From: Pseudomonas fluorescens
GTDB lineage: Bacteria; Pseudomonadota; Gammaproteobacteria; Pseudomonadales; Pseudomonadaceae
DNA length: 64,000 bases
Assembly: GCF_902497855.1 (NCBI RefSeq)
Contig: NZ_CABVHU010000001.1
Coordinates: 814,595-878,594, forward strand
Direction: 5' to 3'
Below the pieces are notes generated by a model that saw only the letters and a list, made by a program, of their open reading frames with translations, ran no database searches and was not told the origin of the DNA. This document shows positions 1-64,000 of this stretch, in pieces. Numbering within the stretch: position 1 is the first letter of the stretch; each line of letters starts with the position of its first letter. A program made the translations under genes and the position numbers.

Positions 1-110
1 GCACGCCAGTGCCCCGTCCCCGAGGGGAGGGGGCGGGTCAAAACCGTGGCAGGTCTAGCCTCGGCCACCACTCGCCCCCGCACGGACAGATTTTTTCCCC
101 CACACAGGTT
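1..110. other. GC-rich leader before terminase, candidate cos region
   Basis: This non-coding stretch before the small terminase gene holds C-rich and G-rich runs (CCCCGTCCCC, GAGGGGAGGGGGCGGG). In HK97-type phages the packaging site lies just upstream of terS, usually after an HNH nuclease gene, which would be left of the window. The position fits cos, but no cut site can be read from the sequence. Confidence 0.3.
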
Positions 111-118
111 TTTTGTTA

Positions 119-613
119 ATGGCGTTAACAACCAAGCAGCGTGCTTTCGTCGACGCTGTGAGGGGAGGTGCGTCCAACAAAGACGCAGCTATCGCCGCCG
201 GATACGCGGCCTCCAGCGCATCGGTCGCCGGTTCACGTTTGGCCAAACACCCGAACGTCCTCGCTGCATTGGCGTCTTCGCCCATTAACAAAAATGCTAA
301 CGCGGTCGCCAAGCCAGCGAAGGCGAAATCGCCGACCCAGGATCTCGATGAGAGCGGTGAAGAATCCACTTTCGACTTTTCCAAGGCGATGACATTCACC
401 GATCCCAAAGCATTTCTAATCGCGACCATGAACGACTACGACGCGGACGCGAAGCTTCGGGTCGACGCTGCGAAAGCGCTTATGCCGTTCATCCATCCGC
501 GCAAAGGCGAGGGCGGCAAAAAGGAAGAAAAGGAAAACGCAGCGAAGACAGCATCCAAAGGCAAGTTTGGCGCGGCACGACCACCCCCTACTCATTTGCG
601 ATCGGTGAAATAA
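119..613 (+). CDS. Phage terminase small subunit
   Basis: This 164-aa protein should bind the packaging site and load DNA onto the large terminase. Its N-terminal 50 residues (TTKQRAFVDAVRGGASNKDA, then AAIAAGY) form the helix-turn-helix typical of TerS proteins of HK97-like phages. The charged, Lys/Glu-rich C-terminus is the usual TerL-interacting tail. The frame can open at a TTG at 113, but the ATG at 119 begins the conserved part and is preferred. The large-subunit gene starts directly after its stop codon. Confidence 0.85.
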   Translation: MALTTKQRAFVDAVRGGASNKDAAIAAGYAASSASVAGSRLAKHPNVLAALASSPINKNANAVAKPAKAKSPTQDLDESGEESTFDFSKAMTFTDPKAFLIATMNDYDADAKLRVDAAKALMPFIHPRKGEGGKKEEKENAAKTASKGKFGAARPPPTHLRSVK

Positions 614-2302
614 TTGAACGAACCCACCTGGGACACTGCGTGCCCAGATTGGGAATCGCGGATCATCAACCGACAATCGTTAGTACCGTTCCCGCCGCTG
701 TTTCCGGATGAGGCGGCTGCGTGCATGCAGGTTCTGAACGACCTGCGGATTGTCGACGCACCAGGTAGCCCCTTAATTGGGGAATCTTGCGCGCCGTGGA
801 TCAGTGACTTGGCGGGTGCGATTTTCGGTGCGTACAACTCCAATACTGGTGAGCGGCTGATCCAGGAGTTCTTTCTGCTCATCAGCAAGAAGAACGCAAA
901 AAGCACCATCGCGGCCGCGATTATGCTCACCGTGCTGATCCGGAACTGGCGCCAGTCAGCCGAGTTCATCATCCTGGCGCCGACGATCGAGGTTGCGAAC
1001 AACGCGTACGCTCCCGCGCGTGACATGGTCAAACACGACGAAGAGCTTTCGGCGCTGTTGCATGTGCAAGACCACGTTCGGACGATCACACACCGCGAAT
1101 CCGGCGCCACGCTAAAAGTGGTCGCTGCCGATCAAAACACGGTCGGCGGTAAGAAGGCCGCCGTCGTCCTGGTCGACGAGCTGCACCTGTTTGGCAAGAA
1201 CCCGCATGCGGCGAATATGCTTCGCGAAGCAACCGGTGGTCTCGCGTCACGACCCGAAGGTTTCGTGATCTACCTCACGACCCAGTCTGATCAGCCCCCG
1301 GCCGGCGTGTTTCGCGAGAAGCTGCAGTACGCCCGAGGTGTTCGTGACGGCACGATTATCGATCCAAACTTCTTGCCCGTGATTTATGAGTTCCCGCAGA
1401 AAATCCTCGACGCGGATGACCATCGCAAACCCGAGAATTTCTACATTACAAACCCAAACATGGGGTACTCGGTCAGCGAAAAATTTCTGATCCGTGAAAT
1501 GAAAAAGGCTCAAGAGGCCGGAGAGTCAGAGGTTCTGGGCTTCATGTCCAAACATCTCAATGTCGAGATCGGTCTCGCATTGCGCTCAGACCGCTGGGCT
1601 GGAGCCGATTACTGGGCTGGCGCATCAGAAAAGAAGCTCACCCTCAATGATCTGATAACTAGGTGCGACGTCATTGACGTCGGTATTGATGGCGGGGGGC
1701 TGGATGACTTGCTCGGCTTTGCCGCTGTTGGCCGGGATAAACAAACGCGCGACTGGTTGATATGGACACACGCATGGGCTCACCCCTCGGTGTTGGAGCG
1801 AAGAAAAGCTGAAGCCCCTCGCTTCCATGACTTTGAAAAAGACGGTGACCTGACCCTGTCGAAGCGAATCGGCGATGATGTTCTCGAGGTTGCTGACCTG
1901 GTTGAGCAGTTAGAAGAGTCGGGCCTACTGGACAAGGTGGGAGTCGACCCGGTCGGGATCGGCGCGATTTACGACGCGATGATCGAGCGCGAAATTCCAC
2001 CGGAAAAAATCGTTGCCATCAGTCAAGGCTGGAAGCTGGGAGGGGCGATCAAGACTGCGGAACGCAAATTGGCTGAAGGCGGCATGAAGCACGGCGGACA
2101 ACCCATGATGGCTTGGTGCGTCAGCAACGCAAAGGTCGAGCCGCGCGCGAACTCCATCCTGATCACCAAGCAAGCCAGTGGCTCGGCCAAGATCGATCCC
2201 TTGATGGCCCTATTCAACGCGGTGACCTTGATTTCTCTGAACCCTGAAGGACGGGGCAACGACGACTTCATGGCAGCCATTCGGAATCCGATCATCGTAT
2301 GA
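614..2302 (+). CDS. Phage terminase large subunit (packaging ATPase/nuclease)
   Basis: This 562-aa protein is the motor that cuts concatemers and pumps DNA into the prohead. The ATPase domain has a Walker A variant SKKNAKST at residues 91-98 and a Walker B AVVLVDEL at about 183-190. The C-terminal nuclease begins near GIDGGGLDD (about residue 358). Length and motifs match the HK97-type Terminase_1 family. The start is a TTG immediately after the terS stop, so the two genes are probably translationally coupled. Its TGA overlaps the ATG of the next small gene (ATGA). Confidence 0.93.
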   Translation: MNEPTWDTACPDWESRIINRQSLVPFPPLFPDEAAACMQVLNDLRIVDAPGSPLIGESCAPWISDLAGAIFGAYNSNTGERLIQEFFLLISKKNAKSTIAAAIMLTVLIRNWRQSAEFIILAPTIEVANNAYAPARDMVKHDEELSALLHVQDHVRTITHRESGATLKVVAADQNTVGGKKAAVVLVDELHLFGKNPHAANMLREATGGLASRPEGFVIYLTTQSDQPPAGVFREKLQYARGVRDGTIIDPNFLPVIYEFPQKILDADDHRKPENFYITNPNMGYSVSEKFLIREMKKAQEAGESEVLGFMSKHLNVEIGLALRSDRWAGADYWAGASEKKLTLNDLITRCDVIDVGIDGGGLDDLLGFAAVGRDKQTRDWLIWTHAWAHPSVLERRKAEAPRFHDFEKDGDLTLSKRIGDDVLEVADLVEQLEESGLLDKVGVDPVGIGAIYDAMIEREIPPEKIVAISQGWKLGGAIKTAERKLAEGGMKHGGQPMMAWCVSNAKVEPRANSILITKQASGSAKIDPLMALFNAVTLISLNPEGRGNDDFMAAIRNPIIV

Positions 2303-2460
2303 ACCCATTACACGTTTTCATTTTGACCGCCCTGTGCGGGTTCGGCCTGGCAGTTGCGGCTGTCTACATTCTGGCGGGTCTTGGCTGGTCTTTGCTGGCG
2401 GGCGCCGTCGCTCTGTTTCTCATCGCGGGCTTTGTGCGCAAGGGGCTGACAGGTGACTAA
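2299..2460 (+). CDS. Small phage membrane protein between terminase and portal
   Basis: This 53-aa ORF starts MNPLHVFILTALCGF and ends FVRKGLTGD. It has two hydrophobic segments (about residues 5-25 and 28-45) and a basic tail. Its ATG overlaps the large-terminase stop and its end overlaps the portal GTG start, so it is embedded in a tight head operon. Short two-helix membrane proteins are common at this position in HK97-like Pseudomonas prophages. Function is unknown; it could be a superinfection or lysis accessory. Confidence 0.6.
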   Translation: MNPLHVFILTALCGFGLAVAAVYILAGLGWSLLAGAVALFLIAGFVRKGLTGD

Positions 2461-3754
2461 ATCCTTATCGGCCGTAATCGGTCGCGCCGCCCGAAAACCC
2501 AGCGCTTCTATGGGGGATTGGTTCGGAAAATCGATCAAGTTGAGCGACGGCGGCTTCTGGGGGCAGTTCCTCGGCGGCCAGTCAAGCTCCGGTAAAACGG
2601 TGACCGTTGATAACGCCATGCAGTTGTCAGCGGTCTGGTCATGCGTGCGGATCATTTCCACCTCAGTTGCTGGGCTGCCTTTAGGGGTTTACCGCCGGGA
2701 GCTGGACGGCGGCAGAAGTGACGCGCGCGACTTTCCGATTTACGACGTCATCCACACCAGCCCGAATGAGGACATGACTGCATTTCAGTTCTGGCAAGCG
2801 ATGGTTGCTGCCATGTTGCTGCGCGGCAATGCCTTCGCAGAAATCATGCGGATTGGCGGACGAATCATTGCGCTGGATTTTCTGTTGCCGTCACGGGTCG
2901 ACCTTGAGCTCGATAGCGATGGCCGGGTCGAGTACTGGTACCGACCGAAAAAAGGTGCGCGGCGAAAGATCGAACGTCAAGACATGCTGCACATTCCGGC
3001 CTTCAGCTTGGACGGCCGGGTCGGGCTGTCAGCCATTCGCTACGGCGCGGACGTGTTCGGCGCAGCGATGTCCGCGGACGATGCCGCCAATGGGACTTTT
3101 AAGAATGGTCTGTTGCCCGCGGTGGCCTTCAAGGTCGACCGAGTACTGAAGCCCGAACAGCGTGAAGAATTCCGTGACTATGTGAAGCAGGTATCGGGCG
3201 CGTTGAACGCCGGCCGCTCGCCTGTGCTCGAGCAGGGCATCACGCCAGAGTCGATCGGCATCAATCCAGTCGACGCTCAGTTATTGGAATCTAGGGCTTA
3301 CAGCATCGAAGAGGTTTGTCGTTGGTTTGGCGTCCCGCCTTGGATGGTCGGAAAGACAGACGCCGGTAGCAATTGGGGGACTGGTCTTGAACAGCAGATG
3401 ATTGCGTTCCTCACATTCAGCATCAGTTCGATCACCAGCCAGATCCAGCAGTGCGTAAACAAGCGCCTTCTGACAGCGGTTGAGCGCCGAACCTTTTACG
3501 CTGAGTTCGCCCTTGAAGCCTTTCTCAAAGCCGACAGCGCCGCGCGGGCTTCGCTTTACAGCACGATGGTGCAGAACGGCATCTATACCCGGGACGACTG
3601 CCGGGTTAAAGAGAACCTGCCCCGCAAAGGCGGCAATGCCGCGGTACTCACCGTACAAACCAACCTCACCCCAATTGATCAATTGGGGAAAACCACCGAT
3701 GGGCAGGCCGCGCAGGCTGCTTTGAAAAACTGGCTTGGCCAAAATCAGGAGTAA
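2453..3754 (+). CDS. HK97-family phage portal protein
   Basis: This 433-aa protein should form the dodecameric ring at the capsid vertex through which DNA passes. The sequence shows the family pattern: an N-terminal AVWSCVRIISTSVAGLPLGVY stretch near residues 60-80, a central LHIPAFSLDGRVGLSAI segment, and a late FGVPPWMVG motif near residue 300. The start is GTG at 2453, overlapping the preceding small gene by 8 bases. The protease gene begins two bases after its stop. Confidence 0.93.
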   Translation: MTKSLSAVIGRAARKPSASMGDWFGKSIKLSDGGFWGQFLGGQSSSGKTVTVDNAMQLSAVWSCVRIISTSVAGLPLGVYRRELDGGRSDARDFPIYDVIHTSPNEDMTAFQFWQAMVAAMLLRGNAFAEIMRIGGRIIALDFLLPSRVDLELDSDGRVEYWYRPKKGARRKIERQDMLHIPAFSLDGRVGLSAIRYGADVFGAAMSADDAANGTFKNGLLPAVAFKVDRVLKPEQREEFRDYVKQVSGALNAGRSPVLEQGITPESIGINPVDAQLLESRAYSIEEVCRWFGVPPWMVGKTDAGSNWGTGLEQQMIAFLTFSISSITSQIQQCVNKRLLTAVERRTFYAEFALEAFLKADSAARASLYSTMVQNGIYTRDDCRVKENLPRKGGNAAVLTVQTNLTPIDQLGKTTDGQAAQAALKNWLGQNQE

Positions 3755-3756
3755 CC

Positions 3757-4620
3757 ATGGCGCTGAATATTAAAGCCAGCGGCTTCCGCTGCGAGCTGAG
3801 CCCTCGTGCGCTCGAAATGTGGAATCCGGACATACGTGCCGCCATGGAAGCCGGAACCGACACCATTACCATGTACGGGATCATCGGCGAGGACTGGTGG
3901 GGAGAGGGCGTCACAGTGAAGCGGGTGGACGCCGCTTTGCGTGCCATCGGCGACAAACCCGTCACCGTGTACATCAACTCGCCCGGCGGCGACATGTTTG
4001 AAGGCATCGCAATCTACAACCGGCTGCGCGAGCATTCCCAGGAGGTCACGACTAAGGTGTTGGGCTTGGCTGCCTCGGCGGCGTCCGTGATCGCCATGGC
4101 CGGCGAAAAGCGCGAAGTTGCCAAAACTGCCTTTTTGATGATCCACAATTGCTGGACCTACTTTGCTGGGAATCGACACGCGATCCGTGAGCTGGCCGAC
4201 ACCATGGAAGAGTTCGACCGCGCCATGATCGGGCTGTATGCCGACACCAGCGGACAGGCCGAGAAGACCGTCGAAGCGATGCTGGATGCGGAAACCTACA
4301 TGGGCGGCGCGACCGCCATGGAGAAAGGTTTCGCCACCGGCCTCATTTCCGCCGATGAGGTGAAGGAAGCTACGGATCAGGAGCAGAGCCAGGCGCACGC
4401 CGCGCGCCGCCTGGACGCCGCCCTCGCCAAGTCCGGCATGCCCCGTACCGAAAGACGCAAACTGCTTTCCGAAATCAAGACCGGTACGCCTAGCGCTGCC
4501 GGTGGCGACAAGCCTCGCGCTGTCGTGCCGGGTACGCTTCGCGCTGCCCTTGATATATCCGCGTTTGAAGAAACCGCAACCCAGGCGTCAGCGTTACGGG
4601 GTCTCATCCCTGTTCGATAA
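3757..4620 (+). CDS. ClpP-like prohead maturation protease
   Basis: This 287-aa serine protease should cleave the N-terminal delta domain of the capsid protein during prohead maturation. ClpP-type motifs are visible: the NSPGGD oxyanion strand at 74-79, nucleophile Ser107 in GLAAS, and His130 in MIHNCW. About 80 C-terminal residues extend beyond the ClpP fold, typical of phage head proteases. It lies between portal and capsid, the standard HK97 order. A hairpin terminator follows. Confidence 0.9.
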   Translation: MALNIKASGFRCELSPRALEMWNPDIRAAMEAGTDTITMYGIIGEDWWGEGVTVKRVDAALRAIGDKPVTVYINSPGGDMFEGIAIYNRLREHSQEVTTKVLGLAASAASVIAMAGEKREVAKTAFLMIHNCWTYFAGNRHAIRELADTMEEFDRAMIGLYADTSGQAEKTVEAMLDAETYMGGATAMEKGFATGLISADEVKEATDQEQSQAHAARRLDAALAKSGMPRTERRKLLSEIKTGTPSAAGGDKPRAVVPGTLRAALDISAFEETATQASALRGLIPVR

Positions 4621-4647
4621 ACGACTGTCTCAGCAGCCCGATTACTA

Positions 4648-4669
4648 ACCGCCCGCGTGGCGGTTTTTT
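4648..4669 (+). terminator. Hairpin terminator between protease and capsid genes
   Basis: ACCGCC and GGCGGT pair around a CGCGT loop and are followed by TTTTTC. It sits directly before the capsid ribosome-binding site (AAGGA). It may let capsid mRNA levels be set separately from the upstream genes, or stabilise processed 3' ends. Confidence 0.75.
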
Positions 4670-4689
4670 CATTTCTGAAGGAACACAAA

Positions 4690-5883
4690 ATGCCAGATCT
4701 TTCCCAAATCGAAGCATCCCAGAAACAAACCCAGGCGGATCTGAAAGCTGTTGGTGATCAGATCAAAACCTATGCCGAGCGCACCGAGAAGGAAATCAAA
4801 GCCTCCGGTGAGATGCAGGCGGAAACCCGCGGCAAGGTGGACGAGCTCCTGCTTAAGCAAGGCGAGCTGCAAGCCCGTGTGCAAGAGGCCGAACAGAAGC
4901 TGGTCAATGCTGGCAAACAACATGATCCGGAAGTTCAGCAATCCGCTGGTCAGCTGGTGTCAGCCAAGATGCAAGAGGAGGGAGTCAGCAGCTCGTTCCG
5001 TGGTTCCCGCCGGGTCGAGGTGCCTCGGGCTGCGCTGACCTCGGGCCCGGCCTCGGGTGGCGCTCTGGTACCGGCTGAGCGCATCGGCGTCATTCTCGCG
5101 CCGCAGCGTCGACTGACTATTCGCGATCTGGTCGCCCCAGGTACCACGGGCTCCAACGCCGTCGAGTACGTGCGTGAGACGGGCTTCACCAACAACGCCG
5201 CGATTGTCGGCGAGGGGTTGGCTAAGCCTTACAGCGAACTGACCTTCGGCCTGGAAAACGCGAACGTTCGTACGATTGCGCACTTGTTCAAAGGTAGCCG
5301 CCAGATCCTCGATGACGCAGCCGCGTTGCAAAGCTACATCGACGCCCGGGCACGTTACGGCTTGCTGCTTGCTGAAGAAGCTCAGCTGCTTTATGGCAAC
5401 GGAACTGGGAACAATCTGCACGGCATTATTCCGCAGGCTCAAGCATATCTTTCGCCAGCTGGCATTACCGTTGAAGCCGAGCAACGCATTGATCGCATCC
5501 GTCTGGCGCTGCTCCAGGCAACACTGGCCGAGTTCCCATCTACCGGCATCGTGCTCAACCCGATCGACTGGGCCGCGATCGAACTACTCAAGGACGGCGA
5601 GAACCGCTACATCATTGGCAAGCCGCAAGAAGGCACGTCGCCGCGACTGTGGAATCTGCCTGTGGTTGAAACGCAGGCCATTGTCCAGAACCAGTTTCTG
5701 ACAGGCGCGTTTAGCCTGGCTGCACAGATTTTCGATCGTATGGGCATCGAAGTGTTGATCTCTACTGAGAACGACAAAGACTTCGAAAACAACATGGTCA
5801 CCATCCGTGCTGAGGAACGTCTGGCGTTTGCGGTGTATCGACCTGAAGCGTTCGTGACCGGTCCCTTGATCGCCACGCCTTAA
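4690..5883 (+). CDS. HK97-fold major capsid protein
   Basis: This 397-aa protein builds the icosahedral shell. Residues 1 to about 100 are rich in Lys, Glu and Gln with heptad spacing (QADLKAVGDQIKTY), the coiled-coil delta/scaffold domain removed by the upstream protease. The remainder matches the HK97 fold, with a typical middle (TSGPASGGALVPAERIG) and a late EERLAFAVYRPEAFV strand. The ATG at 4690 follows an AAGGA box; the 11-codon upstream extension runs through the terminator and is rejected. Confidence 0.93.
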   Translation: MPDLSQIEASQKQTQADLKAVGDQIKTYAERTEKEIKASGEMQAETRGKVDELLLKQGELQARVQEAEQKLVNAGKQHDPEVQQSAGQLVSAKMQEEGVSSSFRGSRRVEVPRAALTSGPASGGALVPAERIGVILAPQRRLTIRDLVAPGTTGSNAVEYVRETGFTNNAAIVGEGLAKPYSELTFGLENANVRTIAHLFKGSRQILDDAAALQSYIDARARYGLLLAEEAQLLYGNGTGNNLHGIIPQAQAYLSPAGITVEAEQRIDRIRLALLQATLAEFPSTGIVLNPIDWAAIELLKDGENRYIIGKPQEGTSPRLWNLPVVETQAIVQNQFLTGAFSLAAQIFDRMGIEVLISTENDKDFENNMVTIRAEERLAFAVYRPEAFVTGPLIATP

Positions 5884-5900
5884 ATTTCACCACTTTAAGA

Positions 5901-5931
5901 AGAGTCGCCATTAGGCGGCTCTTTCTCTTTT
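5901..5931 (+). terminator. Terminator after the capsid gene
   Basis: AGAGTCGCC and GGCGGCTCT form a 9-bp stem with one G-U pair and an ATTA loop, followed by TTCTCTTTT. A strong GGAGG box for the next gene starts within the T-rich tail. Confidence 0.75.
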
Positions 5932-5943
5932 GGAGGCATAAAA

Positions 5944-6267
5944 ATGGCTCGCGTGAACCAGGAAAAGTCGGAAAAAACCCCTATTGGCGGAGACGGAAAC
6001 TCTGGTGTTACCTCGGTGGATCAGAACGTCACTCCTATCAATACGGACGCTGAGGCTGTAACGATTTTTTCCCCAGTTGTTGATTCTTCGCCGCTAAGCC
6101 TCGCAGCAGTTGACGCTGACAATCAGTTAGTGATTTACCCGATCCGCAGCTACCTAGACGGGAAAGAAATCCGACAAGCCGGCGGCGCGGGATATGCCTC
6201 CCCCAAACATGAGGCATTGCTGCTGATTGCCAAGGGGCTTGCGACTGACCAAAAACCGGGCGCCTAA
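5944..6267 (+). CDS. Hypothetical phage head-region protein
   Basis: A 107-aa protein with a low-complexity, polar N-terminal third and a compact C-terminal part (VIYPIRSYLDGKEIRQAGG). It has a GGAGG box 8 bases before its ATG and lies between capsid and head-tail connector, where many phages encode a decoration or completion protein. No family is recognised with confidence; the role is inferred only from position. Confidence 0.65.
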   Translation: MARVNQEKSEKTPIGGDGNSGVTSVDQNVTPINTDAEAVTIFSPVVDSSPLSLAAVDADNQLVIYPIRSYLDGKEIRQAGGAGYASPKHEALLLIAKGLATDQKPGA

Positions 6268-6268
6268 C

Positions 6269-6610
6269 ATGACGGTAATTTCTCTCGATACCGCCATACA
6301 GCACCTTCGGGCGGAAGACGATGACGCCGAGTATGTGTCGACCTTGCTCGAGGCAGCCGAAGACGTTGCGGTCCAGTTTTTGAATCGTAGGTTTTACGCT
6401 GACACCTCTAGCTTGGACGCAGCTATATCAGCCGGGGACGCTGGTCTTTCACCAATTTTAATCACTGGTTCAATCCGATCGGCATGTTTGCTGATTCTCG
6501 GAAATCTCTATAGCAACCGTGAAGATTCTTTGGTGGGTGATGATTTTAGCAGTATGCCAGCAGGGTCTCGGACCCTACTGACTCCGTACCGAATCGGGTG
6601 GGGCATCTAA
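6269..6610 (+). CDS. Head-tail connector protein (HK97 gp6-like)
   Basis: This 113-aa, mostly helical protein has the pattern of phage DNA-packaging/connector proteins that dock under the portal: VISLDTAIQHLR, then LLEAAEDVAVQFLNRRFYAD. The ATG at 6269 follows the previous stop by one base and begins the conserved region; the 14-codon extension upstream reads through the preceding gene. The next gene starts immediately after its stop. Confidence 0.8.
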   Translation: MTVISLDTAIQHLRAEDDDAEYVSTLLEAAEDVAVQFLNRRFYADTSSLDAAISAGDAGLSPILITGSIRSACLLILGNLYSNREDSLVGDDFSSMPAGSRTLLTPYRIGWGI

Positions 6611-6988
6611 ATGGCTGGCTCTGCAAACAAGCTTCGTGAGCCGCATAGCGGTGAGTTGAATCGGCGAATCACAATTCGAATCAGGGCAGATGTTCCTGCT
6701 CAGGATATGGGCTTGGTTCCGGTATTCACTGAATCAAAAAATCGCTGGGCAAAGATCGAGCCTGTTGGGACAGCGATTTATGCCAATAGCGTTCAGACAG
6801 AAAACAAGCTCACTCATCGCATCACTCTGCGCTACCACCCTGGAATCACAGACGCTCATGAAGTCGTTCATGGTCAGACATTGTACCGAGTGAAACGCAG
6901 CGCTGATCTGAATGGCGCGCACAGATTTACAGTTCTTGAAGTCGAGGATTTGGGTCAACTTAAGAACGGAGTGGGAATCTATGTCTAA
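6611..6988 (+). CDS. Head-tail adaptor / head closure protein
   Basis: This 125-aa beta-rich protein matches the phage head-tail joining family (SPP1 gp16/HK97 gp7 type). It has ELNRRITIRIRADVPAQD early, the conserved NRWAKIEPVG strand near residue 46, and a C-terminal RFTVLEVEDLG. It seals the connector and gives the tail its docking surface. Its end overlaps the next gene by 8 bases. Confidence 0.85.
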   Translation: MAGSANKLREPHSGELNRRITIRIRADVPAQDMGLVPVFTESKNRWAKIEPVGTAIYANSVQTENKLTHRITLRYHPGITDAHEVVHGQTLYRVKRSADLNGAHRFTVLEVEDLGQLKNGVGIYV

Positions 6989-7502
6989 CTCTGCTTCGAT
7001 TGACGGTTATCTACACGTCGAGGGCTTCGACAGTTTCGAGCGCGACGCCTTCGACAAGCGCAAGATCCGTGCGGGTATGCGCAAAGTTGGTCTGCTGATC
7101 ACGCAGCGCGCACAGATGAACCTGGTGCTGGGTAAAGGCCAGGATGGCTATCCGGTTAACCGAACGGGCGTCACGGTTGAATCGGTAAGTTTTAAGGTTT
7201 CCCGCTCGGGTTTCTTGGTCCGTATCTCCCCGACCAAAACCGCAGCAATGGAAGAGTTTTACCCGGCCTACCTGCACTATGGGGTGAAGAAGGGTAGAAA
7301 GCTTGGAAAGCTCGCACCTGGAAAGGGGAAGGGCAAATCTAACCGCCGAGCCATTGGCGCGAGGGCTGCCGCGCTCGCTGAGCGTGCCGCCGGAGAATGG
7401 CGAATCAAACCTCGCGACAACTACATGGCCGACGCTCTGCAGGACTCCTCATCGCAAGTTCAATCGATTCTCTCTGCCGCGTTCGCTGCTGCCCTGAGCT
7501 GA
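6981..7502 (+). CDS. HK97 gp10-like tail-completion protein
   Basis: This 173-aa protein starts MSNSASIDGYLHVEGFDSF and continues with RKIRAGMRKVGLLITQRAQM, resembling gp10-family neck/tail-completion proteins. The C-terminal half is strongly basic (KKGRKLGKLAPGKGKGK). The ATG at 6981 overlaps the adaptor stop and is chosen over a longer reading that would overlap it by 77 bases. Family assignment is moderate. Confidence 0.65.
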   Translation: MSNSASIDGYLHVEGFDSFERDAFDKRKIRAGMRKVGLLITQRAQMNLVLGKGQDGYPVNRTGVTVESVSFKVSRSGFLVRISPTKTAAMEEFYPAYLHYGVKKGRKLGKLAPGKGKGKSNRRAIGARAAALAERAAGEWRIKPRDNYMADALQDSSSQVQSILSAAFAAALS

Positions 7503-7526
7503 TCGCTGACCCCTCCGGACACCTCT

Positions 7527-8135
7527 ATGAAACTGAAACCGATCGTTGCTCACTTGCGAGCGACGTGCCCGTCGTTTACCGGCCGAGTTTCCGGCGGCAT
7601 CGACTGGGATGCAGTCGTCGAAAGTGCACAGCTGGCTCTACCTGCTGCTTACGTCATTGCAACTGCCGACGCCGCAAGCCCGAGCAAAGCGCAGAACGCG
7701 GTGATCCAGGACATCACTGATCAATTCAATGTAGTAATTGTTCTGGATGCCTCCGACGAGCGAGGGCAGGCGGACAACGACATTTTGCACGACCTGCGCG
7801 CCGAGCTCTGGCGGGCGTTGGTCGGCTGGACACCTTCCGCTGAGTACGACCCCATTGAATATGGCAAGGGCGCGCTGCTGCATATCAGTCGTGCCCGAGT
7901 GGTTTACCAGTTCACCTTCTTTTCCGAATTCCAGCTTGGTCGCAATCGCAGCGATGAGCCTGCCGAAACTTGGCAAGAGTTCGAACTCGACGGTTTGCCC
8001 GGTTTCACCGGTGTCGATTTCAGCATGGACTGTATAGATCCGGCTGACCCCAACCTGCAGCGTCCTGGCCCCGATGGTCGGGTCGAGGCGACTTTCTCCG
8101 TTGAACTACCGCAACCCACTGAGGACTCTCCATGA
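7527..8135 (+). CDS. Tail terminator protein (Mu gp37-type position)
   Basis: This 202-aa protein has the pattern of small tail-terminator proteins: an opening helix (KLKPIVAHLRATCPSF), a central strand (QFNVVIVLDASDERGQ), then DLRAELWRALVGWTP and a late beta strand (RARVVYQFTFFSEF). It lies exactly where Mu-like myophages place the gene that caps the tail tube and joins head to tail. Its stop overlaps the next start. Confidence 0.65.
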   Translation: MKLKPIVAHLRATCPSFTGRVSGGIDWDAVVESAQLALPAAYVIATADAASPSKAQNAVIQDITDQFNVVIVLDASDERGQADNDILHDLRAELWRALVGWTPSAEYDPIEYGKGALLHISRARVVYQFTFFSEFQLGRNRSDEPAETWQEFELDGLPGFTGVDFSMDCIDPADPNLQRPGPDGRVEATFSVELPQPTEDSP

Positions 8136-8368
8136 GCCGCATGACTGTGTACCCGGCCGCGGGCCGAGTGGTGCCCGACCCTGAAGCCGGCGGCGACTTG
8201 CCCGTCGAGGGACGTGAAGTCCCGCGAGACGCGTACTGGCTGCGCCGCCTGCGTGACCGGGACGTCACTACCGACGCGCCTGAGCAGGAGGTCACCCCTG
8301 AGGCGCCAAAGCAGGTGAAGGCCGCCACTAAAAACCCAGCTTCGGCCACCCTTGGGAGCGCTGAATAA
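8132..8368 (+). CDS. DUF2635 protein (Mu gp38-like)
   Basis: This 78-aa protein has the conserved DUF2635 pattern: VYPAAGRVVPDPEAGG, LPVEGREVPRDAYWLRRLRD, followed by a charged, disordered tail. In Mu- and SfV-type phages this small gene always precedes the tail sheath gene; its function is not established. Start and stop overlap both neighbours by a few bases, showing coupled translation. Confidence 0.8.
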   Translation: MSRMTVYPAAGRVVPDPEAGGDLPVEGREVPRDAYWLRRLRDRDVTTDAPEQEVTPEAPKQVKAATKNPASATLGSAE

Positions 8369-9852
8369 TGCCTATCAGCTTTAACAACATCCCGTCGGAT
8401 CTGCGCGTGCCGTTGTTCTACGCCGAGGTCGACAATTCGCAGGCCAACAGCGCCGGTTCGAGCATGCCACGACTCATCGTGGCGCAGGTCAACGATGACG
8501 CCACGGCGCCGGAGATTGGCCAGCTGACCCTGGTATCGAGCCTGGGCCTGGCCAAGAGCATCGGTGGCGTCGGCTCAATGCTGGCTCAGATGTACGAGAC
8601 CTGGCGCCGCAGCGATCCGGCCGGCGAAGTCTGGTGCCTGCCGATCCTGGGCGACGGCGAAAAGGCAACTGGTACCGTCACCATTACCGGCGCAGCCACC
8701 GAGGGGGGCGAGCTGAACCTGTACCTGGGTGGCCGCCGTGTGCGGGCTACCGTGACCAAGGGTGCGACCCCGACGGCGGTGGCCACCGCGTTGGCGGCGG
8801 CGGTGAATGCCGCCGGGCTGTCGGTGACGGCCGCGGCCGTGGCCGGCGTGGTGACGCTGACCTGCAAATGGTCCGGCGTGAGCGGTAACGACCTGATGCT
8901 GCAGCTCAATCGCCTGGGTCGTAACAACGGCGAGGACACTCCGGCCGGCCTGACCGTGGTACTGGCGGCGATGAGTGGCGGCGTAGGTGCGCCAGATGTG
9001 GCCGTGGCGTTGGCCAGCCTGGGCGACGAGCCGTTCGAGTTCATCTGCGCGCCGTGGGCTGATGCCACTTCGCTGGATGCCTGGAAAGCCTTTATGGACG
9101 ACTCTAGCGGGCGCTGGAGTTGGGCCAAGCAACTTTACGGACATGTCTACACCGCCAAGCGTGGCACCCTCGGTGAACTGGTGGCGTTGGGCGCGGCGCG
9201 TAACGACCAACACGCGACGATTCATGGCTTTGAAACGAGCTGTCCCGATCCAGTGTGGAACGTGGCAGCGGCCTATGCGGCGCGCACCGCAGTATTCATC
9301 TCGGCGGATCCGGCGCGGCCCACCCAAAGCGGCGATCTGAGCGGAGTGATTCCGGCTCCGGCCGGCGAGCGCTTCACCTTGACCGAGCGTCAGTCGTTGC
9401 TGAACCGCGGCATTGCCACGGCCTACTTCGGAGGCGGTGCGCAGCGCATTGAGCGGGCGATCACCAGCTACCAGTTGAACGCCTATGACCAGCCGGATGA
9501 CTCCTATCTGGACAGCGAGCCGCTGCACCAGTCGGCCTATGTCATCGGCTACCTCAAGTCGCGGGTGACCAGCAAGTACGGCCGCCACAAGCTGGCCAAT
9601 GACGGCACGCGCTTTGGTGCGGGTCAGGCCATCGTCACGCCGAACGTGATACGCGCCGAGCTGATCGCCGGCTATTACGCGCTGGAGCTGCTGGGCATTG
9701 TGGAAAACGCCGAAGCCTTTGCGGCCAACCTGGTCGTGGAACGCTCCAGCACCAACCCGAACCGGATCAACGTGCTGTATCCGCCGGACCTGGTCAATCA
9801 GCTGCGGATCTTCGCTCTGCAGTATCAGTTCCGCCTGCAATACGCCATCTGA
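8368..9852 (+). CDS. Contractile tail sheath protein (Mu gpL-like)
   Basis: This 494-aa protein is the sheath of a contractile tail and defines the phage as a myovirus. The N-terminus (MPISFNNIPSDLRVPLFYAEVDNS) and C-terminus (NRINVLYPPDLVNQLRIFALQYQF) match Mu-type sheaths; the variable middle (about 90-210) is a surface insertion. It is followed by a strong hairpin terminator and then the tube gene. Confidence 0.93.
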   Translation: MPISFNNIPSDLRVPLFYAEVDNSQANSAGSSMPRLIVAQVNDDATAPEIGQLTLVSSLGLAKSIGGVGSMLAQMYETWRRSDPAGEVWCLPILGDGEKATGTVTITGAATEGGELNLYLGGRRVRATVTKGATPTAVATALAAAVNAAGLSVTAAAVAGVVTLTCKWSGVSGNDLMLQLNRLGRNNGEDTPAGLTVVLAAMSGGVGAPDVAVALASLGDEPFEFICAPWADATSLDAWKAFMDDSSGRWSWAKQLYGHVYTAKRGTLGELVALGAARNDQHATIHGFETSCPDPVWNVAAAYAARTAVFISADPARPTQSGDLSGVIPAPAGERFTLTERQSLLNRGIATAYFGGGAQRIERAITSYQLNAYDQPDDSYLDSEPLHQSAYVIGYLKSRVTSKYGRHKLANDGTRFGAGQAIVTPNVIRAELIAGYYALELLGIVENAEAFAANLVVERSSTNPNRINVLYPPDLVNQLRIFALQYQFRLQYAI

Positions 9853-9868
9853 CTTCACCACCGTCCAT

Positions 9869-9892
9869 AGCCCGCCGCGTGCGGGCTTTTTT
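9869..9892 (+). terminator. Terminator between sheath and tube genes
   Basis: AGCCCGC and GCGGGCT pair perfectly around the loop CGCGT, followed by TTTTTTG. The loop is the same as in the terminator before the capsid gene. Confidence 0.8.
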
Positions 9893-9906
9893 GTAGGAGA
9901 GAGGCC

Positions 9907-10254
9907 ATGGGCCAGAAAGTTGCGGGCACCGTCTACATCAAGGCAGACGGCGTTCAGTTCACTGTCACCGGCGGCGTGGAAGTGCCGCTGAGTGACGTCA
10001 AGCGCGAGTCGGTGGCGCCGGGTTTTTTCAAGGAAGAAGACCTGGTGGCGTATGTGAAGGCCACCGTGGTCGATTCGCCGGACCTGCCGATCAAGCAAAT
10101 CATGGCGGCCACTGATCAGACGGTCACCGTCGAGTTCAAGAACGGCCGGGTCTACGTGCTGGCGGGCGGCTTCGTGGTTGGCGAGCCGAGTTCCAAGGGT
10201 GATGACGGCACCATCGACATCCAGTGGGATGGCAGCAAAGGGGGTTACCAATGA
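9907..10254 (+). CDS. Tail tube protein (Mu gpM-like)
   Basis: This 115-aa beta-rich protein forms the inner tube driven through the host envelope when the sheath contracts. The pattern GTVYIKADGVQFTVTGGVEVPLSD, then KRESVAPGFFKEEDLVAYVK, is that of the Mu-like tube family. An AGGAGAGAGG box precedes the ATG. Its stop overlaps the chaperone start (ATGA). Confidence 0.9.
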   Translation: MGQKVAGTVYIKADGVQFTVTGGVEVPLSDVKRESVAPGFFKEEDLVAYVKATVVDSPDLPIKQIMAATDQTVTVEFKNGRVYVLAGGFVVGEPSSKGDDGTIDIQWDGSKGGYQ

Positions 10255-10562
10255 GCGAAGTGAAGCCCTACATTCTGTCCGCGCCGATTCAAGCGCATGA
10301 CCAGGAAGTGTTGGAAGTGACCCTGCGCCGGCCGACGGTGGCCGAGGTGCGCGCGATCAAAGCGCTGCCGTACAAGATCGACAAAAACGAGGACGTCACC
10401 CTCGACATGGAGGCGTCGGCCAAATACATCGCTGTCTGTGCCGGGATTCCGGCGCCGTCGGTGAACCAGCTGGACCTCCACGATCTGAACAATTTGGCCT
10501 GGGCGGTTTCGGGTTTTTTCATGACTGCGGCCTCGGCGAAGACGGCGAAGTCGCCGACCTGA
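10251..10562 (+). CDS. Tail assembly chaperone, short product (Mu gp41-like)
   Basis: This 103-aa zero-frame product matches the Mu gp41-type chaperone (EVTLRRPTVAEVRAIKALPY). It should coat the tape-measure protein during tail assembly. The ATG at 10251 overlaps the tube stop; a longer in-frame start inside the tube gene is rejected. Near codon 89 it contains overlapping slippery sequences, and a second ORF in the -1 frame continues to 10690 without its own start. Confidence 0.85.
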   Translation: MSEVKPYILSAPIQAHDQEVLEVTLRRPTVAEVRAIKALPYKIDKNEDVTLDMEASAKYIAVCAGIPAPSVNQLDLHDLNNLAWAVSGFFMTAASAKTAKSPT

Positions 10563-10690
10563 TTGCCGTGGCCTATGACCTGGCTTTCTTCTGGAAGGTC
10601 GGGCCCGAGCAGATGATGGCGCTGCCGCTGGATACGTTCGCCGAGTCGCTGGCGAACGCCCAGCGCATTAATCAAGTTCAGCAGGGGTAG
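10251..10690 (+). CDS. Tail assembly chaperone, -1 frameshift product
   Basis: A -1 shift at 10511-10520 gives a 146-aa product. It replaces the last 14 short-form residues with a 57-residue tail that includes VADLIAVAYDLAFFWKVGP and ends at a TAG at 10688-10690. The -1 frame has no stop between slip site and end, and the tail resembles the gpE/gpT-type extension of other phages. It stops five bases before the tape-measure ATG, as in lambda G/GT, P2 and Mu. The ratio of the two products normally controls assembly. The shift is inferred from sequence. Confidence 0.75.
10511..10520 (+). promoter_or_regulatory. -1 ribosomal frameshift (slippery) site
   Basis: The run GGGTTTTTTC contains two canonical X-XXY-YYZ heptamers in the chaperone frame: G-GGT-TTT and T-TTT-TTC. 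Either lets both tRNAs re-pair after a one-base slip back. It lies 40 bases before the zero-frame stop. Confidence 0.7.
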
Positions 10691-10695
10691 GTGCT

Positions 10696-12615
10696 ATGGC
10701 TGATAAGTTTCAACTCAAGGCGCTGATCACCGGCGTCGACAAGCTGTCACCGACCCTGGCGGGTATCCGCAAAAACGTCGCCAGCTTTCGCAAGGGGCTG
10801 GAGCGCACCGGTCTGGGCAAGATCGGCTTTAGCGACGTGGTCACCGGCGGGGCCTTGGCGGCACCGTTTGTTGCCGGGGCCGCAGCGGCGATTCAATACG
10901 AGTCGGCCATGGCCGATGTGAAGAAGGTGGTCAACTTCGACACCCCTGCGCAGTTCAAGCAGATGGGTGAGGACATCGGCCGCATGTCTGACCGGCTGCC
11001 GATGGCGGCGAATGACATTGCCAAAATCGTCGCCGCCGGTGGCCAGTCGGGCATTGCACGCGAGGAGTTGCTGGGCTTTGCCGAGGCCGCGGTAAAAATG
11101 GGCATTGCCTTCGATCAGACCGCCGATCAGTCGGGTGACATGATGGCGAAGTGGCGGACCTCGTTCAAACTGACCCAGGGCGGTGTGGAGACCCTGGCCG
11201 ACAAGATCAACTACCTGGGCAACACCGGCCCGGCCAACACCAAGCAGATTTCCGACATCGTCACGCGGATCGGTCCGCTGGGTGAAATTGCCGGCTTGGC
11301 GTCCGGGCAGATCGCCGCGCTTGGCGCGACCATGGCCGGCGTTGGCGTTGAGCAGGATGTGGCCGCGACCGGTATTAAAAACTTCATGTTAGCCATGACC
11401 AAGGGTTCGGCGGCTACCAAGGGCCAGGCGCTGGCTTTCAAAGCCTTGCGCCTGGATTCGAAGGCGGTCGCCAAGTCGATGCAGACCGATGCGCAGGGGG
11501 CGGTGCTTGGCATTCTCGACCGGATCAAGATGGTCGACAAGGACAAGCAGGCGGGGCTGCTCTCCGAGTTGTTTGGGACCGAGTCGATCACCGCCATTGC
11601 GCCGCTGTTGACCAACCTCGATCTGCTCAAAGGCAACCTGCAAAAGGTCGGGGACGCGCAGAAATACGCCGGCTCGATGGATAAGGAGTACGCCTCGCGG
11701 GCGGCCACCACGGCCAACAACTTGCAGCTCTTGCGCAACGCCGCGGCCAGTGTGGCGCGGGCGGTCGGCACGGCGCTCCTGCCGGGGATCAACGGGGTGG
11801 TGGACAGCCTGCGCCCGATGATTTCGCAAGCGGCCGAGTTGATCCAGGCCAACCCGCAATTGGTCAAGGGCTTGGCCATTGCTGGCGGCGCCTTCACCGC
11901 GTTGCGGGTGGCGGTGTACGCCGCGACCGTGGCCACCCGGTTGCTCGGGGTGGCGTTTGCCGCCACGCCGGTTGGCATCATTGCCGTGGCGATTGCAGCC
12001 GCGGCCGGGTTGATCGTCGCCAATTGGGAAACGGTCGGGCCATTCTTCACCGAGCTGTGGGAGCTGATCAAGGCGCTAGCGACCCCATTCATGGAGTTCA
12101 TGAAAACCGTGTTTGATTGGTCGCCGCTGGGAATGCTGATCAAGCACTGGTCGCCGATCACCACCTTTTTCAAAGGATTGTGGGAGGGCGTCAAACCATA
12201 CCTTGAGCCGATCATGAGTTTCTTCGGGATGGAGGAGGGCGGCGCGGGGATCACCGCCAAGGTGGCGGGCTATGCCGAGGAGCAACGCCAGCGCAATGCC
12301 GGCCCTGGTGGCGGTACCGGCGCGTTCCTGCAGGCCAATGCGGTGAGCATTGCCAAGGGCCAGCAGACCCAACGCAACCTGACCCAGACCGGCCTAGACC
12401 CGGGCCAGCTGCTGCGTCAGCCGTCCCTTCCGGCCCCGGGCGCGCTGCTCCAGCAAGGCGCGGCGAATAACCGGACGCAGTTGGAAGGCGGACTGGTGGT
12501 GCGTTTTGAGAATGCCCCGCCCGGCATGCGCGCCGATCCGGGGACCAGCAATCAGTCGAGTCTGTCGATCATGCCGAAGGTGGGCTACCGCTCGCTGGCA
12601 GGGAGTAATCCGTAA
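10696..12615 (+). CDS. Tail tape measure protein
   Basis: This 639-aa protein sets tail length and is ejected with the DNA. A TP901-type core is visible at about residues 70-400 (FDTPAQFKQMGEDIGRMSD, LGEIAGLASGQIAALGATM). Hydrophobic stretches at about 395-450 could insert into the host membrane. The C-terminal 100 residues are Gly/Pro/Gln-rich. At 639 aa the tail is predicted to be short to medium. Its TAA overlaps the next ATG (TAATG). Confidence 0.9.
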   Translation: MADKFQLKALITGVDKLSPTLAGIRKNVASFRKGLERTGLGKIGFSDVVTGGALAAPFVAGAAAAIQYESAMADVKKVVNFDTPAQFKQMGEDIGRMSDRLPMAANDIAKIVAAGGQSGIAREELLGFAEAAVKMGIAFDQTADQSGDMMAKWRTSFKLTQGGVETLADKINYLGNTGPANTKQISDIVTRIGPLGEIAGLASGQIAALGATMAGVGVEQDVAATGIKNFMLAMTKGSAATKGQALAFKALRLDSKAVAKSMQTDAQGAVLGILDRIKMVDKDKQAGLLSELFGTESITAIAPLLTNLDLLKGNLQKVGDAQKYAGSMDKEYASRAATTANNLQLLRNAAASVARAVGTALLPGINGVVDSLRPMISQAAELIQANPQLVKGLAIAGGAFTALRVAVYAATVATRLLGVAFAATPVGIIAVAIAAAAGLIVANWETVGPFFTELWELIKALATPFMEFMKTVFDWSPLGMLIKHWSPITTFFKGLWEGVKPYLEPIMSFFGMEEGGAGITAKVAGYAEEQRQRNAGPGGGTGAFLQANAVSIAKGQQTQRNLTQTGLDPGQLLRQPSLPAPGALLQQGAANNRTQLEGGLVVRFENAPPGMRADPGTSNQSSLSIMPKVGYRSLAGSNP

Positions 12616-13871
12616 TGAGTGAATGGCGCGACCGCAAACAAGCCGCTTCCTTTCGAGGGGTGCCGTTCTTGGTGGACAGCGACAGCGTGCCTGTCGGGCG
12701 GCGGACCCAGCTGCATGAATTCCCGCGGCGCAATCAACCCTTTGTCGAAGACCTCGGGCGGCGCACCCGGCAGTACAAGTTCAGCGGTTTTGTCGCCGGC
12801 GATGACTTCCTGGCGCAACGTGACCGGCTGCTGACGGCGCTGGACACGCTCGGCGCGGGTGAGTTGGTGCACCCGTGGTTCGGTCGCCTGACCGTCACCG
12901 CCGGCGAATGCGAGCTGTCGCATGCGCGCAATGAGCTGGGCATGGCGCGGTTTGACCTGGTGTTTATCGACGGCATGCTGGAGTTTCCGGTGCAGTCGCC
13001 GAACACCCGCCGGGCGCTGGCGGCCCAGGCCCCAAGCCTGCTGGGTTCGATCAAGGACCGCTTCAACACCGCCATGGCGCCGGTGGATCTGGCGCGGCAA
13101 CGTGTCAGTGCCGTGCGTTCGGCGGTGTCGGGGGCGCTGGGCTTTGCCCTGAAGTTCCTCAGTCCGGGTAGCGCCCTGGGCAGCGATATCGGCGGCCTGG
13201 TGTCCTCGCTGATGAATGGCCCGGGGGCGTTCGCCGACAGCCTGCTGTCCGGGATCAGCGGCCTGGAGCGTTCGTTCGGCGGCTACGGCTCCAGCGGGGC
13301 GTTTAACGCGAGCCGCAGCAAGGCCGTGGAGTTGTCCGCGCTGCAGGCGGCGCCGGTACCGGCGGACCCGGAGGTGGCGACGATTCAGAGCGCGGTGATT
13401 GGCCTGGTGCAGGATGCGGCGCTGCTGGATGTGCTGCTGGACATGGCCGAGGTGCCGGTCGCGGTCAGTCAGGGGGTCAGTGCGCCGGCGGCGGTGGACG
13501 TGCAACTGGCGCAGCAAGGGGCCACGGTCGTGGCCGGTACCGAGGTCGAGACGGCGGTGCCGGTAGCCGATGACGTGCTGGCGGTGCGTGACGCGATCAG
13601 CGAGGCGATGTGGTCGGTGGCGGGGGAAAGCCCGCCGGACCACTTCGGCGCGCTGAGCGAGGCGCGGGTGGCCTTGGATCGGCACTTGACCGAGGTAGCC
13701 CGCAGCGGGGTCGGGCTGCGCGGGTATGCCCCGGCTGAAACCGTGTCGGCCCTGGTGCTGGCGCATGCGCTGTATGGCGATGCGCGGCGCAGTGACGAGA
13801 TCGTTGCGCGCAACCGTGTACGCCACCCGGGCTTTGTGCCCGCCACCCAACTTCAAGTCGCGAAAACCTAA
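12615..13871 (+). CDS. Tail/DNA circulation protein (Mu gpN-like)
   Basis: This 418-aa protein begins with the DNA_circ_N domain of Mu gpN (residues 1-100: WRDRKQAASFRGVPFLVD, GRRTRQYKFSGFVAGDDF, HPWFGRLTV). The rest is Ala/Val-rich and helical. In Mu, gpN is part of the tail tip/baseplate hub; the domain name is historical. It overlaps the tape-measure gene by one base and lies two bases before the gpP homologue. Confidence 0.85.
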   Translation: MSEWRDRKQAASFRGVPFLVDSDSVPVGRRTQLHEFPRRNQPFVEDLGRRTRQYKFSGFVAGDDFLAQRDRLLTALDTLGAGELVHPWFGRLTVTAGECELSHARNELGMARFDLVFIDGMLEFPVQSPNTRRALAAQAPSLLGSIKDRFNTAMAPVDLARQRVSAVRSAVSGALGFALKFLSPGSALGSDIGGLVSSLMNGPGAFADSLLSGISGLERSFGGYGSSGAFNASRSKAVELSALQAAPVPADPEVATIQSAVIGLVQDAALLDVLLDMAEVPVAVSQGVSAPAAVDVQLAQQGATVVAGTEVETAVPVADDVLAVRDAISEAMWSVAGESPPDHFGALSEARVALDRHLTEVARSGVGLRGYAPAETVSALVLAHALYGDARRSDEIVARNRVRHPGFVPATQLQVAKT

Positions 13872-13873
13872 CC

Positions 13874-14983
13874 ATGGATGAGCTGAACAACGTCACCCTG
13901 AGCGTGGGTGGGCACGACTACGCCGGCTGGAAAAGCGTCAGCATCGGCGCCGGCCTGGAACGCCAGGCGCGGGACTTCACCCTGGGCGTGACCTGGCGCT
14001 GGCCGGGCAGCGCCGAGGTGCCGGTGCGGATCGCCCAGGGCGAAGCGGTGGAGGTGCGCATTGGCCCGGATCTGCTGTTGACCGGGTATGTGTTCAGCAC
14101 GCCGATTCGTTACGACAGCGAGTCGGTGACCCTGAGCATTGTCGGGCGCTCGCGCACCGCGGACCTGGTCGACTGCGCCGCGGTCAATCAGCCCGGGCAA
14201 TGGCGCGGGCAAAGCGTGCAAACGATCATCGCGGCGATTGCCGGCGAGTACGGGATCAAGGTGGTCAATGAGGCCGCGGTGACCCTGGGCCTGGAGGACC
14301 ACACGCTGGAGCCGGGCGAGACCGCGTTTGACAGCATCGACCGGCTGTTGACCCTGTCGCGGCTGTTCAGCACCGACGACGGCCATGGCCGCCTGGTGAT
14401 TGCCCGCCCCGGCAGTGCCGGCCGGGCGGTCGATCCCCTGGAGTTGGGGAAAAATGTGCTGTCGGGGGATACCGCGCTGGACTTCTCCGGGGTGTTTTCC
14501 GAATACGTCAGCAAGGGCCAGCGCAGCGGCAGCGACGCCAGTTTTGGCGCCGCGGCCAGCGAGGTCGAAGCGCGCCTGAGCGACCCCCGCCTGGCCCGGC
14601 GGCGGGTCAAGATCATTCAGCAATCCGGGCAACTCACCCCGGCGTTGGCCCGCGAGCGGGTCGAGTGGGAGCGGGCCACGGCGGTCGGCAAGGCCTTGAC
14701 CGTGAACTACGTGGTGCAGGGCTGGCGGCAAAGCAACGGCGCGCTGTGGCGGCACAACATGCTGGTGCGGGTGATCGATCCGTTGATCGGCCTGGACCGC
14801 GACATGCTGATCAGTGAAATCAGTTACGAACTGGGCGAGCAGGGCACCACGGCGAAAATCAGCGTGGCGCCGCCGGAGGCCTTCCTGCCGGAGCCGAACG
14901 ACGCGCAGGCCAAACGCAAGCTGAAGAAAGGCAAAAAGAGCGACAACTTCGAATACCTCATTCCGGCGGACTACCAACCATGA
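13874..14983 (+). CDS. Baseplate hub protein (Mu gpP-like)
   Basis: This 369-aa protein matches the gpP/late-control-D hub family (phage T4 gp27-type fold), which attaches tube to spike. Typical stretches are VTLSVGGHDYAGWKSVSIGA at the N-terminus, VTLSIVGRSRTADLVDC near 85, and DRLLTLSRLFSTDDGHGRLV near 155. The basic C-terminus (KRKLKKGKKSD) is a feature of the family. Its end overlaps the spike gene by four bases. Confidence 0.88.
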   Translation: MDELNNVTLSVGGHDYAGWKSVSIGAGLERQARDFTLGVTWRWPGSAEVPVRIAQGEAVEVRIGPDLLLTGYVFSTPIRYDSESVTLSIVGRSRTADLVDCAAVNQPGQWRGQSVQTIIAAIAGEYGIKVVNEAAVTLGLEDHTLEPGETAFDSIDRLLTLSRLFSTDDGHGRLVIARPGSAGRAVDPLELGKNVLSGDTALDFSGVFSEYVSKGQRSGSDASFGAAASEVEARLSDPRLARRRVKIIQQSGQLTPALARERVEWERATAVGKALTVNYVVQGWRQSNGALWRHNMLVRVIDPLIGLDRDMLISEISYELGEQGTTAKISVAPPEAFLPEPNDAQAKRKLKKGKKSDNFEYLIPADYQP

Positions 14984-15483
14984 GAAATATTTTGGCGCGC
15001 GGCCTGGTGGCCCTGGGCAACTCGGCGAACAAGTTGCAAAGCCTGCAGCTGCGGCTGCTGGCCGGTGAGGTCAAAGACAACGTGGAGCACCTGGAGCCGT
15101 ATGGCTTCACGGCCTGCCCCCTGGAAGGGGCCGAGGCGTTGGCGGGCTTCATCGGCGGCGACCGCAGCCACGCGGTGGTGATCGTGGTGGCGGATCGGCG
15201 CTTTCGCCTGCAGGGGCTGCAGTCGGGCGAGGTGGCGCTGTACACCGACGAAGGCGACCGCCTGCACTTCAAGCGCGGGCGGATCATCGACATCGAAACC
15301 GTGACCTTGAACGTCAAGGCGTCGGCCTCGGTGAACTTCGATACGCCACTGATCACCAGCACCGGGCGCATCGAGTCGGCCGGCGATCAGGTCGCGGCCG
15401 GGGTCAGTCAGATCAATCACCCGCATGACGGGGTGAAACAGGGCACCGAGCAAAGCGGGCCGCCGGTCGGGGGTGAGGCATGA
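14980..15483 (+). CDS. Baseplate spike protein (Mu gp45-like)
   Basis: This 167-aa protein should form the trimeric membrane-piercing spike. The N-terminal OB-like part (VALGNSANKLQSLQLRLLAG, HAVVIVVADRRFRLQGLQSG) leads into a beta-helix of short repeats (TVTLNVKASASVNFDTPLIT). The C-terminal HPH at residues 147-149, followed by DGVKQGTEQSGPP, fits the HxH iron-binding tip of Mu gp45 and P2 gpV. Confidence 0.88.
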   Translation: MRNILARGLVALGNSANKLQSLQLRLLAGEVKDNVEHLEPYGFTACPLEGAEALAGFIGGDRSHAVVIVVADRRFRLQGLQSGEVALYTDEGDRLHFKRGRIIDIETVTLNVKASASVNFDTPLITSTGRIESAGDQVAAGVSQINHPHDGVKQGTEQSGPPVGGEA

Positions 15484-15866
15484 GCCGTGAAGCGCTGCTG
15501 CGCCGGGCGGTGACCATCAGCCTGTTCACCTGGCGCCGGGCCGGGCCGGATGACCCGGTGGACGACAGCGACCGCAAGGGCTGGTGGGGCGACTGCGCGC
15601 CGTCGGTGGCGGGTGACCAGATCGGTTCGCGGCTGTGGCTGCTGGCGCGGCGCACGTTAGTCGCGGACACGTTCAAGGACGCCCAGGCCTATGCCGAAGA
15701 GGCCTTGGCCTGGCTGCTCGATGACCAGATGGTCACGGCCGTGACGGTCACCGTTGAGCGCCAAGGCAACGACCGGATGAACCTGCGGGTGACGCTGACC
15801 GAGCCGAGCGGCGAAACGCTGAAACTGAATTTTGCAGACACCTGGGAGCTGATCAATGGCGTATGA
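15480..15866 (+). CDS. Baseplate wedge protein (Mu gp46-like)
   Basis: This 128-aa protein matches Mu gp46 (T4 gp25-like): ISLFTWRRAGPDDPVDDSDRKGWWGD near the start, then SRLWLLARRTLV and ALAWLLDDQMVTAVTVTVER. It belongs to the baseplate wedge and should help start sheath assembly. It overlaps its neighbours by four bases upstream and eleven downstream. Confidence 0.88.
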   Translation: MSREALLRRAVTISLFTWRRAGPDDPVDDSDRKGWWGDCAPSVAGDQIGSRLWLLARRTLVADTFKDAQAYAEEALAWLLDDQMVTAVTVTVERQGNDRMNLRVTLTEPSGETLKLNFADTWELINGV

Positions 15867-16899
15867 CATTCCGACGCTACCGGCGCTGATCCAGCGCACC
15901 GAAGCCGATTTTGAGCGCAATGCCCCGGACGCCTTGCGCCGCGCCGATGCCAAGGTGGCGGCGCGGGCGCTGAGCGGCACCGCCTACGAGCTGTACGGCT
16001 ATCAAGCCTGGATCGCCCGCCAGTCCAACCCGGCTCAGTGCGATGAAGCCATGTTGCTGAACTGGGCCGACTGGCGCCTGGAGGGCGGGCGCAACCCGGC
16101 CGTGGCGGCCACGGGTCCGGCGGTGGTCAGCGGCTCCAGCGGCGCCCTGGTCGATGCCGGCCAGGTCTATCGCTCCGACGATGGTCGGCGTTACGTGGTG
16201 GCGCAGGCCGTTACCCTAGTGGCGGGGGCCGCCACGCTGCTGGTGATCGCCGAAGACGTCGGCACTCTGGGCAACCTCGAGGCCGGCAACCTGACCGCGG
16301 TGACGCCGGTGTTGGGCGTGAATGCCACCGCCGTCATCGGCCCCGATGGCATCGTTGGCGGCACGGAACAGGAGGAGGTGGAAGCGCTGCGGGCCCGGGT
16401 GCAGGCGGCGTTTAAAAACCCGAGCAAGGTCGGCAACGGCGCCGACTTTGTCGAGTGGGCCTTGGAAGTGCCGGGCGTCACTCGGGCGTGGGCGCTGCCG
16501 CGCTGGATGGGCCCGGGCACCTTTGGCCTGGCGTTCGTGCGCGATGGCGATCCCGACCTGATTCCGACCCCGGCCCAGGTGGCCGAGGTGCAAGCCCACC
16601 TGGAGCAAAAACGCCCGGTCACCGTCGAGGTGTATGCCCTGGCGCCCGAGCCGCGGCCGATTGATTTCAGTCTGCACCTGGTGCCCGATGGCACGCCGTT
16701 GCGCACGGCGGTCACGCAAGCGTTGCGTGGGCTGATCCTGGACGCCGGCGGCCCAAGCCAAACCCTGAAAATCTCCCATGTGCGGGCGACCATCAGCAAC
16801 ACCCCGGGCGAAACCGATCACGTCTTGAGTGTGCCGGCGGCGGATGTCGTGCTGGGTGCGAATCAAGTGGCGGTACCGGGGGTGATGACATGGCTTTGA
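15856..16899 (+). CDS. Baseplate J-like protein (Mu gp47-like)
   Basis: This 347-aa protein is a baseplate wedge component of the gpJ/gp47 family. Signature stretches include IPTLPALIQRTEADFERN at the N-terminus, YGYQAWIARQSNPAQCDEAML near 50, and TEQEEVEALRARVQAAFKNP near 175. It should link the hub to the fibre-bearing periphery with gp48. Confidence 0.9.
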   Translation: MAYDIPTLPALIQRTEADFERNAPDALRRADAKVAARALSGTAYELYGYQAWIARQSNPAQCDEAMLLNWADWRLEGGRNPAVAATGPAVVSGSSGALVDAGQVYRSDDGRRYVVAQAVTLVAGAATLLVIAEDVGTLGNLEAGNLTAVTPVLGVNATAVIGPDGIVGGTEQEEVEALRARVQAAFKNPSKVGNGADFVEWALEVPGVTRAWALPRWMGPGTFGLAFVRDGDPDLIPTPAQVAEVQAHLEQKRPVTVEVYALAPEPRPIDFSLHLVPDGTPLRTAVTQALRGLILDAGGPSQTLKISHVRATISNTPGETDHVLSVPAADVVLGANQVAVPGVMTWL

Positions 16900-17534
16900 C
16901 CGAGACGGACTACGCGCAGCAACTGCGCCAACTGTTACCGCCGGGCCCGGCGTTTGACCTGGAGCTGCAGCCGAACTGGGCGCAGATCGTCGCGGCGCTG
17001 GCCCCGGAGCTGGCCCGGGTCGATGGCAACGGCGAGGCGCTGTTGCTGGAGGTGAATCCGGCCACGGCCACGCTGTTGCTGCCGTATTGGGAGGGCTATC
17101 TGGGCCTGCCCGATGTGTGCACGGTGCCCGGTTCGCAAACCCTGGAGGAGCGCCGCCAGGCGGTGATCGACAAGCTGACCGCCACCGGCGCGCCGCAACT
17201 GAGTTATTACCGCAAGCTCGGCAGCCAGCTGGATCTGCCGCTGCAGATTGAGGAGTTTCGCCCGGCCCGGGTCGGCTCGACCAGTGTCGGCGATTTCCTC
17301 TACGGCGCTGGCTGGCCCTGGAGCTGGATCGCCTCGGTGCCGGCTGACGCCTTTGGCACCGAGGCCGCCGCCAGCCTGGATTGTCGGCTGCAGCGCGACG
17401 CGCCGGAATATACCGACGTGGTGCTGGGCTTTGGCCAGGACGTGGTGGCCGGGATTGCCGCCCAGGTGGACCAACTGTTTAACGCCATTCACTACGTGAT
17501 TCCCGCGTCAGTGGCCGGCCTCGAGGAGCTATAG
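16890..17534 (+). CDS. Baseplate/tail protein (Mu gp48-like, DUF2313)
   Basis: This 214-aa protein matches the DUF2313/YmfQ family: YAQQLRQLLPPGPAFDLEL, EGYLGLPDVCTVPGSQTLEE and RRQAVIDKLTATGAPQLSYY. In Mu-type tails it is a wedge-tip protein that bridges to the fibre. It overlaps gp47 by 10 bases and is directly followed by the fibre gene. Confidence 0.88.
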   Translation: MALTETDYAQQLRQLLPPGPAFDLELQPNWAQIVAALAPELARVDGNGEALLLEVNPATATLLLPYWEGYLGLPDVCTVPGSQTLEERRQAVIDKLTATGAPQLSYYRKLGSQLDLPLQIEEFRPARVGSTSVGDFLYGAGWPWSWIASVPADAFGTEAAASLDCRLQRDAPEYTDVVLGFGQDVVAGIAAQVDQLFNAIHYVIPASVAGLEEL

Positions 17535-17536
17535 CA

Positions 17537-18292
17537 ATGCAACGAATTTCCAGCTGGACCGATCTGGTCGCGGCCCTGGGCCTGTTTCGTTACGGCAGCG
17601 TGACGGGCGGGGTCGCCCCCACCCCGCTCAAGGCGGAATGGCTGAACATGGTCCAAGAAGAGTTGGCCAACGCCATCCTGGCTTACCTGCCGGCGCTGGA
17701 TGCCAACGACCCGACGCAACTGCTGCAGGCGATTCAGGCCTCGGGCGGCGACTATGCGTTGAAGGCCACCACCTTGGCCGGCTACAACATTGGCGATGCC
17801 TACACCAAAAACCAGACCGACTTTTTGCTCTCGAGCAAGGCCAACAACGCCATCACCCTGGCCGGCTACGGCATTGGCGATGCCTATACCCAAACGGCCA
17901 CCAACACGCTGCTGGCGGGCAAAGCCAATAACGCCACCACGCTGGGCGGCTATGGCATCAGCGATGCCTATACCAAGGCCACCATCGACGCGGCGTTGGC
18001 CGGGCTGTGGAACGATGCCAACGCCACCCCCAAGGCGATTGTCGCGCAGGCCTCGGCCGAGGCCGGTGGGGTCGGCACCTATGCGCTGCTGATGGTCGGC
18101 GGCAGCGCCTCGTCCAGTTACGAGCCGTTGTATCAAGGCACCTTGGTGGCCGGCAGTCAGTGTTTGTTCACCAACGCGGGCGGGGCCAGCAGCAGTGGGA
18201 CGCCGGCGGGGACCTGGAAGTTAATGGGCACGCTGTACAACCACGACGCGATTAACCCGGACTCGGCCACGCTCTGCTTGAGGGTTTCCTAA
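17537..18292 (+). CDS. Tail fibre protein with KANNA repeats
   Basis: This 251-aa protein has a typical baseplate-binding N-terminus and a middle with three repeats of about 27 residues built on GYxIxDAYT and KANNA (residues about 75-150), a known trimeric fibre-shaft unit. The C-terminus (residues 175-251) has an SSGTPAGTWKLMG motif seen in phage fibre tips. It is short for a fibre, so receptor contact may be shared with the three tail genes downstream. Confidence 0.82.
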   Translation: MQRISSWTDLVAALGLFRYGSVTGGVAPTPLKAEWLNMVQEELANAILAYLPALDANDPTQLLQAIQASGGDYALKATTLAGYNIGDAYTKNQTDFLLSSKANNAITLAGYGIGDAYTQTATNTLLAGKANNATTLGGYGISDAYTKATIDAALAGLWNDANATPKAIVAQASAEAGGVGTYALLMVGGSASSSYEPLYQGTLVAGSQCLFTNAGGASSSGTPAGTWKLMGTLYNHDAINPDSATLCLRVS

Positions 18293-18774
18293 TGTTGACG
18301 GTAAAAAGCGCGCGCGCGCCGCAGTGGAATAACGCCGAGCACACCTCGTTAAACCTTTGGGTGACGTTCGCCGAGACCGCCGAAACCTTGGGTGAAATGC
18401 TGTTCACCGCCTCGCCGGCGGATAATGAAGGCTATGGCCGCGAGCTGTTTGCGCGGGCCGTGGCGCTGGATTTCGGGCCGGTGTTAGCGCCCGCGACCGA
18501 GGCGTTGGCGGGGGCGGCGTTGCGTACGCGTTCTGGGCTGAATGCCACAGCAACCGCCACCATTAGCGCGCTGCAAGTCACGCTCGCCACGTTGCAGGAT
18601 GCGCAGCGGTTGAACCTGGCCACTGAGGCGGAAGCGGCGGCGCTGCCGCTCAAGCAGGCCGAGTTAGATGCCTGGTGCGCCTATCGGATCTACCTGTCGC
18701 GGATCGACACCCAGCCCGGCTTTCCGGCCGCCGTGGAGTGGCCGACGGCGCCGGCGGAACCTGCCCTGGATTAA
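18292..18774 (+). CDS. Tail-fibre-region protein with Phage_tail_APC-like C-terminus
   Basis: This 160-aa protein ends with the pattern seen in many Pseudomonas phage tail assembly chaperones: LDAWCAYRIYLSRIDTQPGF, then PAAVEWPTAP. The N-terminal 60 residues form a separate beta-rich part. It starts one base inside the fibre stop and is probably needed for fibre folding or attachment. A hairpin terminator follows. Confidence 0.75.
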   Translation: MLTVKSARAPQWNNAEHTSLNLWVTFAETAETLGEMLFTASPADNEGYGRELFARAVALDFGPVLAPATEALAGAALRTRSGLNATATATISALQVTLATLQDAQRLNLATEAEAAALPLKQAELDAWCAYRIYLSRIDTQPGFPAAVEWPTAPAEPALD

Positions 18775-18809
18775 GTCGGCGCCCTGGTCCCCTGAGTCGT
18801 ATTTCCCTG

Positions 18810-18830
18810 ACCTGCTGCGGCGGGTTTTTT
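18810..18830 (+). terminator. Terminator before the GDPD tail protein gene
   Basis: ACCTGC and GCGGGT form a 6-bp stem with one G-U pair and a TGCG loop, then six T. A CTGGAGAA ribosome-binding site follows for the ATG at 18850. Confidence 0.65.
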
Positions 18831-18849
18831 GTTGTCTGGAGAACCATGC

Positions 18850-20424
18850 ATGACTGATATTTCCGCGTTGGAGGCCTATGCCGGCCAACTGTCGGAGGCG
18901 GCCACGCTGGCCAATGCCTCGGCGCAAACGCAGCGACAGATTGTTAACGGGGATGCGCTGACCGATGTGCTGACCGAGTCCGGTCCGGTCCCGACCCTGG
19001 CCAAACAGGCGGTGCTGGCTCAGGCCAAAGTCACCGCGTCGCTGACGGAAGTGGCGTCGCAGATGGCGGGTGCGATGACCTATGCAACCACGGCCGCCGG
19101 TTTGGCCGGTACCGGCAATGACGGCTATTTCAGTACGCCGTCAGCGGATGATGGCGAGTACCTGGTGCTGTACAAAAACGAAAACGGGACTGCCGGGTAC
19201 GTTAACACCTATCCCAGCGCGGCGTTGGTGCGGGCGCGCTTTCGCGATGGCCGAGGCCCGGCGTACGCCAAGCATGGCGATAACTATGGGTATAACCGCT
19301 GGCTGGCCTATGACGATGGTTCTTTTGGCACCCATGAGGCGTACTTGGGGCCTGACGGTGTAAGGCTCTCGACCTTTGACCTTGAGAGTGATGAATCAAA
19401 CGCTCTGGCGGTCCGCGACGCCTATGGCTACTACTCGGTCCGGGTGAAAGCCGGCAGCGATGCGCTGCCACAATTCCCCGGCTTCCAGGTGCTTGAAGAC
19501 GTCGCCAAGGGCATGGAAGGGGTGGCTATCGAGAAAGCCAGCAAAGTCCTGGCGGTCCGCGATGCCAACGGCTACTACGCCATGAGCCTGACGCCCGAAA
19601 GCTTCGCGGCCAAGGGTGCGGGTGTGAACGAAGCCGGTGCCGGCGAGGAACAGGTCAAGACGGCCATGAACCTCATTCGGGATACGCGCAGTCGCAGCGG
19701 GCTTCGCAAAATGCAGGTCGCCGCTCACCGTGGGTTCATTAGTCAGGCCCCGCAAAATACGCTGATGGCGTTCAGCACGGCCCTGCAGCGCGGTGCTGAC
19801 GTGCTGGAACTGGACGTCAAGTTCAGCAGCGACGATGTGGCCTACGTGTTTCACGACCTGACGGTCGATGCGTTGACCAGCGGCACAGGCAGCTTTCGTT
19901 CATTAACCGCGGCGCAGATCGATGCGCTGACCTTCAAGCAATTGAGCGGCACGATTTTCGAGCAGGGCGTGAGAATTCCGCGCTTTAGCGAGTATCTGCA
20001 ATGGGCGCGTGAAGAGTCCGCCTACAGCCTGGTCGAACTCAAGGATTTGCCCACGATCGCGCACGCCGACACGCTCCTACAGCTGATCGATGACGCTCAG
20101 ATGCTTGAGCTGACGACCATTGCGAGCATCAATTTCAGTGAGCTGGCCTATGTGCGCAGCCGCTATACCGATGTGCCTCTGAGCTGGCTGGTCAGCGCGA
20201 CGGATTACGTCAGCAAGGTGTTGACGGCCGCGCCGCTGGCGCCGGCGGAGCTGTCCGCCGATGCACCGTCACTTCAGGCGAACCCGGGCATCGTGCGCAG
20301 CGCGAAAGCGGCTGGTCTGGGCATAAGCGCGTGGGGGGTTAACACCCTGGCGGCGGCCAAGCGCCTGGAGCGCTTGGGTGTCAATTCAATTATTTCCGAT
20401 GTCAGTTTGAGGGTTGATTCATGA
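18850..20424 (+). CDS. Tail protein with glycerophosphodiester phosphodiesterase domain
   Basis: This 524-aa protein combines a tail N-terminus (about 1-285, including two related YYxVR/YYAMS repeats near 185-260) with a complete GDPD domain at about 288-520. Predicted catalytic residues are all present: His293 in AHRG, Glu320 and Asp322 in LELDV, and His335 in FHD. The late GISAWGVN strand is also typical. GDPDs cleave glycerophosphodiesters, so the domain may trim a glycerol-phosphate-decorated surface polymer during adsorption. The start at 18850 follows a GGAG box; an ATG at 18846 is out of frame. Confidence 0.87.
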   Translation: MTDISALEAYAGQLSEAATLANASAQTQRQIVNGDALTDVLTESGPVPTLAKQAVLAQAKVTASLTEVASQMAGAMTYATTAAGLAGTGNDGYFSTPSADDGEYLVLYKNENGTAGYVNTYPSAALVRARFRDGRGPAYAKHGDNYGYNRWLAYDDGSFGTHEAYLGPDGVRLSTFDLESDESNALAVRDAYGYYSVRVKAGSDALPQFPGFQVLEDVAKGMEGVAIEKASKVLAVRDANGYYAMSLTPESFAAKGAGVNEAGAGEEQVKTAMNLIRDTRSRSGLRKMQVAAHRGFISQAPQNTLMAFSTALQRGADVLELDVKFSSDDVAYVFHDLTVDALTSGTGSFRSLTAAQIDALTFKQLSGTIFEQGVRIPRFSEYLQWAREESAYSLVELKDLPTIAHADTLLQLIDDAQMLELTTIASINFSELAYVRSRYTDVPLSWLVSATDYVSKVLTAAPLAPAELSADAPSLQANPGIVRSAKAAGLGISAWGVNTLAAAKRLERLGVNSIISDVSLRVDS

Positions 20425-21197
20425 GCGTAAGCCTGGGCCATGCGTGGCAGGGATGGACGAAGACTTCGGGCGTGACGATTACCGATGAGTCGGCGCGCTG
20501 TTCGGCGGGGTTGGGCGGCACGGCCAGCCTGACCAGGCGCGTGCCGGTGCGTGCCGGCGAGTCCCTGGTGTTCAGCCTGTTGTGCCGGCGGATCTCGGTG
20601 GTCCTGGCGGAGACGGCGACCGCCTGGCAAGGGCCGGTGATTGTGTACTACCCCTATGAGGGTTGTCCGGAGGGTCAGGTGATGCGCGCGCACACCACCG
20701 TCATTCGACCGAGCCTGCAAGAGTATCGGCTGCCCTTTACGGTGCCGGAAACCGCTGGGGCGGAAGCCTTCGTCGAGCTGGTGGTCGGAAGCTTTGAGTC
20801 CTCAGCGGCCGAGTTGGAGTTTCTGCGGCCGCTGCTGGAGATCAAGTCTGCGGTGCTGGGTAGCGCTCGGCAGGTGGCGGCGGGGCGCCTGAAATGGTCG
20901 GCCGCCGACAGCAGCTTTCATCTGGATGCGCTCTCGCCCTCGGCCGGCCTGGTGGTGGAGAGTTATGCGGCCGGGGTGATCACCCTAGTGGCCGAGAAGC
21001 TGGCCACCGCCCCCCTTATTTTCGTCCAGCCTGAGGCGTCGGCGACATCCCGCCATGTCCTGGCCAAGGCTGGCCAATTTGATCGCAGCACCGGCCGGTT
21101 CGTTATCGAGCTGGTTTCGCTCTTGGATGCCTCGCTTGTGAATGTTCAAGCGATTTCCGGGATCGAGTTAATTATCAATGTAAGTATCGAGGTGTAA
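20421..21197 (+). CDS. Putative carbohydrate-binding tail protein
   Basis: A 258-aa beta-rich protein of no firmly recognised family. The first 150 residues (HAWQGWTKTSGVTITDESAR, then ESLVFSLLCRR and FVELVVGSF) resemble a carbohydrate-binding jelly roll. The last 100 look like a separate beta sandwich. It overlaps the GDPD gene by four bases and probably sits with it at the tail tip. The lectin-like role is an inference from pattern and position. Confidence 0.6.
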   Translation: MSVSLGHAWQGWTKTSGVTITDESARCSAGLGGTASLTRRVPVRAGESLVFSLLCRRISVVLAETATAWQGPVIVYYPYEGCPEGQVMRAHTTVIRPSLQEYRLPFTVPETAGAEAFVELVVGSFESSAAELEFLRPLLEIKSAVLGSARQVAAGRLKWSAADSSFHLDALSPSAGLVVESYAAGVITLVAEKLATAPLIFVQPEASATSRHVLAKAGQFDRSTGRFVIELVSLLDASLVNVQAISGIELIINVSIEV

Positions 21198-21199
21198 CT

Positions 21200-21979
21200 G
21201 TGACGACTTTTATCAGCAAAAATGCAGACTTCAGTGGCGGCCGCCTGGTGGACTATGATTGCCCTATTCTCGACGCGGGCGTGTGCGCTTGGCTGGGGGG
21301 CGGCCTGAGCGACGCGGTTCGCAACTTCGGTACGGGGCCTGCTCTGACCGTGGTGGGTTCGCCAACGCCGATCGACGACCTGTTCTTGCGGGTCAGTGGC
21401 GCCGCCTATCTGCAAACCGGGCAGCTGCGCACGGCGGAAAGCACGGTGGTGGTGGTGTATCGAAACGTTGACGCTGCCGCGACTGGCGTGAATCGTCCAT
21501 CGATCGTGAGTAACGATACGGGGACTGCCGCCCTGCGCAATGGTCTGTCGTTGTACTCGGGGCCGAGCGAAGGTTATGCCGGTGCGGCTTCAATCAGCCA
21601 TGTGAGTCAGCCGGCAAACACGCTTGCGACGCTGGCCCAGACATTGACAGTCGGCGCTCGAAACGTCTTGGCACCTCAGTTCTTTGTGGCTGAAGAAGCG
21701 CGCCAGGTATCCGGACTGTCCAAGCTGACGATCAGTACCCTGACCAGTCCTACGGAAACCAAGACGCTCTCCTTGGGCGGTTCTTCGACGCCGCCTATGG
21801 ACATTAGCCAGGGCGCTTACCGTATCGGCGCATCCTACCGAACTGACGGTACTGCATTAATCGGCGCCGTCGATGTGGCATTTGTGGCCATCATTCCGCG
21901 GCTGTTGTCGGCTGCTGAGAAACAGACGCTGTACAATTCGGTGAAGCGTCGCTTCGGTGCTTTTGGAATAACGATTTAG
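21200..21979 (+). CDS. Putative receptor-binding tail protein, LamG-like
   Basis: This 259-aa protein starts with GTG two bases after the previous stop. It has the pattern of a concanavalin/LamG-type jelly roll (TAESTVVVVYRNVD, RNGLSLYSGPSEGYAGA, GAVDVAFVAIIPRLLS) ending in AEKQTLYNSVKRRFGAFGI, a helix common to phage tail lectins. It is the last tail gene. DNA after it becomes AT-rich, suggesting a recombination boundary. Confidence 0.6.
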   Translation: MTTFISKNADFSGGRLVDYDCPILDAGVCAWLGGGLSDAVRNFGTGPALTVVGSPTPIDDLFLRVSGAAYLQTGQLRTAESTVVVVYRNVDAAATGVNRPSIVSNDTGTAALRNGLSLYSGPSEGYAGAASISHVSQPANTLATLAQTLTVGARNVLAPQFFVAEEARQVSGLSKLTISTLTSPTETKTLSLGGSSTPPMDISQGAYRIGASYRTDGTALIGAVDVAFVAIIPRLLSAAEKQTLYNSVKRRFGAFGITI

Positions 21980-22080
21980 TATTTCAAATAATATTATCCA
22001 CTGCTCCACGTTAAGACATTAAGAGTCATCCGGGGTGTATCAATTTTGTTCTCATTTCCGATCGTTCAGTTCGCTTGAAA

Positions 22081-22775
22081 TTATAAGTGGGGTTGTTTGG
22101 GGAAAATGGTGATTGATGCAGCTATATTTGCTCTGTCGAAATCAAGTGTCCCGTTTTTTGGGGGTGGTCCCGCTCTCAGTATCGAAGAGGCGAAGCCGGC
22201 CTCTTTTACTGCGCTTTCAATTAATAGGTTTCCAGGGCCCTCGAATAAAACTACATGTACGCCGGTGTTACTTCCGCTGCTGAAAAACATCGCCTTGTCT
22301 ACTTCTACATCAATTCCTGCTAGTAGGAATGGGTGCATAATTTGAGAGGAATAATCAACTACTTCTGGGTCTTGTCGAGCGACTTTTATAACTATGGAGG
22401 CTCGATCTCGCAGAGGTTCAAGTTTTTAACTAGCTCTCTGGAGATTGTGCTATCGAGTTTTCTAGGTCCTAAGGCTGCCTCTGTTTTTAGTCGTTCATTT
22501 TTCTCCGCTTCAAGTTTGATCGAAAGCTCAATATTTTGTTTTATGAGCGATTCTGCTTTTAAATTCGCATGGGCTGCTGCTCGATTAGCCTCTGCACTCA
22601 TTTGATTCGCATTGGCTATGGCTTGATCAGCGAATCTGTCTTGAACGGAGGATGCCATGTATGTCAGTACGCCGGCGCATGCAGATAGTAGGGCGGCTGT
22701 AATGGCTACGACTGAGGCACAGGTGTAAATAGCGTTCGCCATTTCAAGAGTGATGTTTGTCATGGATTTATTCAT
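22081..22775 (-). pseudogene. Membrane-anchored coiled-coil protein, split by a -1 frameshift
   Basis: Read on the minus strand, the first part (about 22775-22392) has a transmembrane helix near residues 14-36 and a coiled coil (ANQMSAEANRAAAHANLKAE). It hits a stop after NLNLCEIEPP. The -1 frame then gives KLEPLRDRASIVIKVARQ and stays open through a compact domain to 22081. The switch falls at a run of five A, a likely indel site. The joined protein would be about 230 aa. Proteins of this layout occur in Pseudomonas phages; the function is unknown. The start (22775 or 22763) is uncertain. Confidence 0.6.
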
Positions 22776-22993
22776 TATGTATTCGATGTTTATCGTATTA
22801 TGCTTTTTTGGGCTTTCTGGTTTTGTTCTATGGTTTGGATTTTCAAAAAATGGTTTTGCTCGTAAGGCATTGCAAAAACTCAAGGAGGTTAAGAAAAATC
22901 ATTAGGATGGCAAAATACTATCAAGGCGGACTTGAGAGGAATAGCTTGTCGGGTTTGTCACAGAAATCAGAGTAAAGTTAGCTGGAGAAAATA

Positions 22994-23614
22994 ATGCCAA
23001 TCACCAAGCAGCAGCTTCTGCAAATCCTCCCGAACGCCCGCCCAGTCGCGGGCGTTTTTGTTCCTGCCCTAAACAGGGCTATGGCCCGTTTTAAAATCGA
23101 TAGCCGAGTGCGTCAGGCAGCCTTCATTGCTCAGATCGGTCACGAATCTGGCGAGTTGCGCCGACTGATGGAAAACCTGAACTACAGCGCCGAGGCCCTG
23201 ATGAAAACATGGCCTTCGCGATTCGATGCGAGTCTGGCTGGGATGTATGCACGTAAGCCGGAGCGGATCGCCTCGGTGGTCTACGGTTCGCAGCTGGGCA
23301 ACACCCAAGTCGGTGACGGCTGGCGGTATCGAGGCCGGGGTCTGATTCAGTTGACCGGACGGAGCAACTACCGCGCCGCCGGCGAAGCGCTGGGGCTGCC
23401 ACTTGTGGTTGAGCCCGAGCTGCTTGAGCAGCCGGAATATGCCGCGCTGTCGGCCGCCTGGTACTGGTCCGCCAACAAACTAAATGATCTGGCCGATGCT
23501 GGCCGCTTTCAGGATATTGGCAGTCTGATAAACACGGGAAAGCTCGGTCGAGTGCCGCATGGATCTGCTGGGCGCAGGGCTTTCTATGATCTTGGCCTGA
23601 AGGTGCTGTCGTGA
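22994..23614 (+). CDS. GH19 endolysin
   Basis: This 206-aa glycoside hydrolase family 19 enzyme should cut the peptidoglycan glycan chain at lysis. It has the family signature FIAQIGHESGE with the likely acid Glu51, then YRGRGLIQLTGRSNYRAAG near 117-135 and a late SLINTGK. No signal peptide is seen, so it needs a holin; none is evident between the tail and this gene. A GGAG box lies 8 bases upstream. Its first 90 bases contain a strong hairpin. The stop overlaps the Rz GTG start. Confidence 0.92.
   Translation: MPITKQQLLQILPNARPVAGVFVPALNRAMARFKIDSRVRQAAFIAQIGHESGELRRLMENLNYSAEALMKTWPSRFDASLAGMYARKPERIASVVYGSQLGNTQVGDGWRYRGRGLIQLTGRSNYRAAGEALGLPLVVEPELLEQPEYAALSAAWYWSANKLNDLADAGRFQDIGSLINTGKLGRVPHGSAGRRAFYDLGLKVLS
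23033..23059 (+). terminator. Terminator-like hairpin inside the endolysin gene
   Basis: AACGCCCGC and GCGGGCGTT form a perfect 9-bp stem with a CCAGTC loop, followed by three more T. It covers about codons 13-22 of the endolysin. It could pause or end transcription early, or only reflect the codons used for NARPVAGVF. Confidence 0.5.
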
Positions 23615-24117
23615 GTGGAGCTCGAGCAACGGTTATAGCCATCGCTTTTGTCTTGGTGCTCGCTGCTATTTATAGCAGTTACCGTCACGGTAAGAGCGTG
23701 GCTGATGCAGTCTGGCGGGCGCAATGGGCAGAGCAGCGCGAGTTTCATGCAATGATGCGTCAGCGGGCTGAATCGGGAGCCCGGTGTGAAGAGCAGCGCC
23801 GGCAAATAGCGATAGACGAGGTAAGGGCACATGCCAAAGAACAGAACCAGATTGCGGCCACTGATGCTGCTGGTTCCGATGCTGCTGCTATGCGCGTGCG
23901 GGATGCAGCCGACAGACTTGCAGCCACTCCCAGTAACTGCCCCGGTGATTCCGGGGTTGCCCGACGAGGCGAAGCAGCCGCCCGCGCCGCAATGGTGCTT
24001 TCCGACATGTTCAAACGGGCTGATGCACGAGCGGGAGAATTGGCTAAGGCCTATGACCGTGCCCGAATAGCTGGACTGGCATGCGAGTTTGCCTACCAGT
24101 CCGTTAGAATTGAATAA
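23611..24117 (+). CDS. i-spanin (Rz-like)
   Basis: This 168-aa protein has one N-terminal membrane helix (about residues 5-23, TVIAIAFVLVLAAIYSS) followed by a long periplasmic helical region (QREFHAMMRQRAESG onward), the layout of inner-membrane Rz spanins that span the periplasm and fuse the two membranes. It starts at GTG overlapping the endolysin stop (GTGA). The outer-membrane partner is nested inside it in the +1 frame. Confidence 0.85.
   Translation: MSGARATVIAIAFVLVLAAIYSSYRHGKSVADAVWRAQWAEQREFHAMMRQRAESGARCEEQRRQIAIDEVRAHAKEQNQIAATDAAGSDAAAMRVRDAADRLAATPSNCPGDSGVARRGEAAARAAMVLSDMFKRADARAGELAKAYDRARIAGLACEFAYQSVRIE
23831..24070 (+). CDS. o-spanin lipoprotein (Rz1-like), nested in Rz
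   Basis: This 79-aa protein lies wholly inside the Rz gene in the +1 frame. It has a basic N-terminus, a hydrophobic signal (LRPLMLLVPMLLLCAC) with a lipobox ending at Cys, and a proline-rich stretch (PLPVTAPVIPGLPDEAKQPP). These are the hallmarks of Rz1 lipoproteins, which bind Rz across the periplasm. Full nesting is known from lambda. Confidence 0.85.
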   Translation: MPKNRTRLRPLMLLVPMLLLCACGMQPTDLQPLPVTAPVIPGLPDEAKQPPAPQWCFPTCSNGLMHERENWLRPMTVPE

Positions 24118-24717
24118 TTACTTGGCTGTGTTGAAAAATTTTTGTTCGACTGACTCTAGAAAAGTCCTGTAAAAATCCCATCCTATTTCGGCTAGGTTGG
24201 TAGGATGTTGATTATCTATTAGTTGATCTAAATGGGTCGACGGCGGTTCATACATCACTCCCCTGTTTTTTACTGGAACAGCTACTGGGTGAGGGGGGAT
24301 TTCAACAACCAAAACAGGGTCTCCCTCGTAAATCATCTCTCCATTTGGTCCCCAGCTAATGCTCTTGATAAAATGCGTTTGCCCTGGTTTTGGATCTATC
24401 GTTCTAAGCTGAGTCGTGTGGGGTTTGATGTCAGTAAAATCTTGAATGGAGTGATTGTCTGCATTTCTTGCTTGCTGTAAGTAACTAAGAAGCAAGTCAT
24501 CAGATCTTAATCTGTTATACTTTGCTTGCCAGGGTTCAAATTTATTTCGGACTAAAGCACAAGCGGCTTCTGTTTTTTTCCACAATTTTTCAATGCAAAA
24601 TAAATAAGTTCTCCAGCTGGAATCAAATTCTGCAAAAGTCTTAGCTGATTTCATAGAATCAATGGCACGGCGTGCAGCGGCTAGCTCAGCTTTGGGATGC
24701 TTTAATGGATCGCTCAT
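24118..24717 (-). CDS. Accessory prophage protein with HEPN-like RNxxxH motif
   Basis: A 199-aa hypothetical protein on the opposite strand to the late genes, in AT-rich DNA, a typical moron. The N-terminal 100 residues are helical and contain SYLQQARNADNHSIQDF with R84-N85-x3-H89, the R-polar-x3-H pattern of the HEPN nuclease active site. The C-terminal half is beta-rich. If HEPN is right it could act in phage exclusion. Only the motif and helical context support this. It converges tail-to-tail with Rz, with no gap. Confidence 0.6.
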   Translation of the reverse strand: MSDPLKHPKAELAAARRAIDSMKSAKTFAEFDSSWRTYLFCIEKLWKKTEAACALVRNKFEPWQAKYNRLRSDDLLLSYLQQARNADNHSIQDFTDIKPHTTQLRTIDPKPGQTHFIKSISWGPNGEMIYEGDPVLVVEIPPHPVAVPVKNRGVMYEPPSTHLDQLIDNQHPTNLAEIGWDFYRTFLESVEQKFFNTAK

Positions 24718-25053
24718 TCACAACTCTCCTTGGATGAATGTAGTCCTTGAGCGTAGCTTGGCGATCGCCTAAAGGAAACTTATTTATTGAGGTTCCTCTT
24801 CGCACAAGGAAGGGTATTCCTACCAGAGGACTACTACCACGTCCGCTACACTGACCGATCAGTTGAGTACGGGACGAAAATGAGCGTGGTTGATGCGAAG
24901 CACGCGTTCTACTGCCTGCGGAAATTCGGTAATGGCCCACTGTGGAGGGCCTTGACCTCCAACGACAAATTATCCTTGGGGCAATGACGGGCATCTTCAC
25001 GCCAAAATATGCCTCTAAATGCCATCCACACGTGTTAGCCAAATCCATTTTCC

Positions 25054-25095
25054 AGCCCTAGAGCCCAAGAGTCAGGTGGCTTGAGGGCTTTTTTC
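25054..25095 (+). terminator. Long-stem terminator downstream of the lysis module
   Basis: AGCCCTAGAGCC pairs with GGCTTGAGGGCT (two mismatches), followed by six T. It would end rightward transcription. Bases 24718-25053 hold no gene that can be supported. Confidence 0.6.
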
Positions 25096-25143
25096 ATTTA
25101 TGCTAGAGCACAATCGTGGTGTGGTGTTGGAGTCTGCGGGTAT

Positions 25144-25293
25144 GACCAGGTGATGGCCGGCAAGGTGTCAGATCCTACCGGTGGCGCGACCCATTACTAC
25201 GCGACTACCATGTCGAAGCCGCCTGTCTGGGCGAAGGGCGCCAAGCAGACGTTGAAACTCGGCCATCACGTCCTCTTCAAGGAAGTGCAATAA
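25144..25293 (+). pseudogene. Remnant of a SleB-type cell wall hydrolase
   Basis: The frame reads DQVMAGKVSDPTGGATHYYA and ends WAKGAKQTLKLGHHVLFKEV, the C-terminal end of phage SleB-family endolysins (the DPTxGATHY motif and the W-x-x-G-x-x-x-x-L-G-x-H end). The N-terminal catalytic part is missing; sequence just upstream (QSWCGVGVCGY) is not family-like. It appears to be the leftover of an older lysis module replaced by the GH19 gene. Confidence 0.65.
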
Positions 25294-25355
25294 GTGCCAC
25301 GGCATGGAGAGTGGTGGACGTTACACTGGCGAATCTGTTCAAAGATCGGTGCGGA

Positions 25356-25682
25356 TTAGTTCTGTCCAGTATCATATTCGGCATCCGGCAGATCCTTGTT
25401 GCGCTCAAGTAATCCCCAAATCTCTTCACCCGATGAGTCCTGGAATCGCACGGCACCCGTTCTGATCAGTATTTTTCTCAGCTCATTTTCTTCAAACCCA
25501 GCAACGTGATACTGGATAGTTTTAAAAGTTCGAAGTCTCCACTTGCTGCCATTGAGCAAACGCTTGAGGGCTGTTTCAGTCCTGTACTCAAGTAGGAACT
25601 GGCGACGGTGTGCCCATAGTGTGACAGCCGTTCCTATTGCACCTCCTATAGCTGATGCAATCAGTGTGGCGGGAATATCCAT
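25356..25682 (-). CDS. Small membrane-anchored prophage protein
   Basis: This 108-aa protein has an N-terminal membrane helix (about residues 5-24, TLIASAIGGAIGTAVTLWAH) and a charged cytoplasmic part with helix-forming sequence (TETALKRLLNGSKWRLRTF). No family is recognised. It starts nine bases after the SRAP gene stop and is probably the third gene of the LexA-controlled operon. Confidence 0.6.
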   Translation of the reverse strand: MDIPATLIASAIGGAIGTAVTLWAHRRQFLLEYRTETALKRLLNGSKWRLRTFKTIQYHVAGFEENELRKILIRTGAVRFQDSSGEEIWGLLERNKDLPDAEYDTGQN

Positions 25683-25691
25683 GTAATCACC

Positions 25692-26387
25692 TTATATGGT
25701 TTTGTTTTTTAACAACGGTTCAATCAATTCGGCCCCTTGGTTCCGCACGTTTCCTATGGCGCAATCGACTTTAAACCACTCGAAAGCTTCGGTTGACTCA
25801 CCTTGGAGCAACACCATTTGCTCGGCACGTTCCTTGGGTGTAGCCGGGTCCAGCCATTCCCGGGCCAGTTCCGGCGATAACACCACCGGCCTCCGGTCGT
25901 GGATGTCCACCATGCCGCCGGCGCTATCGGCGGTGATGATCACAAAACCATCGTGCTCACTTGGCTCATGTTCGGCATTTGGGTACTGACCGATGGCCGC
26001 GCAGAGGATTGGTGACCGGTCACGCCGACGGATCAGGTAGGGCTGCTTCTTCGGCCCGCCTTCATCGACCCATTCAAACCAGTTGTTGATGGCGATGATT
26101 GCCCGGTGCGGCCAGATCGCCCGAAAGAATGGACCGTGGGCGACTTTCTCTACCCGGGCGTTGATCGGCGCGGCGCGGTCCTTGGCCCAATGCGGCCGCC
26201 ATCCCCAGCGCACCATATCGGCATGCAGGTATTCGCCTTCCTGATGAAAGATGGCGAGCTGAGTCGTGGGCGCGGTGTTGTAGCGCTCGAACCGGTGGTC
26301 GCCGGTGTTATTGATCAGCGGGTTGGCCATGCTCAGCGCCGCGACAAAGTCGTGGATGCCATCGTATTGGGAAAGTCGTCCGCACAT
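25692..26387 (-). CDS. SRAP (SOS response-associated peptidase) family protein, YedK/HMCES-like
   Basis: This 231-aa protein belongs to the SRAP family, which forms a covalent thiazolidine link with abasic sites in single-stranded DNA and shields them. All key residues are present: Cys2 (MCGR), Asn76 in INARVE, Glu105 in WFEW and His163 in IHDRRP. These match E. coli YedK Cys2, Asn75, Glu105 and His160. It is the middle gene of a short operon headed by a strong LexA box, fitting a role in DNA damage or during prophage induction. Confidence 0.92.
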   Translation of the reverse strand: MCGRLSQYDGIHDFVAALSMANPLINNTGDHRFERYNTAPTTQLAIFHQEGEYLHADMVRWGWRPHWAKDRAAPINARVEKVAHGPFFRAIWPHRAIIAINNWFEWVDEGGPKKQPYLIRRRDRSPILCAAIGQYPNAEHEPSEHDGFVIITADSAGGMVDIHDRRPVVLSPELAREWLDPATPKERAEQMVLLQGESTEAFEWFKVDCAIGNVRNQGAELIEPLLKNKTI

Positions 26388-26410
26388 GGTAGGAGCCTTC
26401 TATTCTGTAA

Positions 26411-26785
26411 TCAGCGTGGCGGCAATTGGGTGAATGGATCGGCGCCGGTCAGAGCGTGGATCTTTGCGCAGAGCTCGCTGATCACCTTGTCTTTCGACAT
26501 CAGCTCCCAGCTTGTTTTTGTCTGGATATCCGTCGCCCGCCAATGAGCATTTGATGCATCCGTTCGGGCGTGGTTCAATTCGGCGCGCAAGTGGTCCCGC
26601 TCCCTGGATACATCCGCATGCATTTCCACCAGGCCAAAGATGTCTTCTCGGGCTTTACGTAGCTGCAGGGTCAGCTCCTGCACTTCGTTTTCGAGCATTC
26701 GTAAATAGTGGCGACAGGTTTCCAGCTCCGTCGGGCAGCCAAGCCAGTCGGAGGTGTCTTCGATTTCGAGCGGGTCCACGGTCAT
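26411..26785 (-). CDS. Coiled-coil protein, first gene of the SOS-controlled operon
   Basis: This 124-aa protein of unknown family has a long predicted coiled coil (about residues 24-90: LRMLENEVQELTLQLRKARE, then SRERDHLRAELNHARTD). The ATG at 26785 has an AAGG box and lies 10 bases from a near-ideal LexA operator. It is 23 bases upstream of the SRAP gene, so the two are probably co-transcribed. Partner and function are unknown. Confidence 0.65.
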   Translation of the reverse strand: MTVDPLEIEDTSDWLGCPTELETCRHYLRMLENEVQELTLQLRKAREDIFGLVEMHADVSRERDHLRAELNHARTDASNAHWRATDIQTKTSWELMSKDKVISELCAKIHALTGADPFTQLPPR

Positions 26786-26795
26786 GCCTTATCGA

Positions 26796-26815
26796 TACTG
26801 TAGGGATATACAGTA
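26796..26815 (-). promoter_or_regulatory. LexA (SOS) operator
   Basis: TACTGTAGGGATATACAGTA fits the LexA consensus (CTGT-N8-ACAG) exactly and also has the flanking TA pairs. It is directly upstream of the coiled-coil/SRAP operon. LexA cleavage after DNA damage should switch the operon on. Confidence 0.85.
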
Positions 26816-27051
26816 ATCGAGGCAAAAGGTTTGGGCGATGGTGAAGCGACGAGTTGTATGGTTTTGGAGTGACGAACGGTAGGCAGGACGCCTAAGGAAG
26901 GAACAAAGCCTGTACCAATTTTTGTACCATTGACCGTGTAAAGCAGGTGAAAACCGGGTACGCCTGAGTAGGCAAGTGCCCGGATTCATTGACTATCGTT
27001 ACTTTGCCTTACCCCTTTAGAATCGCGGTGTAATTCTGCTCCAGTGCAAAA

Positions 27052-27261
27052 TCACTCCGGAGCCATAAGTACCGCGAGTGTCAGCTTGATGAACTCTTCG
27101 TTCTTATCGATCGTGTCCAGGGCGCCGCGCACGTTGTCAGCGACGTCGGCAGCGCCGCGCTGCTCGACCCAAAGGGTGAGTTCCATGATGGCGGCTTCCA
27201 GGGCGAGCTGGTTTTCGTTGATCTTGAACAGAAGTGAGGGGAGCAGGTCCGAATTTGGCAT
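27052..27261 (-). CDS. Small helical prophage protein with a chromosomal relative
   Basis: This 69-aa protein (MPNSDLLPSLLFKINENQLA, then ELTLWVEQRG) is probably an all-helical bundle. The ATG at 27261 has an AGGA box; a longer reading upstream lacks one. It aligns with the small chromosomal protein at 55989-56219 (WVEQRG/WVDHQG, DTIDKNEEFIKLTLAVL/NDIEKDTPLIRNTLSSL). No function is known for the family. Confidence 0.65.
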   Translation of the reverse strand: MPNSDLLPSLLFKINENQLALEAAIMELTLWVEQRGAADVADNVRGALDTIDKNEEFIKLTLAVLMAPE

Positions 27262-27281
27262 CACGATTCCTATCGAAAAGG

Positions 27282-27419
27282 TCAGCTTAGCATCTTGGAA
27301 GCATGGTGCTGGCGGAGTGGGATTGAGTTCGGCAGGACGCCGGGTGATCGCCGCACACCCCGCGTATGGTGCGGTTGGATCCGGGCTTCCAGCTCTAGGA
27401 TTTTCTGCTGTTCCGGCAT
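27282..27419 (-). CDS. Small Arg/His-rich prophage ORF
   Basis: A 45-aa ORF (MPEQQKILELEARIQPHH, then RRSPGVLPNSIP) ends 20 bases before the 69-aa gene on the same strand. Similar short stretches with SPGVLPN sequences occur in Pseudomonas prophages as far as can be recalled. There is no clear ribosome-binding site. It may be a short real protein or a degraded gene end. Bases 27420-27629 hold nothing recognisable. Confidence 0.35.
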   Translation of the reverse strand: MPEQQKILELEARIQPHHTRGVRRSPGVLPNSIPLRQHHASKMLS

Positions 27420-27629
27420 AAGCGCTTTGCTCTGCTGGCTCGCCTAAATGGGTGTCCGGTTTCAATAGGTCACTGCACACACGAGCTGAAAGCCACGCCT
27501 AGCAAAGTTTTGAGCTGGTTTTTCACACTTCTGCTGTATAACTTTGGTAAGCAATAGCGCCTGACACTCCCGTGAAAGGCGCGCGCATTGAATTTAATTG
27601 AGCAGAGCAGCGACTGAATCGCTTTTTGC

Positions 27630-28454
27630 TCAGAATATAGGTTTCTCATCGAGATCAGACTGCTTTATTTCTGCATGAAGCCCATATTTCTGGGCGACCG
27701 ACCTCACTAAATCTGCGTACCAATGTTGTACGAGCGGGCTAATGTGAACTCGCTCAACCAGCTGATTCAGGTCGACTCTAAAGCTCTTACCTGCCTCTGA
27801 GTTACGGACGTCGTGAGCAGAAAAGCGTTCTTCTTGTCCGGTGCTTGGATTGACTCTCTTGTGAGAGGGGGGGCTACTGTGAATTGCGCGGAGTTCCCGT
27901 TCGTGACTGAACGACTCTCGCTTGCTCATGAATGGGGAAAACGAATTACTAAGGTCCAGATTGTCGTTTTTGTAGCAGATGTACTTAACCTCGCCGATGT
28001 AGACGTCGTCGGGCAATGCTTCCCTGAGCCTCTGATACGTGCTTTGGATCGCGACACCATTCCCAGATGAGGCATAAAGCTGCCACATTGCGGCCGACTC
28101 GACTTCGTTCATATGCCAGCAGCTGATTGACATCCATTCAGAAGTCCAGCGCTGCATATATGTATCGGCATCTAGCGAGTCCCAAAGGCGGTCTCCAAAT
28201 CCTGCAAGCGTTACGACCGCAGTATCGATCCCTTGAAACTCGCGGCCGATCCGCCTGGCTTCCGCCTTCCGCAATTCGTGCGCTTTGACTGAGATGGAGC
28301 CTTCGAAGGGGTCTCCCAGGAGGTCGGCGCGCGAGAAAAATAGGTTGCGCGACTCAAGAAGTGCGACAAACTTGGTGAAGTCCATGAACCTCCAGATCTT
28401 CACTTGGCGGTTCTGGGGTAGTTGGAACAGTGGGTGCTTTTCTGGCTCTCTCAT
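27630..28454 (-). CDS. DUF2971 family accessory protein
   Basis: This 274-aa protein shows the DUF2971 pattern: IWRFMDFTKFVALLESRNLFFSRADLLGDPFEG at residues about 20-55, then WMSISCWHMNEVESAAMWQLYASSGNGVAI near 125-155, and EVKYICYKN later. The family's activity is unproven; members are scattered among prophages and defence-associated loci. It is the last prophage gene before the tRNA-Leu fragment, the usual place for cargo genes. Confidence 0.8.
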   Translation of the reverse strand: MREPEKHPLFQLPQNRQVKIWRFMDFTKFVALLESRNLFFSRADLLGDPFEGSISVKAHELRKAEARRIGREFQGIDTAVVTLAGFGDRLWDSLDADTYMQRWTSEWMSISCWHMNEVESAAMWQLYASSGNGVAIQSTYQRLREALPDDVYIGEVKYICYKNDNLDLSNSFSPFMSKRESFSHERELRAIHSSPPSHKRVNPSTGQEERFSAHDVRNSEAGKSFRVDLNQLVERVHISPLVQHWYADLVRSVAQKYGLHAEIKQSDLDEKPIF

Positions 28455-28857
28455 CTAATGCGCCTAATTCTAAAATTTGCGTAAAGATATCCTATTGAAA
28501 CTCGGAATTTTTCCCTATGGCTCGGAATACGCATAGTAGCTGCGTGAAGCCGCTGATACTGCGTTGGTCAGAATGGCACGACGGGTTCGGTAGGCAGAGC
28601 GTCGGAGGAGAGCTGTGCGCAAAACCTCAGCTGCAGGCCACGGTTTACCGTTTGCATAAGCACTAAAAAGCGGATGTTTTGCCACCCTTGAAATGGGCTG
28701 TATCCGTTTTAAATCAATAGGTTAGGTCGATACAGTCCCCAGCATGGGGTGCTAGGAGTCGAGAGGGCGTATAAGATCCGTTTGAGTATGCAAAATCGGC
28801 ATAACCTCCATCATAAGAACCAGTTAGATAAATTCCATTTTTCAGCATGGATGAAGG
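28455..28857. other. Non-coding stretch, no feature recognised
   Basis: Between the DUF2971 gene and the inverted repeat at 28858 neither strand has a convincing gene. An ORF on the minus strand here runs through the tRNA fragment and reads the artefactual GIEPARP peptide. Confidence 0.5.
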
Positions 28858-28944
28858 GTTTTTCCGGGCCGCAATCATTTGCAGGTATGCGGAAACATTG
28901 GCTCGGATGGCAGTCTTCCGGTCACGATTGCGGACCGGAAAAAC
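28858..28944. repeat. 19-bp inverted repeat around a 49-base loop
   Basis: GTTTTTCCGGGCCGCAATC at 28858-28876 pairs with GATTGCGGACCGGAAAAAC at 28926-28944, 18 of 19 positions. The loop holds a weaker nested match (CGGAAAC and GTCTTCCG). It lies about 30 bases before the attR-like tRNA fragment. It could be a recombination-associated fold or a small mobile repeat. Confidence 0.6.
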
Positions 28945-28977
28945 TATCAGAAGGTGCGGCCTGATTGATTTCCCCTC

Positions 28978-29036
28978 GGGACTTAAAATCCCCCGCTCGT
29001 AAGGGCGTGCCGGTTCGATTCCGGCTTCGGGCACCA
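28978..29036 (+). tRNA. 3' fragment of tRNA-Leu(UAA), attR-like
   Basis: This holds the anticodon arm (GGGACTTAAAATCCC with UAA), variable arm, T arm (CCGGTTCGATTCCGG) and GCACCA end of tRNA-Leu. The acceptor 5' strand and D arm are absent, so it is not a working tRNA. It marks the end of the prophage and probably is attR, with the intact tRNA on the left outside the window. Core bases 28986-29023 recur at 53654-53691. Confidence 0.75.
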
Positions 29037-29047
29037 TGAATATCAAA

Positions 29048-29077
29048 GGCTTACGCTTAGCGGCGTAGGCCTTTTTT
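29048..29077 (+). terminator. Terminator of the tRNA-Leu remnant
   Basis: GGCTTACGC and GCGTAGGCC form a 9-bp stem with one G-U pair and a TTAGCG loop, then six T. Its survival indicates that the fragment is the true 3' end of the original tRNA gene. Confidence 0.75.
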
Positions 29078-29439
29078 GTTGGGTGGATGGTTTTCGTGTC
29101 TATACGGTGTCTGTTAGACGGACACGCGGAGAAACATGCACCAAGGGTTCCACTTTGGGACACGGCGAGGCACGGAACCGATCCAATTGCAAGCCCACTG
29201 GTGATTCCGATTGCAACCCGCCACCTGTCAAGGCGTGATTGACATTGACACCTAGCGCCTTCGCGGGGGGGGTGGATAGCATTCCCTGTTCTCTCGCTTG
29301 CGTTCAGATCAGGCAGGATGTTGTAACGGCGTGGTGACCGCTGAAGGCGGTTACACGCCATTGATGGAAAGCCCAATCTGCTCAATAAGCCCGACAGTAG
29401 AAGGAAGCTTAGCTCTCATTTTCCATTGCTCCATCCACT

Positions 29440-29660
29440 GGCTGCTTTTGGCCCAGGCTGTGTGAAAACGTCAGCGCCTAATCGAACAGGGCGTTTCTAT
29501 GTGAAATCCGTAAATGTTTGGTTGGTTGGCAGAACTGGATTTTGCGAACTGGCGTAATTTTCGCCTCATTTCCGAACGTCGCAAAGGCTCAGCTACGTTT
29601 TCACACAGCCTGGGCCGATTTTAGCCTGTGACGGAAGGCAGAAATCGGCCAGAAGCAGCC
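29440..29660. repeat. Intergenic hairpin repeat interrupted by the MITE
   Basis: Without the MITE, GGCTGCTTTTGGCCGATTTT (29440-29449, one GGCC, 29617-29622) would pair with GAAATCGGCCAGAAGCAGCC at 29641-29660, 18 of 20 positions. A similar GGCTGCTTTTGGCCGA occurs at 53387-53402, beside the second MITE. Confidence 0.6.
29450..29616. mobile_element. 167-bp MITE with perfect terminal inverted repeats
   Basis: Both ends carry the same 22 bases in inverse order, starting GGCCCAGGCTGTGTG on the left. The first four bases, GGCC, are the likely target duplication, leaving 18-bp inverted repeats (CAGGCTGTGTGAAAACGT). The GGCTGTGTGAAAACG end resembles IS1182-type elements of Pseudomonas. There is no transposase. 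The element splits an older hairpin repeat. Confidence 0.75.
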
Positions 29661-29682
29661 GCTCGAAAGCCGCCTGAGAACA

Positions 29683-30150
29683 TCAAGTCGGAGCTTCGGA
29701 TGATGTGTTTCTGCTTTGATCATGAGCCAATACATAACCTTGCGCTGTTAGCCTGGCAGTCAGGAACCGTAAAGCTCGACGGAAGACCGGATGACAGTCG
29801 GCATACGGCAAATTATCGAGAGGTGCCCACAAAAAGCTGAAGGAATGGCCATGGTCATCAAGCGTGAGATGAGTCCATCGCTCCGGCAAGGGTGCCTGCG
29901 TGAAACACAGTTGAAATGACCATATCTGGTCGAGATGCCCGGCGTCCCAGCAGCCCATATCGCTGACAACCGAGGCGGCTGCAATGCCTGATTCTTCGCT
30001 TAATTCACGCAGAGCGGTCTGAGCTGGAGTTTCACCTTTCTCGATTGTCCCTTTGACCAGTTGTACGCCTGCTATTGGATGGCGGAACAGAAGGATGTGT
30101 GCACCAGGAATACTGGAGAGGATGACGGGGCAAGCCTTGTTCGGTGACAT
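29683..30150 (-). CDS. Nudix hydrolase
   Basis: This 155-aa protein has a full Nudix box at residues 34-56: GTIEKGETPAQTALREL followed by SEESGI, with all metal-binding glutamates. The family hydrolyses nucleoside diphosphates linked to another group; the substrate cannot be read here. The ATG at 30150 has a GGAAG box; ten extra codons upstream lack one. It stands alone, with a MITE beyond its 3' end. Confidence 0.88.
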   Translation of the reverse strand: MSPNKACPVILSSIPGAHILLFRHPIAGVQLVKGTIEKGETPAQTALRELSEESGIAAASVVSDMGCWDAGHLDQIWSFQLCFTQAPLPERWTHLTLDDHGHSFSFLWAPLDNLPYADCHPVFRRALRFLTARLTAQGYVLAHDQSRNTSSEAPT

Positions 30151-30331
30151 GGCGACTTCCTTATCGGCAATGAAACACACATCTTACGACCTTATCCTTT
30201 GCGTGAGCGGCCAGATGTTCAGATGTTCGTATGGCTGTGGATTCAACCGGTCGCCGATAGCTGCTGTTCTATCAGCATATCCTATGACTTCTCATGCGTT
30301 TACGATTGGACGATCACATGGAGCGAGATAC

Positions 30332-30439
30332 TCAAGTTGAATTGCCGGCTTTGCCTCGCAACAAGCAAGAGTGCAGAAGCGACAGGCCAGGGGTGGCAGC
30401 CAGTAATAAAATCACGGAGAACGTTATTATTGTTTTCAT
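30332..30439 (-). CDS. Possible small membrane protein
   Basis: A 35-aa ORF (MKTIITFSVILLLAATPG onward) has a hydrophobic N-terminal helix and an AGGTAGAAGGA box before its ATG. No family is known. It could be a small exported or membrane peptide, or chance. Confidence 0.3.
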   Translation of the reverse strand: MKTIITFSVILLLAATPGLSLLHSCLLRGKAGNST

Positions 30440-30570
30440 TCCTTCTACCTGCTTGCGAGTAGTGTTGTAGTTTTGGTCGCCCAGCGCGCTGACCGTTGCA
30501 ATGCGAACATAACAGGGGTTGGGCATTTAGAACCTACCCACGGTGGGGGGAGTGGTTCCTGACGAGTGCA

Positions 30571-31239
30571 TCATGTACCTACCAACGGGGAGTGAGTATC
30601 AGGCACACCCTGATCTTTTGCTGCTTGGTACTGCGCAGCCAAGGCCTTCTCATAACCGGTTCGCTGTTGTAATCGAGTCCAGTACTGTTGAACCCGTTCC
30701 GGAAACTGCTCACCCAGACCAATGAACTCTGCCAGCATCAGTGCATAGCCCACTGAAATGTCTGCACCGGTAAATCGCTCCTGGCAGAGGTAGGAGCGCC
30801 CAGCAAGGGCCCTGTCTATCGCCTTGAGCCTGCCAAGGAACCAGCGCGTATAGTCTTGAGCTACCTGTGGGATACGGCGCGACGGTGTTTCAAAACTGGC
30901 GTACCGCAGAATAAGCGATTGCGGAAAGGTGAGCGTCGATTCGCCAAAGTGCAACCAGTTCAGATAAAGCCCGAAGTCTGGTTCTTCAACTGAAACCTGC
31001 AGCCCATCGGTGTTGTGACGCACGGCAAGGTATTCACAAATGGCGGACGACTCCGTCATGAGCAACTGACCATCAAACATCGCCGGGACCGTTCCCAGTG
31101 GATTGATCACCAAAAACTCCCGCGCATGAACGCGCGGCGGGAAAGGCAGCATTCTCAGTTCATAAGCAACCTGCAACTCTTCAAGCATCCACAAGGGTCG
31201 AAACGAACGTGCACTCATGCAGTGATATAGGACGATCAT
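30571..31239 (-). CDS. Glutathione S-transferase family protein
   Basis: This 222-aa protein has a thioredoxin-like N-terminal domain (MIVLYHCMSARSFRPLW) with the glutathione-site TVPAMFDGQLLMTESSAI near residues 55-72. It also has a helical C-terminal domain with FTGADISVGYAL. The ATG at 31239 starts the conserved fold; a TTG-started extension of 26 residues is not conserved in type. It faces the acyl-CoA dehydrogenase gene with the same orientation but 124 bases apart; a link to the catabolic cluster is possible, not shown. Confidence 0.88.
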   Translation of the reverse strand: MIVLYHCMSARSFRPLWMLEELQVAYELRMLPFPPRVHAREFLVINPLGTVPAMFDGQLLMTESSAICEYLAVRHNTDGLQVSVEEPDFGLYLNWLHFGESTLTFPQSLILRYASFETPSRRIPQVAQDYTRWFLGRLKAIDRALAGRSYLCQERFTGADISVGYALMLAEFIGLGEQFPERVQQYWTRLQQRTGYEKALAAQYQAAKDQGVPDTHSPLVGT

Positions 31240-31363
31240 CTTTACGCAGCCTCCGGTTAGTCGGTGACTCTGAATTGCTGATACTTTGTTGGCGTGGACT
31301 ATGGCGGTGTTGCTCAAAAGGGCGTGTCTTCAATTTGATGACACGCCTTATTTTTTAAGCCAC

Positions 31364-33142
31364 TTAGAATTGCCCGGCCTTCAGCAGATACAGGCTTTCG
31401 CTGCCGGTCTTTACCGACGCGCTCAACGAATAAATACGCGGCAGCAGGCGGGCGAAATAGAACCGCGCCGTGCCCAACTTGCTGGCGTAGAAATCGTCCT
31501 GCGTTTCTTTGCCCAAAGCTGCCTTGGCCATCAGGGCCCACATGTAGGCGTAGGCCACGTAACCGAAGGTTTGCAGGTACTCGACCGAGGCGGCGCCGAT
31601 TTCGTTCGGGTTGTTTTTCGCCCGGTCCAGCAGCCATGCGGTCAACTCGTCGAGGGTGGTCACCGCGTCGTTCAGCGGCTGGGTGAACTCGGCGAGGTCT
31701 GGGCTGGCGGTCGCGGTGAAATGGCGGATTTCGTCGGCGAACAGGGTGTAGAACGCCCCGCCCGTGCCGACGATCTTGCGGCCGACCAGGTCCAGCGCCT
31801 GAATGCCGTTGGTGCCTTCGTAGATCTGGGTGATGCGCACGTCGCGAATCAGTTGTTCCTGACCCCACTCACGGATGTAGCCGTGGCCGCCGAACACCTG
31901 CTGGCCGTGCACCGTGGTTTCCAGGCCGAGGTCGGTGAGGAACGCCTTGGCCACCGGGGTCAGCAAGGCCACCAGGTCTTCCGCGCGCTTTCGGGTGGTG
32001 GGGTCTTCGCTGAACTTGGCGGTGTCCAGTTGCATCGCCACGTAGGTCGAGAAGGCTCGGCCGCCTTCGTTGGAGGCTTTCATGGTCAGCAGCATGCGCC
32101 GCACGTCCGGGTGGACGATGATCGGGTCGGCGACCTTGTCCTGATTCTGCGCGCCGTTCGGCGACCGGCTTTGCAGACGGTCGCGGGCGTACTCCACGGC
32201 GTTCTGGTAGGAGCGTTCGCCGCTGGCCAGGCCCTGGATGCCGACGCCCAGGCGCTCGTAATTCATCATGGTGAACATCGCCGCCAAACCCTTGTTCGGC
32301 TCGCCGACCAGGTAACCCACGGCCTCGTCGAAGTTCATCACGCAGGTCGCGGACGCCTGGATGCCCATTTTGTGTTCGATCGAACCGCAGTTGGCCGGGT
32401 TACGCGTGCCGAGGCTGCCATCGGCATTGACCATGAACTTGGGCACCAGGAACAGCGAAATGCCTTTCGGCCCGGCCGGTGCATCCGGCAGCTTGGCCAG
32501 CACCAGGTGGATGATGTTCTCGGTCAGGTCGTGTTCGCCGCCGGTAATGAAGATCTTGGTGCCGCTGACCTTGTAGGAACCGTCGGCCTGAGGCTCGGCC
32601 TTGGTGCGGATGATCCCCAGGTCGGTCCCGGCGTGCGGCTCGGTCAGGCACATCGAACCGGCCCAGACCCCGGCGTACATGTTCGGCAGGTAGGCGGCTT
32701 TCAGCTCGTCACTGGCGTGGGCGTTGATCGACAGGCAAGCGCCGGCGGTCAGCATCGGGTACAGGCCGAACGACAGGCTGGCGGAGTTGACCATTTCCTC
32801 GACCTGGGCCGAGACCGCCTTGGGCATGCCCATGCCGCCGTAGGCCGGATCGCCACCGACACCGACCCAGCCGCCTTCGGCGTAAGTCTGATAGGCCTGG
32901 GGGAAACCGGCCGGCGTGCTGACGGCACCGTCCGCCCAATGGCAACCTTCTTCGTCAGCCGCACGGCTCAGCGGCGCGATGCTTTTGCTGGTGACCTTGC
33001 CGGCTTCTTCAAGAATGGCTTCGACGGTTTCGGCATCGACGGTCTCGGCCAGCGCCGGCAGTATGGCCCAGAGCCTGGCGATCTCGAATACTTCATTGAG
33101 GACGAAGCGCATATCGCGCAGGGGGGCTTGGTATTCGGCCAT
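31364..33142 (-). CDS. Acyl-CoA dehydrogenase, long (DmdC/FadE5-type)
   Basis: This 592-aa flavoenzyme should introduce a double bond in an acyl-CoA. It is longer than classic 380-aa family members and has the extra N- and C-terminal domains of the DmdC-like group. Visible motifs are MCLTEPHAGTDLGIIRTKA near 165, the FAD-binding middle, and IYEGTNGIQALDLVGRKI near 455 with the likely catalytic Glu. The ATG at 33142 has a GAGG box at good spacing, unlike the ATG two codons earlier. It is divergent from the acyl-CoA ligase and shares its operator region. Confidence 0.9.
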   Translation of the reverse strand: MAEYQAPLRDMRFVLNEVFEIARLWAILPALAETVDAETVEAILEEAGKVTSKSIAPLSRAADEEGCHWADGAVSTPAGFPQAYQTYAEGGWVGVGGDPAYGGMGMPKAVSAQVEEMVNSASLSFGLYPMLTAGACLSINAHASDELKAAYLPNMYAGVWAGSMCLTEPHAGTDLGIIRTKAEPQADGSYKVSGTKIFITGGEHDLTENIIHLVLAKLPDAPAGPKGISLFLVPKFMVNADGSLGTRNPANCGSIEHKMGIQASATCVMNFDEAVGYLVGEPNKGLAAMFTMMNYERLGVGIQGLASGERSYQNAVEYARDRLQSRSPNGAQNQDKVADPIIVHPDVRRMLLTMKASNEGGRAFSTYVAMQLDTAKFSEDPTTRKRAEDLVALLTPVAKAFLTDLGLETTVHGQQVFGGHGYIREWGQEQLIRDVRITQIYEGTNGIQALDLVGRKIVGTGGAFYTLFADEIRHFTATASPDLAEFTQPLNDAVTTLDELTAWLLDRAKNNPNEIGAASVEYLQTFGYVAYAYMWALMAKAALGKETQDDFYASKLGTARFYFARLLPRIYSLSASVKTGSESLYLLKAGQF

Positions 33143-33317
33143 GTGCATACCTCGTTGTTATACAAATGGCACAGCATTCGGCGTTCGTCCGGTGCTACCT
33201 CTCAAGGGAAATACCTTTTGTGATTTTTCCACAAGCAGACCATGACCGCCGACCATATCTGCGCCGTAGGGTGGTGATTGAGTGCTGGCCCCATAGTGGA
33301 CGACCTTGCAATAAATA

Positions 33318-33337
33318 CCCCCCTCTTGGAGAGGGGG
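33318..33337. promoter_or_regulatory. C-tract/G-tract palindrome, copy A
   Basis: CCCCCTCT and AGAGGGGG form perfect 8-bp arms around TGG, in the divergent region between the acyl-CoA dehydrogenase and acyl-CoA ligase genes. It is one of five related motifs in this cluster, a candidate site for the MalT-like regulator. Confidence 0.55.
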
Positions 33338-33365
33338 CTGATTCCAGCCATGACCGATTGCGTCT

Positions 33366-33384
33366 CCCCCCTCGTCACTGGGGG
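33366..33384. promoter_or_regulatory. C-tract/G-tract motif, copy B
   Basis: CCCCCC, TCGTCACT, GGGGG, centred 47 bases from copy A and 116 bases before the acyl-CoA ligase start. On the reverse strand it reads CCCCC-AGTGACGA-GGGGGG, sharing TGACGA with copy C. Confidence 0.55.
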
Positions 33385-33499
33385 TAAATGCAAACCTGCA
33401 AGTGCCTATGCTTGCCCGGTCCACAAACGGTGCGGTTTCGGCGGACACTTCACGCCGTCCGGCTGCGCTCAAACAATAATATGAAAGGAGCACGAAGCC

Positions 33500-35155
33500 A
33501 TGCTGGGCTTGATGCAAGATCAACCACTGCTGATTTCATCGGTTCTTGAGCATGCGCTCAGGTCGCATCCACAGAGCGAAATTGCCTCACGCACGGTCGA
33601 AGGGCCGATGCACCACTGTTCCTATGCGGATATTGGCCGGCGTGCCAAGCAATTGGCCAATGCCCTGACGACGCTTGGCGTACAACCAGGCGAGCGGATC
33701 GGTACCCTGGCCTGGAACGGATACCGGCACATGGAGATGTATTTCGGCGTGTCGGGCATGGGCGCCGTTCTGCATACCATCAACCCGCGCCTGTTCCCCG
33801 AACAGGTCGAATTCATCGCCAACCACGCCGCAGACCAGTATTTGTTTTTCGACCTGTCGTTCGCCTCGCTGGTCGAGCAGATTGCGCCACGAATGAAGAC
33901 TGTCAAGGCGTTCATCGCCATGACCGATCGCACAGGGATGCCGGCTATCGACGTGCCAAACCTGCTGTGCTACGAGGACCTGATCGAAAGCCAGAGTAGT
34001 GAGTTCTGCTGGCCAATCCTTGATGAAAAGACCGCCTCGGCACTGTGCTACACCTCAGGCACCACGGGTAATCCAAAGGGCGTGCTGTATTCGCATCGGT
34101 CCTCAATTTTGCACTCGCTGGCACTGTGTACACAGGACGGCTTTGGTCTCTCGATAGCGGACTCGGCACTGTTGGTCGTGCCGATGTTCCACGTCAACGC
34201 TTGGGGCATGCCTTATGCCGGGGCCATGAGCGGCGCCAAGATGGTTCTGCCAGGGCCAGCTCTGGATGGCGAGAGTATCTATGAAATGATGCGTACCGAG
34301 CAGGTGACTCTGGCACTGGGCGTGCCAACGGTGTGGATGATGTTACAGCAGCACGTCGAGGCCCGTGGTTTGGACCCCGCGACCGACCTCTGCCTGAACC
34401 GCGTCGTAATCGGCGGGTCGGCGGTACCAAGAACCCAGATCGAGACCTTCGAACTCCGTTTCGGCGCGCGGGTGATGCAAGCCTGGGGTATGACTGAGAT
34501 GTCGCCGCTCGGTACCGTCTGCAACCTGCTACCCAAACATCGCGTTGCGAAGCTCGACGAGTTGTTGGATCTACAGGTGAAGCAGGGTCGGGCGATGTTC
34601 GGTGTCTCCATGAAGATCGTCAATGAAGAGGGCGTCGAGTTACCCCGTGACGGCAAGGCCTCCGGTCATCTGCTGGTCAAGGGACCCTGGATCGCCAGCG
34701 AGTATTTCCGGGGCGAGGGCGGGCCAATCCTCGATGACGCCGGTTGGCTCGATACCGGTGATATTGCCACTATCGATCCGGATGGCTACATGCAGATCAC
34801 CGATCGTGCCAAGGATGTCATCAAGTCCGGCGGCGAGTGGATCTCCTCGATTGACCTGGAAAATGCCGCCGTTGGTCATCCGGCAGTGGCGGAGGCGGCT
34901 GTTATAGGTATCCCTCACGCCAAGTGGCAGGAGCGACCGCTACTGGTCGTGGTGCTGAAACCCGGCAAGGCCGCCAGCAAGGAAGAGCTGCTGGGCTTCC
35001 TTGAAACACGGGTGGCAAAATGGTGGTTGCCCGAAGATGTAGCTTACGTAACCGAGCTGCCGCACACGGCAACCGGAAAACTGCAAAAAATGAAATTGCG
35101 CGAGCAGTTCCGGGACTATCGTTTAGCAGAGGAGCGTTCAGCAGGAGCGACGTAG
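33500..35155 (+). CDS. Acyl-CoA synthetase / AMP-dependent ligase (AlkK-like)
   Basis: This 551-aa enzyme should activate a carboxylic acid with ATP and CoA. It has the AMP-binding loop [19 protein letters not shown] near residues 185-202, the [11 protein letters not shown] motif near 330, GWLDTGDIA near 415 and the C-terminal catalytic [10 protein letters not shown]. Length and sequence are like medium-chain ligases such as AlkK. An AAAGGAG box precedes the ATG. It is first in the rightward part of the cluster, divergent from the dehydrogenase. Confidence 0.9.
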
Positions 35156-35315
35156 TCGTCGTGCTTGCGACCGACTACATTGGATAAAGCGGAAAATGCT
35201 TATGCTTCTTTGCATGACCTGTGCAAGAACACTATGAGTAGGCATTGATGCCAGTAGCCATCGCTTCCCCGTCTCTGTCGCGCAGTGGATTGGGCTGCAG
35301 AGAGGAATTGCCATT

Positions 35316-37985
35316 ATGGATCGCATAGAGCCCGAGCTAGTCCTCAAGACCACCCCGCCTCGAAGCCCGAAAACAGCCCAGGTGCGTGAGCGACTGAGCA
35401 TTGGCAGCCCAGAGCTTTCGGAGAAGGTGGCGATCGCGGTCCATGCCCCGGCCGGATTCGGCAAGACGTTCCTGCTGACCCAGTGGCGCAAGGAGTTCCT
35501 CTCGCGGGGGGCGGTGGTGGCCTGGTTGATGCTGGATAGCCATGACGATGGCACCCGTTTTGTCCAGGGGTTGGCGGCGGCCATGGCCATCGGCAGCGGC
35601 CGGCAGTCTTTCGCTGGCTCTCTTGAGCGCATGCCCGGCCGTGGCCGTGATGAGCTGGAAGGACTGACGGAATGGTTGGCCGAAGTGGCCGATCTTGGCA
35701 GCGAAACCGTGTTGATGCTCGACGAAGCGGATGCACTGCCCGAGGTAACCATTCGTCATTCTCTGGCCTACCTGCTGCACAATGCCCCGGCCAATTTACG
35801 CATCGTCATGGCGTCGCGCAAACGCCTTGGCCTGCAGGTGGCTGATCTTCTTGCACGAGGTTTGTACGTCGCGATATCGGCCGATGTGCTGCGTTTTCGT
35901 ACTGAGGAAACTGTGACGATACTCAGCAAACGTTTTGGTGCACGCATCGACTCCGACCATTGCGTACGCTTGCATGAAGTCACGGAAGGCTGGCCGCTTG
36001 GCTTGCAGTTGGCAATTGCTGCGATCGAAAAGAGTCCCAACCTGATCGCTGCCGTCGAGCAACTGTCGGCCTGCTCGGGCGACATTCAGCGTTATTTCGT
36101 TGATAGTCTGGTTGCCCGTCTGTCTGGCGAACAGGTCGACTTTCTGACTTGCATTGCCATGTTGGAGATGGTTCATCCTTCACTCTGCGTTGCGCTCACT
36201 GGCAATGAGCTAGCGGGTGAAATGTTGTACTGGCTTTGCGGCTCAACGCCAATATTCGTCGAAAGTGTCGACAGCGAGTGGGTGCGTATTCATCCCCTGG
36301 CCAGGCAGTTCCTCCTCGGACGTTTTTCCGATTTGTCCTTGGTACAGCGCCAGGCCTTTCATGAGCGTGCCGCGAGTTGGCTGGAGGAACACGCGTTGTT
36401 CGAAGAAGCGGCGCGGCAATACCTGTTGGCGGGGCGTACCAGCCAGGCTTACGAGATGATCGAACAATGCCTGTACGAGATCATGCTGCGTGGCCAGTTC
36501 AGCCGTGTGCTGGAGTGGATCGAGCAGATTCCACCGCAGGAAGTGGAGTCCCGCCCGCGCATGTGTCTGGCGGCTGCATGGTCGCTGGCGATGAGCGAAC
36601 GGCATATCGAGGCAGCCAGGCTTATTGCCCGTATCCAGCAGGACCCGACCGCCGATGAGGAAACGCACTGCGAAGCTGCAGCGATAGCGGCCGCTGCGGC
36701 CTATTTTGCCGACCGACCTGACGACACGCTGGCCATCATCGGTCCTTGGCTGGACGCACCGCCAGCCGGTTCGATCAAGCTGCAAGCCATTGTCGCCAAC
36801 CAGGCTGCCCGGTTGACGCTGCTTCAGGGACAGCCGGAGAAAGCCCGGCGCATCTTGCAGCGGGCGCCCTATTACGCATGGACCCCCGGCCTCGATGGGA
36901 TTCGCGGGTTCGGCGAGTGGGTCGCGGGCATGAGCTACTTATGCGAGGGGCGTATCTTGCAGGCGGTAACAACGCTGCGAAACAGCCTGCTGCGTGCCGA
37001 GCAGGACATGGGTCGGCGCAGCCCGATGGCAGTGGGCCTGGCGACTGGCCTGGCCACTGCGCTGCTTGAACACGGCGAAATTGGAGAAGCCGCGACAGTA
37101 TTGGCTAACCGGCTGGATGTACTCGAGCGACTGGCTTCACCGGATGCAATCGTGATGGGTTTTCTGACCGCGGCCCGCCTGGCCGTATTACAGGGCCAGG
37201 CGCACCGTGGCGATGACCTGCTGGACGCCTTGTTCGCCCTCGGCGAAGACCGTGGCATTGTCCGTTTCTGCCTGGTGGCGCTGGGTGAGCAGATTCGAAT
37301 GCACGCTCTGCAAGGCCGGGTCGATACCTGTCAGGCACTGTGGCGACGTTTGGACGAGTCAGTCCCCGACATTGCCCGTGAACAACGCGGTTTGCTCGGG
37401 CCGGAGCTTGGTTTGGTGGTCGGACTGGCCAGTGCCTACGTCGCTCTCGTGCAGCGCGACTGGCAGGCCTTGCTCGATGCACTGGCCACCGTTAACAAGA
37501 CTGCCGAGCGCCTGCGGCGTGGTCGTGAGATCGTTCAGATCAAACTGCTCAAGGCACTGGCACTCAGAGAGTCAGGAGGGGACGGACTTTCCTGCTTGTT
37601 GGAGGCCATCAGTCTGGCCGAGGAATATGGCCTGCAGCGCATTGTTCAAGACACCCATCCCGAACTGGTCAAGTGGTCGCAAAAGATCACAAGCGAAACG
37701 ACCAGGCCGGCCGTGGAGGTCCCGCTTCACGCCGCTCCGATAGTGCGCCCGCAGGCCCCACCAAGCTCTGTTTCACCCAGCCGCCTGCTCACACCCAAGG
37801 AGCGAGAAGTCTTGCAGCTGCTCGCACGCAACCTGTCGAACAAGCAGATTGCCCAGGCGTTGAATGTTGGTGAAGAAACCGTGAAGTGGCACTTGAAAAA
37901 CCTCTTCGGAAAATTCCAGGCAGGCACTCGCAAGCATGTCGTGGATCGCGCCTACATGTTGGGTATTCTCGAGTTGACTGGCTAA
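35316..37985 (+). CDS. LuxR family, MalT-type (LAL) transcriptional regulator
   Basis: This 889-aa regulator has an N-terminal STAND/NB-ARC-like ATPase with Walker A APAGFGKT at 44-51 and Walker B TVLMLDEAD near 130. A helical TPR-like sensor region follows (about 350-780), then a LuxR helix-turn-helix at about 825-885 (LTPKEREVLQLLARNLSNKQ). Such proteins sense an inducer through the TPR part and activate catabolic genes. It sits inside the cluster and is the natural candidate to bind the C/G-tract motifs; that is inference. Its own promoter region has no copy of the motif. Confidence 0.9.
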   Translation: MDRIEPELVLKTTPPRSPKTAQVRERLSIGSPELSEKVAIAVHAPAGFGKTFLLTQWRKEFLSRGAVVAWLMLDSHDDGTRFVQGLAAAMAIGSGRQSFAGSLERMPGRGRDELEGLTEWLAEVADLGSETVLMLDEADALPEVTIRHSLAYLLHNAPANLRIVMASRKRLGLQVADLLARGLYVAISADVLRFRTEETVTILSKRFGARIDSDHCVRLHEVTEGWPLGLQLAIAAIEKSPNLIAAVEQLSACSGDIQRYFVDSLVARLSGEQVDFLTCIAMLEMVHPSLCVALTGNELAGEMLYWLCGSTPIFVESVDSEWVRIHPLARQFLLGRFSDLSLVQRQAFHERAASWLEEHALFEEAARQYLLAGRTSQAYEMIEQCLYEIMLRGQFSRVLEWIEQIPPQEVESRPRMCLAAAWSLAMSERHIEAARLIARIQQDPTADEETHCEAAAIAAAAAYFADRPDDTLAIIGPWLDAPPAGSIKLQAIVANQAARLTLLQGQPEKARRILQRAPYYAWTPGLDGIRGFGEWVAGMSYLCEGRILQAVTTLRNSLLRAEQDMGRRSPMAVGLATGLATALLEHGEIGEAATVLANRLDVLERLASPDAIVMGFLTAARLAVLQGQAHRGDDLLDALFALGEDRGIVRFCLVALGEQIRMHALQGRVDTCQALWRRLDESVPDIAREQRGLLGPELGLVVGLASAYVALVQRDWQALLDALATVNKTAERLRRGREIVQIKLLKALALRESGGDGLSCLLEAISLAEEYGLQRIVQDTHPELVKWSQKITSETTRPAVEVPLHAAPIVRPQAPPSSVSPSRLLTPKEREVLQLLARNLSNKQIAQALNVGEETVKWHLKNLFGKFQAGTRKHVVDRAYMLGILELTG

Positions 37986-38049
37986 CGCCAGGCCTTTGGC
38001 CTTTCTGCCAACCCCCCCCTCTAACAGCCCCCCTGTCTCAATCCACGCT

Positions 38050-38068
38050 CCCCCCCTGACGATGGGGG
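38050..38068. promoter_or_regulatory. C-tract/G-tract motif, copy C
   Basis: CCCCCCC, TGACGAT, GGGGG, 144 bases before the thiolase start. Two further C-tracts (38012-38019 and 38028-38033) lie just upstream without matching G-tracts. Confidence 0.55.
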
Positions 38069-38211
38069 TGGCTAGCGGTCATTGACGCAATAGTCTGAGC
38101 TCCAGGTTGAGGTTTCGCTCCTGAGTCGGGTTAGCCCGGTGGGTGTAGCGATGCGTCCAGACATTGAACAAAAAGACTTGCCGGCGCGTGCCGGCTATGA
38201 GGAGCAGGCTT

Positions 38212-39375
38212 ATGAGTCAAAGAGTGCTGATTGCGGGGGTGGGCATGGCCCCGTTCGTCCCGTTGAGCGCTCGCGATAGCGCCGCTTCTCTCGCCGGCCG
38301 GGCGATCCGCTCGGCGCTTGAGGATGCGCGCATCGACTTCGATCTGGTCGACCAGGTGTTCTCTTCTTGCGTGTACAGCGAGGCTGGCAGCGCAGAGCAA
38401 GTACTGGCGCAAATGGGCCTGACCGGTATTCCGATCTTCTCCATTAGCGATGGCTGTGTATCGGCCACCAGTGCATTCCAACTGGCCTGCAATAGCGTGC
38501 AGTCCGGTGAGGTCGAATGCGCACTCGCGCTGGGTTTTGAGCGCATGCCTGCAGGTATCTCCAATCGAGCCTTCTTCGGCCTGGACGAAAGCCCGGCGCA
38601 GGAGTGGGACCGTCTCGGTTACAGAAACAATCCACTGGCCTTTCTTGAGCGCCGCCAGCATCCGGCCGCGTTGTTCGCCGCCCAGACAAGCTGGTTGTTG
38701 ACCCGAATGGGTGTAGCCGAAAGTAGCTTCGAGCGGGTGATGAGTCAGGCCAGGGTTCAGGCACGCTGCAATCCCTTTGCCGTAATGAATCGTTCGTCAG
38801 ACAGCGATGGATGGCTCGCGCCCTATCTCTGCCCACCGGCATGCGGGGCGGCGGCGGTCCTGCTGTGTACCCCGGCGTTCATCGCGCGTTATGGCGCCCG
38901 TGGTGGAGTCGCGGTTCTGGCCAGTGTACGTGGCAGTGACACCGCCTCCGAACTGGAGTCCGGCCATGTGCTTGATGTGCTGGGGCGCGCCGCGACTCGC
39001 CGCGTTGCCCAGCAAGCCTACGAGCACTCCGGACTGGGTGCCGACGAAATCGAAGTGGTCGAGTTGCACGATCAGAGTGTCGGCGACTTCATGGTGAACA
39101 GCGCCGCTTTGGGTTTGTGCGAGGAAGACCAGATCGACACATTCGTGCGCGAACGTCGCAACGCCCGAGGTGCACAGGTTGCCGTCTGCCCCTCGGGCGG
39201 TCTGTTGGGGCGTGGACATGCGCCCGGTGCAACAGGGCTGGCACAGATTGCCGAGCTGGTCTGGCAACTGCGTGGTACGGCCCCGGCCGGCCAAGTCATG
39301 GGTGCCCGGACGGCACTGGCACACAGTGCGGCGCTAGGCCGCTCGGTATCGGTAACCATTCTGCAGCGCACCTGA
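38212..39375 (+). CDS. Thiolase family protein (lipid-transfer/SCP2-thiolase type)
   Basis: This 387-aa protein has the thiolase fold: nucleophile Cys in SDGCVSATSAFQLACNSV near residue 84, and the late SGGLLGRGHAPGATGLAQI with catalytic His. The second catalytic Cys of classic thiolases is not evident, as in SCP2-type thiolases acting on branched or cyclic acyl-CoA. The ATG at 38212 has a GAGGAGC box. It leads a rightward operon: thiolase, DUF1302, DUF1329, YCF48-like, MMPL. Confidence 0.87.
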   Translation: MSQRVLIAGVGMAPFVPLSARDSAASLAGRAIRSALEDARIDFDLVDQVFSSCVYSEAGSAEQVLAQMGLTGIPIFSISDGCVSATSAFQLACNSVQSGEVECALALGFERMPAGISNRAFFGLDESPAQEWDRLGYRNNPLAFLERRQHPAALFAAQTSWLLTRMGVAESSFERVMSQARVQARCNPFAVMNRSSDSDGWLAPYLCPPACGAAAVLLCTPAFIARYGARGGVAVLASVRGSDTASELESGHVLDVLGRAATRRVAQQAYEHSGLGADEIEVVELHDQSVGDFMVNSAALGLCEEDQIDTFVRERRNARGAQVAVCPSGGLLGRGHAPGATGLAQIAELVWQLRGTAPAGQVMGARTALAHSAALGRSVSVTILQRT

Positions 39376-39439
39376 AGACAGAGCCCTGTCAATGCAATGC
39401 ATGACTTTTCGTGAACCCTAGAGAAGGTGAGCCCGTTCG

Positions 39440-41269
39440 ATGATCAACAACAATAAAATCTGCCATGCAAACCTCCGTCGAGGGCTTCTGGCTTCAGCGA
39501 TCCTGGCCGGGTTGGGCATCGCACCCGTGCAAGCCCTGGAAATCGCTACCGGGAATGAAGACCTGTCGGTGCGTTTCGACAACACCTTCAAGTTCAATTA
39601 TGCCCAGCGGGTCGAAAGCCCTAACAGCAAGTTGGCCAATTCGTGGAACAACAACGACGGAGACCGTAACTTCTCCTCGGGCAGTGCGGTGTCTCAGCGC
39701 CTGGATGTGCTCTCGGAGCTGGACGTGGTTTACAAGGAAAAGGCCGGCTTTCGCGTCAGCGCCAACACGTGGTACGACCACGCCTACGACGATGTCGGCA
39801 GCGACAATGCAGCAACCAACCAGCTCAACCACGGGGTACCGGACTCGCGCCACGTGAGCGGCTACGTCGATCGCTACTACAACGGCCCATCGGCCGAGAT
39901 TCTCGATGCCTTTGTCTTCGGCAGCACCGAAGTCGGCGAAGAGTCGATGCTCAGCGCCAAGCTCGGCAAGCACACCCAGTATTGGGGCGAAAGCATCCTG
40001 GCCTTTGCCCACGGCAACAGTTACGGCCAGTCCGGCCTGGACATTACCAAGGCGCTGACGGTACCGGGCACCGAAGCCAAGGAGTTGTTCATTCCGCGCA
40101 ATCAGCTGTCTACCAGCTTCACGTTTAACCCGGAACTCACGCTCGCTGCACAGTACTTTCTCGACTGGGATGCCTCGCGCCTGCCGGAGTCGGGCACGTA
40201 TCTGGGCTTCAACGACGGCATCCAGAGCGGCGGGCATAACCTGTCGCTGATTGGCGGAGTCAACCCGTTTTTTGGTGCGCCCGGGCCGATCGGTGCCAAC
40301 CAGTTTTTGCGCCTGAGCAATGGCCATACCTTCACTCCGGACAAGCACGGCGACTTCGGCTTGATGGCCAAGTGGAGCCCGGAATGGCTGGACGGCACCC
40401 TCGGTCTCTACTACCGCAACACCTCCGATATTTTGCCGAACCTGGCGCTGCAGCCGACGGCCGTCGGCCCTGCGCAACTGATCTCCGGCAACATCGGCAG
40501 CTACAACCAGTTCTATGTGGATGACATCGATATCTACGGGATCAGCCTGTCCAAGAGCATCGCCGGGGTCAGCGTCGGGTTCGACCTGAACTACCGCGAG
40601 AACATGCCGCTGGCCAGCGTGGCGGGGACCGTCAGCCCGGTCGCTGCAGCCGCTGGGTTACCCGGTTTCATCGGCAGCTTCAACGGCGACAACGGGGTGG
40701 CTCGCGGCAACACCGTGCACGCGGTGCTCAATGGCCTGACCACTTTCGCCGATACGCCGGTCTGGGACAGCGCCTCGCTGCTGGTCGAACTTGGTTACAG
40801 CCGCTGGCTGGACGTGACTGACAACAAACAGCTGTTCAAGGGCGAGGACTGGTACCACGGCACCGACAAGGTCACCAAGGACAACTACATCGTTGGCGTC
40901 AACTTCAACCCGACCTGGTACCAGGTGTTCCCTGGCATCGATATGTACATGCCGATGACCTACAACGTCGGCCTCAATGGCAACTCCGCCGTCCAGTTGG
41001 GCGGTAACGAGGACGCCGGCAGCTACTCGGTCGGCATCGGCATGGATGTGCGCAGCCAGTACCGCTTCGACCTGAAGTACGTGGACAACTTCGGTCCGTT
41101 CGATACCTGTGACTCCGCCGGCAGCGCTGGCAATCCGGGAGACGGCGCAGCACCGGGCGCCAACGGGCAGTACAACTGCGCCGTTGGTCAAACCACCGCC
41201 TTCGGCGGAACCCCATCGCAGCTCAAGGATCGCGGCATGGTCACTTTCACCTTCAAAACGACTATCTGA
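39440..41269 (+). CDS. DUF1302 family outer-membrane protein
   Basis: This 609-aa protein has a signal peptide (about residues 1-32, ending PVQALE) and many alternating beta strands ending in a typical outer-membrane C-terminus (GMVTFTFKTTI). DUF1302 proteins are predicted beta barrels that pair with DUF1329 proteins. They recur in gene clusters for hydrophobic compounds such as alkanes, terpenes and sterols. It may be a channel for the cluster's substrate. No porin family of known specificity is recognised. Confidence 0.88.
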   Translation: MINNNKICHANLRRGLLASAILAGLGIAPVQALEIATGNEDLSVRFDNTFKFNYAQRVESPNSKLANSWNNNDGDRNFSSGSAVSQRLDVLSELDVVYKEKAGFRVSANTWYDHAYDDVGSDNAATNQLNHGVPDSRHVSGYVDRYYNGPSAEILDAFVFGSTEVGEESMLSAKLGKHTQYWGESILAFAHGNSYGQSGLDITKALTVPGTEAKELFIPRNQLSTSFTFNPELTLAAQYFLDWDASRLPESGTYLGFNDGIQSGGHNLSLIGGVNPFFGAPGPIGANQFLRLSNGHTFTPDKHGDFGLMAKWSPEWLDGTLGLYYRNTSDILPNLALQPTAVGPAQLISGNIGSYNQFYVDDIDIYGISLSKSIAGVSVGFDLNYRENMPLASVAGTVSPVAAAAGLPGFIGSFNGDNGVARGNTVHAVLNGLTTFADTPVWDSASLLVELGYSRWLDVTDNKQLFKGEDWYHGTDKVTKDNYIVGVNFNPTWYQVFPGIDMYMPMTYNVGLNGNSAVQLGGNEDAGSYSVGIGMDVRSQYRFDLKYVDNFGPFDTCDSAGSAGNPGDGAAPGANGQYNCAVGQTTAFGGTPSQLKDRGMVTFTFKTTI

Positions 41270-41301
41270 TCGAACCGTTGCTTAGCAACAGGAGATATTC
41301 C

Positions 41302-42663
41302 ATGAAATTCGTCAAATCAGTACTGGCCACCACCCTGGCGCTGGCCATCGCCGGCGGCGCCCATGCCGCCGTATCCCCGGACCAGGCCGCCAGGCTCGGT
41401 ACCACGCTGACCGGTGTCGGTGCCGAAAAGGCCGGCAACGCCGACGGCAGTATTCCAGCCTACAGCGGAGGCCTGACCAGTGCGCCAGCCAGCTTTCAGA
41501 AGGGCAGCTCCTTCCGTCCCGACCCATTCGAGGCTGAAAAGCCGAAGATGGTCATCAATGGCAAGAATGCCGCTGAATTCACCGGCAAGTTGACGGCAAC
41601 GACCCAGGAATTGCTCAAGCGTTACCCGTCCTTTCGCGTTGATGTTTTCCCAACCCATCGTACTGTGGGTTTGCCGCAACGACTGCTGGACAACACTGCC
41701 AAAAACGCCGTGGGGACCAAAGCGCTCGAGGGCGGCGTAGCCCTGGAGAACGCACTGCCGGGCGTGCCTTTCCCGATTCCCAACGATGGCAATGAAGCCA
41801 TGTGGAATCACTTGTTGCGCTACCAGGGTTTTGCCCTCAACTCCAAGTACGATTCGTGGAACGTCGACGGTTCCGGTCACGCCACCCTGGCCACCACCGG
41901 CAACGCCTATCTCGAATACCCGCTCTACGATCCGGCCCGTACGGAGCCTGCGAAAGAGAGTGATCTGTTCTTCAAGACCAAGCTCTATTACCAGGGCCCG
42001 GCCCGTCGCGCCGGTGAGGCGATTTTGCTCAACGACGCGGTCAACCCGCTGAAGCAACCGCGCCGCGGCTGGCAATACTTGCCAGGGCAACGGCGCGTGA
42101 AACTGGCACCGGATATTGCCTATGACACGCCAAACCCGGGTTCGGCCGGAGCCTCGACCTATGACGATGCGTGGGTGTTCAACGGTGCACTGGACCGCTA
42201 CGACTTCAAGCTGGTTGGCAAGAAGGAAATGGTCGTTCCTTACAACACCTACAAGTTGAACTATCACAAGGAAGCCGCCGACATCACCACGCCGAACCAC
42301 GTCAACCCGGATCTGGTGCGTTGGGAGCTGCACCGTGTGTGGGTGGTCGAAGCGACCTTGAAACCGGGCAAGCGCCACATCTACAGCAAACGCACCTTCT
42401 ACCTCGACGAAGACAGCTGGATTGCCCTGGCCTCCGATGAATATGACGCCAGCGGAAAACTCTACCGCGGCTCCTTCGCGCATATGGCTTACAGCTATGA
42501 CGTGCAGGCACCGAACTCGGATAACCACATGATCTACGACTTCGTCTCGGGTGGTTACAACATCACAGGCATCTATGGTCCATACGGTGGCATCAAGTAC
42601 ATCGAAGCGCTCTCCAAGGCCCAATGGGCACCGGAGTCGCTGGCCGGCGCGGGTATCCGTTAA
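41302..42663 (+). CDS. DUF1329 family periplasmic/outer-membrane lipid-handling protein
   Basis: This 453-aa protein has a clear signal peptide (MKFVKSVLATTLALAIAGGA then HAA) and the DUF1329 pattern (YQGPARRAGEAILLNDAVNP, RRGWQYLPGQRRVKLAP, YDFVSGGYNITGIYGPYGG). The fold is predicted to be related to LolA/LolB-type carriers, so it may shuttle a hydrophobic molecule to or from the DUF1302 barrel. An AGGAGA box precedes the ATG. A strong terminator follows. Confidence 0.9.
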   Translation: MKFVKSVLATTLALAIAGGAHAAVSPDQAARLGTTLTGVGAEKAGNADGSIPAYSGGLTSAPASFQKGSSFRPDPFEAEKPKMVINGKNAAEFTGKLTATTQELLKRYPSFRVDVFPTHRTVGLPQRLLDNTAKNAVGTKALEGGVALENALPGVPFPIPNDGNEAMWNHLLRYQGFALNSKYDSWNVDGSGHATLATTGNAYLEYPLYDPARTEPAKESDLFFKTKLYYQGPARRAGEAILLNDAVNPLKQPRRGWQYLPGQRRVKLAPDIAYDTPNPGSAGASTYDDAWVFNGALDRYDFKLVGKKEMVVPYNTYKLNYHKEAADITTPNHVNPDLVRWELHRVWVVEATLKPGKRHIYSKRTFYLDEDSWIALASDEYDASGKLYRGSFAHMAYSYDVQAPNSDNHMIYDFVSGGYNITGIYGPYGGIKYIEALSKAQWAPESLAGAGIR

Positions 42664-42685
42664 CCGAACGCCATAGCGGCACTTT

Positions 42686-42722
42686 CCATCGGGAAGCGGT
42701 AGAGCTTCCCGATGGCTTTTTT
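42686..42722 (+). terminator. Terminator within the transport operon
   Basis: CCATCGGGAAGC and GCTTCCCGATGG form a perfect 12-bp stem with a GGTAGA loop, then CTTTTTTTTC. It would reduce transcription into the YCF48-like and MMPL genes, giving more DUF1302/DUF1329 than transporter. Confidence 0.85.
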
Positions 42723-42738
42723 TCTCCGGGAAACAGCT

Positions 42739-43815
42739 ATGAATATCTCCAATTGGATAAAGCTCATTGCACTGGGTTCGGTGCTGGTACTGCCCTGTGC
42801 CGGAGCTGTCGTAGCGGCGGATTTTACCGATACGCTCGACAAACCGGCGATCCAGACGGAAAAAGCCCTGCAAGGCAATTTCACGGGGCTGACGGCTGCC
42901 GGCGAACGCCTGGTTGCGGTAGGCCAACGGGGCCATATTTTTTACTCTGACGATGTCGGTATGCGCTGGCAGCAGGCACAAGTACCGGTCAGCTCCGACC
43001 TGGTTGCCGTGCATTTTCCAACGCCGCTCCAAGGCTGGGCCGTCGGCCACGACGGGGTAGTGTTGCATAGCCGGGACGCTGGCCAAACCTGGAGCCGCCA
43101 GTTTGATGGACGTCAAGTCGGCCCGGTCATGCTCGCGTATTACCAGCAGCTGGCCGCCGCGCAGCCCGAGGACAGCGAATTGCCAATGCGGGTCGCCGAG
43201 GCCCGACGCATGATCGAGGAGGGCGCCGATAAACCGTTCCTCGATGTGTGGTTCGAGAGCGACCGCGTCGGTTACATCGTCGGTGCCTTCAACCTGATCT
43301 TCCGCACCGACGACGGGGGGCAAACCTGGACTCCCTGGCTCGATCGTACGGATAACCCGAGTGCGCTGAACCTCTATGCATTGCGTCCGGTCGGCAATGA
43401 GTTATTCATCGTCGGTGAACAAGGACTGATGCTCAAGCTCGACCCGGCAGCGGGGCGTTTCAAGGCTATTGCCACACCGTACAACGGCACTTTCTTCGGT
43501 ATCACCGGCAAGCCCGGTGCCGTGCTGGTCTTCGGCCTGCGTGGTAATGCGTATCGCAGCGTCGATGGCGGTACTAGTTGGAGCAGAGTCGAGCTCGGCC
43601 TGCCTTTGAGCATCACCGCCAGTTCCGTCACAGCCGACGGGCGAATGGTTCTGCTCAGCCAGTCCGGCCATGTGCTGCTCAGCGATGACGACGGCGCCAG
43701 TTTCAAACTGCAGCCACAAAACGGCCTGGCGCCGGTGGCCGCGGCCACTGTATCGAGTTCCGGTTCGCTGGTGCTCGTAGGCGCGCGCGGCCTGCGTCAG
43801 CTGCCCCTCGAATAA
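42739..43815 (+). CDS. YCF48-like beta-propeller protein, exported
   Basis: This 358-aa protein has a signal peptide (LIALGSVLVLPCAGAVVA) and BNR/YCF48-type beta-propeller blades (GHIFYSDDVGMRWQQAQV, GVVLHSRDAGQTWSRQF, RTDDGGQTWTPW). Members next to DUF1302, DUF1329 and RND genes are thought to help assemble the transport system in the periplasm. The ATG at 42739 begins the signal peptide; nine upstream codons lie in the terminator. Confidence 0.87.
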   Translation: MNISNWIKLIALGSVLVLPCAGAVVAADFTDTLDKPAIQTEKALQGNFTGLTAAGERLVAVGQRGHIFYSDDVGMRWQQAQVPVSSDLVAVHFPTPLQGWAVGHDGVVLHSRDAGQTWSRQFDGRQVGPVMLAYYQQLAAAQPEDSELPMRVAEARRMIEEGADKPFLDVWFESDRVGYIVGAFNLIFRTDDGGQTWTPWLDRTDNPSALNLYALRPVGNELFIVGEQGLMLKLDPAAGRFKAIATPYNGTFFGITGKPGAVLVFGLRGNAYRSVDGGTSWSRVELGLPLSITASSVTADGRMVLLSQSGHVLLSDDDGASFKLQPQNGLAPVAAATVSSSGSLVLVGARGLRQLPLE

Positions 43816-43851
43816 GCCCACTTGCGTATAACAAAAGAGACAAGAACAGAT

Positions 43852-46287
43852 ATGGGTACCTACGAACTCGATACGATGCCGGTGGTCAAGGAGCTCAAGG
43901 GCTTTGATGCGCGCTCCGGCAACCTGCTCGAACGCCTGATCTTCAATAACCGCCTGCTGGTCGTGCTGACCTGCCTGGTCGTGACCGTCCTGCTGGGATA
44001 TTTTGCGGCCACCCGGCTGACGCTGACGGCGAGCTTCGAAAAGATGCTGCCGCAGAGCCAGCCATTCATCAAAAACTACCTGGACAATCGCCAGTCCCTG
44101 CGCGGGTTGGGTAATGCCGTGCGGGTGGTGGTGGAGAGCAGCGAAGGCGACATCTACGACCCGCAGTACCTTGAGGTGCTCAAGCAGGTCAACGACACCT
44201 TGTTTATTACCCCTGGCGTGGACCGGGCCTGGATGAAGTCGCTGTGGACTCCGGCGGTGCGCTGGACCGAAGTGACCGAGGAGGGTTTCCAGGGCGGGCC
44301 GGTGATGCCGGACGCCTATGACGGCTCGGCCAAGGGTGTCGAACAACTGCGGCAAAACATTACCCGCTCGGGCATCGTCGGCAGCCTGGTGGGTAACAAC
44401 TTCAAGTCGAGCATGATCTTCGTGCCGTTGCTGGAGAAGGACCCGGTCTCTGGCGAAGCCATCGACTACCATGCCTTCTCGCGCATGCTCGAAGAGCAGC
44501 TGCGCAATAAGTTTGAGTTCAAGGGAGATAGCGCCGCACACAGTGCCGGCGAAGAGGGCAAAGGGCCAATCAAGATCCGCGTAATCGGTTTCGCCAAGCT
44601 GGTCGGTGACCTGATCGACGGCCTGGTGCAGGTGATGATGTTCTTCGGCGCGGCAGCGCTGATTGCCACCGCCATCATCTTCTTCTTCACTCGCTGCGTG
44701 CGCAGCACGACATTGGTAATCCTCTGTTCGGTGATCGCCGTGGCCTGGCAGCTGGGCCTGGTCACGTTGCTGGGCTATGCACTCGATCCGTTCTCGATCC
44801 TGGTGCCGTTTCTGGTCTTTGCCATTGGCGTGTCCCATGGCGCACAGAAGATGAACGGCATCATGCAGGACGTCGGGCGTGGCACCCATCAACTGGTGGC
44901 TGCGCGCTACACCTTCCGCCGTTTGTTTTTGGCCGGGCTGACGGCACTGCTGGCCGATGCGGTTGGTTTCGCCGTGCTGATGCTGATCGACATCCCGGTG
45001 ATCCAGGACCTCGCGGTTACCGCCAGCATTGGCGTCGCGGTGTTGATCTTCACCAACCTGGTGTTGTTGCCGGTGCTGCTGTCCTATTGCGGCGTCAGCC
45101 GCAAGGCGGCCGCACGCACGCTGCGCCAGGAAAACAAGGAACTGCAAGGCAAGGGCCTGGGCAATCTCTGGAGTTTCCTCGATCGCTTCACCGAACGCCG
45201 CTGGGCAACCGGGGCGGTGGTGGTGGCGGGCCTGCTGGCAGCGGGCGGTTTTATGGTCAGCACCCAGTTGAAGATTGGTGACCTCGACCCTGGCGCGCCC
45301 GAGCTGCGTTCGGACTCACGCTATAACCGCGACAATGCCTACATCACCGCCAATTACTCGCTCTCCAGCGATCAGTTCGCCGTGATGATCAAAACCGCCA
45401 GCGAAGGCTGTCTGAAATACGAAACCCTGGTCGAGGCCGATCGTCTCGGTTGGTTGTTGCAGCAGCAACCGGGCGTGCAAACCACAGTGTCGCTGGTTAA
45501 TGCGGTGCGGCAAATCACGGCGGGCTCTTACGAGGGCAACCCGAAGATGCTGACCATCGCGCGCAATCAAGACGTCTTGAACTACGGCGCGCAACAGGCC
45601 TCGGTCAATAACCCTGAGCTGTTCAACAACGATTGCTCGATGATGCCAGTGGTGGCCTATCTGGCCGATCACAAGGCCGAAACCCTCGACCATGTAGTCA
45701 AGGTCGCCGAGGCCTTCGCTCGTGAGCACAGCAACGATGAGCGTCAATTCATGCTGGCTGCCGGCAGCGCGGGGATTGAGGCGGCGACCAACATCGTCGT
45801 GCGCGAAGCCAATCGCACTATGTTGTTCTACGTCTATGGTGCAGTGATCGTGCTCTGTTTCATCACCTTCCGCAGCTGGCGCGCCGTGGTGGTGGCCGTG
45901 GTGCCGTTGATGCTGACGTCCATACTCTGCGAGGCTTTGATGGTCTGGCTGGGCATGGGCGTGAAGGTCGCGACCCTGCCAGTGATCGCCTTGGGCGTGG
46001 GCATCGGTGTCGACTACGCGCTGTACCTGCTCAGTGTGCAGCTGGCTCAACAGCGTGCCGGTCTGTCCTTGACCGAGGCCTACAAGAACTCGGTCGCTTT
46101 TACCGGCAAAGTCGTGGCCCTGGTGGGCATTACCCTGGCGGCGGGCGTCATCACCTGGGCCTGGTCGCCGATCAAGTTCCAGGCCGATATGGGCATCCTG
46201 CTGACCTTCATGTTCATCTGGAACATGATCGGTGCACTGGTACTGATACCGGCGCTGTCGCACTTCCTGCTCAGAAAAGCCAACTGA
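43852..46287 (+). CDS. MMPL/RND-superfamily transporter
   Basis: This 811-aa inner-membrane protein has the RND pattern of two halves, each with one helix, a large periplasmic loop and five more helices (about 12 in total; clusters near 35-55, 260-400, 450-470 and 650-800). Conserved stretches are FLVFAIGVSHGAQKMNG and VIALGVGIGVDYALYLLSV. It resembles the sterol/lipid-type MMPL group. With YCF48, DUF1329 and DUF1302 it probably moves a hydrophobic compound, direction unknown. The TTG upstream at 43822 is less likely than the ATG at 43852. Confidence 0.88.
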   Translation: MGTYELDTMPVVKELKGFDARSGNLLERLIFNNRLLVVLTCLVVTVLLGYFAATRLTLTASFEKMLPQSQPFIKNYLDNRQSLRGLGNAVRVVVESSEGDIYDPQYLEVLKQVNDTLFITPGVDRAWMKSLWTPAVRWTEVTEEGFQGGPVMPDAYDGSAKGVEQLRQNITRSGIVGSLVGNNFKSSMIFVPLLEKDPVSGEAIDYHAFSRMLEEQLRNKFEFKGDSAAHSAGEEGKGPIKIRVIGFAKLVGDLIDGLVQVMMFFGAAALIATAIIFFFTRCVRSTTLVILCSVIAVAWQLGLVTLLGYALDPFSILVPFLVFAIGVSHGAQKMNGIMQDVGRGTHQLVAARYTFRRLFLAGLTALLADAVGFAVLMLIDIPVIQDLAVTASIGVAVLIFTNLVLLPVLLSYCGVSRKAAARTLRQENKELQGKGLGNLWSFLDRFTERRWATGAVVVAGLLAAGGFMVSTQLKIGDLDPGAPELRSDSRYNRDNAYITANYSLSSDQFAVMIKTASEGCLKYETLVEADRLGWLLQQQPGVQTTVSLVNAVRQITAGSYEGNPKMLTIARNQDVLNYGAQQASVNNPELFNNDCSMMPVVAYLADHKAETLDHVVKVAEAFAREHSNDERQFMLAAGSAGIEAATNIVVREANRTMLFYVYGAVIVLCFITFRSWRAVVVAVVPLMLTSILCEALMVWLGMGVKVATLPVIALGVGIGVDYALYLLSVQLAQQRAGLSLTEAYKNSVAFTGKVVALVGITLAAGVITWAWSPIKFQADMGILLTFMFIWNMIGALVLIPALSHFLLRKAN

Positions 46288-46295
46288 TCCAACGC

Positions 46296-46338
46296 AAAAA
46301 AAAGCCCGGCATGCATTGCGCTGCCGGGCTTTTTTTTG
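46296..46338. terminator. Bidirectional terminator
   Basis: AGCCCGGCA and TGCCGGGCT pair perfectly and are flanked by eight A and eight T. It serves both the MMPL gene and the converging maturase gene. Confidence 0.9.
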
Positions 46339-46381
46339 CGACTGTTGTTTCGTCCTGAATAAGGTTTACACCTGCGGCGTT

Positions 46382-47650
46382 TTAGCGATCAAGCGGGACG
46401 ATGAGCGGGCCGTTGAAGGCCTGCATGATCAGCGATGCCGGCTGGCCGTGGCTGATCAACTGGGCCATGGCATTCATGTATGGGGTCAAATGGCGGAAGT
46501 ATTTCTTGTAGCTTGGGCACAGGTAGTTCAACCCGGGCTCGCCATTGGGCGCGGTCACGAATCGGTTCTTCGGGCACTCGCCATGGCAGGCGAAACGATA
46601 GTCGCATTGCAGGCACATGGCCGGGAGTGTTGCTTCCTTGGCCGCACCGAACGCTTGCTGGGCCGGGGAGGCGAGCAGGGTGGCGGGATCGTCAGTCTGG
46701 ACATTGCCCAGGCGATATTCCGGATACATGAAGTGATCGCATGAATACACGCTGCCGTCATGTTCGACGATCGCGGCTTTGCCGCAGCGCGGGCTGAACA
46801 GGCACACCGACGGCGCCAACTGACACCAGGAGGCCAGCGCCCACTCGAAGTTCATCACATGGATCTCACCCACGTCCTGGCGGACCCACTCGTTGAAAAT
46901 GGTGATGAGGAAATCGCCATAGCTGTCGGGCTCGACACTTTGCGAGGTCACAACAGACACTTCGGGCACGGCATGCAAACGCAGTTCCGGTGGTGTAGCG
47001 AAGCTCAGGCCCTGTTTGATTTCAGGAGCGCCGGGCTGGCGTTCCACCACCGGGTTGAACTGAATGTGCTGGACCCCCTCGGCCTTGAGAAAGTGATAAA
47101 TCTCTAAGGGATACTTCGCCACGTCGCGGGCTACGGTAACCAGTACATTGAATTCCACGCCATGCTGTTTGAGCAAGCCGAGGCCGCGCATGACATCGTC
47201 AAAACTGGAGCGGCCGCGTTTGTCTGGCCGATAGAGGTCATGGACCTGACGCGGGCCGTCGAGGCTGAGGCCGACCATGAAGTGTTCGCGGGCGAGGAAG
47301 GCGCACCAGTCGTGATCGAGCAGGGTGCCATTGGTCTGCAGGGTATTGCGAATGATCTTGCCATTGGCGAACTGACGCTGGTAAGCGACTGCCCGCTGGA
47401 AAAACTCAAGCCCCAACAGCGTCGGCTCACCACCTTGCCAGGTAAATTCCACTTCGGGGCTGGTCTGCGCCTCGATGTAACGCTGCACGTAAGCGCGCAG
47501 CACCTCATCGGGCATGCTGAAGCGTTCGCGGGGTGGGAATAGCTGTTCTTTTTCCAGATAGAAGCAATAAGTGCAATCGAGGTTGCAGATCGGCCCGACC
47601 GGCTTGGCCATGAGGTGCAAGCCTTGAATTGGGGCGTCGATAGTCAACAT
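46382..47650 (-). CDS. Radical-SAM sulfatase-maturating enzyme (anSME/AtsB-like)
   Basis: This 422-aa iron-sulfur enzyme should oxidise an active-site Ser or Cys of a sulfatase to formylglycine without oxygen. The radical-SAM cluster motif is C22-NLD-C26-TY-C29. SLDGP carries the likely catalytic Asp, and the SPASM domain at about 270-375 has many cysteines (CLFSPRC, CDHF, CLQCDYRFACHGEC). The ATG at 47650 starts the family pattern; a 189-codon extension upstream is a shadow of the SDR gene. It pairs with the serine-type sulfatase at 50122-52485. Confidence 0.92.
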   Translation of the reverse strand: MLTIDAPIQGLHLMAKPVGPICNLDCTYCFYLEKEQLFPPRERFSMPDEVLRAYVQRYIEAQTSPEVEFTWQGGEPTLLGLEFFQRAVAYQRQFANGKIIRNTLQTNGTLLDHDWCAFLAREHFMVGLSLDGPRQVHDLYRPDKRGRSSFDDVMRGLGLLKQHGVEFNVLVTVARDVAKYPLEIYHFLKAEGVQHIQFNPVVERQPGAPEIKQGLSFATPPELRLHAVPEVSVVTSQSVEPDSYGDFLITIFNEWVRQDVGEIHVMNFEWALASWCQLAPSVCLFSPRCGKAAIVEHDGSVYSCDHFMYPEYRLGNVQTDDPATLLASPAQQAFGAAKEATLPAMCLQCDYRFACHGECPKNRFVTAPNGEPGLNYLCPSYKKYFRHLTPYMNAMAQLISHGQPASLIMQAFNGPLIVPLDR

Positions 47651-47722
47651 AAAGGGGTCCTCGGGCGGTACCGACCGGTTTCGGTCAGGCTCACAGTCTA
47701 GAGGACGCTCGATAATGCGGTG

Positions 47723-47741
47723 CCCCCCGTGGTCGGGGGGG
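47723..47741. promoter_or_regulatory. C-tract/G-tract motif, copy D
   Basis: CCCCCC, GTGGTC, GGGGGGG, 73 bases upstream of the sulfatase-maturase start and just past the SDR stop. It gives the maturase its own promoter region. Confidence 0.5.
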
Positions 47742-47751
47742 CAGCCAAGGG

Positions 47752-48585
47752 TCACAAATAGCCGATTTTGCGCGCATCGTTTAGAACGATCCGGCGCATC
47801 AGTCCAAGGGAAATACGCTTGATGTTGAAAATCAGTTTGGCGAATGGCCCGATCAGCAACAGGTCCTGACCTTTTTGTACGGCGCGCACCATACCCTCCG
47901 CTACCAGTTCGGGGGCGCAGCCCTTGGCCAGGTAGTAGGCTTGCAGGCGATCGAGCTGGGCATCGCTGACCGATGGCGAGATGTTGCTTCGCGACTGGGT
48001 GATGGGCGTGTTGATGATGCCGGGGCAAACAGTCGTGACGCCGACCTGAGTCCCGGCCAGCTCCATCTTCAGTACTTCGTTGAAGCCGAACACCGCATGT
48101 TTCGACGCTGCATAGGCCGCCATGGTCGGTGACGGATAAATACCGGCCGCCGACGCCACGTTGAGTACATGACGTGCACCACCGGCCTGGATCATCGGCG
48201 GGATGAAGTGATAGCAACCGTGCACCACGCCCATCAGGTTGATATCCATGACGCGTTGCCAGTGGGTCAGATCGCTCTTGAGGAACTGGCCGAGATAGCC
48301 GATGCCAGCGTTATTGATCAGCACATCAAGGGTGCCCAGTGTGAAATGCACATGTTCGGCAAACGCCTGCATCGCACTCTCGTTCGAAACATCCAGAACC
48401 TGGGTCATGCAGGATGCGCCGAGGGCCGAAATCTCCTGCTCGACGATTTTCAGCGCCTGAGGATTGATATCAGTGGCGATGATGTAAGCGCCACGCCGTG
48501 CAAACGCCAGCACCGTTGCCCGACCAATGCCTGAGCCGGCACCGGTGATGAGGACTTTCTTGTTTTTCAGTTCGGGTATGGCCAT
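47752..48585 (-). CDS. Short-chain dehydrogenase/reductase
   Basis: This 277-aa classical SDR has the NAD(P)-binding GAGSGIG at 15-21, the NNAG motif near 91, a Ser in NVASAAG near 144 and the Y158-AAS-K162 active site. It should oxidise an alcohol or reduce a ketone in the cluster's pathway. It lies 45 bases after the VOC-SRPBCC gene on the same strand. The Asp after the second strand (ATDIN) suggests NAD rather than NADP. Confidence 0.92.
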   Translation of the reverse strand: MAIPELKNKKVLITGAGSGIGRATVLAFARRGAYIIATDINPQALKIVEQEISALGASCMTQVLDVSNESAMQAFAEHVHFTLGTLDVLINNAGIGYLGQFLKSDLTHWQRVMDINLMGVVHGCYHFIPPMIQAGGARHVLNVASAAGIYPSPTMAAYAASKHAVFGFNEVLKMELAGTQVGVTTVCPGIINTPITQSRSNISPSVSDAQLDRLQAYYLAKGCAPELVAEGMVRAVQKGQDLLLIGPFAKLIFNIKRISLGLMRRIVLNDARKIGYL

Positions 48586-48630
48586 GTGAACCTCCAGCGT
48601 AATTGGGTGGAATGAGTCGGGGCGCGGGCC

Positions 48631-50037
48631 TCAGCAGCGTTCGATATAAGGTTTCAGGCGCTTGACCAGCATGGTGCCGAGCATCCGTTGGAGCAGGGCG
48701 CGCAACAGATGCCCGGTGCCGGGCAACTTCGGTCGAAAGCGAATGCGCCAAATCAGTTCAGTCGCCTGGCCCAGTTCGCGTAACAGAATTTCGCCCTGGT
48801 GGCAGACGAAGGGCGAGCCTTGGGTCACTCGGTAACGCAAGTGGTGCGGTGGCTGCCAGCCGATCACTTGCTCGACCACGTTCCCGCCGGGGCCGTTCAT
48901 CAAGCGTTCGCTACCGTAGCCATTGCGCTCGTCTATGCCGGCACGTCGCACGGTAATCGGCTTGAAGCCGCTCCACTGGGCCATGCCCTCGTGGTCGCTG
49001 ATGTGAGCCCAGACTTTTTTCACCGAGGCTTCGATGCGCACGCATTGTTCAATACAGTGAGTATCAGGCGCTGGTCGGCGATCCAGCGGCAGCGGCTCGA
49101 AACCCCAGTCACGATCAGCCTTGCCGGGTTTGAGCCAAAGCACCTCATAGGAAAAGCCTTGGGAATCGTTGAGGTAAACCACTCCGGCATTGAGTATCGG
49201 AATATGTACGGGACGACAGTTCGGCTGTGCGCCGGCGGCGCAGGCGCGGCGGTAAACCGTCATCAGATCCTGTTTGTTGTGTGCTCCAAAGGCGATGTTG
49301 AGGATGCCCTGGTCGCTGAGTCGATAGCCTTCGGGCCAGGACTTACCTAACGGGTCCAGGTACTGCACGACTTCCAGCAGCACGTCGCCGGCGAGAAACA
49401 GAAGGCTTTTCCGGTTCGCCCCGGTCAAGCCCCAGAGCGCCTCGTGTTGAGGGCTGTGCAGGGAAGTTTCGGTTTCGGCCAGGCCCATGCCATTGCTCAG
49501 GAAGTCGCAGGTTGATTGCAGGTCAGGCACCGACATGGTCACCGAACGGATTGCAGCGGGGCAGTCACGCCCCGGCTTGACCTGGCCGACCAACGGGTCT
49601 GCTTCCATGATTTCGACATAAACGCCATCGGGGTTGCGAACGCAGGCCCGGCGCTGGCCTGGCTGGCCCTGCACAATGGACAGCGGTTGCGAGCCGAGTC
49701 GGGCGAGGCGGATCAGCGTCTCATCGAAATCGCCCACCCACAAACCAATGCGGGTGTAGCCGATATCGCAGGGACGGAAGTCGGTTGGCATCGGGCGCGC
49801 CATTGGCTGCTCGAACTGGAACAATTCAAGTTGCGCCCAAGGGTTGCTGCCCACTAGCCACCAGCAGGTCGAGGCAGCCTTGGGCAAACCTTGTACCCGT
49901 GAGGGCAGGGGGCCACGCATCATCCATCGGCTACCTCCGGCCGGCAGCAGGCCAAGGCCTTCGCGGAACCAGCGCTCGGTCAAGCGCAGGTCGACGACGG
50001 ACAGGGCAATCTGATTGAGTGGAGGTACGAAACGCAT
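48631..50037 (-). CDS. VOC-VOC-SRPBCC fusion protein
   Basis: This 468-aa protein joins two glyoxalase/VOC domains (about 5-145, opening NQIALSVVDLRLTERWF; and about 160-300, SVTMSVPDLQSTCDFLSNGM) to a C-terminal SRPBCC/polyketide-cyclase-like domain (about 320-468). VOC domains often bind a metal and act in ring cleavage or isomerisation. SRPBCC domains hold hydrophobic ligands. The trio on one chain is unusual; the reaction cannot be named. A terminator-like hairpin separates it from the upstream sulfatase gene. Confidence 0.82.
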   Translation of the reverse strand: MRFVPPLNQIALSVVDLRLTERWFREGLGLLPAGGSRWMMRGPLPSRVQGLPKAASTCWWLVGSNPWAQLELFQFEQPMARPMPTDFRPCDIGYTRIGLWVGDFDETLIRLARLGSQPLSIVQGQPGQRRACVRNPDGVYVEIMEADPLVGQVKPGRDCPAAIRSVTMSVPDLQSTCDFLSNGMGLAETETSLHSPQHEALWGLTGANRKSLLFLAGDVLLEVVQYLDPLGKSWPEGYRLSDQGILNIAFGAHNKQDLMTVYRRACAAGAQPNCRPVHIPILNAGVVYLNDSQGFSYEVLWLKPGKADRDWGFEPLPLDRRPAPDTHCIEQCVRIEASVKKVWAHISDHEGMAQWSGFKPITVRRAGIDERNGYGSERLMNGPGGNVVEQVIGWQPPHHLRYRVTQGSPFVCHQGEILLRELGQATELIWRIRFRPKLPGTGHLLRALLQRMLGTMLVKRLKPYIERC

Positions 50038-50081
50038 GTCGGTATCCGTCGCTCAGGAGGTTTGGGTTACGAAACTGTCTT

Positions 50082-50113
50082 GTAAAAGCCGTCCCGGGAA
50101 GTCTGGGACGGCT
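50082..50113 (-). terminator. Terminator after the arylsulfatase gene
   Basis: AGCCGTCCC and GGGACGGCT form a perfect 9-bp stem; in the minus direction it is followed by TTTTACAAG. It may limit read-through to the VOC-SRPBCC and SDR genes. Confidence 0.65.
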
Positions 50114-50121
50114 GTGGTCGG

Positions 50122-52485
50122 TCAGGGCATGTAGGCGACGTGCACATCGTTGATCTTGCCGTTAAAGGCAAACGGTGCGCGGTCAAAGTAGTCGAGGGTA
50201 ACCGGCGAGCCAAGGTCCTCGGCCACATCGAAAGTCTCGCTCGCGGTAAAGAGTATCGGTGGGGTGAAAGGCGTGACGCCCTTGGCCACTTCCTGTCCAT
50301 TGAGGCGCAGGCTGAGATTGGCCGGCGAGCCAGGCTTGGACGCGGTCATGGTGGTGAGCACCTCTATACTGATTTTTCCGGCCGGCACTCTCTGCTCCGA
50401 ACGCAACTTGACCCGGGCGACGGCCAGCGCGTTGTATTCATAACCCAGGTAGCCATCATCGAGATACAGGCTCACACCGCCACCAATTCCGCCCAGGGCG
50501 TACAGTACGCCGCTGGCGTTGGCAGGTACGACAGCCTCTACCACAACCTTGTTGTTCTGGTTGCGCAGGTTGGGTGCAGTCAACTCCGGCATGCGCTTGG
50601 TGCGGTCGCTGAAATGCCATTCATGCTGGCTAGTGGCGATGCGCGCTGTCGGATCGAGGAACGGATAGAGGCCCGCACCAATCGGGTAGACATGGTTGGC
50701 CTTGGCCTGGACATCGAACTCGGCCTTCAACTCGGCGAGTTTCTCCGGGTGGCTGGCGGCCACATCAGTGGCTTGCGAGTAATCGTGGCTAAGATCGTAA
50801 AGCGCCCACTGGTCGTTCGCAGGATTCCAACCCATGAACTGGGCAAAGCCTTGAACCCAGGGTTTGCGTGGCCCGAATACCGATGCCATCCAGCCGTCCT
50901 TGTAGATGCCACGACTGCCGAGCACTTCGAAATACTGCGCCGGCTTCTTCGACTTCAGCTCGGCATCGTTGAAGGTATAACGCATGCTGATGCCGTCTAG
51001 CGGGTCCTGGATGATGCCATTGACTTCTTTTGGCGCGGTGATGCCCAGCACGTCGTAGACCGTCGGGGCGATGTCGTTGACATGATGGAACTGGCTGCGA
51101 ACCTTGGTATCGACCTTGATTTGCTTGGGCCAGGACACTGCCAGCGGGGTGCGGGTACCACCGAAGTAGCCGGCCACCAGTTTGGTCCCGGGGAACGGCC
51201 CCGAGCCGGCCCAGGCCCAGGCGGCGTTGTACATACCTTCCAGCTTCGCTCCGCCCAACGCCGATAGGCCACCGTACAGGTCATTGAGGGTTTTCAACTG
51301 CTGTTCCTTGGGCACCGGAATGCCATTCTGTGCCAGCAGTTCGCTGATCGTGCCCTCCATGCCTTCGGCTGACGCGCCGTTGTCGCCGAATACATAGAAG
51401 ATCAGGGTGTTGTCGCGTTTGCCCTCGCGTTCCAGTTCGTCGAGGATCTTTCCGGCCTGGGTATCGGCATGCTCCATGAAGCCTGCATAGACTTCCATCA
51501 AGCGTGCCTGGTATTGCTGTTGTTCCGCGGACAGGCTGTTCCATGCCGGCAGTTCCGCCGGACGCGGCGTGAGCTTGGCGTCCTGGGGAATGAAGCCCAT
51601 CTCCTTCTGGCGGGCGAAGGTCTGCTCACGATAGGCATCCCAGCCGCCAGCGAACTGGCCCTTGTACTTGTCCGCCCATTCGGCATTCACCTGGTGCGGG
51701 CCATGCACCGCACCGGGGGTCCAGTAGAGGAAAAAGGGTTTGTCTGGCGCATAGGTCTGCTGATCCTGCAGCCAGTTCACCGCCTGATTCGCCAGGTCTT
51801 CGCTCAGGTGATACTTCGGATCGCGCGGTGGCTCGATTGGTGTGGTGTCGCGGTACAGTCTGGGTTCGTACTGGGACGTTTCGCCCGCCAGGAAGCCATA
51901 AAAATGTTCGAAACCATAGCTGGTCGGCCAGGTGTCGAAGGGACCGGCAGCCGTAGTGTCGAGCGGCGGGGTGTTGTGCCATTTACCGAAAGCGGCGGTG
52001 CTGTAGCCATACTGCTTGAGCACCTCGGCCATGGTTGCTGAACTCTTCGGGATTTCCCCGGTATAGCCATCCCAGTCAGTCGCCAGTTCGGCAATCACGC
52101 CGTTGCCAACCCGGTGGTGATTACGCCCGGTCAACAGCGCGGCGCGAGTCGCCGAGCTGATCGCCGTGGTATGAAAGGCGTTGTAGCGCACACCGCTGTC
52201 AGCGACCCGGCTCAGGGTCGGCGTGTGGATGGCGCCACCGACGGTGTCCGACTGCGCGAAGCCGGCATCGTCGAGCATGATCACCAGAATGTTCGGTGCG
52301 TCTGCAGGTAAATGCGATTGCTGCTGGCGCTTCTGGTGTCTGGACGCTTGCAGCGTAGGCTTGGCGTCACTGGCCGAAGGCGTAGGCGGGAAGGGCAGTG
52401 TGTCCTGTGCGGCGGCGATCGAGCTGGTCAGCAGCATGCACAGCTTCAGTGCGAAGTGCCCGGAGCGTGGCATCTTCTGGGACAT
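50122..52485 (-). CDS. Exported serine-type arylsulfatase, long form
   Basis: This 787-aa sulfatase has a signal peptide (about 1-26, LKLCMLLTSSIAAAQ), the metal-binding MLDDAGF at 70-76, and the active-site motif S110-S-A112-T-R114-xxxx-T-G-R121. The residue to become formylglycine is Ser, not Cys, so it needs an anSME/AtsB-type maturase, encoded 2.5 kb downstream. The length equals the long arylsulfatases with a C-terminal beta domain (about 600-787). It should hydrolyse a sulfate ester in the periplasm. The ATG at 52485 has a GGAG box and starts the signal peptide. Confidence 0.93.
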   Translation of the reverse strand: MSQKMPRSGHFALKLCMLLTSSIAAAQDTLPFPPTPSASDAKPTLQASRHQKRQQQSHLPADAPNILVIMLDDAGFAQSDTVGGAIHTPTLSRVADSGVRYNAFHTTAISSATRAALLTGRNHHRVGNGVIAELATDWDGYTGEIPKSSATMAEVLKQYGYSTAAFGKWHNTPPLDTTAAGPFDTWPTSYGFEHFYGFLAGETSQYEPRLYRDTTPIEPPRDPKYHLSEDLANQAVNWLQDQQTYAPDKPFFLYWTPGAVHGPHQVNAEWADKYKGQFAGGWDAYREQTFARQKEMGFIPQDAKLTPRPAELPAWNSLSAEQQQYQARLMEVYAGFMEHADTQAGKILDELEREGKRDNTLIFYVFGDNGASAEGMEGTISELLAQNGIPVPKEQQLKTLNDLYGGLSALGGAKLEGMYNAAWAWAGSGPFPGTKLVAGYFGGTRTPLAVSWPKQIKVDTKVRSQFHHVNDIAPTVYDVLGITAPKEVNGIIQDPLDGISMRYTFNDAELKSKKPAQYFEVLGSRGIYKDGWMASVFGPRKPWVQGFAQFMGWNPANDQWALYDLSHDYSQATDVAASHPEKLAELKAEFDVQAKANHVYPIGAGLYPFLDPTARIATSQHEWHFSDRTKRMPELTAPNLRNQNNKVVVEAVVPANASGVLYALGGIGGGVSLYLDDGYLGYEYNALAVARVKLRSEQRVPAGKISIEVLTTMTASKPGSPANLSLRLNGQEVAKGVTPFTPPILFTASETFDVAEDLGSPVTLDYFDRAPFAFNGKINDVHVAYMP

Positions 52486-52606
52486 AGGTGTCTCCATCCG
52501 TTGTTGTTTTTCTGAAGAGGTTTACGCTGCTGCCGGTTGGGAGGCTGGGCCTGTATCAATCCGATACCTGCCAAGGCAGCGTGAAGCCTGCGTGGATTGC
52601 AATTCA

Positions 52607-52637
52607 TTGCGATCCCTTCGTGGGGAGGGGATCGCAA
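52607..52637 (-). terminator. Hairpin between cupin and sulfatase genes
   Basis: TTGCGATCCC and GGGATCGCAA form a perfect 10-bp stem with an 11-base loop but no T run on the minus strand. It may be a weak terminator or an mRNA-stability element. Confidence 0.4.
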
Positions 52638-52645
52638 GGGCTGGG

Positions 52646-53122
52646 TCATATCGAGAAGCTGGTGATGTCCTTGGCTTCGATACCGTTGGCTTCACAGAAG
52701 GCTCGGTACCGCTCAACACCGGTTTTCCAGTTTTCGATGGCGCAGACGTTGTTGTTCTCGTCGAAATACACCAGGTCGCCCATGGTGATGTTCAGAGTGA
52801 TGATTTCGTCACCATGCTCGGTGAGGGCAATCGGGGTGTGGCTGGTGGCAGCGGTTTCGAACACCACGCCACCGGGTGTGGCGATCCAGTCGTGCTCGAG
52901 GTACTTCCAGCTGCCTTTGATGGTGTAGACGATTACCGTGCCAGAGTGGTGATGCTTGAGCAGCTTGGTGCCGGCCGGGGCCTTGAGCAGGGTGATGGTT
53001 TCACCGCGAACCGGGTCGCACTTGAAGTATTTGATGAAGACATTATCGTCATAAGGCGTGAAAGGGACCCACGGCAGGTCGTTATCGTTTATGACGGCAG
53101 TATCGATGTTCTCGTACAACAT
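52646..53122 (-). CDS. Cupin, 2,4'-dihydroxyacetophenone dioxygenase-like
   Basis: This 158-aa single-domain cupin has a likely iron site in KLLKHHHSGTVIVYTIKGSW and the matching second half (FETAATSHTPI). The pattern, including WVPFTPYDDNVFIKYFKCDP, matches the 2,4'-dihydroxyacetophenone dioxygenase family, which cleaves an aromatic hydroxyketone to a benzoate and formate. The true substrate here is unknown. The ATG at 53122 has a GGAG box. It heads the leftward transcript cupin-sulfatase-VOC/SRPBCC-SDR. Confidence 0.85.
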   Translation of the reverse strand: MLYENIDTAVINDNDLPWVPFTPYDDNVFIKYFKCDPVRGETITLLKAPAGTKLLKHHHSGTVIVYTIKGSWKYLEHDWIATPGGVVFETAATSHTPIALTEHGDEIITLNITMGDLVYFDENNNVCAIENWKTGVERYRAFCEANGIEAKDITSFSI

Positions 53123-53200
53123 GGTGGTGCTCCTCTGGACTGCCAATAGCGGCAAGGTGAAAACTCTGAGGGCCATCCTGAAGATGTCGAGCAGCTTTTA

Positions 53201-53221
53201 CCCCCCCGGCGGCGAGGGGGG
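53201..53221. promoter_or_regulatory. C-tract/G-tract motif, copy E
   Basis: CCCCCCC, GGCGGCGA, GGGGGG, 79 bases before the cupin start. Like copy B (read on its reverse strand) it ends CGAGGGGGGAG. Confidence 0.55.
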
Positions 53222-53396
53222 AGCGTCGGTGATGTGAGAAAGTCTATATCACGCTCGTTGGCGTATTAGTGGTGATAAGAATGCGTGCGCAACGGCATCG
53301 AGAGGGATCCTGAGAAGACACGCTTCGCTCCCGCTTAATCTTGTAAATCTTCCCGTCGAAAGCTAAATGAGTGCAGGGCAGGGAATGGCTGCTTTT

Positions 53397-53581
53397 GGCC
53401 GACTCTGTTGAAAAAGTCGGCTTCGGTTTCCACGGCAGAAACGTACGTGTCTGAGATTGAAATCCGTGTTTTGCGCAGAAGGTTCAGGGATCAGATTTGA
53501 CGTAGCAGCGTGCAAAAAAAGCGTTCTCACGATCGATGCATGGGTAGTCAGGCCGGGTCGATTTTTTCAACACAATCGGCC
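53397..53581. mobile_element. 185-bp MITE-like element
   Basis: The ends are 25-bp imperfect inverted repeats (21 of 25 match): GGCCGACTCTGTTGAAAAAG on the left and a mirrored copy ending CAACACAATCGGCC on the right. The CTGTTGAAAAA core is like IS5/IS1182-type ends. There is no transposase. It abuts GGCTGCTTTTGGCCGA, the same hairpin-repeat arm that the other MITE splits. Confidence 0.6.
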
Positions 53582-53645
53582 GTGTGCGGCCAGTCGCAGC
53601 TCACCGCAAAGCCGCGTATTTTGCTGCCTTAGCAGTTATTACCAA

Positions 53646-53702
53646 GGGATTAGAAATCCCCCGCTCGTAAGGGCGTGCCGGTTCGATTCCGACTTTGGGC
53701 AC
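53646..53702 (+). tRNA. Decayed 3' tRNA-Leu fragment (second att-like copy)
   Basis: This shares an identical 38-base core (53654-53691) with the fragment at 28986-29023: end of the anticodon stem, variable arm and most of the T arm. The anticodon loop has changed (GATTAGAAATC), the acceptor end reads TTTGGGCACA, and the 5' half is absent, so it is a pseudo-tRNA. It lies in the same orientation as the first copy. Bases 53704-53890 hold nothing else recognisable. Confidence 0.7.
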
Positions 53703-53890
53703 ATACATATCAAGGGCTTGCGTGAGAATTCACATGCAGACCCTTCGTGTTTTTGTTCCGCAATTTTTGACATGTTCCGCAATTCACTTCGTTGACGAGA
53801 CTTTTCCATTGGAAGAATCGGTGAACCAATAGTGCTGGGCAGGGGACGAACGGTGGGTGCCTGTCGCTCGCTGGAATGAACTGCCAACGG

Positions 53891-54343
53891 TCACTTACAG
53901 GCAATGGCGACAGCCTTCTCGGCGCGCTTGAGTTGCTGTTTGACGTCGGCCGGTATTCGCTGCTCTTTCAGGCGTTGCTCGAGAAACAGCTGATCGCCCC
54001 GGGATTTCACCTCGGCATCCGAAGCAGCGACCTGCGCTTGAACCGTGGCGGCGTGCGCCTCGATGACCGCCTCGACCTCTTGCTCGTTTTTGGCGGTATC
54101 GAGCGCGCGAACCAGCTTGCCGACCTCTGCCTTCTCGGCCTCGGCATAACCGTCGACCGAGAGTCCTGCGGCCAGCGCCCGCGCCTGGATTTCCAGGGCT
54201 TTCACACGCTGCCGGGCAATCTTGCATTGCTCATCCCGCTCAGGGTTCTCGTTGGCTTCCCAGGTGCTTAATCCAAAAGTCACGGCACCAATAATCGCCA
54301 AGGTGGCGGCGGCACCCAGTAATTTGCCTTTCACATTGCGCAA
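53891..54343 (-). CDS. Membrane-anchored helical hypothetical protein
   Basis: This 150-aa protein has an N-terminal membrane helix (about 8-26, KLLGAAATLAIIGAVTFGL) followed by a long charged helical region (IARQRVKALEIQARALAAG, KLVRALDTAKNEQEVEAVI). It has one Cys near each end of the exported part (QCKIA and IACK). It is downstream of a 63-aa gene by five bases, so the two form an operon. No function is known. Confidence 0.75.
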   Translation of the reverse strand: MRNVKGKLLGAAATLAIIGAVTFGLSTWEANENPERDEQCKIARQRVKALEIQARALAAGLSVDGYAEAEKAEVGKLVRALDTAKNEQEVEAVIEAHAATVQAQVAASDAEVKSRGDQLFLEQRLKEQRIPADVKQQLKRAEKAVAIACK

Positions 54344-54348
54344 CCTCT

Positions 54349-54540
54349 TTATTGATCGCCAGATTTGCGGCGATCGCTCCCTGAAGGATTGCCGACATTC
54401 AGCAGCCTTCTCTCCACCAAGACGTTTTGCAGGGCCTGCCGGGCATCGGGATCCAGTTGATGCTCTCGCTCCTTGAGTTCGAGCAGGATCGGGCTGGACC
54501 AGGCACGATAGGTTTTTTCGGCAGCAGGAATGGAGGTCAT
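54349..54540 (-). CDS. Small hypothetical protein
   Basis: This 63-aa protein (MTSIPAAEKTYRAWSSPILL, then LDPDARQALQNVLVERRLL) is helical with no membrane segment. A GGAG box lies upstream of its ATG. It is probably co-transcribed with the membrane-anchored gene that follows. No family is recognised. Confidence 0.65.
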   Translation of the reverse strand: MTSIPAAEKTYRAWSSPILLELKEREHQLDPDARQALQNVLVERRLLNVGNPSGSDRRKSGDQ

Positions 54541-54809
54541 CTATCTCTCCTTGATTGGACGCTGTTTAGAAAGGAAGACGCTTGATGCGCTAGGAATCCT
54601 AGTTGAGGAAGCTGATTGTTGCCAACAAATTGACACGATAGCGCACCCTTGCTGACGGCGACGCTATAGCGCTAATAATCAAATAATATAGTGCGCAGTT
54701 TTGATTTATCTAACCTTAAGCGCTGCGGTGCCAAAACAGGCAGAGCAGTGAGGTGTGGCTGGTCGATCAAACGAAAAAGACCACCAATAACAAGTTCAGT
54801 GTGCGTTAG

Positions 54810-55238
54810 TCACTGTTTCTGTTTCCAGTCGCCACCGCCGTTTTCGCAGTCGACCTTCGATTGCCCGATGTGGTCAGCCGCGTAGTAATAAGTAATGATC
54901 CGGGCATCTTTCGGGATGTTCAGTGATTTGCTGTTCTTGTCCTTGCTGACGGACTGAGGGTTGGCCAGGGATTCGGGCGTCACGGTGCCCTGGCACGTGG
55001 CCTGGTACAGGTCGTCGCACTGCGCCACTTTTTTCTTGGTGCTGGTCAGCATCTCCTTGCTCTCGTTGCTGCAGGACCAGTCGATGGCGTCCACCGGCAT
55101 GCCTTTGTATTCATAGCAGGTGTGGGTCTCGACCACGGGCACGGAAGGGCTCTGGGATCGGGTCAGGACGTCGCACCCCTGGGCCATCGTCAGGGTAGGG
55201 CTCAGGCAGGCAAGCACAAGCACAAGTCTACTGTTCAT
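54810..55238 (-). CDS. Exported Cys-rich hypothetical protein
   Basis: This 142-aa protein has a signal peptide (MNSRLVLVLACLSPTLTMAQ) and six cysteines after it (GCDVL, HTCYEY, WSCSN, QCDDL, ATCQG, DCENGG), fitting periplasmic disulfides. The end YYYAADHIGQSKVDCENGGG recalls small secreted proteins of Pseudomonas. An AGGA box precedes the ATG. Function is unknown. Confidence 0.75.
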   Translation of the reverse strand: MNSRLVLVLACLSPTLTMAQGCDVLTRSQSPSVPVVETHTCYEYKGMPVDAIDWSCSNESKEMLTSTKKKVAQCDDLYQATCQGTVTPESLANPQSVSKDKNSKSLNIPKDARIITYYYAADHIGQSKVDCENGGGDWKQKQ

Positions 55239-55349
55239 CAGGATTTCCTCTCCAGTAGCGCCCTGCCTACAAGGTCAGGGACCTATACCTTTCGAACCAT
55301 GACGAACAGCCTTGTTCCATCCGGTTATCCGTTGAGCGCTTCGCAGGGG

Positions 55350-55383
55350 GGCGGCCGGGCGAAATGAATGCAACCCGGCCGCC
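55350..55383. repeat. Perfect 10-bp inverted repeat
   Basis: GGCGGCCGGG and CCCGGCCGCC flank a 14-base loop, just past the 3' end of the 94-aa gene. No T run follows on either strand, so it may act in mRNA stability rather than simple termination. Confidence 0.55.
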
Positions 55384-55394
55384 TGACCGCTTAG

Positions 55395-55679
55395 TTAAAC
55401 GAATGGTTGGCCGGTAAAACCCCGAGGCAAGCGTTGCCGTCCGGCCATGGCGGCGAGCCGCTCGGTCCAGGCCGCGCGCCAGTCGTTGGCAGTGGGGGTG
55501 ACTTTGGGTTTGCGTGAGGCGCGGCGAGCAGCATTGCGCTGGTCTTTGCGTGCTTGCTTGAACGCGTCGGTGTTGCGACAGCTTCTGCATTTCACGCGGT
55601 TCAGTTCGCGGGTCGAGGTGAGATTGCTGCCTTTGTGACCGCAGGCCAGATGCCCGCCGATTTTGAAGTGGGTGACCAT
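55395..55679 (-). CDS. Small basic protein with a Cys-rich knuckle
   Basis: This 94-aa protein starts MVTHFKIGGHLACGHKGSNL and has CGH and CRSCR (residues about 12-14 and 29-33), a spacing like a zinc knuckle. A strongly basic helix follows (DAFKQARKDQRNAARRASRK). It may bind nucleic acid. The ATG at 55679 has an AGGAG box; the longer reading upstream lacks one. Confidence 0.65.
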   Translation of the reverse strand: MVTHFKIGGHLACGHKGSNLTSTRELNRVKCRSCRNTDAFKQARKDQRNAARRASRKPKVTPTANDWRAAWTERLAAMAGRQRLPRGFTGQPFV

Positions 55680-55853
55680 CAGACGTCTCCTTCGCGACGT
55701 GTGATCGTTTGACCTCCCGCAGGTGACGACGTTCGGCGACCGGGCTGCGGGCAAAAAAAAGGCTCGCGTGCGGGCGGGCCAAGGGTGCTTCAAAAGGAGT
55801 GAGGCCACTGTAGAGGGTGAAGTGTGAAAGCGATGTGAAAGGAAACATCAGGC

Positions 55854-55880
55854 AAAAAAACCCCGACGCGAGGTCGGGTT
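55854..55880 (-). terminator. Terminator on the minus strand
   Basis: In the minus direction CCCGAC and GTCGGG pair around CTCGC and are followed by a run of seven T. It ends the transcript of the 76-aa gene at 55989-56219. Confidence 0.75.
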
Positions 55881-55988
55881 GACGGGTGTAGCGCAAAGCG
55901 CTCAGGCAAGGACGCATACGGTAACTGGTCGTTGCCGTTCATGCGTCCTGAATCAGGCCGTGCTCTCGAATCCGGTGTCCAGGTCGAA

Positions 55989-56219
55989 TCATCTGAACCG
56001 CGGCAGAGGCGGGTCGACAGGTTTGAGCGAAGACAGCGTGTTGCGGATCAGTGGCGTGTCCTTCTCGATGTCATTCAGGCGATCACGAATTCTGAGCGCC
56101 GTAGGGTGCCCGCCCTGATGATCGACCCAGTCGGCGATTTCCTTGCACGCCGCAGCCAGGCGAGCCTGACGGGAGTCAAGCAGGGTGAGCAGGGTGGTGA
56201 TGGACTCTTTCTCGGACAT
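55989..56219 (-). CDS. Small helical protein, relative of the prophage 69-aa protein
   Basis: This 76-aa protein (MSEKESITTLLTLLDSRQAR, then EIADWVDHQGGHPTALRIRD) is all-helical. The ATG at 56219 has a GGAGG box 8 bases upstream. It aligns over about 48 residues with the prophage protein at 27052-27261. The family is unnamed and of unknown function. Confidence 0.7.
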   Translation of the reverse strand: MSEKESITTLLTLLDSRQARLAAACKEIADWVDHQGGHPTALRIRDRLNDIEKDTPLIRNTLSSLKPVDPPLPRFR

Positions 56220-56418
56220 GGCAAACACCTCCGTTGAAGAAACCTTGTCAGTGGCAGCAAAAAGCCCGCTGGGCGCGAGCTTTCAACCGATTGGGTGGCT
56301 GATCCTTCAGCTTTTTTCAGTATAGACCCGGACTGTCCAGAACAAGCATAGAAGCCATTTGCGATCATGCAAAAAATCAACGCTCAGTTCGTCGGTTGAA
56401 GCGCCGGTGCGCCGCACG

Positions 56419-57456
56419 TCAGGGGTTGTCGGCGGCGGCGATCATTTTCTCGAGAAAAGTCGCCAGTCCGGCTTCCTCGGCCCTGAGTCCTTTGCGTGTT
56501 CGCGGGCGCGGCAACTCGGCCAGGGCCCCCAGGAGAAACCCGTCGAGCACCGCCGGGTGGATGTAGCACTTGCGGCAGACCGCCGGGGTGTTTCCCAGTT
56601 GCCGGGCGACGTTCTTCACCATCTCCACCACGTGGCGCTTGGCGTCCGACTCCGGCTCCCATTGCAACCGGCGCAATACCGACAACGCCAGGACGCTGCC
56701 AGCCCAGGTGCGGTAATCCTTGGCGGTGAAGTCGGCGCCGGTCAGGGTTTGCAGGTAGGCGTTGACGTCGGAAGAGCTGATGCTGTGCCGCTCGCCATGC
56801 TCATCCAGATACTGGAACAGGTTTTGCCCGGGGATTTCCTGGCAGCGCTTGATGATCCGCGCCAGACGCCGGTCTTTCACGGTGATCTGGTGTTCGACGC
56901 CGCTTTTACCGCGGAACTGGAACAGGATCGCACTGCCATTGACCTCGACGTGACGGCTGCGCAGGGTGGTCAGGCCGTAGGAGCGGTTATCCCGCGCGTA
57001 CTGCGTATTGCCGACCCGGATCAAGGTCGCATCGAGCAAGGTAATGACCGTGGCCATGACTTTGTCCCGGCTGAAACCCGGTGCTGCCAGCAACGTTTCC
57101 AGCTGCCGGCGCAGCTTGGGCAAGGCGCGTCCGAAGTCGCGCAGGCGCGAGTATTTGTCGGCATCGCGCACTTCCCGCCAGCGCGGGTGATAACGGTATT
57201 GCTTGCGACCCCGGGCATCGCGCCCGGTGGCTTGCAGGTGGCCGCGCGGGTCGGCGCAGATCCACACATCGGTGTAGGCCGGGGGCACGGCGAGGGCGTT
57301 GATGCGCTGGATTTCGTCCGGGTCGGTGATGCGCTGGCCCGCGGGATCGAAGTAGCAGAACTTGCCGCGCAGTTTCTTGCGGGTGATGCCGGGCAGGGTG
57401 TCATCGACGTAATGCAAATCAGGCGGCAGCACGCCGGGCGATACTATATCGGACAT
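56419..57456 (-). CDS. DNA topoisomerase IB
   Basis: This 345-aa enzyme relaxes DNA supercoils by cutting one strand through a 3'-phosphotyrosine. The N-terminal domain (DLHYVDDTLPGITRKKLRGK) and catalytic domain with RVGNTQYARDNRSYGLTTLR near residues 155-180 match bacterial/viral-type TopIB. The likely nucleophile is Tyr298 in KCYIHPAV. Length is normal. It is monocistronic, with 84 bases to modC. Confidence 0.93.
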   Translation of the reverse strand: MSDIVSPGVLPPDLHYVDDTLPGITRKKLRGKFCYFDPAGQRITDPDEIQRINALAVPPAYTDVWICADPRGHLQATGRDARGRKQYRYHPRWREVRDADKYSRLRDFGRALPKLRRQLETLLAAPGFSRDKVMATVITLLDATLIRVGNTQYARDNRSYGLTTLRSRHVEVNGSAILFQFRGKSGVEHQITVKDRRLARIIKRCQEIPGQNLFQYLDEHGERHSISSSDVNAYLQTLTGADFTAKDYRTWAGSVLALSVLRRLQWEPESDAKRHVVEMVKNVARQLGNTPAVCRKCYIHPAVLDGFLLGALAELPRPRTRKGLRAEEAGLATFLEKMIAAADNP

Positions 57457-57540
57457 GGCGGTAGTCCTTGCAACGAATCAGGGGCCGTTATTGCGATTGA
57501 CCGCAGGCCTTTGCAGTGGTGCCAGCCAGTTTTAGCCAGG

Positions 57541-58620
57541 CTATGCCAGCACGGCCACCGCCTTGATCTGGGCCCAGAGTTGCTGGCCGGGGTGCACGCT
57601 CAGCTGGTCCCTGGAGTAGCGGGTGATTCGCGCCAGCAGCGGCGTGCCGGCGGCGTCCAGGCGGATCAGCACGTGAGCGGCATTGTCGGCGCCCATCTCA
57701 CTGATCACGGTGACCGGCAGGCGATTGAGGATGCTGCTCTGCTCGATGCTGTGCAGGCTCAAGCTGACATCCCGCGCCTGGACTTTGCAGCGCAGCGCCT
57801 GGCCAGCGTCCATCGGCGTGTGCGCCACGCGAATGTTCAGGGCGGTGCCTGGCAACTGCAGGGTCAGGAGTTGATAGTCGCGATCATAGGCACTGACATG
57901 CCCCTCGATCACCACGCCCGCGTCATCGCCCAGCGCCAGGGGCAGGTCGAGCCGGGCCAGGGTTTCGCCGATCGGCCCGCTGGCCAGCGCCTTGCCGTTA
58001 CTGAGCAGGACGATGTGATCGGCCAACCGCGCGACTTCGTCCTGGGAGTGGCTGACGTACAGCACCGGGATATCCAGTTCATCGTGCAGCCTTTGCAGGT
58101 AGGGCAAGATTTCGCCCTTGCGCTGGCTGTCGAGCGCCGCCAGCGGTTCGTCCATCAGCAGCAGTTTCGGGCTGGTGAGCAGGGCGCGGGCGATGCCGAC
58201 CCGTTGCCGTTCACCGCCCGACAGGTGCTGCGGATGGCGATCCAGCAGATGGCCGATCCCGAGCAGTTCGGTGGCGTGGGTCATATCGACCCGGCGTTGC
58301 TGTTTCGGGATTCGCTTGAGGCCGAATTCCAGGTTGGCCAGCACCGACAGATGGGGAAACAGGCTGGCTTCCTGGAAGACATAACCCAGTGCGCGCTTGT
58401 GCGGCGGGACGAAAACCTGCTGGTCGCTGTCCTGCCAGACTTCATCGTTGACCTGGACAAATCCCTGTTCGGCCCGTTCCAGGCCGGCAATGCAGCGCAG
58501 GCAAGTGGTCTTGCCCGAGCCGGAGTGACCGTAAAGCGCGGTGACGCCACGACCGGGCAATTGCAGGTCGACATTCAGGGCGAACCCCGAATACTTCAAT
58601 TTCAGGCGCATATGAATCAT
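57541..58620 (-). CDS. modC: Molybdate ABC transporter ATP-binding protein
   Basis: This 359-aa ATPase powers molybdate import. It has Walker [10 protein letters not shown] at 31-39, Q-loop FQEAS near 82, signature LSGGE at 133-137 and Walker [12 protein letters not shown] near 153-163. A C-terminal Mop/TOBE domain (about 290-355) binds oxyanion and sets it apart from other import ATPases. The ATG at 58620 follows the modB stop by three bases, with a GGAG box inside modB. Confidence 0.95.
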
Positions 58621-58623
58621 CGA

Positions 58624-59304
58624 TCAGCTCCAGCCCGCTTTGGTTTTGCGGCTGGAGTAGAGCGCCAGCAACACGGCAAACGAGAACACCAGCATCGCCC
58701 CGGCCAGCCAATGGGCCTGGGCGTATTCCATGGCCTCGACGTGGTCGTAGATCTGCACCGACACTACCCGGGTCTTGTCGGGAATATTGCCGCCGATCAT
58801 CAGCACCACGCCGAACTCGCCGACGGTGTGGGCGAAACCGAGGATGGCCGCCGTGATGAAACCCGGCCGGGCCAGGGGCAGGATCACACTGAAAAAAGTG
58901 TCCCAGGGATTGGCGCGCAAGGTCGCGGCCACTTCCAGGGGGCGGGTGCCGATGGCGGAAAATGCGTTTTGCAGCGGCTGGACCACGAATGGCATCGAGT
59001 ACAGCACCGAGCCGATCACCAGCCCTGCAAAACTGAAGGTGAGCGTGCCGAGCCCCAGGGATTGGGTGAACTGGCCGACAAACCCGTGGGGGCCGAGCGC
59101 AAGCAACAAATAAAAGCCAATGACCGTAGGCGGCAGCACCAGGGGCAGGGCGACGATCGCCCCGACCGGGCCGCGCAGCCAGGATCGGGTGCGCGACAGC
59201 CACAGCGCAATCGGCGTGCCGATGATCAGCAAAATGACCGTGGTCAGGGACGCCAGTTTCAGGGTCAGCCAGATGGCGGAAAAGTCGGCACTCGATAGGG
59301 TCAT
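58624..59304 (-). CDS. modB: Molybdate ABC transporter permease
   Basis: This 226-aa inner-membrane protein has about five helices and the permease EAA-type loop ([22 protein letters not shown]) near residues 125-146, which contacts ModC. The N-terminus ([20 protein letters not shown]) is typical of ModB. It begins directly after the modA stop, so modABC is one transcription unit. Confidence 0.95.
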
Positions 59305-61287
<1,983 letters not shown>

Positions 61288-61315
61288 GCCGCATCGGAGA
61301 ATCGGGGAAAGGTTT

Positions 61316-62380
61316 TTAGCGGTTAATCAATCTTGCCAGTCCTTCATCCGCCAGCTTGCGGGTCAACTGCGCCGTGGTGAGTTCAACCCCCAAGGTAAAC
61401 GCCTGCCCGGCCCACAGGTTGCTGAAGTCCGCTTCCCCCTTGGCCCGCAACGGCATCAGCGCGCCACCTGCCAGCGGGAAGGCCGGCGCTTTATCGCTCA
61501 TCGGTCCGAGTTCGCGCATGACCCGATTGAGAATGCCCCGTGCCGGGCGACCGGTGAAAATATTGGTCACGGCGGTCTCGCTCGCCCTGGCCGTGCGCAG
61601 GGCCTTATGGTGGGAGGCACTGACCTTGGCCTCTGGCGTGAACAAATACGCGGTGCCCACTTGCACCGCCGACGCTCCCAGCACAAACGCCGCCGCGACG
61701 CCCCGCGCATCGGTTATGCCGCCAGCGGCGATGACCGGCACTTTCACGGCATCGACGATTTGCGGCACCAGGGCGAAGAGGCCGACCTGGCTGCTCAGGT
61801 CGTCGCTGAGGAACATCCCGCGATGACCGCCCGCTTCATACCCCATGGCGATGATCGCATCGCAACCTTGCTGCTCGAGCCAGAGGGCTTCTTCGACGGT
61901 GGTGGCCGAAGACAGCACTTTGGCCCCGGTCGCTTTCACTCGATCCAGCAAGGATTTTTCCGGCAGGCCGAAGTGAAAACTCACGACTTCGGGCCGCAGC
62001 GCTTCGATCACTTCGCAGGCCGCGTGATCGAACGGCGCGCGGTTGGACACCGGTGTCGGCGCGTCAAAGTCTGCGCCCAGTTCGCGGTAGTAAGGCGCCA
62101 GCAGATTTTTCCAGTCCCGGGCGCGTTGCTCATCGGCCGCCGGTGGCTGATGGCAGAAGAAGTTGACGTTGATCGGTCGCTGGCTGTGCTGGCGAATCGT
62201 CTTCAGTTCTTCGCGCAACTGCTCGACGCTCAGCATGGCGGCGGGCATCGAGCCCAGTCCGCCGGCATTGCTTGCCGCGATCACCATGGCCGAGGTCGTG
62301 GCGCCCGCCATGGGCGCCTGGATGATCGGCAGTTCGATCCCGAGCAGATCAAGAATGCGGGTATCTGGCCATTGGCTCAT
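61316..62380 (-). CDS. Nitronate monooxygenase-family flavoprotein
   Basis: This 354-aa FMN enzyme matches the nitronate monooxygenase/2-nitropropane dioxygenase family. Visible are ELPIIQAPMAGATTSAMVIA at the N-terminus, the flavin-site region GCDAIIAMGYEAGGHRG near residue 180, and VIAAGGITDARGVAAAFVLG near 215. It oxidises nitronates such as propionate 3-nitronate; the natural substrate here is not shown. It ends at the edge of the REPIN array. Confidence 0.9.
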   Translation of the reverse strand: MSQWPDTRILDLLGIELPIIQAPMAGATTSAMVIAASNAGGLGSMPAAMLSVEQLREELKTIRQHSQRPINVNFFCHQPPAADEQRARDWKNLLAPYYRELGADFDAPTPVSNRAPFDHAACEVIEALRPEVVSFHFGLPEKSLLDRVKATGAKVLSSATTVEEALWLEQQGCDAIIAMGYEAGGHRGMFLSDDLSSQVGLFALVPQIVDAVKVPVIAAGGITDARGVAAAFVLGASAVQVGTAYLFTPEAKVSASHHKALRTARASETAVTNIFTGRPARGILNRVMRELGPMSDKAPAFPLAGGALMPLRAKGEADFSNLWAGQAFTLGVELTTAQLTRKLADEGLARLINR

Positions 62381-62446
62381 TGCAGGACTCTCCGACGTGA
62401 CTACAGGGCAGGGGCGTTAAAACCGCCTGGGGAGGAGGGCGCGCGC

Positions 62447-62488
62447 GTAGGAGCTGTCGCGCGAAACGAGGCTGCGATCTTTTGATCT
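62447..62488. repeat. Single REP-like element
   Basis: GTAGGAGCTGTCGCGCGAAA followed by CGAGGCTGCGATCTTTTGAT is a common intergenic element of Pseudomonas. It lies just past the ada stop and differs from the REPIN array units. Confidence 0.6.
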
Positions 62489-62494
62489 GTTGAT

Positions 62495-63559
62495 CTACAG
62501 CCCTTCCCGCTCCAGCAACTGCCGCTTGCGCTCCACCCCCCAGCGGTACCCCGACAAATTACCATCACTGCGCACCACGCGGTGGCACGGAATCGCCACC
62601 GCCAGGCTGTTCGCGCCACAGGCTTGAGCCACCGCGCGCACGGCTTTCGGCGCGCCGATGCGCTGGGCGATATCGGCGTAGCTGGCGGTGCTGCCGGCCG
62701 GAATCTCCCGCAGCGCTTGCCACACCCGTTCCTGAAACGCCGTGCCACGAACATCCAGCGGCAAGTCCAGGCCGATGGCCGGGGCTTCGATAAAACCGAC
62801 GACCTTGGCAATCAACTGCTCGAACTCGTGATCGGCACCAATCAGGTTAGCCCGCCGAAACTTGTCTTGCAGGTCGCAGACCAGTTGGTGCGGATCATCG
62901 CCGAGCAGGATCGCGCACACCCCCCGTGCACTCTGCGCCACCAGGATCGCGCCCAGGGAACACTGGCCGACGGCAAACCGAATGTCGTTGTTCTGACCGG
63001 CTGCGCGGTAATCGCCCGGTGTCATGCCCAGCAACTGATCCGCCGCTTCGTAAAACCGACTGTTGGAGTTGAAGCCGGCGTCATACAGCGCGTCGGTCAC
63101 CGAGCCGCCATCGGTCAAGCGCTCACGGACCTTGCGGGAACGATGGGCCGTGGCATAACCCTTGGGTGTCAGCCCGGTCACGGTCTTGAACACCCGATGG
63201 AAGTGAAAGCTGCTCAGGCCCGCAGCCTGGGCTAGTTCTCCCAGTGCGGGCAGGTGTTCGGCGGTTTCGATCTGGCGGCAAGCGGCGGCCACCGTCAGGG
63301 CATGTTGTGCGGCGACCTCGCTCTGATCCTTGGCCAGCCGTTTGCTCGGACGGTAACCCGCCGCCTCGGCTTGTGCGGCGGTGTCGAAGAATTCGACATT
63401 CTGCGGTTTCGGCAAGCGTGCCAGGCTGCTGGGGCGACAGTAGATGCCGGTGGTTTTCACCGCATAGACAAACTGCCCGTCGGCGCGCGGATCACGCGCG
63501 ACGACAGCGGCCCAGCGTGGGTCATGTTCGGTGGCGATTGTTGTCGAGTGACTGGTCAT
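62495..63559 (-). CDS. ada: Ada: alkylation-response regulator and O6-methylguanine-DNA methyltransferase, zinc-site variant
   Basis: This 354-aa protein has the three Ada parts. The N-terminal methyl-phosphotriester domain is at 1-80, an AraC-type helix-turn-helix at about 95-185, and a methyltransferase with AIPCHRVV at the end (Cys325). In E. coli the N-domain zinc is held by four Cys (38, 42, 69, 72). Here only the first remains (C41 in GIYCRPSS); the others read Ser45, Ser72 (YRPSKR) and Leu75. The methyltransferase should work, but zinc-dependent activation is doubtful. alkB lies 87 bases upstream on the same strand. Confidence 0.92.
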   Translation of the reverse strand: MTSHSTTIATEHDPRWAAVVARDPRADGQFVYAVKTTGIYCRPSSLARLPKPQNVEFFDTAAQAEAAGYRPSKRLAKDQSEVAAQHALTVAAACRQIETAEHLPALGELAQAAGLSSFHFHRVFKTVTGLTPKGYATAHRSRKVRERLTDGGSVTDALYDAGFNSNSRFYEAADQLLGMTPGDYRAAGQNNDIRFAVGQCSLGAILVAQSARGVCAILLGDDPHQLVCDLQDKFRRANLIGADHEFEQLIAKVVGFIEAPAIGLDLPLDVRGTAFQERVWQALREIPAGSTASYADIAQRIGAPKAVRAVAQACGANSLAVAIPCHRVVRSDGNLSGYRWGVERKRQLLEREGL

Positions 63560-63646
63560 GGCGTCATATCCGTGGGTCCGTTCAATCCAGATTAACCAGC
63601 CGCCGGGGTGGCGGCACTCCGGGTCTTGCGGTCGAATTCGAGGTCG

Positions 63647-64000
63647 TCATCCGGCGGTGCGAAAGGTGAAGTTGATGCGTTGTTCACCCAGGCGCGAATG
63701 CTGGCCGTCCTTGATCGGCAACACCCCGTGATAACGCAGGCGATCGACGCCGCCCCAGACCACGATGTCGCCATGCAACAACGGCACTCGCTGGCTTTTG
63801 TCACTGCGCTCGAAGCCGCCGAACAGGAACATCGCCGGCAACCCCAGCGACACCGAAACAATCGGCGCTGCCAGGCTGGCTTCGTCCTTGTCCTGGTGCA
63901 ATGACATCTTCGCGCCGGGGGCATAGCGATTGATCAGGCAGGCATCAGGCACGAACCCGGCAAACCCTGCTTCCCGCGCCGCCGCCTGGGCCAGTTCGAA
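63647..64000 (-). CDS. alkB: AlkB alpha-ketoglutarate-dependent dealkylase (partial, 5' end outside the window)
   Basis: The visible 117 C-terminal residues show the AlkB dioxygenase core: the iron ligands in SLHQDKDE (His and Asp), a later His in RYHGVL, and the 2-oxoglutarate-binding RINFTFR. The frame is open to the window edge (FELAQAAAREAGFAGFVPDA). AlkB removes methyl groups from 1-methyladenine and 3-methylcytosine. It is followed by ada on the same strand, so the two probably form an adaptive-response unit. Confidence 0.92.
   Translation of the reverse strand, partial: FELAQAAAREAGFAGFVPDACLINRYAPGAKMSLHQDKDEASLAAPIVSVSLGLPAMFLFGGFERSDKSQRVPLLHGDIVVWGGVDRLRYHGVLPIKDGQHSRLGEQRINFTFRTAG

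Follow-up and report, generated by a model that had tools for sequence, protein, structure and literature searches.

A serine-type sulfatase and its putative anaerobic-type maturase, inherited together in Pseudomonas

We begin by considering the genes at the locus. The window (the whole stretch analysed, 64,000 nucleotides from Pseudomonas fluorescens) carries a sulfatase gene and, on the same strand, a gene for an anaerobic sulfatase-maturating enzyme (anSME), among the neighbours listed in Table 1. The gene families that the first-pass annotation named for these neighbours are found by profile matches of the Pfam/NCBIfam type. A promoter scan of positions 46200-54000 gives no promoter-like sites, the same interval holds 5 terminator-like sites versus 7.8 in shuffles, and a tRNA scan detects no tRNA genes across the window.

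Table 1. Features of the sulfatase locus (window positions; residues in 791-aa numbering)
Feature	Position	Strand	Basis or remark
Acyl-CoA dehydrogenase, long form	31364..33148	-	link to cluster uncertain
Acyl-CoA ligase (AMP-ligase)	33500..35155	+	PRK07008 844 bits, cut-off 822
MalT-like LuxR regulator	35316..37985	+	PF00196, PF17874
SCP2-type thiolase-like protein	38164..39375	+	PF22691; 6hsj E 5e-49
DUF1302 protein (AmeA-like)	39440..41269	+	PF06980 353 bits
DUF1329 protein (AmeB-like)	41278..42663	+	PF07044 457 bits
YCF48/BNR protein (AmeC-like)	42712..43815	+	PF14870
MMPL/RND inner-membrane transporter (AmeD-like)	43822..46287	+	PF03176
anSME (radical SAM/SPASM), 422 aa	46382..47650	-	TIGR03942, PF04055+PF13186
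Short-chain dehydrogenase (SDR)	47752..48585	-	PF00106
VOC (glyoxalase) + polyketide-cyclase/SRPBCC-like protein	48631..50037	-	PF13669+PF10604
Ser-type S1 sulfatase	50122..52485	-	787 aa from ATG 52485; ORF to 52497; PF00884, motif, fold
Codons AGC TCG GCG ACT CGC (S-S-A-T-R)	52144..52158	-	computed from residue 114, ORF start 52497
Catalytic domain, sulfatase	residues about 66-605		
Laminin-G-like beta-sandwich, C-terminal, sulfatase	residues about 620-791		
ChrR-like cupin, directly upstream of sulfatase	52646..53122	-	PF12973; ATG 53122, end 52646

The sulfatase reading frame, 50122-52497(-), encodes 791 aa and places the motif at S114/A116/R118 when counted from its first ATG. The ATG at 52485 (Met5) is invariant in 30 aligned rows and has GGAG just upstream; if this is the start, the motif lies at S110/A112/R114, and the first-pass numbering is right. 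PF00884 is matched at 195 bits, the S1 signature [CS]-x-[PA]-x-R is present together with the metal- and sulfate-binding residues, and an alignment to AtsA of P. aeruginosa shows the catalytic residues retained (D76, D77, R118, K172, H174, H265, H268, D372, N373 and K439, 791-aa numbering). The proposal that a serine replaces the cysteine of the active site is thus borne out by S-S-A-T-R in an otherwise intact catalytic set, and its first serine is the expected site of formylglycine.

The predicted structure of the sulfatase (pLDDT 86.5) has the AtsA chains and 7all as its nearest structural matches, and superposes on 1hdh at rmsd 2.2 across 491 residues with 31% identity (Z 44.9), which gives it the sulfatase fold. 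With their roughly 515-534 residues, the AtsA chains cover no more than model residues 66-610, which leaves the C-terminal beta-sandwich as an extra domain. This domain is modelled at pLDDT 92.6 and matches 7zc9 (Z 14.7, 143 residues, rmsd 2.8); because many laminin-G and CBM40 chains fall within 2 Z, we assign it no ligand. The sulfatase is predicted to be exported from its N-terminal hydrophobic stretch, modelled with low confidence as a helix at residues 18-30.

The maturase scores 484 bits with the anSME equivalog model TIGR03942 (cut-off 349.45). Its 459.9 bits with PRK13745, another equivalog model for anSMEs, lie under the cut-off of 484, and membership of TIGR03942 is independent of that score. 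The anSME chains 4k36/4k37 match at E 1.5e-58 or better. The three cysteines of C22-x3-C26-x2-C29 are those of the radical-SAM site, and eight more (C283, C289, C304, C346, C349, C355, C359, C378) belong to the auxiliary clusters; these 11 cysteines and the catalytic Asp305 are invariant in 42 aligned rows, as an anSME requires. Their roles follow from the alignment with 4k36 and from what is known of these enzymes. The gene lies 2.47 kb from the sulfatase, in agreement with the 2.5 kb of the first-pass annotation, which had picked it out by the first of these motifs. A profile search of the genome finds a single maturase above the cut-off, and the sole PF03781 protein is PvdO, hence there is no recognisable FGE; the genome combines an anSME with a sulfatase that has serine in the place of the nucleophile.

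The pair recurs in other Pseudomonas, which argues against chance. All 18 distinct Pseudomonas copies of the sulfatase at 78% identity or more are Ser-type in the alignment. Among 298 Pseudomonas genomes, the sulfatase (at least 79%) and the maturase (at least 75%) occur in the same 8 (Fisher 7e-16, relatedness ignored), and for 16 of the 18 Ser loci the fetched stretch contains the anSME as well; at the other two it is elsewhere in the genome, 26 kb from the sulfatase (L009) or on another contig (L020). In the maturase tree, a clade of 18 rows (support 100/100) has a first split that resembles that of the sulfatases, and the sister of this clade is E. coli AslB plus a gene of genome G535 (98/93). 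The suggestion that the sulfatase has its own radical-SAM maturase is upheld, and the distribution supports a module that is patchy in Pseudomonas and inherited as a pair. Sequence comparison thus establishes the pair, the intact catalytic sets, their co-inheritance and one Ser clade in Pseudomonas. An arylsulfatase/radical-SAM region of a pQBR plasmid is mentioned in the accessible part of PMC4989453. A plasmid origin is rejected, since no plasmid record exceeds 60% identity for the maturase (76 records) or the sulfatase (116 records, 5 of which were fetched and their motif read).

We turn to the neighbours, for which the gene lists of the compared loci come from a simple custom ORF caller. 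All 18 Ser loci carry the cupin immediately upstream of the sulfatase. Its closest chain is 3ebr, an uncharacterised cupin (E 1e-65), and 2,4'-dihydroxyacetophenone dioxygenase follows at E 8e-16; of the earlier label "cupin dioxygenase", the cupin holds and the dioxygenase is a similarity at that latter value. The ligase, the thiolase and the SDR are less constant between Ser loci than the cupin and the maturase, the SDR being near the sulfatase or maturase at part of them. A full-length homologue of the VOC/SRPBCC-like protein is found among the other loci only at L009. For the acyl-CoA dehydrogenase, the other Ser loci show no close homologue alongside.

The first-pass annotation knew of no described pathway with this gene set. 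Part of it, DUF1302-DUF1329-YCF48-MMPL, matches a described gene set in composition and order, the AmeABCD monoterpene-efflux cassette (PMC6394551, in its accessible part). The best NCBIfam match of the transporter is HAE3 TIGR00921 (139.9, under the cut-off of 351.9). Of the 298 genomes, 286 carry AmeD relatives with E<=1e-200, and close ones stand in varied gene surroundings, so the cassette does not specify a substrate, and AmeD as a specific partner of the sulfatase was rejected on that frequency. At 83% identity or more, among the matches listed, AmeD is found in at least 16 genomes, that is, all 8 Ser genomes and at least 8 of the 290 others (Fisher 9e-12). The cluster had also been read as one for breakdown of a sulfated hydrophobic or aromatic compound; the listed genes are indeed there, while the pathway is not established and AmeD relatives are nearly genus-wide.

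The next question is where the serine came from. The readable sulfatase relatives at 38-59% identity are Cys-type, save one, outside Pseudomonas. In a quick, midpoint-rooted tree, the 17-row Ser clade (SH-aLRT 100) is nested in a 30-row clade (100) whose remaining 13 rows are Cys; the most divergent rows of the tree, L120 and L122, are both Ser. Because the Ser clade sits among Cys enzymes, the serine is probably derived, the change going from Cys to Ser on this rooting.

At the fetched Pseudomonas Cys-type loci, a neighbouring FGE is found at 7 of 17 and an anSME at none. Because Cys relatives often adjoin the oxygen-using FGE, the nucleophile and the activator seem to have changed together. 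The genome of P. arsenicoxydans E3 (G241) has both kinds, a Ser sulfatase accompanied by an anSME and a Cys sulfatase accompanied by an FGE. An anSME does not require serine, as some adjoin Cys sulfatases: three Pseudomonas anSMEs at 47-51% identity do so, and the 12 non-Pseudomonas anSME loci at which a sulfatase was found comprise 4 Cys (L104, L113, L116, L118) and 8 Ser. The accessible text of PMC3920027 likewise has anSMEs accepting cysteine. The FGE signature is absent from the fetched stretch at 10 of the 17 Cys loci, and the genome of the window has Cys-motif sulfatases of its own (L005-L007) yet no evident FGE; another maturation route may thus exist. A third maturation system is suspected in E. 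coli, according to the accessible part of PMC8379841.

Combining this information, we propose a model in which the sulfatase would be synthesised in the cytoplasm carrying Ser110 (Ser114 if the long ORF is counted). The anSME of the pair, equipped with a SAM-binding [4Fe-4S] cluster plus two auxiliary ones, would turn this residue into formylglycine by oxidation, and export would follow. Once outside, the enzyme would hydrolyse a sulfate ester by the mechanism usual for formylglycine sulfatases. Within the family, the change from Cys to Ser may have taken a single base, TGY to AGY, together with P to A (CCN to GCN), and the anSME would replace as maturase the oxygen-using FGE seen with several Cys-type relatives. 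The substrate can be guessed to be a sulfated alcohol or aryl compound whose body is hydrophobic; the desulfated product might be handled by the SDR, cupin, CoA ligase and thiolase, and the AmeABCD-like pump might give tolerance, both again as guesses. We infer the chemistry, that modification comes before export, and which way the nucleophile changed. Taken as a whole, a Pseudomonas sulfatase module in which an anSME makes formylglycine from Ser110, with the serine probably derived and a hydrophobic sulfate guessed as substrate, is an account that we consider very likely.

Several alternatives were weighed. The serine might stay unconverted, the enzyme being inactive or working unmodified and the radical-SAM protein serving another sulfatase; activity without formylglycine is raised for another Ser-type enzyme in the accessible part of PMC8379841. 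This is quite improbable given that both genes keep to the same 8 genomes, share one stretch at 16 of 18 loci, and that the other catalytic residues are conserved. That unrelated genes met in this window by chance has some appeal in neighbours that differ between loci, but it is refuted, to a negligible probability, by the recurrence of cupin, sulfatase and maturase together in many species.

Two further alternatives concern the use of the enzyme. Feeding of steroid or bile-acid sulfate into a pathway of steroid catabolism with genes at another place in the genome would be in line with an Ltp2 above its cut-off (683.6 bits, cut-off 469) and an HsaC-like dioxygenase below its own (280 bits, cut-off 450), both on contig 1 between 416 and 464 kb, some 400 kb away from the window, and with locus L104, where one 17-kb stretch contains ChsH2/Ltp2-like genes together with an anSME and a Cys-type member of the sulfatase family. 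Against it, this single marker, Ltp2 above cut-off, is found in 2 of 8 Ser-sulfatase genomes versus 25 of 290 others (Fisher p 0.16), profile searches recognise no steroid-ring gene in the window cluster, and human steroid sulfatase 8eg3 ranks lower than the AtsA chains and 7all (Z 34.5, 423 aligned, rmsd 3.1). We set this aside as the main reading on the Ltp2 count and keep it as an unlikely rival. Scavenging of sulfur from diverse sulfate esters, with incidental catabolic neighbours, is a rather doubtful but appreciable alternative: AmeD relatives are found nearly throughout the genus, close ones having other surroundings, and the SDR, ligase and thiolase differ between loci, but the cupin is constant, the closest AmeD relatives listed follow the Ser genomes as described above, and a typical sulfate-starvation gene is absent among the annotated neighbours.

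We return to the proposed Ser110/anSME module and its host. Pseudomonas is a respiratory genus, some members of which denitrify. The SulfAtlas paper (PMC5066984) excludes Ser-type sulfatases from strictly aerobic prokaryotes and gives their hosts as facultative or strictly anaerobic, which makes Pseudomonas an unusual host; the exclusion would bear on the present strain if it is a strict aerobe. The accessible part of PMC10797017 holds no statement on the aerobic status of Ser-type host species, and in the open-licence PMC literature, mostly titles and abstracts, we noticed no report of a Ser-type sulfatase in Pseudomonas. As a tentative extension, less likely than not, a Cys/FGE lineage may have passed to Ser/anSME as a set within a respiratory genus, so that formylglycine would form without oxygen or copper, with an anSME that would work in respiring cells and may also make the formylglycine of the genome's own Cys-type enzymes. 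Within one sulfatase family, some Pseudomonas have the Ser form together with anSME, and others the Cys form, often accompanied by FGE. Nature has here set up an experiment on what leads a cell to an oxygen-using or to an oxygen-sensitive route to the same residue. For aldehyde tagging of proteins, the module also supplies an anSME candidate whose genus is easily grown in air.

Finally, we compare the pair with known systems. P. aeruginosa AtsA (1hdh), among the closest solved structures to the sulfatase model, has a Cys nucleophile. Klebsiella AtsA has the S-x-A-x-R motif. The window sulfatase differs from it, by description, in its 791-aa ORF, its extra beta-sandwich and a family that is otherwise Cys-type. 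The maturase of Clostridium perfringens (PDB 4k36-4k39) matches ours at E 6.5e-59 across the radical-SAM and SPASM parts, with the aligned cluster cysteines and Asp retained; that organism is an anaerobe with a Cys-type sulfatase. E. coli, a facultative anaerobe, has the nearest named maturase, AslB, 51% identical to that of the window and in its sister group. AslA, encoded beside AslB, is Ser-type (SSPTR) like the window sulfatase, with 551 aa and about 26% identity over 282 residues. In the accessible accounts of Klebsiella AtsA/AtsB, serine becomes formylglycine with the assistance of an iron-sulfur maturase, as proposed here; their operon belongs to an enterobacterium and is regulated by tyramine and sulfur, whereas the window pair is in a respiratory genus. 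The AmeABCD of Castellaniella defragrans has, as far as the accessible text goes, DUF1302, DUF1329, COG4447 (photosystem II assembly-factor-like) and HAE3 RND transporter genes in identical order; it sits in a monoterpene island while the window cassette adjoins a sulfatase, and the two are likened by family and order. Pairing of Ser-type sulfatases with anSME maturases is already known as a kind, established in the accessible part of PMC3920027, and the Pseudomonas module described here is a putative member of it.

We begin by considering the layout of the cluster in the window, which is contig 1, 814595-878594 of a 7.4 Mb genome. The minus strand carries, in order, a cupin, the sulfatase, a VOC/SRPBCC protein, an SDR and the radical-SAM maturase, and genes for an acyl-CoA ligase, a MalT-like regulator, a thiolase, DUF1302, DUF1329, YCF48 and MMPL on the plus strand point toward this group. 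The coordinates in the first-pass annotation and its two motifs, S110-x-A112-x-R114 in the sulfatase and C22-x3-C26-x2-C29 in the maturase, are all correct. G+C is 0.49-0.55 at window 22001-32000 versus about 0.60 in the sulfatase region, and the low-G+C stretch is perhaps a foreign insertion.

Coordinates and profile matches of the discussed genes in the window
Feature	Position	Strand	Profile match
Cupin	53122-52646	minus	
Sulfatase	52485-50122	minus	PF00884, 195 bits
Radical-SAM maturase	47650-46382	minus	TIGR03942, 484 bits (cut-off 349.45)
Acyl-CoA ligase	33500-35155	plus	PRK07008, 844 bits (cut-off 822)

In the numbering of the 791-residue ORF that starts at 52497, S114 (S110 from the ATG at 52485) is aligned by phmmer with the nucleophile of P. 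aeruginosa AtsA, and D76, D77, A116, R118, K172, H174, H265, H268, D372, N373 and K439 can be traced across the family alignment. The AlphaFold model (pLDDT 86.5) matches AtsA (1hdh; Z 44.9, rmsd 2.2, 491 residues) and 7all (Z 44.7, rmsd 2.1, 482 residues). Its C-terminal 172 residues (pLDDT 92.6) are modeled as a laminin-G-like beta-sandwich similar to 7zc9 (Z 14.7, rmsd 2.8, 143 residues), a fold that alone indicates no ligand. The maturase passes TIGR03942 and falls below the cut-off of a second model, PRK13745 (459.9 bits, cut-off 484); the nearest solved chains are those of the anaerobic sulfatase maturase (anSME) 4k36 and 4k37, and in an alignment of 42 rows, which includes the window gene twice, eleven Cys and Asp305 are invariant. 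It is the sole gene of its genome above the TIGR03942 cut-off, with two weaker matches below.

The next question is how constantly the two genes occur together. A contig scan gives 31 sulfatase loci, and the named closest relatives are all Pseudomonas. All 15 Pseudomonas loci at 78-89% identity have Ser at the nucleophile position, and the other 16 (41-57%) comprise 15 Cys genes and one motif-less C-terminal fragment. The window gene, a second copy in TH41 (L054) and one in genome G310 (L081) bring the distinct Ser genes to 18. The fetched stretch includes an anSME at 16 of them; at L009 it is on the same contig at a distance of 26 kb, and for L020 it is on a different contig. Across 298 Pseudomonas genomes, the sulfatase (at least 79% identity) occurs in 8 and the maturase (at least 75%) in exactly those 8; three further genomes (G096, G194, G235) carry a maturase at 48-51% close to a different kind of Cys sulfatase. 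The TIGR03942 cut-off is exceeded in 4/4 Ser and 0/10 Cys genomes behind the named loci, and this Ser family was never seen without an anSME in the genomes examined. The proposal of a Ser-type sulfatase with its own maturase is thus borne out: judged from sequence, the pair is real and conserved. Ser- and Cys-type systems themselves, together with anSME and the oxygen-using formylglycine-generating enzyme (FGE), are already described (PMC3920027, in the part consulted). Sulfatases are recognised at 12 of 20 other anSME loci that were fetched, eight with Ser and four with Cys, so both types are served by anSME.

The TH41 and P. arsenicoxydans genomes (L052, L077) have additional CTPSR sulfatases, some 480-490 residues long, near the Ser-type system, and L077 also holds a truncated second Ser-type copy (82%, residues 591-791). 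DUF1254-type proteins recur near sulfatase-family members or the maturase in Pseudomonas, Roseobacter and Mycobacterium (L054, L053, L011-L015, L029, L081, L061, L062, L159, L160).

We turn our attention to the Cys-type relatives, compared at 17 fetched Pseudomonas loci with 18 members at 38-47% identity. An FGE adjoins the sulfatase at seven loci (recognised by a custom sequence signature, with PF03781 scores of 257-266 bits as confirmation), and the FGE of L076, aligned to 6s07, keeps both Cys of the C-x4-C pair. The fetched stretches hold an anSME at 0/17 loci, and neither enzyme at ten. Relatives at 50-59% in plasmid records are Cys in 5/5 cases (5 fetched of 116), and in Roseobacter litoralis the gene after a Cys relative is short and annotated SUMF1/EgtB/PvdO. 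In the window's own genome PF03781 occurs in a single protein, PvdO (551 bits, cut-off 500), so this genome has no recognisable sulfatase FGE. Among seven other PF00884 loci there, which exclude two further, unfetched places, three (L005-L007) have Cys motifs and four do not match the motif pattern. The contrast with Cys/FGE relatives inside the same genus is the more telling feature, and one that the first-pass annotation could not see.

The direction of the nucleophile change can be considered in a quick tree of 60 sulfatase rows, midpoint-rooted, from which the L009/L057 sequence and a duplicate of the window gene were omitted. All 17 Ser rows of Pseudomonas group in a single clade (SH-aLRT 100), nested in a clade of 30 rows (SH-aLRT 100) whose other 13 are Cys. 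A single base separates the codons of the two types at the nucleophile, and again at the Pro/Ala site. On this rooting, the preferred reading of the change within Pseudomonas is from Cys to Ser. L120 and L122, the rows that diverge most, also have Ser and an anSME nearby, so in the wider family Ser is not confined to the Pseudomonas clade. The maturase tree unites all 18 Pseudomonas rows (100/100), and this clade first divides into 4 + 14 rows, a split similar to the 4 + 13 of the sulfatase. Sister to the maturase clade is E. coli AslB with a gene of genome G535 (98/93), which neighbours a short Cys ORF of the window sulfatase's family (L104). That one stretch also holds transposase-like ORFs and ChsH2/Ltp2-like steroid side-chain genes.

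A cupin similar to 2,4'-dihydroxyacetophenone dioxygenase, an enzyme that converts an alpha-hydroxyketone to an acid and formate, is present at 18/18 Ser loci. Speculatively, the sulfatase would release an alcohol from a sulfate ester, the SDR would turn it into a ketone, the cupin would cleave this to an acid, and the acid would pass to the CoA ligase and then the thiolase. The ligase's PRK07008 (3-(methylthio)propionyl-CoA ligase) score above cut-off makes a methylthiopropionate-type role possible. The first-pass claim of a catabolic pathway was over-read, and a steroid option gains no support from co-occurrence (Fisher 0.16). Elsewhere on contig 1, 400-480 kb (L142-L145) has the appearance of a steroid or bile-acid catabolic island, with Ltp2 above cut-off, proteins similar to KstD and HsaC that score under their cut-offs, and additional ORFs resembling DUF1329, DUF1302, YCF48 and MMPL (several named by eye).

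Pseudomonas is a respiratory genus, and some of its members denitrify. The SulfAtlas paper, in the part consulted, states that strictly aerobic prokaryotes exclude Ser-type sulfatases (PMC5066984); given that background, the Pseudomonas pair contradicts this only if the strains are strict aerobes. The window's DUF1302-DUF1329-YCF48-MMPL genes match in composition and order AmeABCD, described in the consulted part of PMC6394551 as an efflux system of monoterpene metabolism. For the pair itself, the nearest named relative is E. coli AslA/AslB, where the AslA adjoining AslB is Ser-type, with SSPTR.
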